From Hanleya hanleyi (Eukaryota; Mollusca; Polyplacophora; Lepidopleurida; Hanleyidae): DNA of 64,000 nt. The stretch covers positions 62,001-126,000 of the forward strand of contig JAVTVY010033641.1 of assembly GCA_036873755.1 (NCBI GenBank), written 5' to 3'. The notes under the pieces were generated by a model. The model did no database searches, was not told the origin of the DNA, and worked only from the letters and a program-made list of their open reading frames with translations. Both the position numbers and the translations under genes were made by a program. This document shows, piece after piece, positions 1 through 64,000 of the stretch; the first letter of the stretch is position 1, and each line of letters opens with the position of its first letter.

Positions 1-1340
1 AGAAGTGTCAACATCGATGCCCCTTTCAGGGCAAAGATGACTGCCCCAAAATTGCATGTCACGATGCAAGACACCAATTTCTCTTGCATTTGACACTCAT
101 TGGAGAAGATCACTAGTTTGGATCTCCTCTACAGGTGCAATTATTGTGATTTCAGTTTGCCAGTGCCTTATATCACAACGAAACTTAATCATCTAATGTT
201 TGGAACTGGCGACGACTTCCATGTATAACATGCAGATTTCATTGATCTAAACTTGGATTTTATATGAAGTCAACGCATCCAGTCGGCATTTAAAATACGA
301 AAACGTACATACAAATTGCCTGTATAACTTGAGCAAGTACGTCGACTCCCTAAGTTGTAATCGAGAAAACCACAGGATGGACAAGTACGGTACATTCCGA
401 ACTTGGAATTTAAGATAGAAGGCAATACAATTTATACCCGAAAATGTATGCTTTCACAATCCAAATTAAACATTTTACAAAGGTGAAAATTCAAGATCCA
501 AAATTGTGCCAATATATCGAGATTGGCACGAGGTACGGCAATTTCCGAATTTGCTTCTGCAAGATATGAAAAAAGTGTACCGGTAAATATAAATCACATG
601 TAATTAAATTTTCATCCGACGGCACCGAAATTGAGAGAACACATTCCGTTCTGCACAACATATAAAACAAATAATTAAAATTGCCTGTGGATGCAGTTTT
701 TTACATGCACGGAGAAATTACGATATATAACATTTTCGCCAATACCGGCATATAGAAATATTGAGATTGGCAAGAAATACGGTACAGTATATCCTGAACC
801 TGGTGTTGCAGGATATTAAATAATAATGTAAATTTATACATGTTTTAACAGGTATAATTTGCGAGGACATCCAAAATAAATATGCATTCATCAAAAGATG
901 AAAATACATACCCGTAAATTTAAACCTTCGATATTACTATGGCGTACCACCCAAAGGATGTGATTGGAGCTAGGAACATATGAAAAATATGACCTATGGG
1001 GGAAAAAAATAGATTTTGATACAAATGTATACTCTGAATAATTCCAAGCCAGCGAGTATCGTGATTTTCAGATAAGGCCGTGAATTGGTGTATATACTTT
1101 CGTGCAATTCGAAGACGTTGAACCGAACAGAATGGTCATACCCATGCAGGATTAGTTTTATGCTTTGTCCCAACAGATTGACCAAGTTCCAAGAGATTGT
1201 TCAAGTATGTAGCTGCGGCCCGGGGCAAGTTCTGTTATGTTCGAATGTAACATGAATATATGTACAGAGAGAAATAGACGTCTTCACCTAAAATTATTAT
1301 ACACATATTTTATCTGCCGACCCATCCTAACTATTGTATA
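1..1340. other. AT-rich non-coding stretch, nothing recognised
   Basis: No ORF longer than about 60 codons with a recognisable motif was found on either strand, and no repeat or inverted structure stands out. It may be the decayed 5' part of the LINE that follows, but I cannot show that. Confidence 0.5.
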
Positions 1341-1931
1341 ATGCCTACCTCGAACAGGTCGAGGAAAACAGAATGTTCAACTGTAAAAAACTGGATTTAC
1401 TATATGAGAAATATATTGTCTGAAGTTGGCTGCTATCACCTCTGGGAAAACCAATTCTGCAAATCCCGTAAAGCTACTTTGAAATATGTTAAAAAGAAAC
1501 TCTTTGAAACTTTTTCCAATATCTGGAAAAACAAGATATCAAACTTTAGTAAATTAGAAACATATTGTACCATAAAAACTAAATTTGAAGCTGAAGACAC
1601 CATAATGTCGATTCAGAACAGAAAACACCGAACTGCCCTCTTCCAACTTCGAATAAGCGCCCATAAACTACAGATAGAAAGAGGGCGCTATCATGGAATT
1701 CCCAGAGTTTACCGAGTATGTGAACACTGTAAAATTGTTGATAGTGAAACCGACTTCATGTTGAAATGCTCAAGATTCGCTGAAGAGCGACAGTGTCTTT
1801 TGAACATTATATGCCCTTTTATTAAATTTGATGCTAATAACCTCACGATTCGTGATATACTGTCGTCGACAAACCAATGGGTAATGGAAGCAGTTGCGAA
1901 GTATATATATGATTGTTTTCAATTGCTATAG
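1341..1931 (+). pseudogene. LINE ORF2 C-terminal remnant
   Basis: The 196-residue open stretch matches in style the C-terminal tail downstream of the reverse transcriptase in CR1/Jockey-type LINEs. It has a WIYYMRNIL-type helix, then a KHRTALFQLRISAHKLQIERGRY block (about residues 94-116), then a zinc-knuckle-like CEHC...KC motif (about 128-144). The histidine normally present between the cysteines (HFLLKC type) reads FMLKC here, so the knuckle is probably dead. No endonuclease or RT motif lies upstream, so the copy is 5' truncated. The stop is followed by a 3' UTR that is interrupted by the palindromic element at 2138 and resumes at 13342. The first ATG is only the first in-frame Met, not a proven start. 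Confidence 0.7.
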
Positions 1932-2137
1932 CATTTTATTGCTTAGAGCGCATCAATCTCCTCATTATCTATGTATGTCCGATCTCTCCTGCCACCATGC
2001 AGTCTTATATCTGATAATTACTCGCCTATGGGAGCTTGGTGTTGGTCGGTTGGGTACGACCGTTGGATATGGATGGATGTTCCCCGGATGCAGTATCTAT
2101 AGTGTATCTGGGCAGCATCTGTTTATGCTTAATGGTT
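1932..2137 (+). mobile_element. LINE 3' UTR, first half
   Basis: This is the non-coding continuation of the LINE remnant up to the insertion point of palindrome 1. The last six bases (2132-2137, ATGGTT) are the left target-site duplication. The UTR continues at 13342. Confidence 0.6.
2132..2137. repeat. Left target-site duplication ATGGTT
   Basis: ATGGTT directly abuts the AGTAGTAGTG end of palindrome 1 and is repeated exactly at 13342-13347, after the complementary end CACTACTACT. Six-bp duplications and AG-starting ends are described for Polinton/Maverick elements. Confidence 0.85.
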
Positions 2138-2159
2138 AGTAGTAGTGTCTACGGAAAAA

Positions 2160-2400
2160 TGGTTCCATTGACCTACTTTTTTGTTCCCCCGGGGAGGATT
2201 TGAAGAGGAACTTGGTCACGTGACGATCATGTGATCGTTGGGGAAAAACCACCTCCAACACAGAAGAGTTCCAATCTAGGGGGAGGCAACTTTTGATGTA
2301 CTTTTGTGGTTTTTGGCAAATGTCGGGTTATCTTCCCTGATTCGAACATTTGCATATTAAATCAATACGGGAAAATGCCTGTATGGGGTATGGATGATCC
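2160..2400. repeat. Outer segment of left arm
   Basis: This unique-looking DNA includes a GATCACATGATC-type palindrome (cacgtgacgatcatgtgatcg, about 2217-2237). Its counterpart at about 13100-13320 in the right arm is nearly identical in reverse complement. Confidence 0.7.
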
Positions 2401-3215
2401 GATGGGGTCGTATGAGGTATCAAAGTGAAGCTTATGTGAGGGGGCATATGAGGGGCTGGGTGTGGGGTTGAAATAGCGTCATTCTGCGCATGCGCGGTGG
2501 ACCAAGGGTATGGAAATAGACGTTTTAGGATCTAGGGGAGCCACTAATGGTCCGATAGGGTCGAGTGTGGTATCCATGTGAAGCTTATGTGAGGGGGCAT
2601 CTGATGGGCTGGCTGTGGGGTTGAAATATATCATTCTGCGCATGCGCGGTAGACCAAGGGTATGAAAATAGACGTTTTGGGATCTAGGGGAGCCACTAAT
2701 GGTCCAATGGGGTCATATGAGGTATCAATGTGAAGCATTCGTGAAGGGGCATCTGATGGACTGGGTGTGGGATTGAAATAGCGGCATTCTACGCATGCGC
2801 GGTGGCCAAAGGGTATGAAAATAGACGTTTTGGAGCTAGGGGAGTCCCTAATGGACCAATGGGGTCATATGAGGTATCAAAGTGAAGCATTCGTGAAGGG
2901 GCATCTGATGGGCTGGGTGTGGGATTGAAATATCTGCATTCTGCGCATGCACGGTGGCCAAAGGGTATGAAAATAGACGTTTTGGAGCTAGGGGAGTCCC
3001 TAATGGACCAATGGGGTCATATGAGGTATCAAAGTGAAGCATTCGTGAAGGGGCATCTGATGGGCTGGGTGTGGGGTTGAAATATCTGCATTCTGCGCAT
3101 GCGCGGTGGCCAAAGGGTATGAAAATAGACGTTTTGGGATCCAGGGGAGCCCCTAATGGGCCGATGGAGTTGTATGAGGTATCAATGTGAAGCCTATGTG
3201 AAGGGGCATCCAGTC
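2400..3215. repeat. Tandem array, ~152-bp units (left arm)
   Basis: Five to six units follow one another. Each has GCGCATGCGC (2485, 2636, variants near 2793 and 2942, then 3093), an atagacgttttgg block, a tggtccaatggggtc block and a tatgaggtatcaa(t/a)gtgaagc block. Spacing between successive GCGCATGCGC cores is 149-157 bp. Related arrays fill the outer arms of all three palindromes. Confidence 0.85.
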
Positions 3216-3480
3216 AATGGGGTGGGTGCATGTAAAATTTTTCCTGCAAAAAAAAAAAAACGGAACACGGACTTTATCGAAAAATCCGGGAAAATGCCTA
3301 TATGGGGTATGGGGGGTATATAGGTCCCCGGGCTTAACGGGGTTTGCCTATCAATAGAGTTATCTCCCCTTAGTTCCGGGGTGGGTGTATGTAAAAATTT
3401 TCCTGAAAAAATACGGAACACGGACTTTATCCTAAATTACGGGGAAAATGCCTATACGGGGTATGGGGGGTATAGGACCA
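3215..3480. repeat. Poly-A and gggaaaatgcctat repeat block
   Basis: Two diverged copies of a ~150-bp segment containing tgtaaaa(a)ttttcctg, cggaacacggactttatc and gggaaaatgcctata. The same block occurs at 12300-12570, 46250-46640 and 54400-54790. Confidence 0.7.
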
Positions 3481-4035
3481 TCCTGGGAAACCTACTTCTC
3501 GACATTTGCGGTATAGGTTGTGGGGTCTCGTTTTCTTAGTCTCGTCAAGACAAACATGATAGGAAGTGTCGCGGAGCGAATCGTTGCAATTTTTGGAAAA
3601 GTACCATATAGCCCATATAGTCCCATACTAGGGGTATAGGACCGATGTTTGTCCCACTGGGAAACCTACTTCTATACATTTGCGGTATGGTTGTTTGGAT
3701 TTGTTTTCCTAGTCTCGTCATTTAGAACACGATAGGAAGTCTCCCGGAGCGAAACGGTGAAATTTTTGAAAAAAGTCACCGAGACCCATATAGACCCATA
3801 TAGTCCCATACTGTGGTATAGGACCAATGTTTGTCTCACTGGGAAACCCACTTCTAGACATTTGCGGTATGGTTGTTTGGATTTGTTTTCTTAGTCTCGT
3901 CAAGACAAACATGATAGGAAGTGTCCCGGAGCGAATCGGTGAAATTTTTGGAAAAAGTCATCGAGGCCTGGGTAGGCTCATAGACATCCATATACTGGAG
4001 TATAAGCCCAATGTATGTATAAATCCATACTGGGT
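3480..4035. repeat. Tandem array, ~180-bp units with ccaatgtttgtcccactg
   Basis: Three to four units each hold gtcccactgggaaacc, acatttgcggta, tagtctcgtca and tgataggaagtgtc. The matching array in the right arm is 11747-12310; palindrome 3 has its own at 47600-48000 and 53830-54400. Confidence 0.8.
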
Positions 4036-4850
4036 GGACGTGTTGGGGTCTAGGTGGGCCACTAATGGTCCAATGGTGTCGTATGAGGTCTTATTTTGAA
4101 GCTCTCATGCAGGAGCACTTGACTACACTAATGGTTCGTCCGTGTTCAATAGTCTGCGCATGCGCAGCCTGGCCGTAGTAGAGAAAGCAGGCATTTTTGG
4201 GGTATGTGGGTGTGTGTTTGCGGTAGAGATGGGCTATTCACGGTCCGAATGGGTCGTGGAAGGTGTCAAAGTGAAGCTTGTGTGGGTTAGAGTCAGAATG
4301 GTGTGTGTTTTAAGTGCAAGTCGCGTTAATCTGCGCATGCGCAGTTGGTTGTAGTAAGTAAAGTGGCCATTTTGGGGCAGTACATGAAGGTATTTGGGGT
4401 CGAGATGGGCTATTCACGGTTCGAATGTGTCCTGGAAGGTGTCATCTTGTAGCTCTCGGGGTGTAGACCCCGATTTGGGGGCTGTTCACAGCATCTGTGA
4501 CGTCATTGGTGACGTCATCAGTAGGAGTAGTAAGTAAAGTAAGCATTTTGGGGCAGTGAAGGATGGTATTTGGTGTAGAGATGGACCATCCTTGGTCCAA
4601 ATGCGTCATGGGAGGTGTCATGTTGTAGCTCTCGGGGTGTAGACCCCAATTTGAGGGATATCCAGACCATCTGTGACGTCATTGGTGACGTCATCAGTAC
4701 GAGTAGTAGCGAAAGTGGGCATTGTTTAGCAGTGAAGGATGTTACTTGGTGTAGACATGGACCATCCGCGGTGCGAATGGGTCGTGTGAGGTGTCATCTT
4801 GTAGCAACGCCCACCAGTGCCATTCTTAATGCTTCAACGCCCTGGTGAAA
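4036..4850. repeat. Diverged array with GCGCATGCGC and paired TGACGTCA sites
   Basis: Two units have the GCGCATGCGC core (about 4150 and 4332). Two further units have paired TGACGTCA octamers 12 bp apart start to start (4498 and 4510; 4674 and 4686), next to ctcggggtgtagacccc. The right arm of palindrome 1 has lost the counterpart of this block. The same CRE-pair unit is present in palindrome 2. Confidence 0.75.
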
Positions 4851-5057
4851 TAGCTCAGAAGCTCTGATATTCCATGGAATTGTCATTAATTCTTCGAAAT
4901 GCAGTGACGCCCGTCAACGCCCGTCAACGCCCGTCGTTACACCTTAACACTCTATTATAACGCCATGATATAGACCGGAGAGAGAACAACAACAGCAACA
5001 ACAACAACAAGGATGACACATGAGAGAACAACAACAACAAGAAGTTTTTTCACATAG
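4851..5057 (-). repeat. CGCCCGTCAACG repeats and (CAA)n tract
   Basis: Short direct repeats of cgcccgtcaacgcccgt and a (CAA)n stretch (about 4985-5040) lie downstream of the minus-strand gene. The same pair of modules follows or precedes the genes at 40320, 48910 and 52352. Confidence 0.7.
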
Positions 5058-5063
5058 TTTATT
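5058..5063 (-). terminator. Polyadenylation signal AATAAA (minus strand)
   Basis: TTTATT on the plus strand lies about 255 bp past the stop of the gene at 5319-6305. It sits in a conserved 3' module (5064-5250) with several ccaatcag motifs. The same module and signal occur at 41001, 48718 and 53115 after other genes of the family. Confidence 0.6.
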
Positions 5064-5318
5064 CTCCCCAATGCTACATCATACCCACGCTGGGGGATTC
5101 GCGTTGGGTATATTTACAATTCAAGAAGATTCTTGTCCAATCAGAGGCCACCATTTGCATCTGTCATATTCGTTCCTGTCCGTTAGATGTATTCTCGGCT
5201 ACTCTTGTCCAATCAGAAGTCGCCATTTCAGAAAGTTCCATCTTCGGCCATGTTCGCTCTGAACCGTTTGTTCTAATCGTCATCGGGCAGGCCAGGATAC
5301 CGTTGAGGAAACATATCC

Positions 5319-6305
5319 TCAGATAGTTGTTTGTGCATTCTGAGTATCTATCAGTGCATGGGTGAATACTTTCATCCGATGGGGGTGGTGGGTCAGTTTA
5401 ACCACGAAGAACGTAACATTGGTGACCCTCTCCACTATCCACTTGGTGTTGGGACGCTGTTCATAGGCCCATTCCAAGGGATCCACAGTGTCCAGTTGGG
5501 CCAGCATCGTCTCTAGCGACGCCCGATTGGTGATTGTGAAAGGATGGTCGTACACTGGGTTGATGGCACTGGAATAGAAATAGCACAATTCACGCGTCAT
5601 CTTATGGCATAAGATGTACCCAAATGATACATTTAATGTGAAGGACGTAGGTTGGTCATTGAAGATGGCTTCCACGTAGCTGCGTAGACGGGCGAGGTCG
5701 GTCAGTCGGAAATTGTACAAGTCCAATATAGGGCGATGGCGGTGGAAGCAGTGTCGGATCATGGACCAATATCGTCGATACATCTCACTCACTGGATGAT
5801 CTTCGGGTAAGAGATCGCTGGGAACATCCACAGCATCTTCCAGAAAATGTTCGTTGTTGTCAGGCGTATGACTGGAAACAGTAATGCTAGGGACCGGCTG
5901 GATATCTAGGCTCTTCTGAGCTGTGGGTATAGGCGGGCTCTCCGTGATCGCATCACCATTGGCATTCTCCTCCCCGGGTTCATCTTCAGTGGATCTGTCC
6001 CTCCTGGGTGCCTCTTTAGTGGGAAGTTGTCCCTCATACCGTGGTGACGGACCATGAATCAAACGCTCATGCCGTTTTAACTGACTGGGTCGTTTGAAGA
6101 GTTGACCACATTCTTCGCATGGACGCTTGGGTGGCCCATGAATTGAACGTTCATGGCGCTGTAAATGATCTGAGCGCTGGAACGACAGTGTAGGCCTACA
6201 TATCGTACAGCTATACCGGGCGGTTCCATCGTGCTTGGTAGCCTCATGGCGGCGCAAGTCGTGCCGGCGAGTGAATGATTTCGAGCACGTAGTACAAGTG
6301 AACAT
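5319..6305 (-). CDS. Zinc-finger protein resembling Polinton DNA polymerase B N-terminal module
   Basis: This 328-aa protein has three C2H2 fingers: C4/C7/H20/H25; C33/C36/H51/H56 with an unusual 14-residue gap; C63/C66/H79/H84. An acidic, Ser/Pro/Thr-rich linker follows (about 85-170). The C-terminal part (about 175-305) contains LYNFRL, SFGYIL, then EWAYEQRPNTKWIVE and VTNVTFFV. From memory of the family, such a block lies upstream of the polymerase domain in many mollusc Polinton PolB proteins. No exonuclease or polymerase motif follows, and the protein ends in an unrelated short tail, so it is probably a truncated polymerase gene or a detached N-terminal regulator. The start is supported by a TATA box 46 bp upstream and by the mirror copy at 8727. 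Alternative: a DNA-binding regulator of the element. Confidence 0.65.
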   Translation of the reverse strand: MFTCTTCSKSFTRRHDLRRHEATKHDGTARYSCTICRPTLSFQRSDHLQRHERSIHGPPKRPCEECGQLFKRPSQLKRHERLIHGPSPRYEGQLPTKEAPRRDRSTEDEPGEENANGDAITESPPIPTAQKSLDIQPVPSITVSSHTPDNNEHFLEDAVDVPSDLLPEDHPVSEMYRRYWSMIRHCFHRHRPILDLYNFRLTDLARLRSYVEAIFNDQPTSFTLNVSFGYILCHKMTRELCYFYSSAINPVYDHPFTITNRASLETMLAQLDTVDPLEWAYEQRPNTKWIVERVTNVTFFVVKLTHHPHRMKVFTHALIDTQNAQTTI

Positions 6306-6330
6306 CTTGGTGGTTGACAGAGTGTCTGAT

Positions 6331-6359
6331 GAAACGGCCAGGCCGTTTCCTTTTTATAG
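6331..6359 (-). promoter_or_regulatory. TATA box with adjoining 9+1+9 palindrome
   Basis: CTATAAAAA on the minus strand (6351-6359) is followed immediately by GAAACGGCC-A-GGCCGTTTC (6331-6349), a perfect inverted repeat between the TATA box and the ATG at 6305. It is conserved in the mirror arm (8673-8701), as expected for a core promoter with an operator-like site near the transcription start. Confidence 0.65.
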
Positions 6360-6564
6360 CAAGCTAGCTGCTGATCTATTTTTAGCACAATCAGTTCAAC
6401 TTGGACGTCAGCGACAAGAACCCGGATGTAGACGCGGACGTCAAACAGGTGCACGCTCCTGTGGTGCACCATGTACCCTAGGATGTTCACGAATGTTCCA
6501 CCATCCCGGCCTTCTATCAGGCCCAGGTCAGAAGCTCTCATGGCCTGCATGTGAATGGTCAGTC

Positions 6565-6780
6565 ATATTGTGCGTATGCATGTGTGCGTCAGTGTGTATG
6601 CATCTGTGTGTGCGTGTGTGTGTGTGTGTGTACGTGTGTATGTGTGTATGCGTCTGTGTGTATGTATCTGTGTGTATGTGGGTGTATGTGTCTGTGTGTA
6701 TACGTCTGTGTGCGTGTGTGTGTGTGCTTGCGTGGGTGTACGCGTGTGTGTGGGCTTGCGTGTGTGTGTGTGTATGACTC
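6565..6780. repeat. (TG)n-rich tract
   Basis: A long, impure gtgtgtgt/tgtatg microsatellite. The right arm has only a short remnant (about 8418-8462). Long frames across it are artefacts of the repeat. Confidence 0.85.
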
Positions 6781-7210
6781 ACTCACTCACTCACTCACAC
6801 TGACTCACTCACTCACTCAATCACTCACTTACTCACTCACTCACTTACCGTCGTTAGTGCGTCCATGCGTTAAGACGGGCGTTGGGGACGCCTCACCCAC
6901 TCACTCACCCACTCACTCACTCACTCAATACCCACTCACTCACTCACTCACTCACTCACCTACTCACTCACTCACTCACTCACTCACTCACACTCACTGA
7001 CTCACTCACCCACCACTCACTCACTCACTCACACTCACTCACTCACTCACTCACTCACTCACTCACTCATTCACACTGACTCGCTCACACTGACTCACTC
7101 ACACTGACTCACTCACTCACTGACTCACTCACACTCGCTCACTCACTCACTCACTCACTCACACTCAACTCAACTCACTCACTCACTCACTCACTCACTC
7201 ACTCACTCAC
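6776..7210. repeat. (ACTC)n tract with embedded conserved module
   Basis: Almost pure actcactc repeats, interrupted at about 6848-6896 by a unique block (gtccatgcgttaagacgg core). The same block sits within (GAGT)n in every palindrome arm that kept this region: 8301-8342, 17915-17963, 20130-20179 and 50768-50814. Confidence 0.85.
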
Positions 7211-7215
7211 ACTCA

Positions 7216-7320
7216 TATGTACAGACACCACCACACACCAATAATACCACCACACACACACACCACCAACACCACCACCAACGCCACCAACGCCACCACC
7301 AACGTCACCAACCCCACCAC
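7216..7320. repeat. (CCA/ACC)n-rich tract
   Basis: Cca/acc-rich repeat between the (ACTC)n tract and the GAGCTC block. Its complement is at 7905-8005. Confidence 0.8.
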
Positions 7321-7327
7321 CGGGCGT

Positions 7328-7560
7328 GGTAGCTCCCGTGTGGCAGAGCTCTTGGATCGGAGCTCTCGGAGCTCAAAGCTTGCGGCGCTCGGAAATGACG
7401 TCATCGCAGGCATGTGCTGCACCCTCGGAGATCCGGTGCTCTTGGAGCTCGGAGCTCCGGAGCTCTTCGAACTCGGAGCTCGGAGCTCCGGAGCTCTTGG
7501 AGCACGGTGCTCCGGAGCTCTTGACCCTGCGCTACACGGAAGTAGCGTCATCGTACGCAG
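7328..7560. repeat. GAGCTC-rich block, left of centre
   Basis: A dense cluster of gagctc/ggagctccg palindromes followed by atgacgtcatcgcaggcatg. The mirror block is 7690-7885. Similar blocks lie next to the centre of palindromes 2 and 3 and before the ATPase gene at 38014. Confidence 0.8.
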
Positions 7561-7598
7561 GCACACACACACACTTACCCGGTGCACTCACACCCTAG

Positions 7599-7630
7599 TG
7601 TACCCTATGCCCTACGGGCTATAGGGTACA
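7599..7630. repeat. Central hairpin of palindrome 1
   Basis: TGTACCCTAT, 12 nt, ATAGGGTACA: a perfect 10-bp stem at the symmetry centre of the 11.2-kb palindrome. The reverse complement of this 32-mer matches the centre of palindrome 2 (19043-19074) at 30 of 32 positions. Confidence 0.9.
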
Positions 7631-7689
7631 GGGTGCACCGCGTAAGTGTGTGTGTGTGCCTGCGTACGATGACGCCACTTCCGAGTAGG

Positions 7690-7885
7690 GCAGGGTCAAG
7701 AGCTCCGGATCTCCGTGGTCCAAGAGCTCCGGAGCTCCGAGCTCCGAGTTCCAAGAGCTCCGGAGCTCCGAGCTCCAAGAGCTCCGGATCTCCGAGGGTG
7801 CAGCACAGGTACACGCGCATGCCTGCGATGACGTCATTTCGGAGCGCCGCAAGCTTTGAGCTCCGAGAGCTCCGATCCAAGAGCT
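7690..7885. repeat. GAGCTC-rich block, right of centre
   Basis: Mirror of 7328-7560, with the same atgacgtcat motif at about 7829. Confidence 0.8.
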
Positions 7886-8020
7886 CTGCCACACGGGAGA
7901 TACCACGCCCGGTGGTGGCGCTGGTGGCGCTGGTGGCGTTGGTGGTGGCGTTGGTGGCGTTGGTGGTGGTATTGCTGGTGTGTGTGTGGTGGTATTATTG
8001 GTGTGTGGTGGTGTCTGTAC

Positions 8021-8420
8021 ATATGAGTGAGTGTGAGTGAGTGAGTGAGTGAGTGAGTGAGTGAGTGAGTGAGTGAGTGAGTGGAGTGTGAATGAGTGAG
8101 TGAGTGAGTGAGTGAGCGAGTGTGAGTTAGTCAGTGAGTGAGTGAGTCAGTGTGAGTGAGTGAGTGAGTGAGTGAGTGAGTGAGTGAGTGAGTGAGTGAG
8201 TGTGAGTGAGTGAGTGAGTGAGTGGTGGGTGAATGAGTGAGTGAGTGAGTGAGTGAGTGAGTGTGAGTGAGTGGGTGGGTGAGTGAGTGAGTGAGTGGGT
8301 GAGGCGTCCCCAACGCCCAACGCATGGACGCACTAACGACGGTGAGTGAGTGAATGAGCAAGTGAGTGATTGAGTGAGTGAGTCAGTGAGTCAGTGTGAG
8401 TGAGTGAGTGAGTGAGTCAT
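8021..8420. repeat. (GAGT)n tract, right arm
   Basis: Mirror of the (ACTC)n tract. The embedded module at 8301-8342 has lost six bases (gtctta) relative to the other copies. Confidence 0.85.
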
Positions 8421-8672
8421 ACACACAGATGCATACACACTGACGCACATATGCATACGCACAATATGACTGACCATTCACATGCAGGCCATGAGAGCTT
8501 CTGACCTGGGCCTGATAGAAGGCCGGGATGGTGGAACATTCGTGAACATCCTAGGGTACATGGTGCACCACAGGAGCGTGCACCTGTTTGACGTCCGCGC
8601 CTACATCCGGGATCTTGTCGCTGACGTCCAAGTTGAACTGATTGTGCTAAAAATAGATCAACAGCTAGCTTG

Positions 8673-8701
8673 CTATAAAAAGGAAACGGCCTGGCCGTTT
8701 C
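8673..8701 (+). promoter_or_regulatory. TATA box with palindrome, right arm
   Basis: CTATAAAAA (8673-8681) followed by GAAACGGCC-T-GGCCGTTTC (8683-8701), 45 bp before the ATG at 8727. It is the mirror of 6331-6359. Confidence 0.65.
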
Positions 8702-8726
8702 ATCAGACACTCTGTCAACCACCAAG

Positions 8727-9401
8727 ATGTTCACTTGTACTACGTGCTCGAAATCATTCACTCGCCGGCACGACTTGCGCCGCCATGAGGCTACCAAGCA
8801 CGATGGAACAGCCCGGTATAGTTGTACGATATGTAGGCCTACACTGTCGTTCCAGCGCTCAGATCATTTACAGCGCCATGAACGTTCAATTCATGGGCCA
8901 CCCAAGCGTCCATGCGAAGAATGTGGTCAACTCTTCAAACGACCCAGTCAGTTAAAACGGCATGAGCGTTTGATTCATGGTCCGTCACCACGGTATGAGG
9001 GACAACTTCCCACTAAAGAGGCACCCAGGAGGGACAGATCCACTGAAGATGAACCCGGGGAGGAGAATGCCAGTGGTGATGCGATCACGGAGAGCCCGCC
9101 TATACCCACAGCTCAGAAGAGCCTAGATCTCCAGCCGGTCCCTAGCATTACTGTTTCCAGTCATACGCTTGACAACAACGAACATTTTCTGGAAGATGCT
9201 GTTGATGTTCCCAGCGATCTCTTTCCCGAAGATCATCCAGTGAGTGAGATGTATCGACGCCATTGGTCCATGATCCGACACTGCTTCCACCGCCATCGCC
9301 CTATATTGGACTTGTACAATTTCCGACTGACCGACCTCGCCCGTCTACGCAGCTACGTGGAAGCCATCTTCAATTACAAGCGTCTAGTCCGTCATTCATA
9401 A
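8727..9401 (+). pseudogene. Truncated copy of the zinc-finger/PolB-N protein
   Basis: Mirror-arm copy of 5319-6305. It keeps all three C2H2 fingers and the acidic linker with few changes. Homology stops at 9374, where Penelope sequence is inserted, and the frame runs 9 codons into the insert before a stop (224 codons in all). The lost C-terminal part resumes briefly at 11670-11746. The N-terminal fingers could still be made as a short protein. Confidence 0.8.
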
Positions 9402-10226
9402 TCCAGCCGTCGTCCATTAGAGAATATCCGCGTCCATAATCCAAAGACCTATTCCATTTTCCACATAACAGTATTAGCACCAAATTCAAAAAGACAATCA
9501 TAGTATACATAACCATAGGCTTGTTTCCTGCAAGAGAGAAGCGGTCAACAGTTTTCAATGATGCCGGCAAGACATCATGATGTTCCAAAAATATCAAATC
9601 CGTATCGCTGATCAGTATTCTTAATCCATAATATTCGTTATAGAGTCGTCATCTAAAAAAGATGTATCTCAGTCACGCTTTGATTGTGACTGTTCATATG
9701 AGTACCATGAGGATCTTGAAGTACATGGGTTCATACGGCCCCTAGCCCCGGGTTAAGCGGAATTAGACACAAGTTACGAAACGTAGCGCCATAGATCTTG
9801 CACGCTACGTTCGTATTTTGCTATCAGCATGCGATATGTATCGCCAAATTTGAGAAACTTTGAGTGGAGGCGCTTAGTGGAATAGCCCTGTTTGATAAGT
9901 TTCTGCAACAATGTTTTGTGACGTTGGTTAAAATCATCACATTTAACACAGGATCTAGCAAATGCTACTAAGCGAGATATGTATACGCCATATGCAGCTC
10001 GCACTGGAATATTACTATCCCAAAAGGGATAGTTTACGATGTCGAAATTGTAATCATCTCTTTTGTCATAAAGTCGACGAGAGAGAATGCCCGCTTCATT
10101 TTTATAGAGATAGAGATGTGCCTATAGGGCTATCTGTAGTTTCCTTCAAATCCAGTGAAGGTGGATATATATCCTTCACTGCGTCATTTATATAGCGATT
10201 ATCCACAGCGAGAAGATCGTCTATAT
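9375..10226 (-). pseudogene. Penelope-type reverse transcriptase, C-terminal half
   Basis: This partial copy starts at YIDDLLAVDNRYIND, continues with SLDLKETTDSP, and is broken by an ~11-bp deletion near 10105-10115. The remaining C-terminal frame (10004-9774) ends LWRYVS, and the 3' UTR follows to 9375. It supplies the catalytic segment that its tandem partner lacks. Confidence 0.7.
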
Positions 10227-11669
10227 TACAAGCGTCTAGTCCGTCATTCATAATCCAGCCGTCGTCCATTAGAGAATATCCGCGTCCATAATCCAAAGAC
10301 CTATTCCATTTCCATATAACAGTATTAGCACCAAATTCAAAAAGACAAAAGTATACATAAACATAGGCTTGTTTCCTGCAAGAGAGAAGCGGTCAACAGT
10401 TTTCAATGATGCCGGCAAGACATCATGATGTTCCAAAATATCAAATCCGTATCGCTGATCAGTATTCTTAATCCATAATATTCGTTATAGAGTCGTCATC
10501 TAAAAATGATGTACCTCAGCCACGCTTTGATTGTGACTGTTCATATGAGTACCATGAGGATCTTGAAGTACATGGGCTCATACGGCCCCTAGCCCCGGGT
10601 TAAGCGGAATTAGACACATGTTACGAAACGTAGCGCCATAGATCTTGCACGCTACGTTCGTATTTTGCTATCAGCATGCGATATGTATCGCCAAATTTGA
10701 GAAACTTTGAGTGGAGGCGCTTGGTGGAATAGCCCTGTTTTATAAGTTTCTGCAACAATGTTTTGTGACGTTTGCGTTTGGTGAATGAGAAGGAACGGGC
10801 TTTGAATGGATCGGTTTTTGAAAGCGCCTGCATATAGTCATATTCATAAGAGAACAGATACAGGTCAGCCAACAGAGGTGCACAATTAGTACCCATTGGA
10901 ATACCTATATGCTGCTGATATATTGTGTTGCCAAATTTCACATAGATATTTTTAATGAGAAATTCAAGCAACTCTATAAACAAAGAAACATCCCACGAAT
11001 GATATCTCTTGTATGTAGTCGAGCTAAAGAATGCTTTATAGCTTGCGACATTAATATATCTACGATCAGTTTTCTTGAACACAGATACTATTAATGAACT
11101 TATACGGTCAATAAGGTCCTGATGAGGGATTGTAGTATAGAGAGTCGAGAAATTCCATGTGGATACATGTCGGTACGCTATGTGACCTTTCGCATCAAGT
11201 TCTTCCGTAAGACATTTTTGAGTTTTTCAATATCCACATACATTCCACGCCAGAGTTCTTAGAAATAGTGGCGCAATACCTTTCCCAAAATGCTTTTACC
11301 TCCTGAAGGACCCTCGTCAACAGGGTTGAAAGAAGCTTGGTGGTGCAGCTTCTAGAACCAGCTATGAATCTAGCTTTGTATGGTGATTTATGCATTTTGG
11401 GAGTCCAGCATATTTTTGGTATGTCGTTATGATTGGTTGGAAGACAAATACCTCTTTCCCTGAGAAACTTTTTGTGATTGTTAAATAAATCTTCCAGAGT
11501 AAATGCGGTTTGGGAGTAAGTAGACGTATTTGATGAAGATATGTCTACACTCAATTCTTTAACCAGCACCTGGTAATAGTAATATTTACATATGAATATT
11601 ATATTATTCGGAGCTTTGTCTGCTGGGACTATGACGAATTTACTCTGGAGATTTACTAGAACTTCTTGC
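10227..11669 (-). pseudogene. Penelope-type reverse transcriptase, YIDD segment deleted
   Basis: Reading on the minus strand: the SKFVIVPADKAPNNI start, WTPKMHKSPYKARFIAGS (RT1-like), then after a frame break an IPMGTNCAPLLADLYL block (motif B). The frame then jumps from SFTKR directly to RHKTLLQKLIKQ, losing about 120 codons that include the catalytic YIDD. The C-terminal tail ends at LWRYVS with the stop at 10621. No GIY-YIG endonuclease motif was seen. The missing catalytic aspartates make it inactive. Confidence 0.75.
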
Positions 11670-11746
11670 GACGTCCTTCCCATTAAATGTAGCATTTGGG
11701 TACATCTTATGCCATAAGATGACGCGTGAATTGTGCTATTTCTATT
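11670..11746 (+). pseudogene. Leftover piece of the zinc-finger/PolB-N gene
   Basis: The reverse complement of about 5570-5650 (acgtccttc, cattaaatgt, catcttatgccataagatg). It shows that the Penelope sequence landed inside the gene and that about nine bases of the target were lost. After 11746 the arm jumps to the tandem array, so the equivalents of about 4036-5570 are deleted. Confidence 0.8.
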
Positions 11747-13341
11747 CCTATTCCATGTATGGATTTATACATACATTGGGCTTATACTCCAGTATATGGA
11801 TGTCTATGAGCCTACCCAGGCCTCGGTGACTTTTTCCAAAAATTTCACCGATTCGCTCCGGGACACTTCCTATCATGTTTGTCTTGACGAGACTAAGAAA
11901 ACAAATCCAAACAACCATACCGCAAATGTCTAGAAGTGGGTTTCCCAGTGGGACAAACATTGGTCCTATACCACAGTATGGGACTATGTATGGGTCTATA
12001 TGGGTCTCGGTGACTTTTTTCAAAAATTTCACCGTTTCGCTCCGGGACACTTCCTATCGTGTTCTAAATGACGAGACTAAGAAAACAAATCCAAACAACC
12101 ATACCGCAAATGTATAGAAGTAGGTTTCCCAGTGGGACAAACATCGGTCCTATACCCCTAGTATGGGACTATATGGGCTATATGGTACTTTTCCAAAAAT
12201 TTCAACGATTCGCTCCGCGACACTTCCTATCATGTTTGTCTTGACGAGACTAAGAAAACGAGACCCCACAACCTATACCGCAAATGTCGAGAAGTAGGTT
12301 TCCCAGGATGGTCCTATACCCCCCATACCCCATATAGGCATTTTCCCGTAATTTAGGATAAAGTCCGTGTTCCGTATTTTTTCAGGAAAAATTTTACATA
12401 CACCCACCCTGGAACTAGGGGGAGATAACTCTATTGATAGGCAAGCCCCGTTAAGCCCGGGGACCTATATACCCCCCATACCCCATATAGGCATTTTCCC
12501 GGATTTTTCGATAAAGTCCGTGTTCCGTTTTTTGTTTTTTTCAGGAAAAATTTTACATGCACCCACCCCATTGATGCCCCTTCACATAGGCTTCACATTG
12601 ATACCTCATACAACTCCATCGGCCCATTAGGGGCTCCCCTAAATCCCAAAACGTCTATTTTCATACCCTTTGGCCACCGCGCATGCGCAGAATGCAGATA
12701 TTTCAACCCCACACCCAGTCCATCAGATGCCCCTTCACGAATGCTTCACATTGATACCTCATATGACCCCATTGGACCATTAGTGGCTCCCCTAGATCCC
12801 AAAACGTCTATTTTCATACCCTTGGTCTACCGCGCATGCGCAGAATGATATATTTCAACCCCACAGCCAGCCCATCAGATGCCCCCTCACATAAGCTTCA
12901 CATGGATACCACACTCGACCCTATCGGACCATTAGTGGCTCCCCTAGATCCTAAAACGTCTATTTCCATACCCTTGGTCCACCGCGCATGGGCAGAATGA
13001 CGCTATTTCAACCCCACATCCAGCCCCTCAGATGCTCCCTCACATAAGCTTCACTTTGATACCTCATACGACCCCATCGGATCATCCATACCCCATACAG
13101 GCATTTTCCCGTATTGATTTAATATGCAAATGTTCGAATCAGGGAAGATAACCCGACATGTGTCAAAAACCACAAAAGTACATCAAGAGTTGCCTCCCCC
13201 TAGATTGGAACTCTTCTGTGTTGGAGGTGGTTTTTCCCCAACGATCACATGATCGTCACGTGACCAAGTTCCTCCTCAAATGCTCCCCGGGGGAACAAAA
13301 AAGTAGGTCAATGGAACCTTTTTTCCGTAGACACTACTACT
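11747..13341. repeat. Outer right arm of palindrome 1 (tandem arrays)
   Basis: Reverse complement of 2138-4035, with the same order of arrays: ~180-bp gtcccactg units, the gggaaaatgcc block, then ~152-bp GCGCATGCGC units (about 12679, 12830, and a gcgcatgggc variant at 12985), and the unique end. Confidence 0.85.
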
Positions 13342-13507
13342 ATGGTTCGTATTTAGTTGAACAACACCAGGCCCCAGTATGAAGCTCAGGGGAACCCAAA
13401 TCCGTACACTGTTCATTAGGACGCTATGTTTGTTTTGATAATATGTTGTGCTTTTAGCCCATTCGGGCATATTTATGCAAATAAATCTATTCTATTCTAT
13501 TCTATTC
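13342..13507 (+). mobile_element. LINE 3' UTR, second half, with (TCTAT)n tail
   Basis: Starts with the right duplication ATGGTT (13342-13347). It ends with a gcaaataaatc polyadenylation-like signal and a (tctat)n microsatellite (about 13480-13507), a common LINE 3' end. It continues the LINE interrupted at 2137. Confidence 0.7.
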
Positions 13508-13960
13508 CTAAAATCAGCGATTTTGCAGTAATACTTCAAGGTCCTGTCTTTCGAAAACCGTGATACTCAATGTCTTGCAATTATTCTGTGTATAACAAAA
13601 TATGGATCTTTATGCCGGTCAAAATGTTTCTTTAATAGGTAATATTTTATTTTTGGGAAGGATTATTTTTGGCACATCAAACTGGGGACGATTCTTGGCT
13701 CGAATGTACTGCGTCCTTTACGTCAATATTTCGTACATACTGAGACATTGGCAAGGAACACAATTTGTAAAAAAAGGGAAATAAAATACTATACCGGCCG
13801 GGTACAGTCTGCATGATAATTTTTGAAACACTTCTTTGTTCCTTGCGTTGCCTCCGACACTGTAGTTTTGATATATTCAGAATTTCCAGTGATATAAAAA
13901 CAAAATCCAAATCTCAAATGTCAGCCTAAATGTTGTATTTTACATTATTGCGGTGGTACG
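13508..13960. other. Non-coding, nothing recognised
   Basis: No supported gene, repeat or RNA signature was seen. Confidence 0.4.
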
Positions 13961-13962
13961 AC

Positions 13963-14450
13963 ACAGATGATCTCCACTTGAACATTTTGAGACACTTTGT
14001 GTACCTACACGCTTAAAACTAAAGTGTTGAATCTTACTCGTAAAGTGTTGAAATAACCCTTTAAGTGTGTCCACAGGGACTGCTCTTTAAGTGTTGTCCC
14101 TGTCGACACCCTTAAAGTATTAAAAGCCAAAGTGCTTTTTATTCCGAATTTCCGAAATTCTATTTCCGATATCGGAAAATCTATTTCCGATATCGGAAAT
14201 TCTAATTAAGTGACAATTTCCGATATCAGAAATAGAATTCCCCATATCAGAAATTGTCACTGAAATGAAATTAAAGCTCTGGAAGCTTTACGAAAACTAG
14301 AATTGCAATTTCCGATATCGGAAATTCAGTGACAATATCAGAAATTTTCGATATCGGGAATTGTCTCCGAATTTCCGATATCGGAAATAGCAATTCGAAA
14401 ATTCTAATTTCCGATATCGGGAATTGCAATTTCCGATATTTGGTGTGTGT
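13963..14450. repeat. Cluster of TTCCGATATCGGAA palindromes
   Basis: Between 14150 and 14445 about eight copies of (a)tttccgatatcggaaa(t), perfect or near-perfect, occur at irregular spacing. Upstream (14005-14125) there are several aaagtgtt/cttaaagt repeats. It may be a non-autonomous element or a scrambled satellite. Confidence 0.7.
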
Positions 14451-15401
14451 ATCTCTGGACCATTTCACTTTGAATGGTCTACTGCAAATTGCACAGCCGT
14501 ACGATGCTTCAGTATGTACGTCCCTGTGCCGCTGGAGGTTGAACCTTCATTTGGTTAAAAAGTTACATTTATGGCAGTGAAATATGTTAGGCTTTGCGAG
14601 CTTTGCGGATTTCTTCGTGGATCTTCCGCGGACTGGTTGTGGACCTACGAATATTTCTTGGAATGATTCTTCCTCTGGTATTCTTAAAACAATTTAAAAA
14701 CTATATACGACAACATGAAAAGGAAACGGATCATGGCGCCGTAGTGTGGGTTCTGAGATATGAAACCCACTGGAATAATTAAGTCATCATTCGGCCCTAC
14801 ACATGAACACTAGTATCAGTGCCGATTAGACATTGCTATAGTATATATATGTGCACAGTCATTGCACTTCGCTTTTTACTATGCACGCCAAAAATGCGCA
14901 CAGGAACTCATCAAAAATTCGAACAGTCGAAGAAATACCCTCGACAAAAATACGGACAGTCTCATTTCAGGACATGAACACTTGTTCCTAAATATTCGCC
15001 TCTTTATACTTATATTTATCTCCTCTGTACCAATCATATTTGATTAACTACCATTCTAGTTTATTATAATATAAAGAACAAAATGTGAAATCCTATACCA
15101 CAAGAACAATCAACTTCATAACTGTAAAATTCGACAGAGTTTTGATAAATTTCTAACATGAACACGATTATGATGAAAACGAAATGATCTATGGAGTTGA
15201 ATTTGACACAGGATCTGCCAAAATAAATCTAGAACATTATCTCATTCAGTTTCTTCCATAAAGTGATGTGTAACACGCAAAAAATTGTAAAATGCTCAAC
15301 CTCCATCTCAGCACACGTGTCGACTCGGTGCGATCACGTCATAAATGGGCATAGATGGCTCGTCATCAATAAATTCCAGCCGGACAGGGTTACACACTGT
15401 G
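14451..15401. other. Non-coding, nothing recognised
   Basis: Short frames only. No family was recognised. Confidence 0.4.
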
Positions 15402-15539
15402 CACTATAGGCCTGGCAACCTTTGACCTTGTATTCCTCCGCGGTGATGCGGTCATGTCTGGCGGTGATGCGGTCGCCTCCGCGGAGAAAAAGTAGTCCCC
15501 AGAATTCAAATACGCTGCATGGTCCGATTGGGTCGTATG

Positions 15540-17660
15540 AGGTATCAATGTGAAGCATTCGTGAAGGGGCATCTGATGGGCTGGGTGCGGGTTTGAAATA
15601 GCGTCATTCTGCGCATGCGCGGTGGACCAAGGGTATGGAAATAGCCGTTTTGGGATCTAGGGGAGCCAATAATGGTCCAATTGGGTCATATGAGGTATCA
15701 ATGTGAAGCCTATGTGAGGGGGCATCCGACGGGTGGGTGTGGGGTTGGAATATCGTCATTCTGCGCATGCGCAGTAGATCAAGGGTATGGAAATAGACGT
15801 TTTGGGATCTAGGGGAGCCACTATTGGTCTGATTGGGTCGAGTGAGGTATCAATGTGAAACCTATGTGAGGCGGCATCCGATGGGCTGGGTGTGGGTTGA
15901 AATATGAGCATTCTGCGCATGCGCAGAAGACCAAGGGTATGGAAATAGACGTTTTCGGATCGTTGTGGGTCACTCATGGTCCGATGGAGTCGTATGAGGT
16001 ATCAGTGTGAAGCACACATGAGGGGGCATCTGACTGGACTAGCGGCTCGGCAACCTCCCCACAGCGCATGCTCCATTTCGCAGGCTCCAATAACATCCCT
16101 GCCTCCAATAGCGGAAGTTGACCATTACTACGTTGCTATGACGTATAGGGGAAACCAACCAACGCACGGTTCAGTTTGAATCCGACCAAACGACTCCTTT
16201 AGTGTTGCACATGAGCGAACTACTTTTCATATGCTCTGTCCAGATAAACAGGGGAAATTATCTCCAGATAATTCTTTTTAACGCTAGGTCAACGGAGGTA
16301 TTATGCAGACTTGAAAAGTAATCAAAATTTTCGTTAAACATCTATTTTACTATATATGATGTCACTTCCGGCGATGTGCGCGAAGGCCCCGAATCGGGTC
16401 CAAAAATCTGACTGGTGGCTGGGGTGTTATTAGACCCCCAGCGAGGTGGTTGGCGGCTCGAGCGTTGTCACCATTCTGCGCATGCGCAGACAGGGAATTG
16501 TGGGAAAAGGGTATGGAAATAGACCTTTTGGGATCTAGGGGAGCCCCTAATAGGCCGATGGAGTCGTATGAGGTATCAATTTGAAGCACACATGAGGGGG
16601 CATCTGACTGGACTAGTGACTCGAGCGTTGTCACCATTCTGCGCATGCGCAGACAGGGAATTGTGGAAAAAGGGTATGGAAATAGACGTTTTGGGATCTA
16701 GGGGAGCCTCTAATGGGCCGATGGAGTTGTATGAGGTATCAATGTGAAGCCTATGTGAGAGGTCATCCGCCTGGACTAGTGTCTCGGCCGTTGTCACCAT
16801 TCTGCGTATGCGCAGACAGAGAATTGTGGGAAAAGGATATGGAAATAGACGTTTTGGGGTCTGGGTGGGCCACTAGTGGTCCTATGGAGTCGTATGATGT
16901 ATCAATATGAAGCCTATGTGAGGGGCATCCTCCTGGACTAGTGACTCGGCCGTTGTCAACATTCTGCGCATGCGCAGACAGGGAATTGTGGGAAAAGGGC
17001 ATGAAAATAGACATTTTGCGGTCGAGGTGGGCCCCTAATCGTCCGATGAGGTCGAGTGAGGTATCGTTGTAAAGGATACGTGAGGGGGCATCCGCCTGGA
17101 CTAGTATGACGTGGAATTGACGTCATTCTGCGCATGCGCAGTAGACAAAATATATGGAAATGGGCGTTTTGGGGTCTAGGTGGACCACTAATGGTCCAAT
17201 GGAGTTGAGTGAGGTATCTATGTGAAGCAGTCATGACGCAGCATCCGCCTGGACTAGTGTGTCGTCCGTGTTCGACATTCTGCGCATGCGCAGACAGGGA
17301 ATTGTGGGAAAAGGGTATGGGAATAGACGTTTTGGAGTCGAGGTGAGCCCCTAGTGAACCGATGGAGTCTTATGAGGTATCGTTGTGAAGCATTCGTGAA
17401 GAAGCATCCGCCTGGACAATTGTGTCGTTCGTGTTCAACAGTCTGCGCATGCGCTGAGAGGGAATTGTGAGAAAAGTGCATTGGAAGGAACGTTTTGGGG
17501 CCTAGGTGGGCCACTAATGGTCTGATTGAGTCGAATGAGGTATCAATGTGATGCACACGTGAGGGCGCATCCGCCTGGGTGGATGGGTGTTAGGAATATC
17601 GTCATTCTGCGCATGCGCCGGCAGGCCGTAGTATGGAAATAGACATTTTGAGGCCGATAT
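15540..17660. repeat. Tandem array of ~150-165-bp units, left arm of palindrome 2
   Basis: GCGCATGCGC cores at about 15610, 15763, 15915, 16478, 16641, 16967, 17132, 17283, 17447 and 17607, with a gcgtatgcgc variant near 16806. Each unit keeps the atagacgttttgg and tgaggtatcaatgtgaagc blocks. The mirror array is 20460-22100. Confidence 0.85.
16050..16452. mobile_element. 403-bp insertion with 8-bp duplication, one arm only
   Basis: The segment is absent from the mirror position in the right arm (about 21620-21640). It is flanked by GCGGCTCG at 16042-16049 and 16453-16460. Its ends are gCAACCtcc and GGTTG, a minimal inverted repeat. An 8-bp duplication suggests a hAT-like non-autonomous element, but the ends are too short to assign it. 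Confidence 0.7.
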
Positions 17661-17914
17661 GGACCACTATTGGTCTGAATGTGTCTAGGGAAGTGTTATT
17701 TTGTAGCACTCGGGGTGTAGACCACGACTTGAAGGGATGTCCACGTCATCAGTGAGAGTAGTAGCGAAAGCGGCAGTTTCGGAGGTGCGATGGAGTGCAT
17801 TTGGAGTAGATAACGGCCTATTTTTACATCCATTTACCTGGTAGAGTTACCTGTGAGTGTGAGTGTATGCGCGCGTGTGAGTGAGTGAGTGAGTGAGGAG
17901 TGCACAACGCTCGT

Positions 17915-17963
17915 GAGGCGTCCCCAACGCCCGTCTTAACGCATGGACGCAATAACGACGGTG
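17915..17963. repeat. Conserved ~48-bp module, left arm of palindrome 2
   Basis: The gaggcgtcc...cgcatggacgc...acgacggtgag block flanked by GAGT repeats. The mirror copy is 20130-20179. Confidence 0.8.
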
Positions 17964-18239
17964 AGTGAGTGAGTCAGTGAGTCAGTGAGTGAGTGAGTGG
18001 GATCCGACTGGACTAATGTATCGTCCGGTTTCATCATTTTGCGCATGCGCAGTCTGGCCGTCGTATAGAAAGCAGGCATTTGGGGGATTCGTGGAAGTTT
18101 GTTGAGTGGTTGACCATCCCGGGTCAAATGGACCGTGTGGGGTATCAGTGTGAAGCTCTCGTAGGAAAAGTGGAAATTGCCTCTCATTTGTGGGGCGCTC
18201 ACTTCCGGTTGTGTGGGGCGCTGCCCTCACCCAATCAGA

Positions 18240-18720
18240 AGCGAGTATTTTGACCCGGTGCATTATGGGGCATATCCAAGATGGCGGCGTCTGCCTTCTG
18301 GTTCAAGATGGCGTCACGTCCGGGGTCGAAAACTGACCATTTTGGCGGAATGTGGTCATCTGGTGTCGAAAACTGGACCTTGTATGGGTCCCGCCTAATT
18401 TGGTGTAGAGATGGACCACTATTGGTCCGAATGCGTCCTGTGGGATGTCATCTTGTAGTTCTCGGGGTGCAGACCACGATTTGAGGAATGTTCACGTCAT
18501 CTGTGATGTCATTGGTGAAGTCATGAGTAGGAGTAGTAGCCAAAGTGGGCATTTTGGGGCAGTGAAAGAAGGTATTTTGTGTAGAGATGGACCACACTTG
18601 GTTCGAATGTGTCGTGGGAAGTGTCATCTTGCAGTTCTCGGGGTGTAGACTCCATTTGAGGGATGTCCACATCATCTGTGACGTCATCGGTGACGTCATC
18701 AGTACGAGTAGTAGCGAAAG
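18240..18720. repeat. Block with caagatggcgg and paired TGACGTCA sites
   Basis: Holds aagatggcgg (about 18277) and agatggcgtc motifs resembling YY1 sites. Two units with ctcggggtg(c/t)agac follow, then a TGACGTCA pair 12 bp apart (18679 and 18691). The mirror is 19380-19830. Confidence 0.7.
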
Positions 18721-18919
18721 AACATGCTTTATAATTGGCTCAGTGCCAATTTTTTCCCCACGATTTGGATTGATGAGGTACACATGTTCATTCCTATATT
18801 TACAGACATTACCACCACCACCACCACCAACACCAACACCACCACCACACACCACCACACACCACCAACACCACCACCAACGCCACCACCGGCCGTTGAC
18901 GGGCGTCAACGCCCGGTGG

Positions 18920-19042
18920 TGGTGGTGGTAGCTCCCGTGTGGCAGAGCTCTTGGATCGGAGCTCTCGGAGTTCAAAGCTTGTGGAGCTCAGAGCTCGGAA
19001 ATGACGTCATCGCAGGCATGCACGCGTACCTGTGCTGCAACC
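18920..19042. repeat. GAGCTC block next to the centre of palindrome 2
   Basis: GAGCTC-rich sequence with atgacgtcatcgcaggcatg, preceded by CCA/ACC repeats (18808-18900). The mirror is 19095-19290. Confidence 0.8.
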
Positions 19043-19074
19043 TGTACCCTATAGTCCGTAGGGAATAGGGTACA
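19043..19074. repeat. Central hairpin of palindrome 2
   Basis: TGTACCCTAT, 12 nt, ATAGGGTACA at the exact symmetry centre, almost identical (30 of 32) to the complement of 7599-7630. Confidence 0.9.
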
Positions 19075-20459
19075 CCAGGGTGCGGGTGCAGCACAGGTAC
19101 GTGCGCATGCCTGCGATGACGTCATTCCGAGCTCTGATCTCCACAAGCTTTGAACTCCGAGAGCTCCGATCCAAGAGCTCTGCCACACGGGAGCTACCAC
19201 CACCACCAGCGGGCGTAGACGCCCGTCAAAGCCCGGTGGTGGCGTTGGTGGTGTGTGGTGATGTATGGTGGTGGTGGTGGTAATGTCTGTAAATATAGGA
19301 ATGAACATGTGTCCCTCATCAGTCCAAATCGTGGGGAAAAAATTGGCACTGAGCCAATTATAAAGCATGTTTTTTCGCTACTACTCGTACCGATGACGTC
19401 ATCGATGACGTCACAGATGCTGTGGACATCCCTCAAATGGAGTCTACACCCCGAGAACTGCAAGATGACACTTCCCACGACACATTCGAACCAAGGGTGG
19501 TCCATCTCTACACCAAATACCTTCTTTCACTGCCCCAAAATGCCCACTTTGGCTACTACTCTTACTGATGACTTCACCAATGACATCATAGATGACGTGA
19601 ACATCCCTCAAATCGTGGTCTGCACCCCGAGAACTACAAGATGACACCCCACAGGACGCATTCGGACCAATAGTGGTCCATCTCTGCACCAAATTAGGCG
19701 GGACCCATACAAGGTCCAGTTTTCGACACCAGATGACCACATTCCGCCAAAATGGTCAGTTTTCGACCCCGGACGTGACACCATCTTGAACCAGAAGGCA
19801 GACGCCGCCATCTTGGATATGTCCCATAATGCACCGGGTCAAAATACTCGCTTCTGATTGGGTGAGGGCAGCGCCCCACACAACCGGAAGTGAGCGCCCC
19901 ACAAATGAGAGGCAATTTCCACTTTTCCTACGAGAGCTTCACACTGATACCCCACACGGTCCATTTGACCCGGGATGGTCAACCACTCAACAAACTTCCA
20001 CGAATCCCCCAAATGCCTGCTTTCTATACGACGGCCAGACTGCGCATGCGCAAAATGATGAAAACGGACGATACATTAGTCCAGTCGGATCCCACTCACT
20101 CACTCACTGACTCACTGACTCACTCACTCACCGTCGTTATTGCGTCCATGCGTTAAGACGGGCGTTGGGGACGCCTCACGAACGTTGTGCACGCATCACT
20201 CATTCACTCACTCACACGCGCGCATACACTCACACTCACAGGTAACTCTACCAGGTAAATGGATGTAAAAATAGGCCGTTATCTACTCCAAATGCACTCC
20301 ATGGCACCTCCGAAACTGCCGCTTTCGCTACTACTCTCACTGATGACGTGGACATCCCTTCAAGTCGTGGTCTACACCCGGAGTGCTACAAAATAACACT
20401 TCCCTAGACACATTCGGACCAATAGTGGTCCATATCGACCTCAAAATGTCTATTTCCAT

Positions 20460-22100
20460 ACTACGGCCTGCCGGCGCATGCGCAGAATGACGATATTCCT
20501 AACACCCATCCACCCAGGCGGATGCGCCCTCACGTATGCATCACATTGATACCTCATTCGACTCAATCAGACCATTAGTGGCCCACCTAGACCCCAAAAC
20601 GTTCCTTCCAGTGTACTTTTCCCACAATTCCCTCTCAGCGCATGCGCAGACTGTTGAACACGAACGACACACTTGTCCAGGCGGATGCTCCTTCACGAAT
20701 GCTTCACAACGATACCTCATAAGACTCCATCGGTTCACTAGGGGCTCACCTCGACTCCAAAACGTCTATTCCCATACCCTTTTCCCACAATTCCCTGTCT
20801 GCGCATGCGCAGAATGTCGAACACGGACGACACACTAGTCCAGGTGGATGCTGCGTCATGACTGCTTCACATAGATACCTCACTCAACTCCATTGGACCA
20901 TTAGTGATCCACCTAGACCCCAAAACGCCCATTTCCATATATTTTGTCTAATTTCTATAGAATGACGTCAGTTCCACGTCAAACTAGTCCAGGCGGATGC
21001 CCCCTCACGTATCCTTTACAAAGATACCTCGCTCGACCTCATCGGACGATTAGGGGCCCACCTCGACCGCAAAATGTCTATTTTCATGCCCTTTTCCCAC
21101 AATTCCCTGTCTGCGCATGCGCAGAATGTTGACAACGGCCGAGTCACTAGTCCAGGAGGATGCCCCTCACATAGGCTTCACATTGATACCTCATACGACT
21201 CCATAGGACCACTAGTGGCCCACCCAGACCCCAACACGTCTATTTCCATATCCTTTTCCCACAATTCTCTGTCTGCGCATGCGCAGAATGGTGACAACGG
21301 CCGAGACACTAGTCCAGGCGGATGCCCTCTCACATAGGCTTCACATTGATACCTCATACAACTCCATCGGCCCATTAGAGGCTCCCCTAGATCCCAAAAC
21401 GTCTATTTCCATACCCTATTTCCACAATTCCCTGTCTGCGCATGCGCAAAATGGTGACAACGCTCGACCCACTAGTCCAGGCAGATGCCCCCTCATGTGT
21501 GCTTCACATTGATACCTCATACGACTCCATCGGCCCATTCGGGGCTCCCCTAGATCCCAAAACGTCTTTCCATACCCTTTTCCCACAATTCCCTGTCTGC
21601 GCATGCGCAGAATGGTGACAACGCCCGAGCCGCTAGTCCAGTCAGATGCTCCCTCATGTGTGCTTCACATTGATACCTCATACGACTCCATCGGACCATG
21701 AGTGACCCACAACGATCCGAAAACGTCTATTTCCATACCCTTGGTCTATTGCGCATGCGCAGAATGCCCATATTTCAACCCACACCCAGCCCATCGGATG
21801 CCGCCTCACATAGGTTTCACATTGATACCTCACTCGACCCAATCAGACCAGTAGTGGCTCCCCTAGATCCCAAAACGTCTATTTCCATACTCTTGGTCTA
21901 CTGCGCATGCGCAGAATGCCGATATTGCAACCCCACACCCACCCGTCGGATGCCCCCTCACATAGGCTTCACATTGATACTTCATATGACCCAATTGGAC
22001 CATTAGTGGCTCCCCTAGATCCCAAAAAGTCTATTTCCATACCCTTGGTCCACCGCGCATGCGCAGAATGACGCTATTTCAACCCCGCACCCAGCCCATC
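20460..22100. repeat. Tandem array, right arm of palindrome 2
   Basis: Mirror of 15540-17660 without the 403-bp insertion. GCGCATGCGC cores at about 20475, 20640, 20803, 21115, 21276, 21437, 21600, 21750, 21905 and 22056. One unit near 20955 has lost the core (tttctatagaatg). Confidence 0.85.
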
Positions 22101-22273
22101 AGATGCCCCTTCACGAATGCTTCACATTGATACCTCATACGACCCAATCGGACCATGCAGCGTATTTGAATTCTGGGGACTACTTTTTCTCCGCGGAGGC
22201 GACCGCATCACCGCCAGATATGACCGCATCACCGCGGAGGAATACAAGGTCAAAGGTTGCCAGACCTATAGTG

Positions 22274-24021
22274 GTCAAAACTTGGCACCCAGCCAATGCT
22301 GATGCAATCCAGAACATGTCAGTACATTGCAATGCTGATGCAATCCATAACCTTGAGCTGGTGGCGCCCCCTGTCGGATGCAAGACTTACCTCCCCCGGC
22401 AAAAAGAGACTTTAAATACGCTTATACTACTACTGTCATCATTTTGCATCGGAAACTTCAAAAATATCCGCAAGTCCTTAAAATAGACATTGAGGCCTGA
22501 GCCCACCATCTTGCATTCAGAATTTGACGAATTCCCGGCAGGTGCAGGCCCATGTCTTTCAAAAACAGTCGTGGATTGAGATCAGCATAACAACTTTATA
22601 TGTTCATCTGGAATTCTGGAAGTTTTCACAAAGTTACAAAATACCATTTTTACATCTAGAGTTCGAAAATAATATCGAGAATCTAGGATTTAGTATCTCC
22701 AGTTCGTATACTGGATTCTAGATAAGGTACAAGAATATTAGTTCCGCTTAAAATATCTTTCTATACATTATTCACCACCATTGTTCTTGGTTCCATCAAT
22801 ATGCACCCGAACGTACAATTTTACCAAATTAAAAAAAATAAAAAAATAAAAAATCCTGGGGATAACGAAAATGTTTACATGTTTTCGCACCGGTCTGCAA
22901 GACAGTGGGAGCATAGAAATATTTCAGGTCTAGATTTTCAAAATTTTACGGTGCAACCCCTGGAACCCCCTAGCATTTATATTTTCACCACTCTGTTGTT
23001 CGTTCTTTGAAGTAAAACTATTTCGTCAAAATGCAGGTATCATTTTACTAAATTCAGACTTAAAAACTCCCAAGAATATATGTTCCAATTCAAAAACTCG
23101 TTTCATGCTTTTACTTCAGTAAAAAAATATTTTCTCAAAAGTCGGAAATATGCTTCAAAATTTTCAAAAAAAAATCGGATCCCCCTAGCAGGGCTCCGCG
23201 CTTCCGGCGCTCGCATTCCGAGTTTCACTTCGACGATAATCGAGCCCCTTCATTTAGAATCCAGCCTACGGGCTTGCTCTGAGCCACTCGACACGGCCTC
23301 AGATGATGTAGGACACTTCCACTGTCAGGACTCCATATTGGCATCCACGTTGAAGCACAGCATCACGTGGAAACTCCGAACAGCGCATGTCAGCTGTATC
23401 ATTTCCGTTACCAGATCAGCTTTAGACGCAAAACCGGGGGAAACACCTCAAATTCGAAGAGATCCTTCGGGGGTAGATTCAAGGGAATATCCAGTTCATT
23501 TGGATATATATTTTATCTCCTGATAAGGGAGAAATACAACGAGGACTATGAGAGGAAACACGTTCTATATTATGTGATGTGCCTCACGTGCGGCGGATCA
23601 CGGTTTACAGCTGAGAGCTGTAAAATCTCTACACCATTAATGCACGAGGAACTATGAATAGGCCGAGCAGTCGCGTATGGCTATAAGCTTGAGCACGGTA
23701 AGTTCGGTTCTCGAGCTGCCCATCTCTCATTTCATGCGATTAGTTGCGCGCGCTACAACTTAGGGGATTCCCCAAATCGCATTGTGAGAATGGGCCTTCA
23801 TATGAAGGATCAAATATTGGCTTGCACGCCTTGACGGTATTCAAACAGTATTTTTTTTTATGGATATGTTGGAATTGGCAATTTAATTTGTGTAATTTAA
23901 TTGTAGGCCAAGGCAAGATATAGGTGGTTAGCGGCTAACGAAATAATAGCGTCACTTCAGTATTTCGACACATTACCAGCTCTACAGGCTTAGATGTAGG
24001 CCTACTGTTATAGCCCTTGTG
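22274..24021. other. Non-coding; small repeats only
   Basis: A gctgatgcaatcca motif occurs twice at about 22306-22345. A 147-codon open frame at 23080-23523 shows no recognised motif and no promoter or 3' signal, so it is not called as a gene. Confidence 0.4.
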
Positions 24022-24026
24022 TCTGT

Positions 24027-24529
24027 CCACAGGCCCGCAAAACAGAGTTTTGGCCCGCAAAACAAGAGTGTGGGCGGTGGTATTAGGGTGAAGTGTCGAA
24101 ATATGGGGTCTCTCTATAATTCTGATTGGTCAGTCGCGACACGCCTCCGGTAAGAGAGGTCACGCACTGATCAGCTGTCGCGACTGACCAATCAGAATTG
24201 AGAACGAAGCCCGCCATAATATAACTGTTCCTATATGGATGGACAGTGACGTTGGATTTTGAATCGCCCGGCAAAGGTAAAAAATTGCACAAATTTACTA
24301 ATTTGACGATGGGAATATATATAAAGTGATACTTGTAGAATATATATATGCTGATGTATTTTGTTTGGCGGTAAACCGTTTATTTCCCGATTCACCCAAA
24401 GTCCGTTTCACACCTTGATGTGGATTGATATAAAGCATGGGGTTATATATAGAGACCCCATATTTCGACACTTCACCCTATAATACCTCCGACAACACCC
24501 CCCAAAACTCATGTTTTGCGGGTCTGTGG
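24027..24529. mobile_element. MITE with ~75-bp inverted ends
   Basis: Ends CCACAGGCCCGCAAAAC...GTTTTGCGGGTCTGTGG, continuing through gggtgaagtgtcgaaatatg near 24087 and its complement near 24477. The direct repeat TCTGT (24022-24026 and 24530-24534) is a candidate 5-bp duplication. An inner pair (attggtcagtcgcgac at about 24125 and its complement at about 24178) folds inside it. There is no coding capacity. Confidence 0.75.
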
Positions 24530-24534
24530 TCTGT

Positions 24535-25207
24535 CCGAGCCGTATCTCGATAACTATTACAAGAAAGTTTATGAAACTTATAGGTTATGATCATTGTTCA
24601 CTCTATTGGAGGGCGTCGTGTTTAGCGTGGGCATGTTTCCACAAAATCGAGGAAATTAAATGCAAGATTCAAATTGACTTGGCACTGATGAGTTACCATA
24701 CAAAAAGTCAAGTACTTTTTACCCGGTCAGAAAAAAATCACATAAATGAAGTAAAATATCTGGATAAAGTTCAAATTTGTCTTTCATTTGACCTTCACTT
24801 CGTCTGAGGGTTTACTATCACTTCTGAAAACCCAGATTATTCCTCAATTATTCTGGCTAAAATGTTCTCTTATATTTATTTCAACATCCAATACTTTGGA
24901 TATTTAAATACATGTAGCACATTCTTTCGTATTTCAGTTTCCTGTTCAACTGCCATAATGCAATAGGATTTCACACATATTATGCCAATAGGTAGTTTCA
25001 TCATCCTTTCTGTAAGGCTTTGTTTCCAGACTGTTCCAGTTCTATTTATTTTGGGCTGAGAAGTTTGACAGTCCCGCTATCCCCTCGTATTATTTATTGT
25101 AAGATGTCACCTACAACTGAAACACACAAATTGGACTAACATCATTCAAACGGAGGAAAAACGTTATGATTCATGATAAATTACTGATTGCATGATGATG
25201 ATGATAC
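24535..25207. other. Non-coding, nothing recognised
   Basis: AT-rich with no supported gene or repeat. Confidence 0.4.
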
Positions 25208-25220
25208 CATGTAATCAAAA

Positions 25221-25773
25221 ACACAAGGCTATTATATGGATAACCGCACTGCGGTGGCCTGATGGTTAGAGCGTCGGTCTCATAAGCGGTAGGAGGTACT
25301 GGGTTCAATCTCAGGCCGGGTCATACCAAACACTTGAAAAATAAAACTTGTTGGTTTCTCGCTTACGCTCGGCATGAAGAGAATAGAACAAGGTCTGGTT
25401 CGCTCGGTGTCAGTATAATGTTACTGAGTGGGGTATCATATACGGCATGATATTTCAGTGGGACAGCACTATAAAAATGGCTGCATTTGATCTACTCTGT
25501 TAAAAATAGGTCCTCCCGCCCCTCACCGCCCTTCCATTCCCCGTCATGATATAGCTGGAAAAATGTTGAAAGCGACGTTAAACCACAATTATATGGATAA
25601 CAGCTTCTACCTTGCTGTGGAGCTGACGTTTTACTGGAGATACTTCGAACTTTTTTCAAAGCTAATGATTAGCTTTGCAAAAAGATTAGCTTTGAAAAAG
25701 TTGGAAGTATCTCCAACAAAACGTCAGCTCCACAGCAATAAAGAAGTTGTTATCCATAGAATAGCCTTGTGTT
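25221..25773. mobile_element. Hairpin MITE, split by a SINE
   Basis: The arms run from aacacaaggctattatatgg through ctgtggagctgacgtttt (about 25614) to caaagctaat near 25670. The complementary arm returns through aaaacgtcagctccacag to gaatagccttgtgtt (25773). The SINE at 25245-25587 lies in the left arm. A 13-bp direct repeat, ccatgtaatcaaa, at 25208 and 25810 brackets the locus. Confidence 0.7.
25245..25587 (+). mobile_element. tRNA-derived SINE with 14-bp target-site duplication
   Basis: A-box-like TGGCCTGATGG (about 25255) and B-box-like GGGTTCAATCTC (about 25300) in a degenerate tRNA head, followed by a ~270-bp body ending gaaagcgacgttaaac. ATTATATGGATAAC occurs exactly at 25231-25244 and 25588-25601. 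The head lacks a foldable acceptor stem, so it is a SINE rather than a tRNA gene. Confidence 0.85.
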
Positions 25774-26132
25774 ATATATGCCGACTTCTAAATGCCTATC
25801 AAAGAAACCATGTAATCAAACTATACCGTTATTATGTGCGACTACTTAAGATTTAAGATGATAAATGTACGTGGATAGCTACTTCTGCCAGCCTCGCCGT
25901 GTCTCTTCCTCCAAGTCGATGTTCGTAAATTTTCATTCTTTTCTCTCTGCAGATTTGATGACATCAAATGTAGAATCTCGGCTGGTGCCCAAATCACCTT
26001 GTCAACGCTGTCAGTTATGGTACTTGGGGTCAGAATTCTAGCTACAGAACTACTATCGCTATATCAACAGATATAACTACATTTAAGTATCATATTTTAA
26101 AAAGCAATATGTGCCGAGCTTTGATAAAGAAC

Positions 26133-27383
26133 AGGTCAGCTTTACCCGGGGAAAACCCCTCTTGGCAGCTTCCCAAGATTTGTGCTATACGAATGACGTA
26201 TTCAAGCAATAAGGGCCGGTCTTCCCCGGTTCTATTATTATACAGAGTTGAGTGTGCCATGCGCTCGTCAGGAACAGGTCCTCCATGTAAGGCGGAGTTA
26301 ATTATAAAATGAAAGCGATGCAGGTAAGACAATAACATGTAGAGCACTCACAAGACAACACTTTATATGGTCTTTTTACTTCTTGGGGCAACCCAAACCA
26401 CATTATTTGGTTCATTACAGCACGAATATCTTCAGTAAATAATTACATGAATGAGAAGCAACTATTGCGAACCAGTAAGTGAACAAAAGATTGTAATGTA
26501 TATTCAGCATCATGTCTGTATATTTTAAAACATTAAACAAACAGTAATCTGTATTCCTGGTTTGGCCTAACCGGGAGTTTTGGCCACAACATTCACACTT
26601 CAAATTATTGAATGGCACACTTCTGTTCATATTTGCCATTGCTAGGTTACTTTACTACTATATACGCACATCCATGAATTAAATATCGTACGCATTGATG
26701 ACAAAAAATATTTTGGCCTGTCTGTTTCGGGTGATACGTTGTACAGAACAGCTTTGGAGATTTTCTACTTACAAAATATTAATTGTAAAATAATTTCTTT
26801 TATTATTTTACTCCAGAAATATTTCTTCAGGAGTCATTCAGCTATGGATAAAAAAAAACAAAAACAAAAATAAATTGACAAAATTGGGATTCGAACTCAA
26901 AATTGACAGCATTGTTCATTCACAACCAAACGCTCTAACCACACGGCCAAGAAGCTATGCAACACCAAACACTCTTACAATGCCAATGTAACGCCGTCTT
27001 CCAAGTGAACAGAGAAAACAAAACTTATTTTAAATTTCATGAAAATATGACACCTTCAACCAAAATGATATTTCAATATATGTTTGTGGTATATTTGATA
27101 AAATTGAGAACATGGAATTAGATTTTGGTTGGAGGTGTCATATTTTGAATATAAAGGGAATTCCCTGTGTAAATGTATCCAGAAAATATAAAAACGACCA
27201 AGCGCCCATTTTCCAACGTTCATCGACGCCGTTTTACGTCACCATTGGCTGTGAAAGTTTTCAGTGTAAAATTTCGGTATTTTATATGTATGAAACACAA
27301 CTTTTCATGCTGATATGGAGAAATATTTTTTTCGCTTCACAAACGTGACAGCAAGAGGGTTTTTTCCCGGGTAAAGCTGACAC
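26133..27383. mobile_element. Possible element bounded by gtcagctttacccggg inverted ends
   Basis: gtcagctttacccggggaaaa near 26138 and its complement ttttcccgggtaaagctgac near 27362 are about 1.25 kb apart. The interior has no recognised gene. A chance pair is possible but unlikely at this length. Confidence 0.45.
26870..26962 (-). mobile_element. tRNA-derived SINE head
   Basis: On the minus strand, TGGCCGTGTGGTTAGAGCG (A box) is followed by GAGTTCGAATCCC (B box), then a T-rich run that ends the head. The copy is short and has no clear body. Confidence 0.65.
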
Positions 27384-27804
27384 GTCCTTTTCGAACTATG
27401 ATAAAATCTGGAACTACGTGTTTTCTATTTAACAGAGGTCTAATACTCAATTCGAAAGAAACAACACGAGTTTTTGCGCTGCTATTATAGTCCCGTCGTG
27501 TTTTGAATCTCTTCTGCATTTAAGTGTAAGATAAAGGTGTGCTCGCAATTATGGCAGACACAGATTGCAACAACGACGATATTACTGAGCCAGTTCTATC
27601 GGTTTGAAAAGACAAAACGACCTTATCAAGACACAAGGATTTGATAAATGCTAAACTCTGTGTCTTATAGAGGACACGGAATTCAACAATCCGGTTATGA
27701 AAATCGATCAAACACCTTGTGGGGTTGACGGGGATCGACATGGGATGTTGTTGTGCACACTTCAGGTCACGGCAAGAGTAGACTTCAGTTCCCTCCCCCC
27801 CCCC

Positions 27805-27957
27805 CCAAGACCTTGTCGTAAGAGGCGACTAACTGGGGGTTCCCGGGTGTGAAAAGAAACAAGACCCCACCCGTGGGATTCTGCGTGTTAAAAGGAGTAG
27901 GAACCAAACGTCGTGGTAGTGTTGAAAGCGACGTTAAATCATATTCACTCACTCACC
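27805..27957 (+). mobile_element. SINE body/tail fragment
   Basis: gtaagaggcgactaactggg, then gttgaaagcgacgttaaatc and tcactcactcac. This combination is common to mollusc SINE tails and shares its end with the SINE at 25245. Confidence 0.6.
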
Positions 27958-28690
27958 CTAACCTCTTTCAAAATTAGAGGCACCTGAATTGTGACCACTA
28001 AGCCTCAGTAGAAATTTTTGTGATTGTACGGACGCCAACACTGCAATAAACTCGTACCTTTTGGTTACCAGGATTTAGAGTTCCATGCGGAAATGAACAA
28101 TTATAAAGCTGCGACAAATCCAGTTGATGGTATAGAAGTAGAAAAACCAATCAAACCTGAAATGATCAATGGACATTATAAGTTCACGAAAACCACTCAT
28201 CGTTTCTGTACTTTGAGCGATTCGCTATCAAGGCAGAAATAAAGTGTGGCTAATTCATGATTGTAGTCAACCAGCAGGACAAGCTCTAAATTTTTTTTTA
28301 GAAAAGACCCTTTTCTTTTGCCAAACTATAACTGATGCTGTGGGCCATATTCAACCTCGATCATATTCTGCAAAAGTGGAATCACTTAGTTCTCACCGTA
28401 ATGTGTTTATCCATTCATCAAATTACTGTTCTACTGGACTAAAATGGCGTCCTTCTTGTCACGATGAAACCTGTGACGTAGCGTCAACCAGACTAATTGA
28501 CAACAAACACTTATTTACAAGAAAACATTTAACATTTATATAGAACTCCAAACACGATATACATATAAATAACGGTCGCGACTGTACAAAAACCCCTAAT
28601 ATTCACGAAACATCACGAAACAGTCCGGTTATCACACACAAACGGTTCAACTTTTTTATTCCCTCCGGAGATAGTAAACTCCTGAACACG
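27958..28690. other. Non-coding, nothing recognised
   Basis: Two open frames of 72-99 codons (28024-28543) show no known motif. Confidence 0.4.
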
Positions 28691-28691
28691 G

Positions 28692-28870
28692 CCTGTTCTG
28701 CACACAGTCCAATGGTATAACACGTTAATGTCCGGTCACGACCTGTAGCGTCTGTGCCGTACATCCCCATCCAGTGGCGAACAATAATTCAGGCCCCGTC
28801 CTGCACACAGTCCAGTGGTACCCATTAGCGTCGGTCACGACTTGTCACGTCCGTGCCATACATCTGGACT
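28692..28870. repeat. Two diverged ~105-bp direct repeats
   Basis: ctgcacacagtcca(a/g)tggta and cggtcacgac(c/t)tgt occur in both halves (about 28697 and 28801). Confidence 0.6.
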
Positions 28871-31370
28871 CCTACGTGTAGCAGGCCCACAAATTAACCG
28901 GACACACAAAACAGGTTGTGGTTTACAAGACCAAGCACATACAGACAGAGTCTCCGAGGTTGGAAACGTCCACACCCCGCTGGCGTTTGAGAGAGACTAA
29001 CGAAATATAGCATTCATCCACAGCTCAACAACTCACAATAGATTTTGCACACGACACCACGGAACCACAACCTGTTTGACCGGTTTGTACTGCTAACGCA
29101 AATAACGAATCATAGACGTTCTACGATGCGTTAAAATTATGTATTAGCTTGGTCTTTACGTGTTACAATTGTATACTGCAACATTGTTTTAATAAGCAGA
29201 ATATAGAGTTCCATATGGCTTATAATAATACATATTCCACAATTAAAATATATCTTCCTACTAATATACAAATGATTCACAAGCTCTGCATATGCAAATC
29301 ATGTACACCTTCACATAGTATCAGTATATGGAGACTAAGTACCGGACCGAACATGAAGAAGTCAATTCCAAAATCAGACTATCTAATCCCCTGTCCTGAT
29401 ACCAATCCGTGACACTTCTGAAGGCGAGTCAGTCGCATGTATGACGGACACGGGGTTACCTTTCGGCGCGTGGAAGTCTACAGAGATCTTCAGTGCGCCC
29501 ACTCAGGCTGTACGACACATCATGTAAAGGCGCGATAGAATAATAGTAGCATATGTTGACGATATACGGAGAATGTTTAAGCGGCCTTAACGAAATCCTG
29601 GTTTGGTGCGGAGTTCAGCTTTTGATAACAGTTAAACAACGTACATGGACGTGTGCAAAAACTGATTTGTCTTGATGTAGAATTAAACTCGACAAGCCTG
29701 ACAATGTGTCTACCTAGTGATAAATTAATAGAACCAAAATCTGTTCTACTCGCTATGTATGGTAGATAAAAAGGTGACACAACGAGAGCTGCAGTCTTTT
29801 ACAGGAAAACTTATTTGGGCCACACAGTGACAGATTTCACTTCCGTAGAATATAAAATACTGTCAATAGGTTAAACTTTCCATGGCATCGTAAAGAGTAA
29901 CCCATCAGATGAGTGTAGACATAAGGCGGTGGCTTCAATTTGTGCAGACCTTTAATGGATGGATTCCAATTAGTGATTCGCGACCTTTAGCCTCAGTGAA
30001 TATAGACGCGTGTGATGAGGCTGCGGGTGGATGTTCCATGGGAGACTGGATCTATACAAACTGGGAGATGTAACGACCTGAAGCCAAATTTCTGAGGCTA
30101 TAGCATAATTTGGGGCCAGCTGTATACAGGTGGGCGCCATGCTGGGCAAATCAGCCATATTTGTACACACATATGATAAGGCTGCCGCGCATATTATCAG
30201 TAAGGGGTCTTCTGAACCTTCATATTAACATAGTAATGAACTCAGTGGGACGTATTTTCTGGCGTTCTGCCTTCTTTCACTTTCATATTCATGTACTAGT
30301 GTAGGGGCTGTGCCCCCGAAACAGAGACAAACTTTAGCCAATGAAGTGAAAATTCGCCAGGCGGCTACATTTGCCTCTTCCACCTAGCAAACTTATTTCA
30401 CAGAAGGGCATATTTTCTGTTTGCAAGGTTATGGGATATAATCTATTACCCGCCTCAACTAAATTATTATGTGAGTATGCCGCTTGTTTAGACATATCTT
30501 TGAAGTACACCAGAGTAAAACAGCATTTGAAAATTATTTGTTTACTACATTTTGAGTGGGACTTGCCCAACCCACTGGTGTATTAAAGGAGGTTCGCAGA
30601 ACCCTTGGTGATGTTCCATGTTCCATGTAGAAAATTACATATAACTCCTGATTTAATACTATAAATTTTTGTCAAAGCTGGATACTATAGTACTCGTTTG
30701 GATAGTGTAATTTTGGCAGCCAGTTTAACTATGTTTTATCCATGGGGTATTACATTAAATTCGTGATGAAAAAACATCCAATACACTGAGCAAAGAGATC
30801 CCCCGCTCCCCCTATCTAGAGGCTAGCTTTGTGGTACAGATATAGAAATTATTAGACTACTAGGGGACTGGAAATCGAATACCTATGTCAACTATATTGT
30901 CCCTCATTCCTCAAAATTGCCTCTCTGTGTAGATACAATGCAACCCAAGTTACCTGTTATTACTATTCATTGTTTATTATAGGTATATATGTACCCATAG
31001 TATGAAGGCATGATATTGTCCGGAGATCCGTTGATTACATTTCATTTCTTATGTGTCTGTACTCGTGATATATGCAGTGAAGTTTCTGAGCGGCACAGTT
31101 GTTAAGGCTCACAACAATTGGTATTGTTGTCCTATGTTTTTAAATATATATTCAGAGCTTTATGTCGCGCATTAATGTCCACCTTTGCCAATGTGCTGTA
31201 TATGTATATGTATGGACGTGTAGTTTTAGTACGGTAGTAGCTTTTAGAATAAAGTTTCCTTGACTGGCCATTTTAATATCTGTTCGAGTTTCCTTGCTTT
31301 AAGACTCTTTCTCAAATACAGCGTTGTGCAAGTTTGTGCGACTAATAGTTCAGTAAATCTAGCGCATTTT
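28871..31370. other. Non-coding, nothing recognised
   Basis: Only short open frames; no RNA gene, array or recognised family. Confidence 0.4.
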
Positions 31371-31371
31371 T

Positions 31372-31960
31372 GGGGTTAACCCACCACAAATTGCAACATA
31401 ATTTATTTCACTGCTATGCATTTCAGAAAGGTCCCCAGAATAACATACTAAAAGTCTACAATCCCATATGCATGGGAAATATATTAAAATTCAACTTGAA
31501 CATATACCACTTTTTCGTCGATATGAATTCAACCTTTTTCAAACTCTCAGGACACGTAGCTGATCGTGTTATGCATATTTTCAGCATTTTCACAATGTAT
31601 AATGACTATTGCTATTTGGTAAAATTCAAAATGGCGGACGTGCCATCTGACTGAAAATGTTCGATTTGAAAGTTTATCAACCTTAATTACAATACACTCC
31701 ATTACAGGCAATACACATGAGCCATTCAATTTCTGATTATAGTTTTAATAGATCACCATATGTCTGAAGACATCGATTAGTTAAATAGTATAGAACTATC
31801 TGGCCAATCAACTGTTATTTCGAACCAGGTCAATTCCCAAAACTATAGCAAAACTGAATATCCAGGAAAACTGCGGTTTGACCCATAACAAATTGCAACA
31901 GAATTTTTTTCGCTGATATGCATTTCTAATAGGTCCCCAGAACAACATACTAAAAGTCTA
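31372..31960. repeat. Pair of ~85-bp direct repeats 500 bp apart
   Basis: 31372-31460 and 31872-31960 share caaattgcaaca, atgcatttc, aggtccccaga and catactaaaagtcta. The second copy lies just outside the transposon that starts at 32008. Confidence 0.6.
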
Positions 31961-32007
31961 CCAAAATCTATTTGGTGATACGACTTTTTCTAAAAACTTG
32001 ATACACC

Positions 32008-33962
32008 ATCATGCCTCATATAATCAAGGTAGAAAATATTGGTTTGTCACTGAATAAGGACAGTTTATCATCCAGAAATCCAATCAACACATGATGATCT
32101 AGGATATATTATTCCATGGTGGTGAAAATTTTGCATTCCCAATGAATTTGCCCATAAAAGTAGATAGCAAAACGATAGTTCAGCACCAGGGTATATAATC
32201 ATATATGGTAATATCCCGCCAGTTAGCATTATTTCCATTAGCATTGTTATCCGAAAGGGAACTGACAAGCTGTGATATATTTTCTTTCCACCTATGACAA
32301 TCACAGACAATAGTTCCATCAACTTATAAAGATATAACTCTATTATCACAAGCACGTAGCAAGTGTCAGATCCGACATTCAATAGTGTTTGTACCTTGTA
32401 GAGAAAAAATGCAGCCTTGCCAATCAGGACATTAGATTCAACGTCGCGTTTAGCAATAGTTCAGATATAAAACGACAATCTGCCAAACATTTATGATCCA
32501 TCACAATTGTTTGTAAGACAAATGTTGTTGATGAAAGAATAATAATTATGCAGATCCTAATATATCATTTAATTATCAAACAAATAATACTTTGAATTAT
32601 AGGCAAACTGGACGGCATAACTTATCAGGTTTCATTTTACATTCTGGTTGATGGTAAGATATTACGGGTCTGAGTTTGCACAGCTCAGTCCTTTGCATTC
32701 TCCACACACACTTGAACAATCCAGGCTCCATAAATCCATAAATGTTTTTATTGTAAAAGCTGCCGTTTAATCGACTGAAAGCATTAAAACTTTGGTTGGT
32801 GATGATATTGACCTGTTAGTTCTGCTCTGTTTTCATGCAGACATGGATGACAATGACATCTACTTTCAGCTTGAGTCAAAAGAGAATGCAAAGAAACGGA
32901 TAGTTTGGAATGTCAAGAAGACAAAGGCTGTGCTGGGAATGTAAGTCTGCACAAATATGCTGTTTCTGCATGCTATTCAGGGCTGTGACACAGTATACTG
33001 ACCATATGGCATTGGCAAATGTGCGGCCGTAAAGAAAACAACGCCTAATGAGCTATTTCGCCTACAACCTGAAGTTTTCAACCAGGCCATTGGGAGTCCC
33101 GATGGAGGTTATCTATTACAGGTGCTTGTGTGTTTATACAATGGTAAACATGACGAAGCAATTGGCTCCATGAGATACAAGCGTTTCTGTGACAAAAAAC
33201 GAACCAGTTAAGTATCAAGGTTCGCGTGTTTAGAGTGGAAAGGGGAAGACCAGCCATTGCAGCCACACGAATGAGGGTGGACGGCTTCTCTCGGTGGAAA
33301 CTGACACTCTTTGAGGTTATCAGGTGCAACTGCAAGAAAGATTGCAGCTGAAGAAGATGCATCTGTAGGAGCATGGCCTATATATTTGAAAATGTAAAAT
33401 GAAACATGGTAAATGGCATGGTAAAACGTCATGGTAGAACATCAAGTTTGCCTATAATCTGGATTATTATTTGCTTGATAATTAGATGATAGGATCTGCA
33501 TAATTATTCTTCTTTCGTCAAAACATATCTGACACACAATTGCGATAGATCATTAATGGTTTGCAGAGCTGTATTTTTCAACGAGGCACATGGTGTGATA
33601 ATAGAGAGATATCTCCATGAGTGGGTTTGTGAAAATATTGTCTTTGACATTTATCGGTTGAAGGAAAATATATCACAGCTTGTCATTTCATTTATTTTGG
33701 GAGAGAATTCATCTTTCAGATGATTATGCTAATGGCAAACAAATGTTAACGGACTGAATATTACCATGTATAATTCATATAGCCTGATGCTGAACTATCA
33801 GTTTGCTATCTACGCTCATGAACAAATCCACCGGGAAGACACATGTTTTCACCATCTTGGCATATTGTACCCTGGGTCATGTATTAATTGGATTTCTGTA
33901 TGATAAACTGTCCTTATTCACGGCAAAAACAATATTCTACCTTGCTTATATGAGGCATAAGG
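32008..33962. mobile_element. DNA transposon with ~500-600-bp terminal inverted repeats
   Basis: Left end 32008-32610 and right end 33440-33962 are reverse complements with moderate divergence. Shared blocks include gatgataaactgtccttattca, gctgaactatc, aaaatatatcacagcttgtca, ggatctgcataattatt and gtttgcctataat. The core (32616-33436) carries a decayed gene. I cannot name the superfamily from the sequence alone. Confidence 0.7.
32795..33360 (+). pseudogene. Decayed PIN-like/Cys-rich transposon-associated protein
   Basis: Broken frames read VGDDIDLLVLLCFHADMDD, then FQLESKENAKKRIVWNVKK, MLFLHAIQGCDTVY, YGIGKCAAVKK, LYNGKHDEAIGSMRYKRFC, and finally EVIRCNCKKDCS. This order matches from memory a family common in invertebrate genomes, with a PIN/FEN-like nuclease block (GDD..LL) and a C-terminal CXC-like cysteine cluster. 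Several stops and frame breaks make it inactive. It lies in the core of the transposon and may be its own gene or passenger. Confidence 0.65.
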
Positions 33963-33970
33963 ACGCACGG

Positions 33971-34159
33971 ACGCACCTACTAGAGTGGATACGTTTATCA
34001 ATCTCCCGCATTACGGACGCACCTACTAGAGTGGATACGTTTATCAATCTCCCGCATTACGGACGCACCTACTAGAGCGGATACGTTTATCAATCTCCCG
34101 CATTACGGACGCACCTACTAGAGTGGATACGTTTATCAATCTCCCGCATTACGGACGCA
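33971..34159. repeat. 46-bp minisatellite, four copies
   Basis: The unit begins acgcacctactagagtgg and ends cccgcattacgg. Copies start at 33971, 34017, 34063 and 34109 and differ by about one base. The array abuts the right end of the transposon. Confidence 0.9.
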
Positions 34160-34934
34160 ACCCAATTGTTTTTCCATAACAATTAACCCCAGTCATTTCA
34201 AGCCTAACTTGAATCAATCTTTGCGATTTGATCGATTTGCCAGACTCATCGATTTTCTCTTCCTCAAACAGACTGTCTCATTCTCAATACAAGGAAGTTA
34301 ACTGTGTGTATATTCCGTCATACGTGGTGACCTATAATATATCGAAATGTATATACCGGTAACGAACGAACGAGGTTCAACTTCATTCCTCAAAGGATCT
34401 TTATCCCTATGGGAGCACTTTCATCCTACAATCATGGAATTGTCAGAATTAGCGACAACTCGGCCTAGGGAGTTCATTCCATGCAACCCACTACAACACA
34501 AGAGGCGGAACAAATTTATTACGGAGAGGTTAGACCGCACGGGTTGGGTTTATGTCATCCGAACGCATGGATTATACAGACCTGAAACGCAAAAAAACTG
34601 TAGCTAAAAGCTAAAATAATAATGAGGGATGGAGATCTCTGTAGTGGAAAAGATAAGTGGCTGGGGTTTAATCAATGTCAGTTAACATCCTGTACCATGT
34701 TTCATATAAGACTAATTATATGTTATTTCTTTCTCAAGTTTTATAAAGAAAGCCGTTTATTCCTTGAAAACCTATTATCCCAATATTTGTAATATTTGAG
34801 GACTGGGCCTTCTTGTATGTTATGTTTATTTAAAGCACACCACCGCGAAATATCCCTTCAAGGAGAGGTAGGTGACGATGTCGACGATATCAGCCGGAAA
34901 GTTCATGTGCAACTGGAATAATCTATTTCAAATA
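34160..34934. other. Non-coding, nothing recognised
   Basis: No supported gene or repeat. Confidence 0.4.
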
Positions 34935-35515
34935 CAAGCTTCTAATCCGTCATTCAATATTCAGTCATAGTCCATTAAAGAATTTCCGAGTCCGTAATCC
35001 AAAGACTAGACCTAGTAGTTCTCTCCCCGCTAAAGGGGGTCCTCCTTTAGCTGGGGAGAACTAGTAGGTCTATCCAAAGACCTAATTTATACAATAACAT
35101 AAGCACCAAATTAAAAGGATAATTCATAAAATACATAAAACTAGGCTAATTTCCTTCAAGACAGAAGCGGTCAACAGTTTTCAATGATGCCTGCAAAAAT
35201 ATCAAATCCGTATCGCTGATCAGTATTCTTAATCCATATGATAAAGTCGTTATCTATAGTATGATGTATTTCAGTCACGCTTTGATTGTTACTCTTCATA
35301 TGAACACTATGGGGATCTTGAAAGACTTGAGATAATACGGCCCCTATAGCCCCGGTTAAGCGAAATTAGACAAGTTACGAAACGTACCGTCATAGATCTT
35401 GCACGCTACGCTCGTATTTTGCTATCAGCATGCGATATGTATAGCCAAATTTTGAGAAACTTTGAATGGAGGCGCTTGATGATATAGCTCTGTTTTATAA
35501 GTTTCTGCAATAATC
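34935..35515 (-). pseudogene. Penelope-type 3' fragment
   Basis: A diverged copy of the element tail seen at 9375 and 10230 (tacaagcttctaatccgtc), with the last ~45 codons of the RT C-terminus (KRLHSKFL region, about 35440-35500) and several lesions. A 65-bp hairpin is inserted at 35007. Confidence 0.75.
35007..35071. mobile_element. 65-bp hairpin insertion with 10-bp duplication
   Basis: TAGACCTAGTAGTTCTC and its complement form an almost complete stem. ATCCAAAGAC lies on both sides (34997-35006 and 35072-35081) and occurs only once in the other copies of this Penelope tail, so this is a clean insertion of a very short foldback. Confidence 0.85.
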
Positions 35516-36320
35516 CTCAGCTCCTTTGAGATTGATAATCGACTGTGTTACCACAGAAGACTTAAACGAAGACCATGAAACAAACCCCTCCAAATTTCAA
35601 AATGGAAATCTGACCATCTAGATATATAGATGTAGATACATCAGGTCGATCAATCCACACGAAGTTCTCAATTTTAACCCTTACAGGGCTGGCCGGGGGA
35701 GGGGGCATTATCTTGCATATCGCTCCAAGTTATATGGCCCCTACCAAGGTCTCTGTGCAATCTCCAGAACGACAAAAAAATGAGACCTGACCCTCCGTAA
35801 ATTTGTAGTTTATCTTTTTGGGGTTAATTTGAGCCTATTTGCATTCCCCCGAGCATAGAATCATGGAAGAATTCAAAATGACGGCCATGTAGGGTACCAG
35901 AAAATGAAGTTTTCGTCAATTATCTTCAAAATTACTGCTTTTCCGTGAGGTTTTAGTGGACAAAAACTATTTTATTTCAAATCAGATTAATATTTACTAA
36001 TTTATCATGCATTTTTGTGGAGAAATTACATAAATAAACAATTCGAAAAATCTAGGGTTAAATGCAGATATTCATGAATCAGATGGTACTTTAATCAACA
36101 TCCGAATACTGACAATTATAATATAATTAAACGGATTGATCATACGTAAGGAACACAGTTATAAACGTCACAAAATGTCTGTGTAGATAACTGAAGAATA
36201 ACGCATGGGAATGTCAGAAAGTACACGTGGATGAAAAGAAATAAGAAAGCAAGACTATATTCTTTTTAACTGGTAAAGACATATTTAACATAATAACCAA
36301 AGTCGCATTATGGCCGTAAG
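35516..36320. other. Non-coding, nothing recognised
   Basis: AT-rich sequence with no gene. Confidence 0.4.
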
Positions 36321-36329
36321 ATGGGGTGG

Positions 36330-36600
36330 TAAATCGATAATTTGAGGCGTTGAGGTGTTGAGATGAGCTGCGGCAGGTGTTAAAGCGTCACGACGGGCGT
36401 CGACAGACGTTAATGCGTTGAGACGGGTGTCCACAAGCGTTACTGCGTTTCAACGAATTAGTGTCCATTCAATGGGATATCATGTGACCATTTAGAACAA
36501 CCAGAGCGTCTGATGTCTCTCTGTTTGTGGGCGTTGAGGAGTGAAGACTGGCGTTGGCGGGCGTTAGTTTGTTAGGTCCATAAAAGCAATCCCATCCGAA
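36330..36600 (+). promoter_or_regulatory. GGCGTT repeat module with TATA-like box
   Basis: Repeated (g)gcgttga/cgggcgt motifs, then ccataaaagc (about 36578-36587) some 28 bp before an ATG at 36615. The same arrangement precedes the genes at 39911, 40320 and 52352, so this is a diverged version of the family promoter. Confidence 0.5.
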
Positions 36601-36614
36601 AACTCTACATCAAA

Positions 36615-37020
36615 ATGGCTTGTCGTTGCCTTGTGTGCGGATCTTCACCGGACGGTACGATATCATGCGACAACAGAAGTAAATACATGGATACTCGAAA
36701 TCCGATGTAGATTGAGAGATTCCTACACGATGATTCCGATAGCCTTCCGACAGATACTAAGAGTCTACCTGCTGATACTGAAAAAGCTCGTTCGTTGATG
36801 CGGAGAGGTGGTCCCAAGGTAACCCGACTGAGGAAGAAAAGGAACCCACTTTTGAGATCGTATTTTAACAGCGGTTATAACTACACATGTTCCGGCCACC
36901 GAGAAGGTCAGACAGGATAAATCACAACAGGCGTACATCACCATGCTCCTCGATCCGTATCTGAAAAACATCCATGGTGATCTATAAACAGTTTAGCCTA
37001 CTGTCGAAAATGGAACGAGC
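36615..37020 (+). pseudogene. Diverged copy of the 191-aa zinc-finger/helical protein
   Basis: MACRCLVCGSS (C5/C8 kept) followed by a stop after about 31 codons. Then comes an SLPTDTKSLPADTEKA stretch like the TDTE-rich linker of the 191-aa protein. Finally MVIYKQFSLLSKM (about 36974) matches its MAIYEQYTLLPLEM. Order and spacing fit one decayed gene. Confidence 0.55.
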
Positions 37021-37620
37021 CATGTGTCAAATGAATGAAACAGTAAAATATCGCGCTCCAGCGGGATATCACGAGACAATACAAGACGCCTTCGACTGTA
37101 CCAGCCCCACTATCAACTTACAACTTTTATCTGCCCCATCGCCGCCGATGCCAAGCGTACCACCAACAGCCCCTCAGCGGGTAGCAGACGAAATCATGAA
37201 GAGCATACCCGCCTCGTTCCAGAGGAGAGGTGGCTTGTTGCTAGTACGCTTGAAAGTCAATCCTCGAACGGTAAAGGTGAACCCCTGGTCCAGAAATAGT
37301 GGTCTTAAGCATCGACATTGTGGATTTTCGCCATTCACGACTCCGACCGGAGGCAAGACGACGGAAGCGTCATCGTCATGTTTTACCTCACACTGCCTAG
37401 GTGTAGCTCAGTCAAGCTATTCCCGGACAACATCTTAGCCCATTACAGCAGGCAACTGCTGCATGCCTTACACCGGCCTGGACGATGTGAATGTGACCTG
37501 GTGGATATTCAGTAACCTTCATATTCCCTGAAGGGCAGTAATAACACCTCCGAAACCCCCACGGACGAAACCCCCACCTATCGTCAATGAGGTGGACATG
37601 ACGTACAACGAACGCAAACA
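37021..37620 (+). pseudogene. Degenerate coding-like stretch, family unknown
   Basis: Open frames change repeatedly. SIPASFQRRGGLLLVRLKVNP (about 37200) and a proline-rich PPKPPRTKPPP segment (about 37545) look protein-like, but I cannot assign them. It could be another gene of the Polinton-like cluster, since it lies between two of its members. Confidence 0.35.
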
Positions 37621-37734
37621 AAAGTTCCAGTTGGTCATGGGGAGTACATGAGCTTTAGCGTGAGCTCGATTTTTCACCATATCGGGGATATCAGTTAAAC
37701 GCAACATATACAGGTGAGTAGTATATATAACTTC

Positions 37735-37920
37735 AAGAGTTCCGGAGCTCCGAGCTCCAAGAGCTCCGGGCTCCAAGAGCTCTAGAGCTCCAAGAGCTCT
37801 GGAGCTCCTAGAGCTCCGCCCCACGGGAGCTAAAGAGCTCCGAGCTCCGAGAGCTCTGAAGCTCCAAGAGCTCCGCCCCACGGGAGCTACCACCACCACC
37901 ACCACCACCACCACCGAGCG
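37735..37920. repeat. GAGCTC-rich block and (CCA)n
   Basis: The same block seen at the palindrome centres, here followed directly by the ATPase promoter. In this locus it is not the centre of a palindrome. Confidence 0.8.
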
Positions 37921-37948
37921 TTGCCATCCCCGAGCTCGGAGCTCTTGC

Positions 37949-37955
37949 ATATAAA
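37949..37955 (+). promoter_or_regulatory. TATA box of the ATPase gene
   Basis: CATATAAA about 60 bp before the ATG at 38014. Confidence 0.55.
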
Positions 37956-38013
37956 CACGACATGCATATGTGAAAGCTTCATTATACGCCTGGTTTCCAT
38001 GTAGACGAGAGCC

Positions 38014-39318
38014 ATGGTTTACGCATGTCACTTGTGTTCCAAGTCATTTTCCACGCCATTTAATCTACGTAGACATTTGCTTTCCATACATAATAATCGT
38101 ATACAGCGAAGCCATTTCACGGAACGGAGTCCCTATAACGCGCAAATTCAAAGTACGCGCGAAGAACGATCAACACCTACGTCACACACGAGAGTAGTAG
38201 AGCATCCCTATACGATGACGGTGAGCGGTCCTACGGGGTGTGGAAAGACGTCCTGGGTGATGAAGTTCTTAGAGGATGGGCCCATCCGTTATACACGCGT
38301 TGTATGGTGTTATAGCCAGTGGCAGCCCGCCTACGAAACTACAAGGTTACAGAATGTGAGTTTCGTCCCAGGAATTCCTCACAGCATAGACGAACCGTAT
38401 TACTTTGACTCCGAGCAGACCAACGTGGTAGAGCTAGATGATCTGATGAGTGCGGCCAAGGACAATTCGAAAATCGCCGAACTATTTACCAAAGGGCCCC
38501 ATCATCGAAATCTGTCCGTCATCTATTTGACTCAGAATCTCTTTCCTCAAGCGAAGGCGTCCAGAGATATTGCCTTGAACTGCCAATACTTTGTGTTGTT
38601 CTCCAATGGCATCGGCAGAGCACAAATCCGTGTGGTTGGTAGTCGAATTTATCCTCAAAACATCGACCATTTCAGGCAGGCGTTTCAAAGAGCGACAAGT
38701 CGTCCGTACGGCTACCTGTTCGTAGATTTAACAGCCCATACTCCCGAAGATCGTCGGCTGATGACCCACCTGTTACCCGGCGAGGCATCACCACAGCCCC
38801 TACACCATCCACCGAGTCCACATCTGCCAGAGCAGCAGCAGCAACCCGCCCCCATAAAGCGGGTCCCCTTCATACCATTAGTCTCGGAATATCACCCAAC
38901 CGTGAAGGACCAACCCAAAGCCGTACAAGGGAATGAACATAACTCGAGGCTATGGAAGGATTTGTTCAAAGAAAGTATGGACGCCGAGATGGGTAAGATG
39001 TTGGAGGCCACAGGAAACAAGTTTCAACACGAAGGGTATTCGAAAGAGGAAGCCACAATGTTAGCCCATAACAGATTGGCACCCAGACTACGACGGGTTT
39101 TACGTCAGCAGTATGCCGACTTGCTGACCCTTATAAAATTGCTGGACAGGGACCCGGTCCATATGGAAATCGAAAGAACAGCGTCGATGTTGAAAACCTC
39201 GGGCATGAACTGGAAAGCGGCATATGTCAGAGCAATAGCACAAAAGAAACATTTGTTCGAACGCATCATTAAGATCAAATGCGTACCACACGGCACCCGT
39301 CCCCTCATTTCACCATGA
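38014..39318 (+). CDS. Zinc-finger A32/FtsK-type packaging ATPase
   Basis: This 434-aa protein has an N-terminal C2H2 finger (C5, C8, H21, H26), a variable linker to about residue 62, then a P-loop ATPase. Walker A is SGPTGCGKTS (71-80). Walker B is NVVELDD (about 137-143), with an odd glutamate in the usually hydrophobic strand (the copy at 50903 has V). A HHRNLSVIYLTQNLF sensor-like block follows, then RPYGYLFVDL. These are typical of genome-packaging ATPases of Polinton/adintovirus-type elements, which drive DNA into a capsid. The C-terminal ~105 residues form a helical domain ending LFERIIK. The TGA overlaps the next ATG (ATGA at 39315). The start is supported by the TATA box and by the finger matching its paralogues. 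Confidence 0.8.
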   Translation: MVYACHLCSKSFSTPFNLRRHLLSIHNNRIQRSHFTERSPYNAQIQSTREERSTPTSHTRVVEHPYTMTVSGPTGCGKTSWVMKFLEDGPIRYTRVVWCYSQWQPAYETTRLQNVSFVPGIPHSIDEPYYFDSEQTNVVELDDLMSAAKDNSKIAELFTKGPHHRNLSVIYLTQNLFPQAKASRDIALNCQYFVLFSNGIGRAQIRVVGSRIYPQNIDHFRQAFQRATSRPYGYLFVDLTAHTPEDRRLMTHLLPGEASPQPLHHPPSPHLPEQQQQPAPIKRVPFIPLVSEYHPTVKDQPKAVQGNEHNSRLWKDLFKESMDAEMGKMLEATGNKFQHEGYSKEEATMLAHNRLAPRLRRVLRQQYADLLTLIKLLDRDPVHMEIERTASMLKTSGMNWKAAYVRAIAQKKHLFERIIKIKCVPHGTRPLISP

Positions 39319-39680
39319 GCACTGCAGAGTCCAACTTGTTTGAACCCGACAACGACGATATTCTAGCCGAAGCGTTACATCAAGCCAATGCCGATGCTAT
39401 TATTGATGCAGCGCAAGGTGGGATCAGCGACCAACGCATGCGTTCTCATCTTACCACGCTCATAGATGACATCCAATGGATGACACGCGTATGTCTTCTG
39501 CTGCATAAGAAACAGATAGTACCCAATGAGGATACCAACACAACTACCCGTGCCCAGAATCTGCTGACCCTGCATCAGGCATTTCAAACCTTAATGGAGA
39601 CCCAGCTGGAGATGGGAAATTATCTTCTTCAACCTCCAACACCAACGTTCAGTGATGATCGACAATGCATAACGCTTTGA
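39315..39680 (+). CDS. 121-aa hypothetical protein overlapping the ATPase stop
   Basis: Starts MSTAESNLFEPDNDD and is largely helical and acidic at the N-terminus (residues 1-30), with a leucine-rich second half. There is no finger, signal peptide or membrane segment, and I do not recognise the family. Its ATG overlaps the ATPase stop by ATGA, and no TATA box lies directly before it. If used, it would need reinitiation or a separate transcript. It is absent between the two genes of palindrome 3, where the ATPase ends in KRR and the next promoter follows at once. Confidence 0.5.
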   Translation: MSTAESNLFEPDNDDILAEALHQANADAIIDAAQGGISDQRMRSHLTTLIDDIQWMTRVCLLLHKKQIVPNEDTNTTTRAQNLLTLHQAFQTLMETQLEMGNYLLQPPTPTFSDDRQCITL

Positions 39681-39689
39681 GATAGGTAT

Positions 39690-39910
39690 GAAAACGGGCA
39701 TTAAGACGGGCGTTAAGGCGTTGAGGCGGGCGTTGACGGGCGTCACTGCATTTCGATGAATTAGTGTCTAGAAAAATGAGAGCTTCTGAGCTAGTTCCCC
39801 AGGGCGTTGAAGCGTTAAGCTAGGCGTTGACTGGCGTTACTGTCTGTAAAAGCAAGTGTATTCCCAAAACACGCACAGTCGACGTTCCATTCAGCAGACA
39901 CTTTACAACA
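39690..39910 (+). promoter_or_regulatory. GGCGTT repeat promoter module
   Basis: gacgggcgtt/ggcgttgag repeats, then ggcgttactgtctgtaaaagcaag (TATA degraded to TGTAAAA, about 39842-39850), then cgcacagtcgacgttc before the ATG at 39911. The layout equals the promoters at 40265 and 52297. Confidence 0.6.
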
Positions 39911-40231
39911 ATGTTCACGTGTACGACTTGCTCGAAGCCCTTTCATCGCCTGGACAGTGTACGTCGTAACACACGTACACGCCATGAAGTTCCCATGGGA
40001 ATGCATCCTCGAATGGAAGAACCCATGGAGGTCGAGCCGCCGCCCCGAATTGAAGAGCCGATGGTGATTCATCCCTGTGTCCAGGAGCCCTTACATCTCC
40101 CTTCCCTACATCTTCGAATGGAAGAACCCATGGAGGTCGATCCGCCGTCCCGAATTGAAGAGACGATGGTGATTCATCCCAGTGTCGAAGAGGCCTTCTA
40201 TCTCCTTTCCCTGCATTCTCGAGAGCGTTGA
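39911..40231 (+). CDS. 106-aa zinc-finger-like repeat protein, finger broken
   Basis: Begins MFTCTTCSKPF like the protein at 5319-6305 (C4/C7), but the first zinc-binding histidine is asparagine (RRN at about 18-20), so the finger probably cannot fold. The rest is two ~36-residue repeats of the type RMEEPMEV(E/D)PP.RIEE.MVIHP. It may be a decayed start of the PolB-N protein joined to a repeat. Function unknown. Confidence 0.5.
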   Translation: MFTCTTCSKPFHRLDSVRRNTRTRHEVPMGMHPRMEEPMEVEPPPRIEEPMVIHPCVQEPLHLPSLHLRMEEPMEVDPPSRIEETMVIHPSVEEAFYLLSLHSRER

Positions 40232-40264
40232 AGCGCTAAGCTAAGCGTTGACGGGCGTTACTGT

Positions 40265-40272
40265 CTATAAAA
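40265..40272 (+). promoter_or_regulatory. TATA box CTATAAAA
   Basis: In the gggcgttactgtctataaaa context, 48 bp before the ATG at 40320. The context is nearly identical to 52297-52304. Confidence 0.65.
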
Positions 40273-40319
40273 ACAAGTGTATTCCCCAAAACACGCACAG
40301 TCGACGTTCAACCGTTAAC

Positions 40320-40819
40320 ATGGCTTATACTTGCTTTGAGTGCGAACGCAAGTTCACCAGACTCCGAGGAGCCCACTGAGGAAGCTGATGAGAGTGTATC
40401 GACTCATACCGAAACCGAGATTGCTGACTGATACGGAGAGCTTGACCTCAGATAGTCAGCCTACATCCCAGGAAAGTGAGGCAGAACCTACCTTCTGGGA
40501 TAGTATTGTGCATGAAGCTATTCGTAGTTATGCTGCGGTAATCGAAGACGGTGGACAGGATAACTTACAAGAGGCGTACACCGAAATGCGGCCCTGCATC
40601 AGGAAAACAGCCATGGCCATCTATAAACGGTATAGCCTGCTGCCCCTTGAAATGTAAGGCGACCCCACGCACAGATACATCATGAAGACCAAGCGTCACT
40701 TGGAAGAGGATATGGGGCTACCACCCACCGAGGCCCTGGAAAATGCGATCAGAATGCGCAAACAACTGTTTCAAGGCATGCTGCCCGAACAATATCCTGA
40801 ACTGCCCGACGTGGACTAG
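40320..40819 (+). pseudogene. Broken copy of the 191-aa zinc-finger/helical protein
   Basis: Starts MAYTCFECERKFTR. A deletion then removes the second half of the finger and shifts the frame. A further stop lies in the TDTE linker. The helical domain is well kept (SYAAVIEDGGQDNLQEAY, RIRKTAMAIY-like) until an AAA-to-TAA change at about 40655. The remaining frame runs to the family stop at 40817. It cannot give the full protein. Confidence 0.8.
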
Positions 40820-41000
40820 AACAAAAGGATTGAACTTTCTGAAATGACGACTTCTGATTGGACAGCCGAGAATACATCTAACGGGCAAGAACGAATATGA
40901 CAGATACAAATGGTGGCATCTGATTGGACAAGAGACTTCTTGAATTGTAAACATACCCAACGCGGCTCCCCCAGCATGGGTATGTTATCATAGAGGGGAG

Positions 41001-41006
41001 AATAAA
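41001..41006 (+). terminator. Polyadenylation signal AATAAA
   Basis: Lies at the end of the shared 3' module (40830-41000, with tctgattggac motifs), followed by a (GTT)n tract. Confidence 0.6.
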
Positions 41007-41024
41007 ATGATTGATCTCTCATCC

Positions 41025-41230
41025 TTGTTGTTGTTGTTGTTGTTCTCTCATCTTTGTTGTTCTCTCTCCGGTCTATATCATGGCGTCAAGGCGTTATGAT
41101 AGGGCGTACGACGGTCATTGACGGGCGTCACTGAATTTCCAATGATTTAGTGTCTAGAAAAATCAGAGCTTTTGGGCTAATTCACAAGGGCGTTGAAGCG
41201 TTGAGCTTGGCGTTGGGTGATATATTATCA
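41025..41230. repeat. (GTT)n tract and GGCGTT repeats
   Basis: Same order as 53140-53340 and, in complement, 48490-48710. This is the outer edge of the gene cluster. Confidence 0.65.
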
Positions 41231-41305
41231 GGGTACTGTGTTCATAGTACATGTACATTGGCAGAGTACATGAACAGATTACATGTACAGGCACATAGTA
41301 CAGGG

Positions 41306-41365
41306 TGAGTGAGTGAATAGAATTTAACGTCGCATTCCGCAATATTTCAGGTATATAGCGACATG
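41306..41365 (-). mobile_element. SINE tail fragment
   Basis: On the minus strand: aatattgcggaatgcgacgttaaat followed by tcactcactcac, as in mollusc SINE tails. Confidence 0.6.
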
Positions 41366-41419
41366 GACAGAGTGTAAATACATGTACAAGCAACATGGAC
41401 AGATTACATGTACAGGCCC

Positions 41420-42060
41420 ATGGACATTTTTGTATAATACAGCACAGATTTGATATAACACAGGACAGATATGGTACAATACAGCACAGATTTGATATAA
41501 TACATGACAGATATTGTATAATACATGACAGGTATGGTAAACACAGAACAGATATGGTAAACACAGGAGAGATATGGTATAATACAGCACATATTTGATA
41601 TAACACAGAACAGATATGCTAAAACGCAGGACAAATATGGTAAACACAGGACAGATATGGCATAACACAGGAGAGATATGGTATAATATATGAGAGATAT
41701 GGTAAACACAGGACAGATATGGTACAATACAGCACAGATTTGATATAATACATGACCGATATTGTATAATGCATGACAGATATGGTATACACAGGACAGA
41801 TATGGTACAATACAGCACAGATTTGATATAATACATGACAGATATTGTATAATACATGACAGGTATGGTAAACACAGAACAGAATTGGTAAACACACGTA
41901 TGGTACAATACAGCACATATTTGATATAACACCGGACAGATATGGTACAATACAGGACAAATATGGTACACACAGGACAAATATGGTGTAAAACAGGAAA
42001 AATATTGTAAACACAGGACAGATATGGTATAACACAGCACAGATATGGTATATAGCGAAT
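41420..42060. repeat. Minisatellite of ~20-bp acacaggacagatatggta units
   Basis: About 30 diverged units (acaggacagatatggta, acagcacagatttgata, acatgacagatattgta types) with higher-order repetition of groups of units. All long frames across it are artefacts. Confidence 0.9.
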
Positions 42061-43104
42061 GGAACATGTACATTGACAGATTACATGTACAGGCTAAAGA
42101 ATTATGAATTATTGAAATATACATGTACCAACTTTATTAATGGCTCAATTCTAAATTCTAATTCCACGTTGATTATTCGCAGAGTTTTGATTCCACAGAC
42201 TACGTGGAAGTGTTATGGGATATGTTGGTGGGATTTCTTCAATGCATTTTTACAGTGCCATGAAAATATTAGACCCAAAAGTAAATATGAATTTTGCATG
42301 TAAATATTGTACATGTTTGCATTGAATTTTCATACAATTTGGGCTGTACAGACTAAGAGATAAGTTTGCCATCTACATTATATGTCAGTGGAAGTTTGCG
42401 GAAACTTTTCCAGACCCCATCTTAGCTTGCTAAGGGCATTTCACGTTTCACTTAACACTACCCTTAGATTGCCGCTGTGATTCGGCATGTATTTCACACG
42501 GCGCCATCTATCTAGAGGGAGATAATCCAGTTCGAAAGTTGTTCCCAAAGCACGAGGTCAAATGTCGGCCCCATTTAAACTAGCCAATGAAATTATCTGT
42601 ATTCAAATATTTCTCAGACATGCGCACGAGGCGCAAGACTGGGGGAGTCTACGCGAGACCAAAACGAAGTTGTGCGAATTAGCTATTTTATTTCTCACTC
42701 TAGTGGAGCATGCTTCTTTGTTTATCTTAAGAGAAATCATATTACAAACGGCCTAACATATTTGAAAACAAAATAAAATCGGCGGCAGACCACAGGAAAA
42801 TGATATGCTTTTTATTTTGTGATGGGGGCACTTCGAGGCCCACCATGGGATCATTTCAATCGATCGCTTTCTGGAGGTGTGTCTTCGTTGTATGAATGTG
42901 ATTGCACCGATGTCGGATGTAACGGGACCAGTCGGATGTGACCATTTGGGAAACGCCCTATTACACTCAGATAGCACCCGTTACCGCATGGCTACGAGCA
43001 GAAGTTTCTACGTATGATCGTGCCATGTGTTCGGATGATGCCAGACCCAGGCATGCATATGAATTTGGAAAAAAAAAAATTAATTTCAAGATTATACATG
43101 TAAA
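42061..43104. other. Non-coding, nothing recognised
   Basis: No supported gene. Confidence 0.4.
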
Positions 43105-44271
43105 CAGGTCAGAGCAAAGGACTAACTGGGATATATATCCCACTTGGGATATTAAATCCAAGTTTGGATATATCCTAATTGGGATATTTTGACCGATTTT
43201 CATACTAAACAGCAATGGCGAATTTCGGCATCTAAAGCAGAAAAACAAAATAGAATTTACTTCACAAAACTGTCAATGCGATTGTATAATTTTGCTGACT
43301 TTTTCTCGCCGAAGTTATTCCCCCTGATCATACGTGCATTATTGTATTGTGTTGTTGCTGCAGTATACTGCCCATAACTCACCACTGCTGTATCACCCTA
43401 CTGAATCGACAAGTGTGATTATAGGTGAATGCACCAGTCCATTTGTCATGCGACCATGCACTGTAGGTTGAATCACTTCACATTGAAGCCGCATAACAGC
43501 TGCAATGTTATAATGAGGCAACATATGATTATATATCAGATATGTCGACAGTCCATTGTAGCTACCATTTGTCTTGGCAACAGTCCATTTGGCGAATCAT
43601 TAAATCAGACGATGTGCTCTCTGTGCATCATTCACAAGTGCATGTTGACCTACAATGGACTGTCGATCGGTCCGATGATGATACCATGGACTGTCGTAAT
43701 ATCAGACAGACAGAGAATATACTATTAATGGTTCATATTCCTCTTAAACACACACAAGTGGAAGGAATCGAGAGATGAATGAGTCAGTGATACACGAGGC
43801 AGGTAGTAAGTTCCCACGTGTTCATTTTGTGCTCATTTCCTCACACTATAATTCGATGCTAATACGTACCATGGACTGTCTACCAACACATAAGCACACA
43901 TTGTTGTTGTTAAATTAGTACGATATCTCTCCTTCAAAAAATGACTGGACACCAGTAACCATACCTGTCATCGATATGCTGAAAATCGTTCATTTTCGGC
44001 TGTGGTCACTGTCGTCTGGTCAGACACACGCCCACGCTTGATAACGAAAGCACTGAAAAACCTACCATTGACTGTAATTTGACACGTGACCGGTGGTTTT
44101 CACCTATAATCATACTTGTCGATTCAGTAGGGTGTGTATGTTTTTAAACAAGCAGAATAACTAGGAGAATATGCCAGCTTGAAAATATGGAAGTAAAAAA
44201 AAAAATATCCAAAGTGGGATATTTTATCCCAAGTGGGATATATATCCCAGTTAGTCCTTTGCCCTGACCTG
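43105..44271. mobile_element. Nested foldback element
   Basis: Outer ends caggtcag(a/g)gcaaagg... pair over about 55 bp and contain gggatatatatccca, itself a palindrome. An inner pair, ccctactgaatcgacaagt at 43396-43429 and its complement at 44098-44131, defines a 736-bp second inverted unit. Short ccatggactgtc/gacagtccattgta motifs recur inside. No coding. Confidence 0.75.
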
Positions 44272-44394
44272 GTAAAGGGCCACGCCCCCCCCCCCTTTGT
44301 TCGGTTGATTTGACGACTCATAGGCTATAGTTCATGTATTAGAAGTGAATTAAAAGACATAGAACATATCCGCATTCATGTAAAGTGATGTGTC

Positions 44395-45410
44395 ATGGAA
44401 AACAAGAAATTAAGAAAAGAAAATAAACAATTACAACAACAACAACAACAACAACGCACATGTTATTGGTTTTCATCACGGATAGAGACTAATGTCTGTC
44501 ATACGACATGTCGGGGAATATTTTTCATCAGGACCTTACTGACCGTCTTAAGTTCATTAATAGTATCTGTGTTCAAGGAAACTGATCGTAGATATATTAA
44601 TGTCGGAAACCTCAATTCGCAAGAAGTTCTAGCAAATCTCCAGAGTAAATTCATCATAGTCCCAGCAGACAAAGCTCCGATTAATATAATATTCATATGT
44701 AAATATTACTATTACCAGGTGCTGGTTAAAGAATTGAGCGTAGACATATCTTCATCAAATACGTCTACTTACTCCCAAACTGCATTTGCTCTGGAAGATT
44801 TATTTAACAATCACAAACAGTTTTTCAGGAAAAGAGATATTTGTATTCCAACCAATCATAACGACATACCAAAACTATACTGGACTCCCAAAATGCATAA
44901 ATCACCATACAAAGCTAGATTCATAGCTGGTTCTAGAAGCTGCACCACCAAGCTTCTTTCAACCCTATTAACGAGGGCCCTTCAGGAGGTAAAGGCATTT
45001 TGGGAAAGGTATTGCGCCACTATTTTCAAGAACTCTGGCGTTGAATGTATGTGGATATTGAAAAACTCAAAATGTCTTACGGAAGAACTTGATGCTAAAG
45101 GTCACATACCGTACAAACATGTATCCACATGGGATTTCTCGACTCTCTATACTACAATCCCTCATCAGGATCTTATTGACCGTTTAAGTTCATTAATAGT
45201 ATCAGTGTTCAAGAAAACTGATCGTAGATACATTAATGTTGGAAGCCATAAAGCATTCTTTAGCTCTACTACATACAAGAGATATCATTCATGGGATGAT
45301 TCTTTGTTTATAGAGTTGCTTGAATTTCTCATTAAAAATATCTATGTGAAATTTGGCAACACTATATATCAGCAGCATATAGGTATTCCAATGGGTACTA
45401 ATTGTGCACC
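44395..45410 (+). pseudogene. Penelope-type reverse transcriptase, 5' part, cut by palindrome 3
   Basis: The frame starts with a Gln-rich MENKKLRKENKQL tract. It continues into SKFIIVPADKAP, IPKLYWTPKMHKSPYKARF (about residues 160-185), TWDFSTLYTTIPHQDL (motif A region) and IPMGTNCAP (motif B), and stops after 341 codons because the palindromic element is inserted at 45411. The second half with YIDD is at 55574-56009. A ~80-bp segment (44533-44612) duplicates 45170-45245, giving a repeated RRYINVG block. No GIY-YIG motif was seen. Confidence 0.75.
45405..45410. repeat. Left target-site duplication TGCACC
   Basis: Abuts the AGTAGTATAGG end of palindrome 3. The right copy is TGCATC at 55574-55579. 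The uninterrupted RT sequence at about 10880 reads TGCACC once. Confidence 0.75.
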
Positions 45411-45699
45411 AGTAGTATAGGAAAGCCCGATTCTACCTTATTTAAATAGTTCCGGCAACCTTTGACCTCTGCCAGAGTTTGGCCGCCGTCTTGAATTTTG
45501 TGGAAAAGGGGATGTATTCCTCCGCGATGATGCGGTCTGGCGGTGATGCGGTCGCGGAAGAAAGCTTCCGCGGAGAAAAAGTAGTCCCTAGTCTTGAAAT
45601 ACGGGGAGAAAGCTCCCGCGGACAGAAAGTAGTCCCATGGGTTGACTTCCAATGTTAATGTATACGGGGAATACCTAAATAGACGTGTTGTGACCTAGG

Positions 45700-46235
45700 T
45701 GGATCCCTAGTGGACCGATTGGGTCGAGTGAGGTATCAAAGTGAAGCATTCGTCAAGGGGCATCTGATGGGCTGGGTGTGGGGTTGAAATATCGGAATTC
45801 TGTGCATGCGCGGTGGCCAAAGGGTATGAAAATAGACGTTTTGGAGCTAGGGGAGCCACTAATGGTCCAATGGGGTCATATGAGGTATCAATGTGAAGCA
45901 TTCGTGAAGGGGCATCTGACTGGACTAGCGGCTCGGGCGTTGTTACCATTCTGCGCATGCGCAGACAGGGAATTGTGGGAAAAGGGTATGGAAATAGACG
46001 TTTTGGGATCTAGGGGAGCCCCTAATGGGCCGATGGAGTCGTATGAGGTATCAATGTGAAGCCTATGTGAGGGGGCATCTGACTGGACTAGTGGCTCGAG
46101 CGTTGTCACCATTCTACGCATGCGCAAACAGGGAATTGTGGGAAAAGGGTATGGAAATAGACGTTTTGGGATCTAGGGGAGCCCCTAATGGGCCGATGGA
46201 GTTGTATGAGGTATCAATGTGAAGCCTATGTGAAG
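45700..46235. repeat. Tandem ~150-bp units, left arm of palindrome 3
   Basis: Three to four units of the GCGCATGCGC family (45953; variants at about 45804 and 46118). Mirror at 54800-55330. Confidence 0.8.
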
Positions 46236-46805
46236 GGGCATCCAGTCATGGGTGGGTGCATGTAAAACTTTCTCCAGAAAAAAAGCGGAATACGGTCTTT
46301 ACCCCTAAAATAGGGGAAAACACCTATCAACCCTAGCCAAAAGGGCTAATATTGGTCTCCGAGCTTATTGAGACCTGCCTATCAAGTCAATGGGATGGGT
46401 GCATGTAAATATTTCTCCAGAAAAAAAGCGGAAAACGGACTTTATCGAAAAATCCGGGAAAATGGCTATATGGGGTATTGGGGTTATATAGGTCGCCGGG
46501 CTTAACGGGGCTTGCCTATCAATAGAGTTATCTCCCCCTAGTTCCAGGGTGAGTGTATGTAAAAATTTTCCAGAAAAAATACGGAACACGGACTTTATCC
46601 CAAATTACGGGAAAATGTCTATATGGGGTATGGGGGGTATAGGACCATCCTGGGAAACCTACTTCTCGACATTTGCGGTATAGGTTGTGGAGTCTCGTTT
46701 TCTTAGTCTCGTCAAGACAAACATGATAGGAAGTGTCGCGGAGCGAATCGTTGAAATTTTTGGGAAAAGTTCAGGGAGACCCATATAGTCCCATACTAGG
46801 GGTAT

Positions 46806-47592
46806 TTCACTGGATTTGAAGGAAACTACAGATAGCCCTACAGGCACATCTTATTTAGATCTCTATCTCTATAAAAATGAAGCGGGCATTCTCTCTCGTC
46901 GACTTTATGACAAAAGAGATGATTACAATTTCGACATCGTAAACTATCCCTTTCTGGATAGTAATATTCCAGTGGGACCTGCATATGGCGTATACATATC
47001 TCGCTTAGTAGCATTTGCTAGATCCTGTGTTAAATGTGATGATTTTAATCAACGTCACAAAACATTGTTGCAGAAACTTATAAAACAGGGCTATTCCATC
47101 AAGCGCCTCCACTCAAAGTTTCTCAAATTTGGCGATACATATCGCATGCTGATAGCAAAATACGAACGTAGCGTGCAAGATCTATGGCGCTACGTTTCGT
47201 AACTTGTGTCTAATTCCGCTTAACCCGGGGCTAGGGGCCGTATGAACCCATGTACTTCAAGATCCTCATGGTACTCATATGAACAGTCACAATCAAAGCG
47301 AAACTGAGATACATCTATTTTTTAGATGACGACTCTTTAACGAATATTATGGATTAAGAATACTGATCAGCGATACGGATTTGATATTTTTGGAACATCA
47401 TGATGTCTTGCCGGCATCATTGAAAACTGTTGACCGCTTCTCTCTTGCAGGAAACAAGCCTATGTTTATGTATACTATGATTGTCTTTTGAATTTGGTGC
47501 TAATACTGTTATGTGGAAAATGGAATAGGTCTTTGGATTATGGACGCGGATATTCTCTATTGGACGACGGCTGGATTATGAATGACGGACTG
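46806..47592 (+). pseudogene. Penelope-type C-terminal fragment in left arm only
   Basis: Begins inside the RT at LDLKETTDSPTGTSYLDL and runs open to LWRYVS and the stop at 47202, then the element 3' UTR. The mirror arm has no insert at about 54240, so this arrived after the palindrome formed. Confidence 0.8.
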
Positions 47593-47594
47593 GG

Positions 47595-48170
47595 CAACGT
47601 AAATAGGTCCAATGTTTGTCCCACTGGGAAACCTACTTCTAGACATTTGCGGTATGGTTGTTTGGATTTGTTTTCTTAGTCTCGTCAAGACAAACATGAT
47701 AGGAAGTGTCCGGCACGAAACGGTGAAATTTTTGAAAAAAGGTCGAGGTCTGTCTATAGCCCCATATAGACCCATATACGGGTTATGGAGGTATAGGTCC
47801 AATGTTTGTCCCACTGGGAAACCTACTTCTATACATTTGCGGTATGGTTGTTTGGATTTGTTTTCTTAGTCTCGTCAAGACAAACATGATAGGAAATGTC
47901 CCGGCACGAAACGGTGAAATTTTGAAAAAAGTTCGAGGTCTGTCTATAGCCCCATATAAACCCATATACTGGGGTATAAGCCCAATGTATGTATAAATCC
48001 ATACTGGGTGGACGTGTTGGAGTCTAGGTGAGTCCCTGGTGGTCCAATGGTGTCGTATGAGGTCTTATTTTGAAGCTCTCATGCAGGAGCACTTGACTAC
48101 ACTAATGGTTCGTACGTTGTCAATATTCTGCGCATGCGCAGGCTGGCCGTAGTATAGAAAGCAGGCATTT
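47595..48170. repeat. ~180-bp gtcccactg array and one GCGCATGCGC unit
   Basis: Left-arm counterpart of 53690-54240. Confidence 0.75.
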
Positions 48171-48480
48171 TTGGGGGGTGTGTGTGGGTGTGTTTGGGTT
48201 AGAGATGGTAGTTTGATCCTATCAAATCATTTCAATCGCATCACGTATCCGTACAATACCCAAAGTCATATTGGATCCCAAAATGCTGTATTCTATTCAT
48301 ATTGTACGCTTTCTAAGGGAGGTAACTCTTTTTGTTGTGGCGCCTTTGCATTTCGTCCTGTGTGTGTAGGGACTATGCAGGAGTCTAGTGGTGTAGGCTG
48401 TTGACGGAACCCAGTGCCGTCTAGCTCAATCTAGGTTTGCCGATGTTCTCCGAGACCACATAATAAGCCAATCACGACAA
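48171..48480. other. Unique arm segment
   Basis: No gene. It is conserved in the mirror arm at 53390-53655. Confidence 0.5.
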
Positions 48481-48717
48481 TTCTGCCTATTCATCAACGC
48501 CCTGGTGAAATAGCTCAGAAGTTCTGATTTTCTAGATATTCCATGGAATTGTCACTAATTCTTCGAAATGCAGTGACGCCCGTCAACGCTCGTAGTTACG
48601 CCTTAACGCTCTAACATAGCGCCTTGACGCCATGATATAGACCGGAGAGAGAACAACAACAACAACAAGGATGACACATGAGAGAACAACAACAACAACA
48701 AGGTTTTTTTCATATAG

Positions 48718-48723
48718 TTTATT
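48718..48723 (-). terminator. Polyadenylation signal (minus strand)
   Basis: TTTATT at the end of the shared 3' module, next to a (CAA)n tract; mirror of 53115-53120. Confidence 0.55.
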
Positions 48724-48909
48724 TTCCCCAATGTTACATCATACCCACGCTGGGGGAGCCGCGTTGGGTATGTTTACAACTCAAGAAAACTCTTGTCCAA
48801 TCAGAGGCCGCCATTTGCATCTGTTATATTCCTTCTTGTCCATTAGATGTATTTTCGGTTGCTCTTGTCTGTCGCCATTTCAGAAAGTTCTATCTTTGCT
48901 CGGTGTGAC

Positions 48910-49334
48910 CTAAGCGTCGTCGTCGGGCAGGCCTGGATATTTTTCGGGTAGCATGTCCTGAAACAGTTGTTTGCGCATTGTGATCGCATTTTCCAGGGCC
49001 TCGGTGGGTGGTAGTCCCATAGCCTCTTCCAAGTGACGCTTGGTCTTCATACGATGTCACTTTCTGCTGTCACAATACGATCCCAGAAGGTAGGTTCTGC
49101 CTCACTTTCCACGGATGTAGGCTGACTATCTGAGGTCAAGCTCTCCGTATCACTAGATGGACTCTCAGCAATCTCTGTTTCGGTATCAGTCGATACACTC
49201 TCAGCAGTCTCTGTATCAGCATCCGCCTCAACGGACTCCTCGGAGTCTTCAATCCCATGTATATTTTGCTGGTGTCGCATCATATCGTAATGTCTGGTGA
49301 ACGTGCGTTCGCACTCAGAGCAAGTATAAGCCAT
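48910..49334 (-). pseudogene. Left-arm copy of the 191-aa protein, internally deleted
   Basis: The first ~90 codons are intact, including the C2H2 finger and acidic linker to FWDRIVTA. A ~170-bp deletion then removes the first part of the helical domain and shifts the frame. The C-terminal MRKQLFQDMLP-like end is still recognisable down to the stop at 48910-48912. Confidence 0.75.
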
Positions 49335-49381
49335 GTTGACGGTTGAACGTCGACTGTGCGGGTTTTTTGAAATACGCTTGC

Positions 49382-49389
49382 TTTTATAG
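49382..49389 (-). promoter_or_regulatory. TATA box, left arm
   Basis: CTATAAAA on the minus strand, about 48 bp before the ATG at 49334; mirror of 52297-52304. Confidence 0.6.
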
Positions 49390-49572
49390 ACAGTAACGCC
49401 CATCAACGCTTAGCTTAACGCTTCAACGCCCTGGTGAATTAGCTCAGAAGCTCTGATTTCCATGGAATTGACTCCAATTCACCGAAATACAGTGACGCCC
49501 GTCAACGCCAGTCGTTACACCTTAACGCCCGTCTCAGCGCCTTAACACACTTTCTTAACGCTTTAACGTCGT

Positions 49573-50480
49573 TTAATGATGCGTTCGAACAAATGTTTCT
49601 TTAATTACTGCTATTGCTCTGACATACGCCGCTTTCCAGTTCATGCCCGAGGTTTTCAACATCGACGCTGTTCTTTCAATTTCCATATGGACTGGGTCCT
49701 TATCCAACAATTTCATATGGGTCACGAGGTCGACATACCGCTGACGTAAAGCCCGTCGTAGTCTGGGTGCCAATCTGTTATGGGCTAAAATTGCGGCTTC
49801 CTCTTTCGAATACCCTTTGCGTTGAAACGTGTTTCCTGTGGCCTCCAACATCTCGCCCATCTCGGCGTCCATACGTCCATGCTGCTGCCCTACCAGATGT
49901 GGACTCGGTGGATGGTGTCGGGATATATGACGTTGCGGTGATGCCTCGCCGGGTAACAGGTGGGTCGTCAGCCGACGATCTTCCGGGGTACGGACGGCTT
50001 GTCGCTCCTTGAAACGCCTGCATGAAATGGTCGATGTTCTGAGGATAAATTCGACTACCAAACACACGGATTTGTGCTCTGTCAATGGGATTGGAGAACA
50101 ACACAAAGTATTGGCAGTTCAAGGCAATAGATGACGGACAGATTGCGATGATGGGACCCTTTGGTGAATAGGTCGGCGATTTTTGAATTGTCCTTGGCCG
50201 CACTCATCAGATCATCGAGCACTACCACGTTGGTCTGCTCGGAATCGAAGTAATAGGGTTCGTCTATGTCGTGAGGAATTCCTGGGACAAAGCTCACATT
50301 CTGTAATCGCGTAGTTTCGTAGGCGGGCTGCCACTGGCTATAACACCAAACAACACGTGTCGGAGCTGGGGTTGCCACACCTTCCTCTAGAAACTTCATC
50401 ACCCAGGACGTCTTTCCACACCCCGTAGGGCCGCTCACCGTCATCGTATAGGGATGTCCTACGCCACTTGGTGGACCTGT
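49573..50480 (-). pseudogene. Left-arm copy of the packaging ATPase, several deletions
   Basis: Walker A and Walker B are intact (frame 50444-50082). A ~43-bp deletion then removes the LTQNLF sensor region, a second removes RPYGYLFVDL, and a third removes part of the proline-rich linker. The 5' end with the zinc finger and promoter is missing: homology to the right arm starts at the ataggtccaccaagtggcg point. Not functional. Confidence 0.85.
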
Positions 50481-50483
50481 AGC

Positions 50484-50570
50484 GTGACTGGAACTGACCT
50501 TTGATCCCTGCGCGCGCCAACAATACCGGATAAAAATTGCGCGCAGGGATCAAAGGTCAGTTCCGGTCAC
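50484..50570. repeat. Hairpin near the centre of palindrome 3
   Basis: A 32-bp stem (50484-50515 with 50539-50570, 31 of 32 pairs, cctttgatccctgcgcgc core) and a 23-nt loop. It differs in sequence from the hairpins of palindromes 1 and 2. The left arm resumes directly next to it, in the middle of the ATPase. Confidence 0.85.
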
Positions 50571-50599
50571 GTGAACGGAAGCGGAAGTGACCTAACAGA

Positions 50600-50840
50600 G
50601 GTCACATGCAAATGTCACTTCCGAGCTCTGAGCTCCACACGCTTTGAGCTCCAAGAGCTCCGATCCAAGAGCTCTACCAACGGGAGCTCCCGCCACCACC
50701 ACCGGGCGTTGACGCCCTCGCGCGTGTGAGTGAGTGAGTGAGTGAGTGAGGCATACAAAACGCCCGTGAGGCGTCCACAACGCCCGTCTTAACGCATGGA
50801 CGCACTAACGACGGTGAGTGAGTGAGTGAGTGAGTGAGTG
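50600..50840. repeat. GAGCTC block, CCA repeat and (GAGT)n with conserved module
   Basis: GAGCTC-rich 50620-50695, then (GAGT)n 50727-50840 with the ~48-bp module at 50768-50814. Same order as next to the centres of palindromes 1 and 2. It is present on the right side only. Confidence 0.8.
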
Positions 50841-50843
50841 GTC

Positions 50844-50850
50844 ATATAAG
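50844..50850 (+). promoter_or_regulatory. TATA box of the right-arm ATPase gene
   Basis: ATATAAG, 53 bp before the ATG at 50903, directly after the (GAGT)n tract. Confidence 0.55.
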
Positions 50851-50902
50851 GTCGTTTGTACACCATTAACCTCAGTCTGTATCCATCCTTTGACCGGGTA
50901 CC

Positions 50903-52123
50903 ATGTCGAGTACATGTCCGTTCTGTCAAAAGACACTCTCTCGTCGCGACAATATGCTCAGACATATGCGTCTAACGCATAGACAAGAGACACCACCAAG
51001 TCCCGCTATAGGTCCACCAAGTGGCGTAGGACATCCCTATACGATGACGGTGAGCGGCCCTACGGGGTGTGGAAAGACGTCCTGGGTGATGAAGTTTCTA
51101 GAGGAAGGTGTGGCAACCCCAGCTCCGACACGTGTTGTTTGGTGTTATAGCCAGTGGCAGCCCGCCTACGAAACTACGCGATTACAGAATGTGAGCTTTG
51201 TCCCAGGAATTCCTCACGACATAGACGAACCCTATTACTTCGATTCCGAGCAGACCAACGTGGTAGTGCTCGATGATCTGATGAGTGCGGCCAAGGACAA
51301 TTCGAAAATCGCCGACCTATTCACCAAAGGGTCCCATCATCGCAATCTGTCCGTCATCTATTTGACTCAGAATCTCTTTCCTCAAGGGAAGGCGTCCAGA
51401 GATATTGCCTTGAACTGCCAATACTTTGTGTTGTTCTCCAATCCCATTGACAGAGCACAAATCCGTGTGTTTGGTAGTCGAATTTATCCTCAGAACATCG
51501 ACCATTTCATGCAGGCGTTTCAAGGAGCGACAAGCCGTCCGTACGGCTACCTGTTCGTAGATTTAAAAGCCCATACCCCGGAAGATCGTCGGCTGACGAC
51601 CCACCTGTTACCCGGCGAGGCATCACCGCAACGTCATATATCCCGACACCATCCACCGAGTCCACATCTGGTAGGGCAGCAGCAGCAACCCACCCCCATA
51701 CAGCGGGGCCCCTTCATACCATCAGTCCCGGAATATCACCCAACCGTGAAGGACCAACCCGAGGTTGAAGAACATAATGTGAACTCGAGGCTATGGAAGG
51801 ATTTGTTCAAAGAAAGTATGGACGCCGAGATGGGCGAGATGTTGGAGGCCACAGGAAACACGTTTCAACGCAAAGGGTATTCGAAAGAGGAAGCCGCAAT
51901 TTTAGCCCATAACAGATTGGCACCCAGACTACGACGGGTTTTACGTCAGCGGTATGTCGACCTCGTGACCCATATGAAATTGTTGGATAAGGACCCAGTC
52001 CATATGGAAATTGAAAGAACAGCGTCGATGTTGAAAACCTCGGGCATGAACTGGAAAGCGGCGTATGTCAGAGCAATAGCACTAAAGAAACATTTGTTCG
52101 AACGCATCATTAAACGGCGTTAA
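50903..52123 (+). CDS. Zinc-finger A32/FtsK-type packaging ATPase
   Basis: Intact 406-aa frame. C2H2 finger C5/C8/H21/H26; Walker A SGPTGCGKTS (51-60); Walker B NVVVLDD (119-125); HHRNLSVIYLTQNLF (145-159); RPYGYLFVDL (212-221). A proline/glutamine-rich linker spans about 245-290. A C-terminal helical domain (298-406) contains PRLRRVLRQRY, DPVHMEIERTASML and LKKHLFERII. The core fits DNA-packaging ATPases of Polinton-like viruses and transposons. The N-terminal finger and the C-terminal domain, which resembles that of the 191-aa protein, are additions. The gene is first out from the palindrome centre. It is about 85% or more like the copy at 38014 by eye, with a quite different N-terminal finger and linker. 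Confidence 0.85.
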   Translation: MSSTCPFCQKTLSRRDNMLRHMRLTHRQETPPSPAIGPPSGVGHPYTMTVSGPTGCGKTSWVMKFLEEGVATPAPTRVVWCYSQWQPAYETTRLQNVSFVPGIPHDIDEPYYFDSEQTNVVVLDDLMSAAKDNSKIADLFTKGSHHRNLSVIYLTQNLFPQGKASRDIALNCQYFVLFSNPIDRAQIRVFGSRIYPQNIDHFMQAFQGATSRPYGYLFVDLKAHTPEDRRLTTHLLPGEASPQRHISRHHPPSPHLVGQQQQPTPIQRGPFIPSVPEYHPTVKDQPEVEEHNVNSRLWKDLFKESMDAEMGEMLEATGNTFQRKGYSKEEAAILAHNRLAPRLRRVLRQRYVDLVTHMKLLDKDPVHMEIERTASMLKTSGMNWKAAYVRAIALKKHLFERIIKRR

Positions 52124-52124
52124 A

Positions 52125-52351
52125 GCGTTAAGAAAGTGTGTTAAGGCGCTGAGACGGGCGTTAAGGCGTAACGACTGGCGTTGACGGGCGTCACTGTATT
52201 TCGGTGAATTGGAGTCAATTCCATGGAAATCAGAGCTTCTGAGCTAATTCACCAGGGCGTTGAAGCGTTAAGCTAAGCGCTGATGGGCGTTACTGTCTAT
52301 AAAAGCAAGCGTATTTCAAATAACACGCACAGTCGACGTTCAACCGTCAAC
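52125..52351 (+). promoter_or_regulatory. GGCGTT repeat promoter with TATA box
   Basis: gggcgttaaggcgtaacg and gttgacgggcgtcactg repeats, then CTATAAAA at 52297-52304, 48 bp before the ATG at 52352, then cgcacagtcgacgttcaac. The layout is shared with 39842, 40265 and the minus-strand copy at 49382. Confidence 0.65.
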
Positions 52352-52927
52352 ATGGCTTATACTTGCTCTGAGTGCGAACGCACGTTCACCAGACATTACG
52401 ATATGATGCGACACCAGCAAAATATACATGGGATTGAAGACTCCGAGGAGTCCGTTGAGGCGGATGCTGATACAGAGACTGCTGAGAGTGTATCGACTGA
52501 TACCGAAACAGAGATTGCTGAGAGTCCATCTAGTGATACGGAGAGCTTGACCTCAGATAGTCAGCCTACATCCGTGGAAAGTGAGGCAGAACCTACCTTC
52601 TGGGATCGTATTGTGACAGCAGCTATCAATACTTACGCTGCAGCGATCGAGGACGCCGGAGAGGATAATTTACAACAGGCATACACCCAAATGCGCCCTC
52701 GCATCAGGAAAACAGCCATGGCGATCTATGAACAGTATACCTTACTACCGCTTGAAATGAAAGGCGACCGCACGCACAGGTCCATCATGAAGACCAAGCG
52801 TCGCTTGGAAGAGGCTATGGGACTACCACCCACCGAGGCCCTGGAAAATGCGATCACAATGCGCAAACAACTGTTTCAGGACATGCTACCCGAAGAATAT
52901 CCAGGCCTGCCCGACGACGACGCTTAG
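52352..52927 (+). CDS. 191-aa zinc-finger/helical protein of the element
   Basis: Intact copy. C2H2 finger C5/C8/H21/H26, an acidic linker (27-82) of repeated (S/T)DTE/ESVE type, and a helical domain (84-180) with FWDRIV, RPRIRKTAMAIY, DRTHRSIMKTKRRLEE and AITMRKQLFQDML. The last blocks line up in order with the C-terminal domain of the neighbouring ATPase (PRLRR, DPVHMEIERT, AIALKKHLFERII), suggesting a shared interaction module. Second gene out from the palindrome centre, with its own TATA box and AATAAA. Function unknown; a packaging or capsid partner is a guess. It has two or three broken copies in the window. Confidence 0.7.
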   Translation: MAYTCSECERTFTRHYDMMRHQQNIHGIEDSEESVEADADTETAESVSTDTETEIAESPSSDTESLTSDSQPTSVESEAEPTFWDRIVTAAINTYAAAIEDAGEDNLQQAYTQMRPRIRKTAMAIYEQYTLLPLEMKGDRTHRSIMKTKRRLEEAMGLPPTEALENAITMRKQLFQDMLPEEYPGLPDDDA

Positions 52928-53114
52928 GTCACACCGAGCAATGATGGAACTTTCTGAAATGGCGACAGACAAGAGCAACCGAAAATACATCTAACGGACA
53001 AGAAGGAATATAACAGATGCAAATGGCGGCCTCTGATTGGACAAGAGTTTTCTTGAGTTGTAAACATACCCAACGCGGCTCCCTCAACGTGGGTATGATG
53101 TAACATTGGGGGAA

Positions 53115-53120
53115 AATAAA
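53115..53120 (+). terminator. Polyadenylation signal AATAAA
   Basis: About 190 bp past the stop of the 191-aa gene, at the end of the shared 3' module with ctgattgga motifs; a (GTT)n tract follows. Confidence 0.6.
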
Positions 53121-53689
53121 CTATATGAAAAAACTTCTTGTTGTTGTTGTTCTCTCATGTGTCATCCTTGTTGTTGTTGTTGTTCTCTCTCTGGTCTATA
53201 TCATGGTGTCAAGGCGTTATGTTAGAGCGTTAAGGCGTAACTACGAGCGTTGACGGGCGTCACTGCATTTCGAAGAATTAGTGACAATTCCATGGAATAT
53301 CTAGAAAATCAGAACTTCTGAGCTATTTCACCAGGGCGTTGATGAATAGGCAGAATTGTCGTGATTGGCTTATTATGTGGTCTCGGAGAACATCGGCAAA
53401 CTCTAGATTGAGCTAGACGGCACTGGGTTCCGTCAAACAGCCTACACCACTAGACTCCTGCATAGTCCCTACACACACAGGACGAAATGCAAAGGCGCCA
53501 CAACAAAAAGAGTTACCTCCCTTAGAAAGCGTACAATATGAATACAATACAGCATTTTGGGATCCAATATGACTTTGGGTATTGTACGGATACGTGATGC
53601 GATTGAAATGATTTGATAGGATCAAACGACCATCTCTAACCCAAACACACCCACACACACCCCCAAAAATGCCTGCTTTCTATACTACG

Positions 53690-55573
53690 GCCACGCTGCG
53701 CATGCGCAGAATATTGACAACGTACGAACCATTAGTGTAGTCAAGTGCTCCTGCATGAAAGCTTCAAAATAAGACTTCATACGACACCATTAGACCACCA
53801 GGGACTCACCTGGACTCCAACACGTCCACCCAGTATGGATTTATACATACATTGGGCTTATACCCCAGTATATGGGTCTATATGGGGCTATAGACAGACC
53901 TCGAACTTTTTTCAAAAATTTCACCGTTTCATGCCGGGACACTTCCTATCATGTTTGTCTTGACGAGACTAAGAAAACAAATCGAAACAACCATACCGCA
54001 AATGTATAGAAGTAGGTTTCCCAGTGGGACAAACATTGGACCTATACCGCCATAACCCGTATATGGGTCTACATGGGGCTATATACAGACCTAGAACTTT
54101 TTTCAAAAATTTCACCGTATCGTGCCGGGACACTTCCTATCATGTTTGTCTTGACGAGACTAAGAAAACAAATCCAAACAACCATACCGCAAATGTCTAG
54201 AAGTAGGTTTCCCAGTGGGGCAAACATTGGTCCTATACCCCTAGTATGGGACTATATGGGTCTCCCTGAACTTTTTCCAAAAATTTCAACGATTCGCTCC
54301 GCGACACTTCCTATCATGTTTGTCTTGACGAGACTAAGAAAACGAGACTCCACAACCTATACCGCAAATGTCGAGAAGTAGGTTTCCCAGGATGGTCCTA
54401 TACCCCCCATACCCCATATAGGCATTTTCCCGTAATTTAGGATAAAGTCCGTGTTCCGGATTTTTTCAGGAAAAATTTTACATACACCCACCCTGGAACT
54501 AGGGGGAGATAACTCTATTGATAGGCAAGCCCCGTTAAGCCCGGCGACCTATATACCCCCATAACCATATAGGCATTTTCCCGGATTTTTCGATAAAGTC
54601 TGTTTTCCGCTTTTTTTCTGGAGAAATTTTTACATGCACCCACCCCATTGACTTGATAGGCAGGTCTCAATAAGCACGGAGACCAATATTAGCCCTTTTG
54701 GCTAGGGTTGATAGGTGTTTTCCCCTATTTTAGTGGTAAAGTCCGTATTCCTTTTTTTTCTGGAGAACGTTTTACATGCACCCACCCATGACTGGATGCC
54801 CCTTCACATAGGCTTCACATTGATACCTCATACAACTCCATCGGCCCATTAGGGGCTCCCCTAGATCCCAAAACGTCTATTTCCATACCCTTTTCCCACA
54901 ATTCCCTGTCTGCGCAGGCGTAGAATGGTGACAACGCTCGAGCCACTAGTCCAGTCAGATGCCCCTCACATAGGCTTCACATTGATACCTCATACGACTC
55001 CATCGGCCCATTAGGGGCTCCCCTAGATCCCAAAACGTCTATTTCCATACCCTTTTCCCACAATTCCCTGTCTGCGTATGCGCAGAATGGTGACAACGCC
55101 CGAGCCGCTAGTCTAGTCAGATGCCCCTTCACGAATGCTTCACATTGATACCTCATATGACCCCATTGGACCATTAGTGGCTCCCCTAGCTCCAAAACGT
55201 CTATTTTCATACCCTTTGGCCACCGCGCATGCGCATAATGCCGATATTTCAACCCCACATCCAGCCCATCAGATGCCCCTTGACGAATGCTTCACTTTTA
55301 TAACTCACTCGACCCAATCGGTCCACTAGGGACCCACCTAGGTCACAAAACGTCTATTTAGGTATTCCCCGTATACATTAACATTGGAAGTCAACCCATG
55401 GGACTACTTTCTGTCCGCGGAAGCTTTCTCCCCGTATTTCAAGTCTAGGAACCGCATCACCGCCAGACCGCATCACCGCGGAGGAATACATCCCCTTTTC
55501 CACAAAATTCCAGATGGCGGCCAAACTCTGGCAGAGGTCAAAGGTTGCCGGAACTATTTAAATATGGTAGAAT
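53690..55573. repeat. Outer right arm of palindrome 3 (tandem arrays and end)
   Basis: GCGCATGCGC units (53700, 55227 and variants), gtcccactg units, the gggaaaatgcc block, and the aaggttgccggaac end. Mirror of 45411-48150 without the Penelope fragment. Confidence 0.85.
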
Positions 55574-56009
55574 TGCATCTCTGTTGGCTGACTTGTATCT
55601 GTTCTCTGATGAATATGACTATATGCAGGCGCTTTCAAAAACCGATCCATTCAAAGCCCGTTCCTTCTCATTCACCAAACGCTATATAGACGATCTTCTC
55701 GCTGTGGATAATCGCTATATAAATGACGCAGTGAAGGATATATATCCACCTTCACTGGATTTGAAGGAAACTACAGATAGCCCTACTGGCACATCATATT
55801 TAGATCTATATCTCTATAAAAATGACGCGGGCATTCTCTGTCGTCGACTCTATGACAAAAGAGATGATTACAATTTCGACTTCGTAAACTATCCCTTTCT
55901 GGACATTAATATTCCAGTGGGACCTGCATATGGCGTACACATATCACACCTAGTAGCATTTGATAGATCCTGTGTTAAATGTGACAATTTTAATCAACTT
56001 ATAAAATAG
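55574..56009 (+). pseudogene. Penelope-type reverse transcriptase, 3' part
   Basis: Continues the frame cut at 45410: SLLADLYLFSDEYDYMQAL, RYIDDLLAVDNRYIND (catalytic motif C), SLDLKETTDSP and YDKRDDYNFDFVNYPFLD. A small deletion near 55995 followed by a CAG-to-TAG change stops the frame at 56009. The RT tail is recognisable to about 56122. Confidence 0.8.
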
Positions 56010-56521
56010 GGCTACACAATCAAGCGCCTCCACTCAAAGTTTCTCAAATTTGGCGATACATATCGCACGCTGATAGCAAACTACGAGAGTAGCGTGCAAG
56101 ATCTATGGCGTTACGTTTCGTAACTTGTGTCTAATTCCGCTTAACCCGGGGCTAGGGGCCGTATGAACCCATGTACTTCAAGATTCTCATGGTGCTCATA
56201 TGAACAGTCCCAATCAAAGCGTGACTGAGATACATCATTCTTTAGATGGCGACTTTACAACGAATATTATGGATTGAGAATACTTATTAGCGATACGGAT
56301 TTGATATTTTTGGAACATCGTGATGTCTTGCCGGCATCATTGAAAACTGTTGGCCGCTTCTCTCTTGCAGGAAACAAGCCTATGTTTATGTATACTATGA
56401 TTGTCTGTTTGAATTTGGTGCTAATACTGTTATATGGAATATGGAATAGGTCTTTGGATTATGGACGCGGATATTCTCTAATGGACGACGACTGAATTAT
56501 GAATGACGGACCAGACGTTTA
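56010..56521 (+). mobile_element. Penelope element tail and 3' UTR
   Basis: Ends tgaatgacggaccagacgttta, equivalent to the ends at 9375, 10230 and 47590. Confidence 0.7.
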
Positions 56522-56792
56522 TAATTCTTTGAATTTCACGCAAAAATTAGCGGTTTTTACTAATTCACTTCTTCCCGACATTATTCTCCCTTGTTGCTAT
56601 GGTCATGACGTCATAATTTACATTCGGGAAGCCCCTTATATGGTAGGGCATAGGTTGAATAAGTGTAGCATCATGTAAGCACCCAGAATATATGGGAATT
56701 GGGGGATTGCATTCAACGATAACCATTCTCAGATGGTCTGAATCTCGAATGGACGAGGCTTCCTGGTATCAGGGAACCTTCAAAAGACACAA

Positions 56793-57895
56793 TGAAACAT
56801 ACAACCAAGGGTTCCCGATGGGCATGGCAGTGCACTCGCTGAGCGATCAATAAATAATAAAAAAATAATTATAAATCAAATTTTCATCAGAATTCGGTCA
56901 GCTCAGAACTTGCTGGTAACAGTCCCCTAATGCACGTTCATGCCAAAAATCAAGGTTCTTATGTCAACGGTTCTCCTTATTTTGCCGACGAAAGGATTCG
57001 GATGGACTGACTGACACACTCACTCACTGACTACCGGACAATTTGCAAATGAGAGCCTACTTCGTAGGAAAAAGAAAAAAAAATGATAATTTTTGTCCCG
57101 GGGGAAGGTGACACCTTACATAGACGAATAGGTGATTGATAGTTGTTAGTACTATAGCTTTCTGTTATGTTATCATGTGAAATCGCATGCCTTCGGCATT
57201 TTCCTGGAATGAAAATATTTCCACCGTAAACATCGGTGTTCCGAAGGTGATTCTTGATATGAAAATACGATATAACAACATGCTCGAAATTCCAACAATT
57301 CCTCTTACAATTGTTTTGATAGGATATAATGTCGTTTCTGAAATATTGTCGATCAATATTTTTGTTTTAATCCCATATCTAAGCATGAGATTCCGGTTTC
57401 TTGGGAAATTACAGTAAACGCTCGATAGATTAAAATTACTGTAATCTGAGGATACAAGATAATAATATGTTGGTCTGTCGCGCTCTTGCTTCTGCAATAG
57501 ATACCAAATAGGCCAGCACTGATACATGTTCTAGAAATCTCAATTCTCCAGGTGAAGTCATGTTACTACGTGATGTCCAAAGCGAAAAAATAATTCCCTA
57601 TTCCTACGAAGTAGGCTACAGATCGCAAATTGTCCGGTAATGAGTGAGTCAGTGAGGCAGTCAGTCAGTCAGTCAGTCAGTCCATCCGAATCCTTTCGTC
57701 GGCAAAATAAGGAGAACCGTTGACATTAGAACCTTGATTTTTGGCATGAACGTGCATTAGGGCATTGTTACCAGCAAGTTCTGAGCTGACCGAATTCTGA
57801 TGACAATTTGATTTATAATAATTTTTTTAATTATTTATTGATGGCTCAGCGAGTGCACTGTCATGCCCATCGGGAACCCTTGGCTGTATGTTTCA
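56793..57895. mobile_element. Foldback element with ~290-bp inverted arms
   Basis: TGAAACATAC...GTATGTTTCA ends. The arms 56793-57074 and 57596-57895 share ggttcccgatgggcatg, gcgagtgcactg, cattaggg and ttttgccgacgaaaggattc. The core has no recognised gene. Related sequence recurs at 59100-59300 and 61717-62400. Confidence 0.75.
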
Positions 57896-59090
57896 CTGTA
57901 TATATAACACAGTACAAAATCTGGTGGGATATGCCATCCGTAATTGTTTTTGTGAAATAGGAAATGCTAATTTTCCATCATTTGTTAGTACATTTATCTA
58001 CACTGCTATTACCAACTTGCCAGCCTCAATGCACACAATTCAGTATATTGTTATAGATATATGTAAACTGTGGCCTTTAACGTGTAACCTATTTCACATC
58101 CAAACATTTCATCACAGACCACAAAAGGCTTCAAATTCAGGTCAGATTGCCCACTGGTGGTGAAATATCCTACATCAACCAATTAAGTCAGCCTGGTGCA
58201 ATAACCCAGCAGAAGAAAGAAAGATGTGGTATCATCCTTCAGATTAGTCTGTGTGAGCAACAATGATAAAAGTTTACTGAGAGTGTAAAAAAACACATGA
58301 CGGCATGTTTAAAGGGTCTTAATTTATTTTCTTTGGGAAGAATTTAACTAGATAAAGTAACTTTGATCATGATGTGAAAATATGAGCACATACTTTGAGT
58401 TTTTTTGTACCTCTTGAATATTGACTATATATCACACTGGGATATAATTTAAACAAAAAATTACATGTGTAAACAAACTATGTCTACATTTTTTTGTCAT
58501 TTCAAATCTTGATCCATTTTGATTCCTTGATTAGGGGATACAGAATCACTGCCACGGAGTGTGTTGGTGTGTCACAGCAATGCAATTCCGATTCACACAA
58601 CGAAGCTGAGGTGGTTTAATGTTTATCAATGAAGAAAATCACCGATCAACCGTCATAGAATATAATGTGAAACAAGAAAACCGGAATAGTACATTCACCA
58701 GATTGCCGATACCCAAAATGTGTTGTCTCATATATCTAGATAACAACGTGATGTAGAGACGCTATTTATTCGTCTTTGTACCGGTTATGGTCAGGAGAAT
58801 GACATAGAATCATTATTATCTTGCGCAGAGAAGGTGTTGGTCTTGAGTTGAATTACCGTAAACTACATAAATGCTACCTTTCTACTATAGTACTATATAT
58901 AAAAATTTGTTGTATTGTTGGGAAAATAATGCGATTAAAAAAGTTGTTTTGATCCTGGACAAGGGCACTGAAAACCATTAAAGAGATGTAAATGTATTTT
59001 CACAAGTAAAGTTTGAAATCTACTGAACTTTTTATTATTCAATCTGTTTCCTTTAGTTAAAAAATTGTAAAATTAAATCGGCAATCGCAT
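57896..59090. other. Non-coding, nothing recognised
   Basis: AT-rich with no supported gene. Confidence 0.4.
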
Positions 59091-59099
59091 TTTATTTTT

Positions 59100-59400
59100 G
59101 GAATGAAGGCGCATTAGGAGACTGTTACCAACAACTTCTAAGATGACCTACTTTTGATGAAAATTTCTGGTGATTTTTGATGAAAATCACTGGCGATTCT
59201 CACTTGGGCGGTGCCCATCTTAATATAGGCAGGATTTCAACTGGGGGTGGGGATTTCCAAGAGTTCAATTCGCGTTCGAGTCCTAATGCCTACTCTACTT
59301 CGTAGGTCCTGTGACGTTAGTCACACTGCTCATGTAGATACCAGATACACTATTTACAGACGACTTGCATACATGGCAGTCACAGGACCTACGAAGTAGA
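59100..59400 (-). repeat. Diverged copy of the foldback-associated repeat
   Basis: Reverse complement of the 61717-62160 units (aatttctggtgatttttgat, cccatcttaatatagg, taatgcctactctacttcg), with a short duplicated cctacgaagtaga end at about 59387. Confidence 0.65.
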
Positions 59401-59579
59401 GTTGGCATCAGGACTCCATCTTCATTTTAGCCAGCCATTTCTACGTTCCCACTTCGAACCTGCCTTGATTCATCTGACCCCCTTCAGTGTTCAAAATCCG
59501 AGGTGTAGATTTCACCTACGAACGAGAGACGAACCAATCAGAACGTACACGTCTATTGTGAGTAGAGTGACATCATCTA

Positions 59580-59610
59580 ATTTTTTTATTTATTTATTTA
59601 TTTATTGAAC
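59580..59610. repeat. (TTTA)n microsatellite
   Basis: Tttatttatttattta run just before the 3' end of a minus-strand LINE fragment. Confidence 0.85.
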
Positions 59611-59762
59611 TTATTTTCAGAGGGTGGTCCTTTCAACCAACAAAGGCTGCTCTCCCAAGGAGCCCTCTATCACTCACATGCATGACTAGCCAACAGTAGA
59701 CATATCACAATAATAAAAATAAAGTAAACGGTACATAAAATTCAGAGGGATATACATGTAAG

Positions 59763-60332
59763 TCATAGCAAACTATATACAAGAGACATATCACAGTCTG
59801 ATTCTTTACCACATTTCTTTCCAACATTTATCTTTAAACCGCTCGTAATATTGCGTACATCTAGGGGTAGTCTATTCCACAGTTTTGCAGCAGAATATTT
59901 AAAAGATTTGTCCAAATAGGTTGTGTTAGGACGAGGTAAAACAATGTTGTGATTACCCCTAGTTTTGTGATTATGCACTTCGTTAATAAATGTATAACGG
60001 TTCAGGAGATACTCTGGCACTAATCCATTAATACATTTATACATTAAACAAACTTTGTGGTATCTGACACATTTTCCAAGCTCACTCCATTGTAGCACAT
60101 TTAATACATATTCAGATGGTGTTCTTCGGTGAAGTCCTAGTATAATTCTACCAGCTCTACATCTCAGTTTCTCGACTTGTTTCAGATTACTAATTAAACC
60201 ATTTTCCCAAATGACATCTCCATAATCAATGAAAGCTCGTGTGAAACACGGGCAAAGAGCATTTCCCCAGATAATTTTGTAACCCATAATTTGGTACTCA
60301 TAGGGCTTTAGATCTCCCCAATTTGGGCACAT
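59763..60332 (-). pseudogene. LINE (CR1/L2-like) ORF2 C-terminal remnant
   Basis: The 189-codon frame has KLRCRAGRIILGLHRRTPSEYVLNVL-type sequence (about 55-80), VCLMYKCINGLVPEYLLNRY (about 94-113), HNHKTRGN and SFKYSAAKLWNRLPLDVRN (about 143-161). This is the conserved region after the RT in CR1/L2/Jockey LINEs. No RT motif lies upstream, so it is 5' truncated. The real coding entry is probably further 5', and the first Met is arbitrary. Confidence 0.75.
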
Positions 60333-61715
60333 CCCTTATTATGGGTGGCAAATTTGTTTTTGGATGAGACAGACACACCCCTGGAGGATGAGCAATCACG
60401 AATCATCCCTGAATGATTTGGGGTAGCCGTGTTAGTCTTTGTAGTAGACAAATAAACAAAAGGTAGCACCTTTGAGACTAACTAGTTCATTTCAACATCA
60501 TCATCCCTGGTAGAAGTGCCTCGGAGAAGGGATTTCTTCACCAATGGGCGAAACCCAGTGTGAGGCAACACCAACTTTATTTTGCATTTCATGGACCCAC
60601 CGACATTAAAAAATCGAATAAAAATAAAATTTCAAATTGCCACTTTTATATTTCCTATGAAAGTTTGAACATAAATACTTTAACCCTCTTTTTATTTCTG
60701 ATTGTATGAATTAGGCTGTTGTACTCTATCTGAAACAATGCCAGCAAATAAAAATGTCAAACAACAAAAAATAAATACCTTTCACTATAATTTTTCACTG
60801 TAAGTCACTGAATTGTTGTTGTTGTAAAATGCTGCTAATATTACTTAGGCAATAAGGACATTCAATGTAAATCAGGAACCTTCACTGGCTGTGTGATCTA
60901 TCACTCTGTCACGGTACCCATATTTCGACAGTGATGCAGTATGTCAGAGCTAGGAAATGGAGGGTGTTTCAACAACTCAGCCGATACAGCATGGTTTAAG
61001 TTGAAGCATGAAGCTGTTGGAACAAGTGCAAAATTCGTTAAATTGTTCTGGAAGACAACCACAGCCACAACAAAATGATGACAATGTTAGATTTGGAGTG
61101 TATGTTGGCAGTTAACATGTGACTTAACATACAGTTTTTGACCTTGAGAAAACAGGTCAACATCAGTCATATTCAAAGAGTTCAGGTCCATCATCAGATG
61201 CATATATGTGGTATCAATTTAGAATGCCTAGCTATATTTCATGTTATATCATAATATAAAGTATATAACCTAGAGAAAATAGGTTCAGTCAAATGGGATA
61301 GGCTTCTAGTCAGTCACCAATTGCACAAGTATGATGAATTTGGAGAGCTCATCTTCACTCCTTTAAAATTTATTGCTTGTGCTAAATTTGACCTCGATAA
61401 AACAGGTGAAGTTCAGTCAATTTCATTAATTAGGCTTCTGATCCATCCAGGGACCGAAATAGAAAACTTTTGATGACCTGCTGTTTTTTACCTGCGGCAC
61501 GCAGGTCTACGGGAGGCTCGCGTTGTTGTTGTTCTTGTTCTTGTTCTTGTGACTTTTTGAAATGCGCATGCGCTAAGAGAGTGTGATCTCTGCCACACTT
61601 TTCTTTTCAACCTCCGATCTCACATGACAACACTCTCTTCAAGCGCGTTTGAATTCATTTGCAATTATATTCGGTGGAATGAATTATTGCTTCGTTAATT
61701 ATTATATATGAGAAT
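60333..61715. other. Non-coding, nothing recognised
   Basis: Only a (GTT/CTT)n tract near 61522-61550. Confidence 0.4.
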
Positions 61716-61716
61716 A

Positions 61717-62400
61717 GTGTGAATAACGTCAACGGACCTACGAAGTAGGGTAGGCATTAGGACTCCGAACCGACACGCACTGAAATCTTGGACTCCCAGT
61801 TGAAATCCTGCCAATATTAAGATGAGCACGGCCCAAGTTAGAATCACCCGTGATTTTAATCAAAAATCACCAGAAATTTTCATTAAAAGTAGGTCCACTC
61901 GAAACATGCTGGCAACAGTCCCCTAATGCACCTTCATGCCCAGTGTGAATAACGTCGCAGGACAGAAGAAGTAGGGTAGGAATTAGGACTCCGACGGACG
62001 CTGAACTCTTGGACCCCCAGTTGAAATCCTGCCTATATTAAGATGGGCACGGCTCAAGTCAGATTCACCAGTGATTTTAATCAAAAAGCACCAGAAATTT
62101 TCATCAAAAGTAGGTCAGCTCGAAACATGCTGGTAACAGTCCCCTGATGCACCTTCATGCCAAAAATCAACGTTCTAATATCAACGGTAACACTCATATA
62201 TAACATATTTCTCAGATAAAACATATATATATATATATAAATATTTATATTCATGTCACTGTTCCATTGTTTCTCTAGTTGTATTCCTCTTAAAATTTTG
62301 TACTCTGCCTTTGACTGGTGTTTGCACAATAAAATCTTGAATCTTGAATGCTTATTTTGCCGACGAAAGGATTCAGATGGACTCACTCGATCATTATCGG
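61717..62400. repeat. Two ~226-bp direct repeats of foldback-type sequence
   Basis: agtgtgaataacgtc starts each unit (61716 and 61942). Both hold gggtagg(c/a)attaggactccg, gttgaaatcctgcc and caacagtcccct-like text. The second continues into ttttgccgacgaaaggatt after an insertion at 62183-62348. Confidence 0.75.
62183..62348 (+). mobile_element. Short retroelement 3' end inserted in the repeat
   Basis: Absent from the equivalent place at about 57710. It ends caataaaatcttgaatcttgaatg, a polyadenylation signal with a short tandem tail, as in LINE 3' ends. An (AT)n run lies inside. Confidence 0.6.
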
Positions 62401-64000
62401 ACAATTTCAAATGGTAGCCCACATTGAAGAGACAGAAATGACTTATGTCGTATTCAATGAGTTGGACACCCCTGTGCGCGAACAATACCTCGCAGTCGTG
62501 CAGTTATATTGTGCACTTTCGGTGGCATGACATTTGGAAAATAGCTATTTTGAATGATTCTCTTTCAGAACACAGCCTCTCTATCCTCATTCTTGCAAGC
62601 CAGGGCCTTGATTCGCTGGTATTGATGTTCCCGTCCTCTTCCGCACTCAGAATCCCTTCAGAATAGCATTAATCACTTTCGTAAATTCAATACTTATGTG
62701 TATCAGCAGACAATACGCAGAGACATATTACATTTGACTTCATTCTCTCAAGTCGGAGCCCATTTCTGCTAGAATTTACTGGTTCTATACAAAATTTACG
62801 TTACTTTGTCAATCAGTTTACGTCATATATAGCAGATACTGGCCATAAAAACGATGTTGACCTCGTGGCCAAAAGCTAGGGCCTTTGTTTTCCTGGAGGG
62901 GTTTTCGAGTTTGATTCTGATACTTAGATACCTTTCTCATTGACTTTAACTTGGCAGTCATTTTCGCGAATGCAACAATTTGATGTATCAAAAGATAATA
63001 ACGAGAATTCGACATCATTCTCTTACACACAGACCTTGTTTAGTGAACTAGCCCCGAAACTTCGCACTTGAATCACCTTCGGAATGACGAACATATTCGC
63101 AAATTGAGTATAGGAAGATATCCATAGATACTGACTAGAAATGTTTCTTGTTAAATTTGAAAAGAAAAGAAATTAATAAAATTAGCAACCTTCGAAAAGG
63201 CTTGGCCGAACATGTCAGATGAGATGATATTTCCTAAGAATGAAATAGTTAATCATTTATATAGAAGAAGCAAACCATGTCTTGGTATTGACTTACTGCG
63301 TGGAAAAGAGTGGCAATGATAACGAACGTGAATGCAGAAACCTAATTAATTGTTTTAATCGAATATCAAGACTGTAACAGGCCTCAATTTGAATAGTGAA
63401 AAAGTGTCATTATGCCTCTTGGACAGTTCGATAAAGCCTTAAATACTATTCCGTAGTTTCACAGATCGAAGTGATAGACCTGATACTAAATTTATTGAAA
63501 AATAACTTTGAAGGAAATATAAATTTTCCATTTTGATCGGCAAATTAAGCGAGAAGGGAGACTGAAGAGCGCAGATTTTCGCGCTATGACTAAATCCTCG
63601 AAATTTGTTTGGATTTCCAAATATTTGAAAGCCATTTTGATTTGCAAAAAGTAACGACTGGACCGAATGTTTTGAAACTTGGCATACACGATATTTGTAC
63701 CAAAACATTGCCAAAGCGATCGTGGTGAGTTCGACTGTCAATTCAGTATAGACGGCACGGCCGAGTCAAAATAGTCGGATTTGAATGGGGAAAGTGAATA
63801 TATATATATATGGTATCAGAACTATTACGCAATCCCTACAATTGTGGGATTCAAGTTGAAAATTACTTCCCTTGGCATAAACACCCTGGGGCAGATGGCG
63901 CTGTTTTCTACAATTACCACTACCCCCGCTGATATGTCTTTCACATATTATTGCCACTGCCGCAGGTTTTGACTACAATGTAGTCATTTCTCACTTGTTT
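62401..64000. other. Non-coding, nothing recognised
   Basis: AT-rich; only short frames with no motif, and no structured repeat. Confidence 0.4.

What the first reader, a model, noticed from the sequence alone, without database searches (positions are those of the whole stretch)
2138..13341. An 11.2-kb palindrome inserted as one unit, with 6-bp duplication and Polinton-like ends
Both arms end in the exact complement of AGTAGTAGTG, and ATGGTT repeats directly on both sides, inside a LINE 3' UTR that continues across. So the whole palindrome, not one arm, behaves as the transposed unit. Six-bp duplications and AG ends are those described for Polintons, yet Polintons are known with short terminal inverted repeats, not with arms that make up the entire element.
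Basis: partly seen in the sequence, partly recalled or inferred. Interest (0 to 1): 0.92.

Follow-up and report, generated by a model that had tools for sequence, protein, structure and literature searches.

The report
Mirror-image Polinton transposons, a palindromic family
An 11-kb stretch of this genome is a virus-like jumping element made of one end of the element joined to its own mirror image; it appears to have inserted as one piece, and many similar mirror elements occur in the same genome.

Summary
Confirmed and extended. The element at 2138-13341 (P1) has exact 22-bp mirror ends starting (AGT)3, a perfect 6-bp duplication ATGGTT, and arms about 98.5% identical outside the repeat-rich middle; symmetry runs to a 3-nt centre at 7613-7615. 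The arms differ by an insert and a 1.5-kb stretch. End motif and duplication are those published for Mavericks/Polintons (PMC8097293). A 13.2-kb element with related ends and an exact 6-bp duplication carries an rve integrase. A second palindrome in the window (45411-55573, arms with a Polinton-like ATPase) splits a reverse-transcriptase gene at a 6-bp target whose unsplit copy lies at about 10880. An exact 42-mer of P1's arm gene occurs 907 times in the genome; of the first 100 places listed, 56 form 28 outward-facing pairs 0.4-5 kb apart and none face inward. The ATPase gives 11 such pairs; a commoner repeat gives no inverted pair within 5 kb. Most likely these are non-autonomous mirror derivatives of Polintons, made by fold-back copying of one end and moved by Polinton integrase. 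Fold-back is inferred. The LINE empty-site search did not complete.

The parts
2132..2137 (.). left copy of 6-bp target-site duplication ATGGTT
2138..2400 (+). left terminal inverted repeat of P1, starts AGTAGTAGTG; 98% identical to the right one
2402..3210 (+). left-arm tandem subrepeats, 152 bp x 5.3
   Evidence: TRF
4034..5570 (+). stretch present only in the left arm; 4703-5570 also contiguous in element E31448, so probably deleted from the right arm
5319..6353 (-). ORF A, left copy: open frame of 344 codons, N-terminal C2H2 zinc fingers, 5' end towards the centre
7350..7390 (-). left copy of GAGCTC-rich central module
7613..7615 (.). symmetry centre of P1 (3-nt spacer)
7839..7882 (+). right copy of GAGCTC-rich central module
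8679..9401 (+). ORF A, right copy, cut short (240 codons) by the insert
9378..11670 (-). reverse-transcriptase-like insert (Penelope-like by recall), only in the right arm; absent from the left arm and from the left arm of E31448
12560..13081 (-). right-arm tandem subrepeats, 153 bp x 3.4
   Evidence: TRF
13079..13341 (-). right terminal inverted repeat of P1
13342..13347 (.). right copy of 6-bp target-site duplication ATGGTT
15402..22273 (.). P2: related palindrome, arms 95-97% identical, mirrored GAGCTC modules at 18949-19004 and 19122-19176; no clear ends or duplication found
45405..45410 (.). left target duplication of P3, TGCACC
45411..55573 (.). P3: second palindromic element, starts AGTAGTATAGG, right end lacks the last ~19 bases; inserted in a reverse-transcriptase gene
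50894..52123 (+). ATPase ORF with C2H2 head in the right arm of P3 (P-loop GPTGCGKT; Polinton packaging ATPase by recall; only weak Pfam matches below cut-off, e.g. Pox_A32)
52277..52927 (+). C2H2-headed acidic ORF downstream of the ATPase in P3; mirror copy at 49047-49409 (-)
55574..55579 (.). right target duplication of P3, TGCATC (5 of 6 match)

Best explanation
P1 is a non-autonomous, mirror-image derivative of a Polinton/Maverick. Both arms are the same end of a Polinton (terminal repeat, subrepeats, ORF A) joined head to head, so both termini are equivalent and can be handled by a Polinton integrase, which inserted the whole 11-kb unit with a 6-bp duplication. Such mirror elements form a large family here, made from at least two Polinton ends (ORF A as in P1, ATPase as in P3). 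A good part of those read share a central module and have genes whose 5' ends face the centre. Most likely they arise during protein-primed, strand-displacement replication: a displaced or stalled strand folds back in the hairpin-prone region upstream of the end genes and copies its own arm out to the terminus, giving a linear DNA with two identical ends, like symmetric defective genomes recalled for adenovirus. They are then moved in trans. Shown: palindromy, ends, duplications, many outward-facing pairs of one polarity. Well supported: insertion as a unit for P1 and P3. Inferred: fold-back origin, trans-mobilisation by Polinton integrase, and the central region acting as a divergent promoter.
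For: Ends and 6-bp duplication. 11 elements with both ends located: 6 exact duplications, 2 at 5 of 6, 2 at 4 of 6, 1 none; in 8 of the 11 the inverted match goes on inward beyond the terminal repeat, in E15533 and E28025 only in part. Related-ended E20113 with rve integrase, E 5.1e-10, and a weak adenovirus-protease match below cut-off. Exact 42-mer of ORF A: 907 places; first 100 listed: 28 (-,+) pairs, 0 (+,-), 3 (+,+). ATPase 42-mer: 2302 places; first 100: 11 (-,+), 0 (+,-), 1 (-,-), 1 (+,+). Control reverse transcriptase: 5173 places; first 100: no inverted pair within 5 kb, one at 7.3 kb. One ATPase copy unpaired by 42-mer was still a palindrome on reading. Ten ORF A and five ATPase pairs, chosen from those lists, were read: all 15 have self-inverted arms. 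Central core or GAGCTC module mirrored at the centre of 14 of 36 units compared, one-sided in 7, absent in 15. In C2477, ORF A follows a probable polB on the same strand. P3 empty site. P1 centre has a 3-nt spacer.
Against: No single element containing ATPase arm, central module and ORF A arm together was found; no contig is in both first-100 lists, which overlap up to contig C3096 (86 ATPase and 37 ORF A contigs). The shared central module also fits one old palindromic lineage that swapped arms, rather than repeated fold-back; and it is absent from 5 palindromes (E13632, C483, C5095, C756, C1531). P1's two arms are no closer to each other than to E31448's left arm (1.46% against 0.84% and 1.36%). 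polB identity in C2477 rests on a motif and on weak Pfam matches below cut-off in 2 of 8 homologues; comparison with another polB of this genome gave nothing significant (best E 0.43). E47351 has no duplication; C900 and E12874 match only 4 of 6.
Confidence: 0.65

Rival explanations
1. One ancient palindromic non-autonomous element arose once and has since amplified as a palindrome; its arms and centre diversified by recombination and by capturing Polinton gene pieces, with the two arms kept alike by arm-to-arm copying.
For: The same core/GAGCTC central module occurs with different gene arms; ORF A arms tend to group by centre type over several loci (tree, only 3 of 21 inner branches well supported); six of eleven ATPase gaps fall at 2750-2868 bp.
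Against: C2265 and C1612 have similar gaps but centres that do not match each other at E 1e-10, and arms 98.7% and 95.6% alike within each element against 92.2% between them; ATPase arms within an element differ by 0.39-4.38% (6 elements) against a median of 4.37% between, minimum 1.57% (60 comparisons).
Confidence: 0.25
2. The palindromes formed after insertion: an ordinary integrated Polinton broke internally and was repaired by copying the opposite terminal repeat and its neighbour, leaving the original target duplication in place.
For: Would also leave ends and 6-bp duplication intact; fold-back inversions at breaks are described in yeast (PMC10622511, PMC7467729: search listing with start of abstract only).
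Against: 39 outward pairs of one polarity and no inward pair in the two first-100 lists, and a shared central module, are hard to obtain by independent local repairs; elements with the same centre sit on different contigs (C900, C3581, C4674).
Confidence: 0.12
3. P1 is a Foldback-type element of another transposon superfamily that merely picked up Polinton genes.
For: Arms contain internally tandem subrepeats, as described for Galileo, which resembles Foldback (start of abstract of PMC3573991 in the listing).
Against: (AGT)n ends and 6-bp duplication are the Maverick signature (PMC8097293); a related-ended element carries rve integrase; Foldback and Galileo duplications are 9 and 7 bp (recalled).
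Confidence: 0.05
4. Assembly artefact: palindromic chimeric reads or two haplotypes joined head to head.
For: Palindromic chimeras are a known long-read artefact (recalled).
Against: Arms of P1 differ by about 1.5%, an insertion and a deletion; exact target duplications; a commoner control repeat shows no such pairing within 5 kb.
Confidence: 0.03

Closest known systems
Polinton/Maverick (self-synthesising, polintovirus) elements
   Same: (AGT)n//(ACT)n ends and 6-bp target duplication; related-ended element with rve integrase; ATPase-like genes
   Different: No integrase, polymerase or capsid match in the P1 ORFs scanned; its arms make up the whole element, against terminal repeats of 46-1,447 bp in intact vertebrate Mavericks of 12.7-24.6 kb (PMC8097293, section 7)
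Foldback-type elements (FB, Galileo, Tetris)
   Same: Very long inverted arms with internal tandem subrepeats
   Different: 6-bp duplication and Maverick ends; known Foldbacks have other transposases (recalled; starts of the abstracts of PMC3573991 and PMC4079207 seen in listings)
Symmetric (palindromic) defective genomes of protein-primed linear replicons such as adenovirus (recalled; the listings showed no paper on them)
   Same: One genome end duplicated as mirror image, so both termini are usable origins
   Different: Here fixed in the host genome, P1 and several others with target duplications, and in many copies (28 pairs in the first 100 of 907 arm-gene places)

Membership tests
Polinton/Maverick | (AGT)2//(ACT)2 or related end motif | tested here: met
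   AGTAGTAGTG at both ends of P1; AGTAGT at both ends in 9 of the 11 elements whose ends were found; E13632 right end reads AGAAGT, P3 right end is lost; motif from PMC8097293
Polinton/Maverick | 6-bp target-site duplication | tested here: met
   P1 exact; 6 of 11 exact, 8 of 11 with at least 5 of 6
Polinton/Maverick | RVE-family integrase | tested here: not met
   None in the 5 P1 ORFs scanned. Present in related-ended E20113 (PF00665, E 5.1e-10), so met for the terminal-repeat family, not for P1
Polinton/Maverick | protein-primed DNA polymerase B | tested here: not met
   No match in the 5 P1 ORFs scanned. A probable polB lies 5' of an unpaired ORF A copy in C2477
Polinton/Maverick | capsid genes and 15-20 kb size (PMC4028283, passages) | tested here: not met
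   P1 is 11.2 kb; no capsid match in the 5 ORFs scanned. P1 is filed as a non-autonomous derivative, not as a full Polinton
Foldback elements | long inverted repeats with internal tandem subrepeats | tested here: met
   152-153-bp subrepeats in both arms
Foldback elements | target duplication of 7-9 bp (recalled) | tested here: not met
   6 bp in P1
Symmetric defective genome of a protein-primed replicon | extrachromosomal mirror DNA made during replication | not testable with these tools
   no replication data

The most novel reading that the evidence does not exclude
Polintons in this lineage repeatedly generate mirror-image genomes by fold-back during protein-primed replication, and these behave as parasites of the Polintons: dual-ended, gene-poor, moved in trans, and grown to high numbers. 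This would be a genomic fossil record of defective-interfering-like genomes of a virus-like transposon.
Probability: 0.35. Interest if true: 0.88.

Novelty: new variant of a known kind. Interest (0 to 1): 0.74.

Why it matters
No title or abstract start in the listings points to palindromic or non-autonomous Polintons (15 of 44, 15 of 58, 15 of 197, 12 of 15, 3 of 3 and 12 of 36 papers were listed; subscription papers are mostly not held). If the mirror elements come from replication, the genome holds many centres from which the replication mode of Polintons could be read. It would also show how virus-like transposons spawn their own parasites, and add a source of kilobase palindromes in genomes.

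Tried and rejected
I first took ORF A for the N-terminus of polymerase B (recall). It did not align significantly with the N-terminal part of a frame holding a DNA_pol_B_2 match in this genome (best E 0.17), and in C2477 ORF A follows a probable polB as a separate gene, so I dropped that. Selection on the zinc-finger part of ORF A (110 codons): among 22 arms, 13 synonymous and 29 non-synonymous distinct codon changes, 0.69 non-synonymous against 0.74 expected, p=0.48, so no sign of constraint; C483_L, C483_R and C1004_L were left out as misaligned. The distances include C483 and C1004, whose inner arms are rearranged; there the median within-element arm difference was 0.99% (12 elements) and between elements 2.71% (288 comparisons), but 9 of 12 elements have an arm as close or closer to an arm of another element. 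The idea that fold points lie on one linear sequence was not confirmed: centres share modules but are not nested. Relatives of ORF A in viral contigs: none. ORF A homologue search: 1 protein. NCBIfam scan: nothing useful. The organism was not identified.
Full report
Observation. Self-comparison of the window shows inverted matches 2137-2919/13342-12560 (96%), 2699-4033/13085-11753 (94.5%), 5658-6611/9374-8421 (98.6%) and a self-inverted middle 6767-8427 (86%). After excluding arm-specific stretches, 3381 aligned arm bases contain 3295 identities; the two long non-simple parts are 98.5% identical, the simple-repeat middle 94%. The two ends match exactly for 22 bases and start AGTAGTAGTG; ATGGTT flanks both. 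The symmetry runs to a 3-nt spacer. The left arm of element E31448 has no such insert, and runs from the counterpart of 4703 through 5571 without a break, which marks the insert as later and part of 4034-5570 as ancestral.

A second insertion in the window. P3 starts AGTAGTATAGG at 45411 and ends at 55573 (its right end lacks the last bases). It splits a reverse-transcriptase gene whose unsplit relative lies in the insert of P1. That copy reads through the junction with a single TGCACC, while P3 is flanked by TGCACC and TGCATC. For P1 the LINE empty-site search of the whole genome was sent 17 times and never answered; among the loci held, only the P1 locus itself matched.

What family. Published Mavericks have (AGT)2//(ACT)2 ends and perfect 6-bp duplications; intact vertebrate elements are 12.7-24.6 kb with terminal repeats of 46-1,447 bp (PMC8097293, passages and section 7). 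In this 2.48-Gb genome the P1 terminal repeat gives 40 scored matches out of 3188 candidates, including 9 inverted pairs (P1 itself among them). I fetched 17 loci. With P1, P3 and C900, both ends were located in 11 elements: exact 6-bp duplications in 6 (P1 ATGGTT, E15533 CCGGTC, E28025 GGCCTG, E22207 CTCGTC, E20113 CACATT, E13632 CTAGTT), 5 of 6 in P3 and E44337, 4 of 6 in E12874 and C900, none in E47351 (read by eye from the printed flanks). In 8 of the 11 the inverted match continues inward beyond the terminal repeat, in E15533 and E28025 only in part; in E12874, E20113 and E22207 it essentially stops after about 0.9-1.3 kb. E20113, 13.2 kb, encodes an rve integrase (E 5.1e-10) and a weak adenovirus-protease match below cut-off; other ORFs look like Polinton capsid and ATPase proteins to me but have no Pfam support. 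The genome is rich in polymerase-B genes of this kind: 1723 first-look candidates, 84 scored, 164 matches for DNA_pol_B_2.

How common. ORF A of P1 gives 43,491 first-look candidates, of which 150 were scored, all at 96% identity or more, about 108 of 150 (counted by eye) with the same 344-codon open frame. An exact 42-mer of it occurs 445 times forward and 462 reverse, control 0. Only the first 100 places in contig order are listed: 28 adjacent pairs are (-,+) with gaps of 378-4935 bp, none (+,-), 3 (+,+), so 56 of 100 places are in outward-facing pairs. The ATPase 42-mer occurs 2302 times; of the first 100 places 22 lie in 11 (-,+) pairs, none (+,-), 1 (-,-), 1 (+,+). The reverse transcriptase, 5173 places, gives 5 same-strand and no inverted neighbours within 5 kb in its first 100, and one (-,+) pair at 7.3 kb. 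An exact P1-type terminal 28-mer occurs 86 times, all listed: 6 (+,-) pairs within 12 kb (4.1-11.1 kb), 2 (+,+), none (-,+); two further (+,-) pairs are 22.4 kb apart, the size of a full Polinton, and 33 kb apart. Exact matching in both arms underestimates pairing: of two copies unpaired by 42-mer that I read, the ATPase one (C1041) is a palindrome, while the ORF A one (C2477) shows no inverted match within the 3 kb fetched.

Anatomy. Ten ORF A and five ATPase pairs, chosen from the listed pairs, were read; all 15 have self-inverted arms, for example C159 99.6%, C1004 and C5095 99.3%, C2265 98.7%. C159 is palindromic over more than 13 kb at 98.6-99.3% and its contig begins inside it; C900 is palindromic over 6.2 kb at 96% plus outer arms near 90%. 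In both, the arms carry ORF A and a related zinc-finger ORF, some copies broken. Many centres share a GAGCTC-rich module and a core containing GGGGTCAAAGGTCA, CACGTG, GGAAGTGA and ATGCAAAT. Of 36 units compared (P1, P2, P3 and 33 other loci), 14 have core or GAGCTC module mirrored round the centre, 7 on one side only, 15 neither; the 15 include five palindromes (E13632, C483, C5095, C756, C1531); P1 has the GAGCTC module but not the core. These motifs resemble binding sites of animal transcription factors (recalled), and gene 5' ends face the centre, so a divergent promoter is plausible but untested.

Origin of the arms. In C2477, an unpaired ORF A copy is preceded on the same strand by a zinc-finger ORF and by two pieces of a probable polymerase B. 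Polymerase identity rests on a DTDS motif and on weak DNA_pol_B_2 matches (E 0.0013 and 0.0047, below cut-off) in 2 of 8 homologues scanned, out of 69 found; the pieces themselves have no such match, and comparison with another polB of this genome gave nothing significant.

Mechanism. Two equivalent ends should suffice for the integrase, so mirror molecules are good cargo (inference). Polintons encode a protein-primed polymerase (PMC6431247, passages). A displaced strand that folds back at a short inverted repeat and copies its own arm would give this product, and P1's 3-nt centre fits that. ATPase arms within an element differ by 0.39-4.38% (6 elements) against a median of 4.37% between elements (60 comparisons), which fits separate formation or arm-to-arm copying. 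Against simple repeated formation, the shared central module and centre-type groups, the closeness of ORF A arms across loci, and the similar distances among P1L, P1R and E31448L fit amplification of existing palindromes. I consider a mixture most likely: occasional fold-back, followed by transposition of the mirror forms.

Novelty. Searches for palindromic, non-autonomous or foldback Polintons listed no title or abstract start on such elements; of the papers that came up, I read passages of PMC6431247, PMC4028283 and PMC8097293 (with section 7 of the last). I rate it a new variant of a known kind.

Noticed in passing
L051 662-746 (-) and 1065-1149 (+); L047 654-738 (-): A tRNA-Leu (TAA) gene in both arms of mirror element C4697 and in one arm of C5095.
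   Followed up: partly
window 15402-22273: P2, a third palindrome with the same mirrored GAGCTC module but no clear ends or target duplication.
   Followed up: partly
window 36400-42600: Polinton-like stretch without a mirror partner noticed: ATPase ORF 38005-39318, small ORF 39273-39680, C2H2-like ORF 39824-40231, next to a GAGCTC-rich stretch at 37740-37875.
   Followed up: no
window 50894, 52277, 38005, 5319-6353, 39824: Several different proteins here (ATPase, acidic protein, ORF A) each begin with C2H2-type zinc fingers, some below Pfam cut-off, as if a zinc-finger head had been added to many genes.
   Followed up: no
G000:C152:3631-14544: The reverse-transcriptase element occurs as four same-strand copies about 3.6 kb apart.
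   Followed up: no
L035 and L036 (C40686): Two terminal-repeat copies on one contig, about 88 kb apart, show identical end and flank sequence where printed, suggesting a duplication or an assembly repeat.
   Followed up: no
window 61716-62161: 221-bp tandem repeat, 2 copies, 88% matches, apparently unrelated to the palindromes.
   Followed up: no
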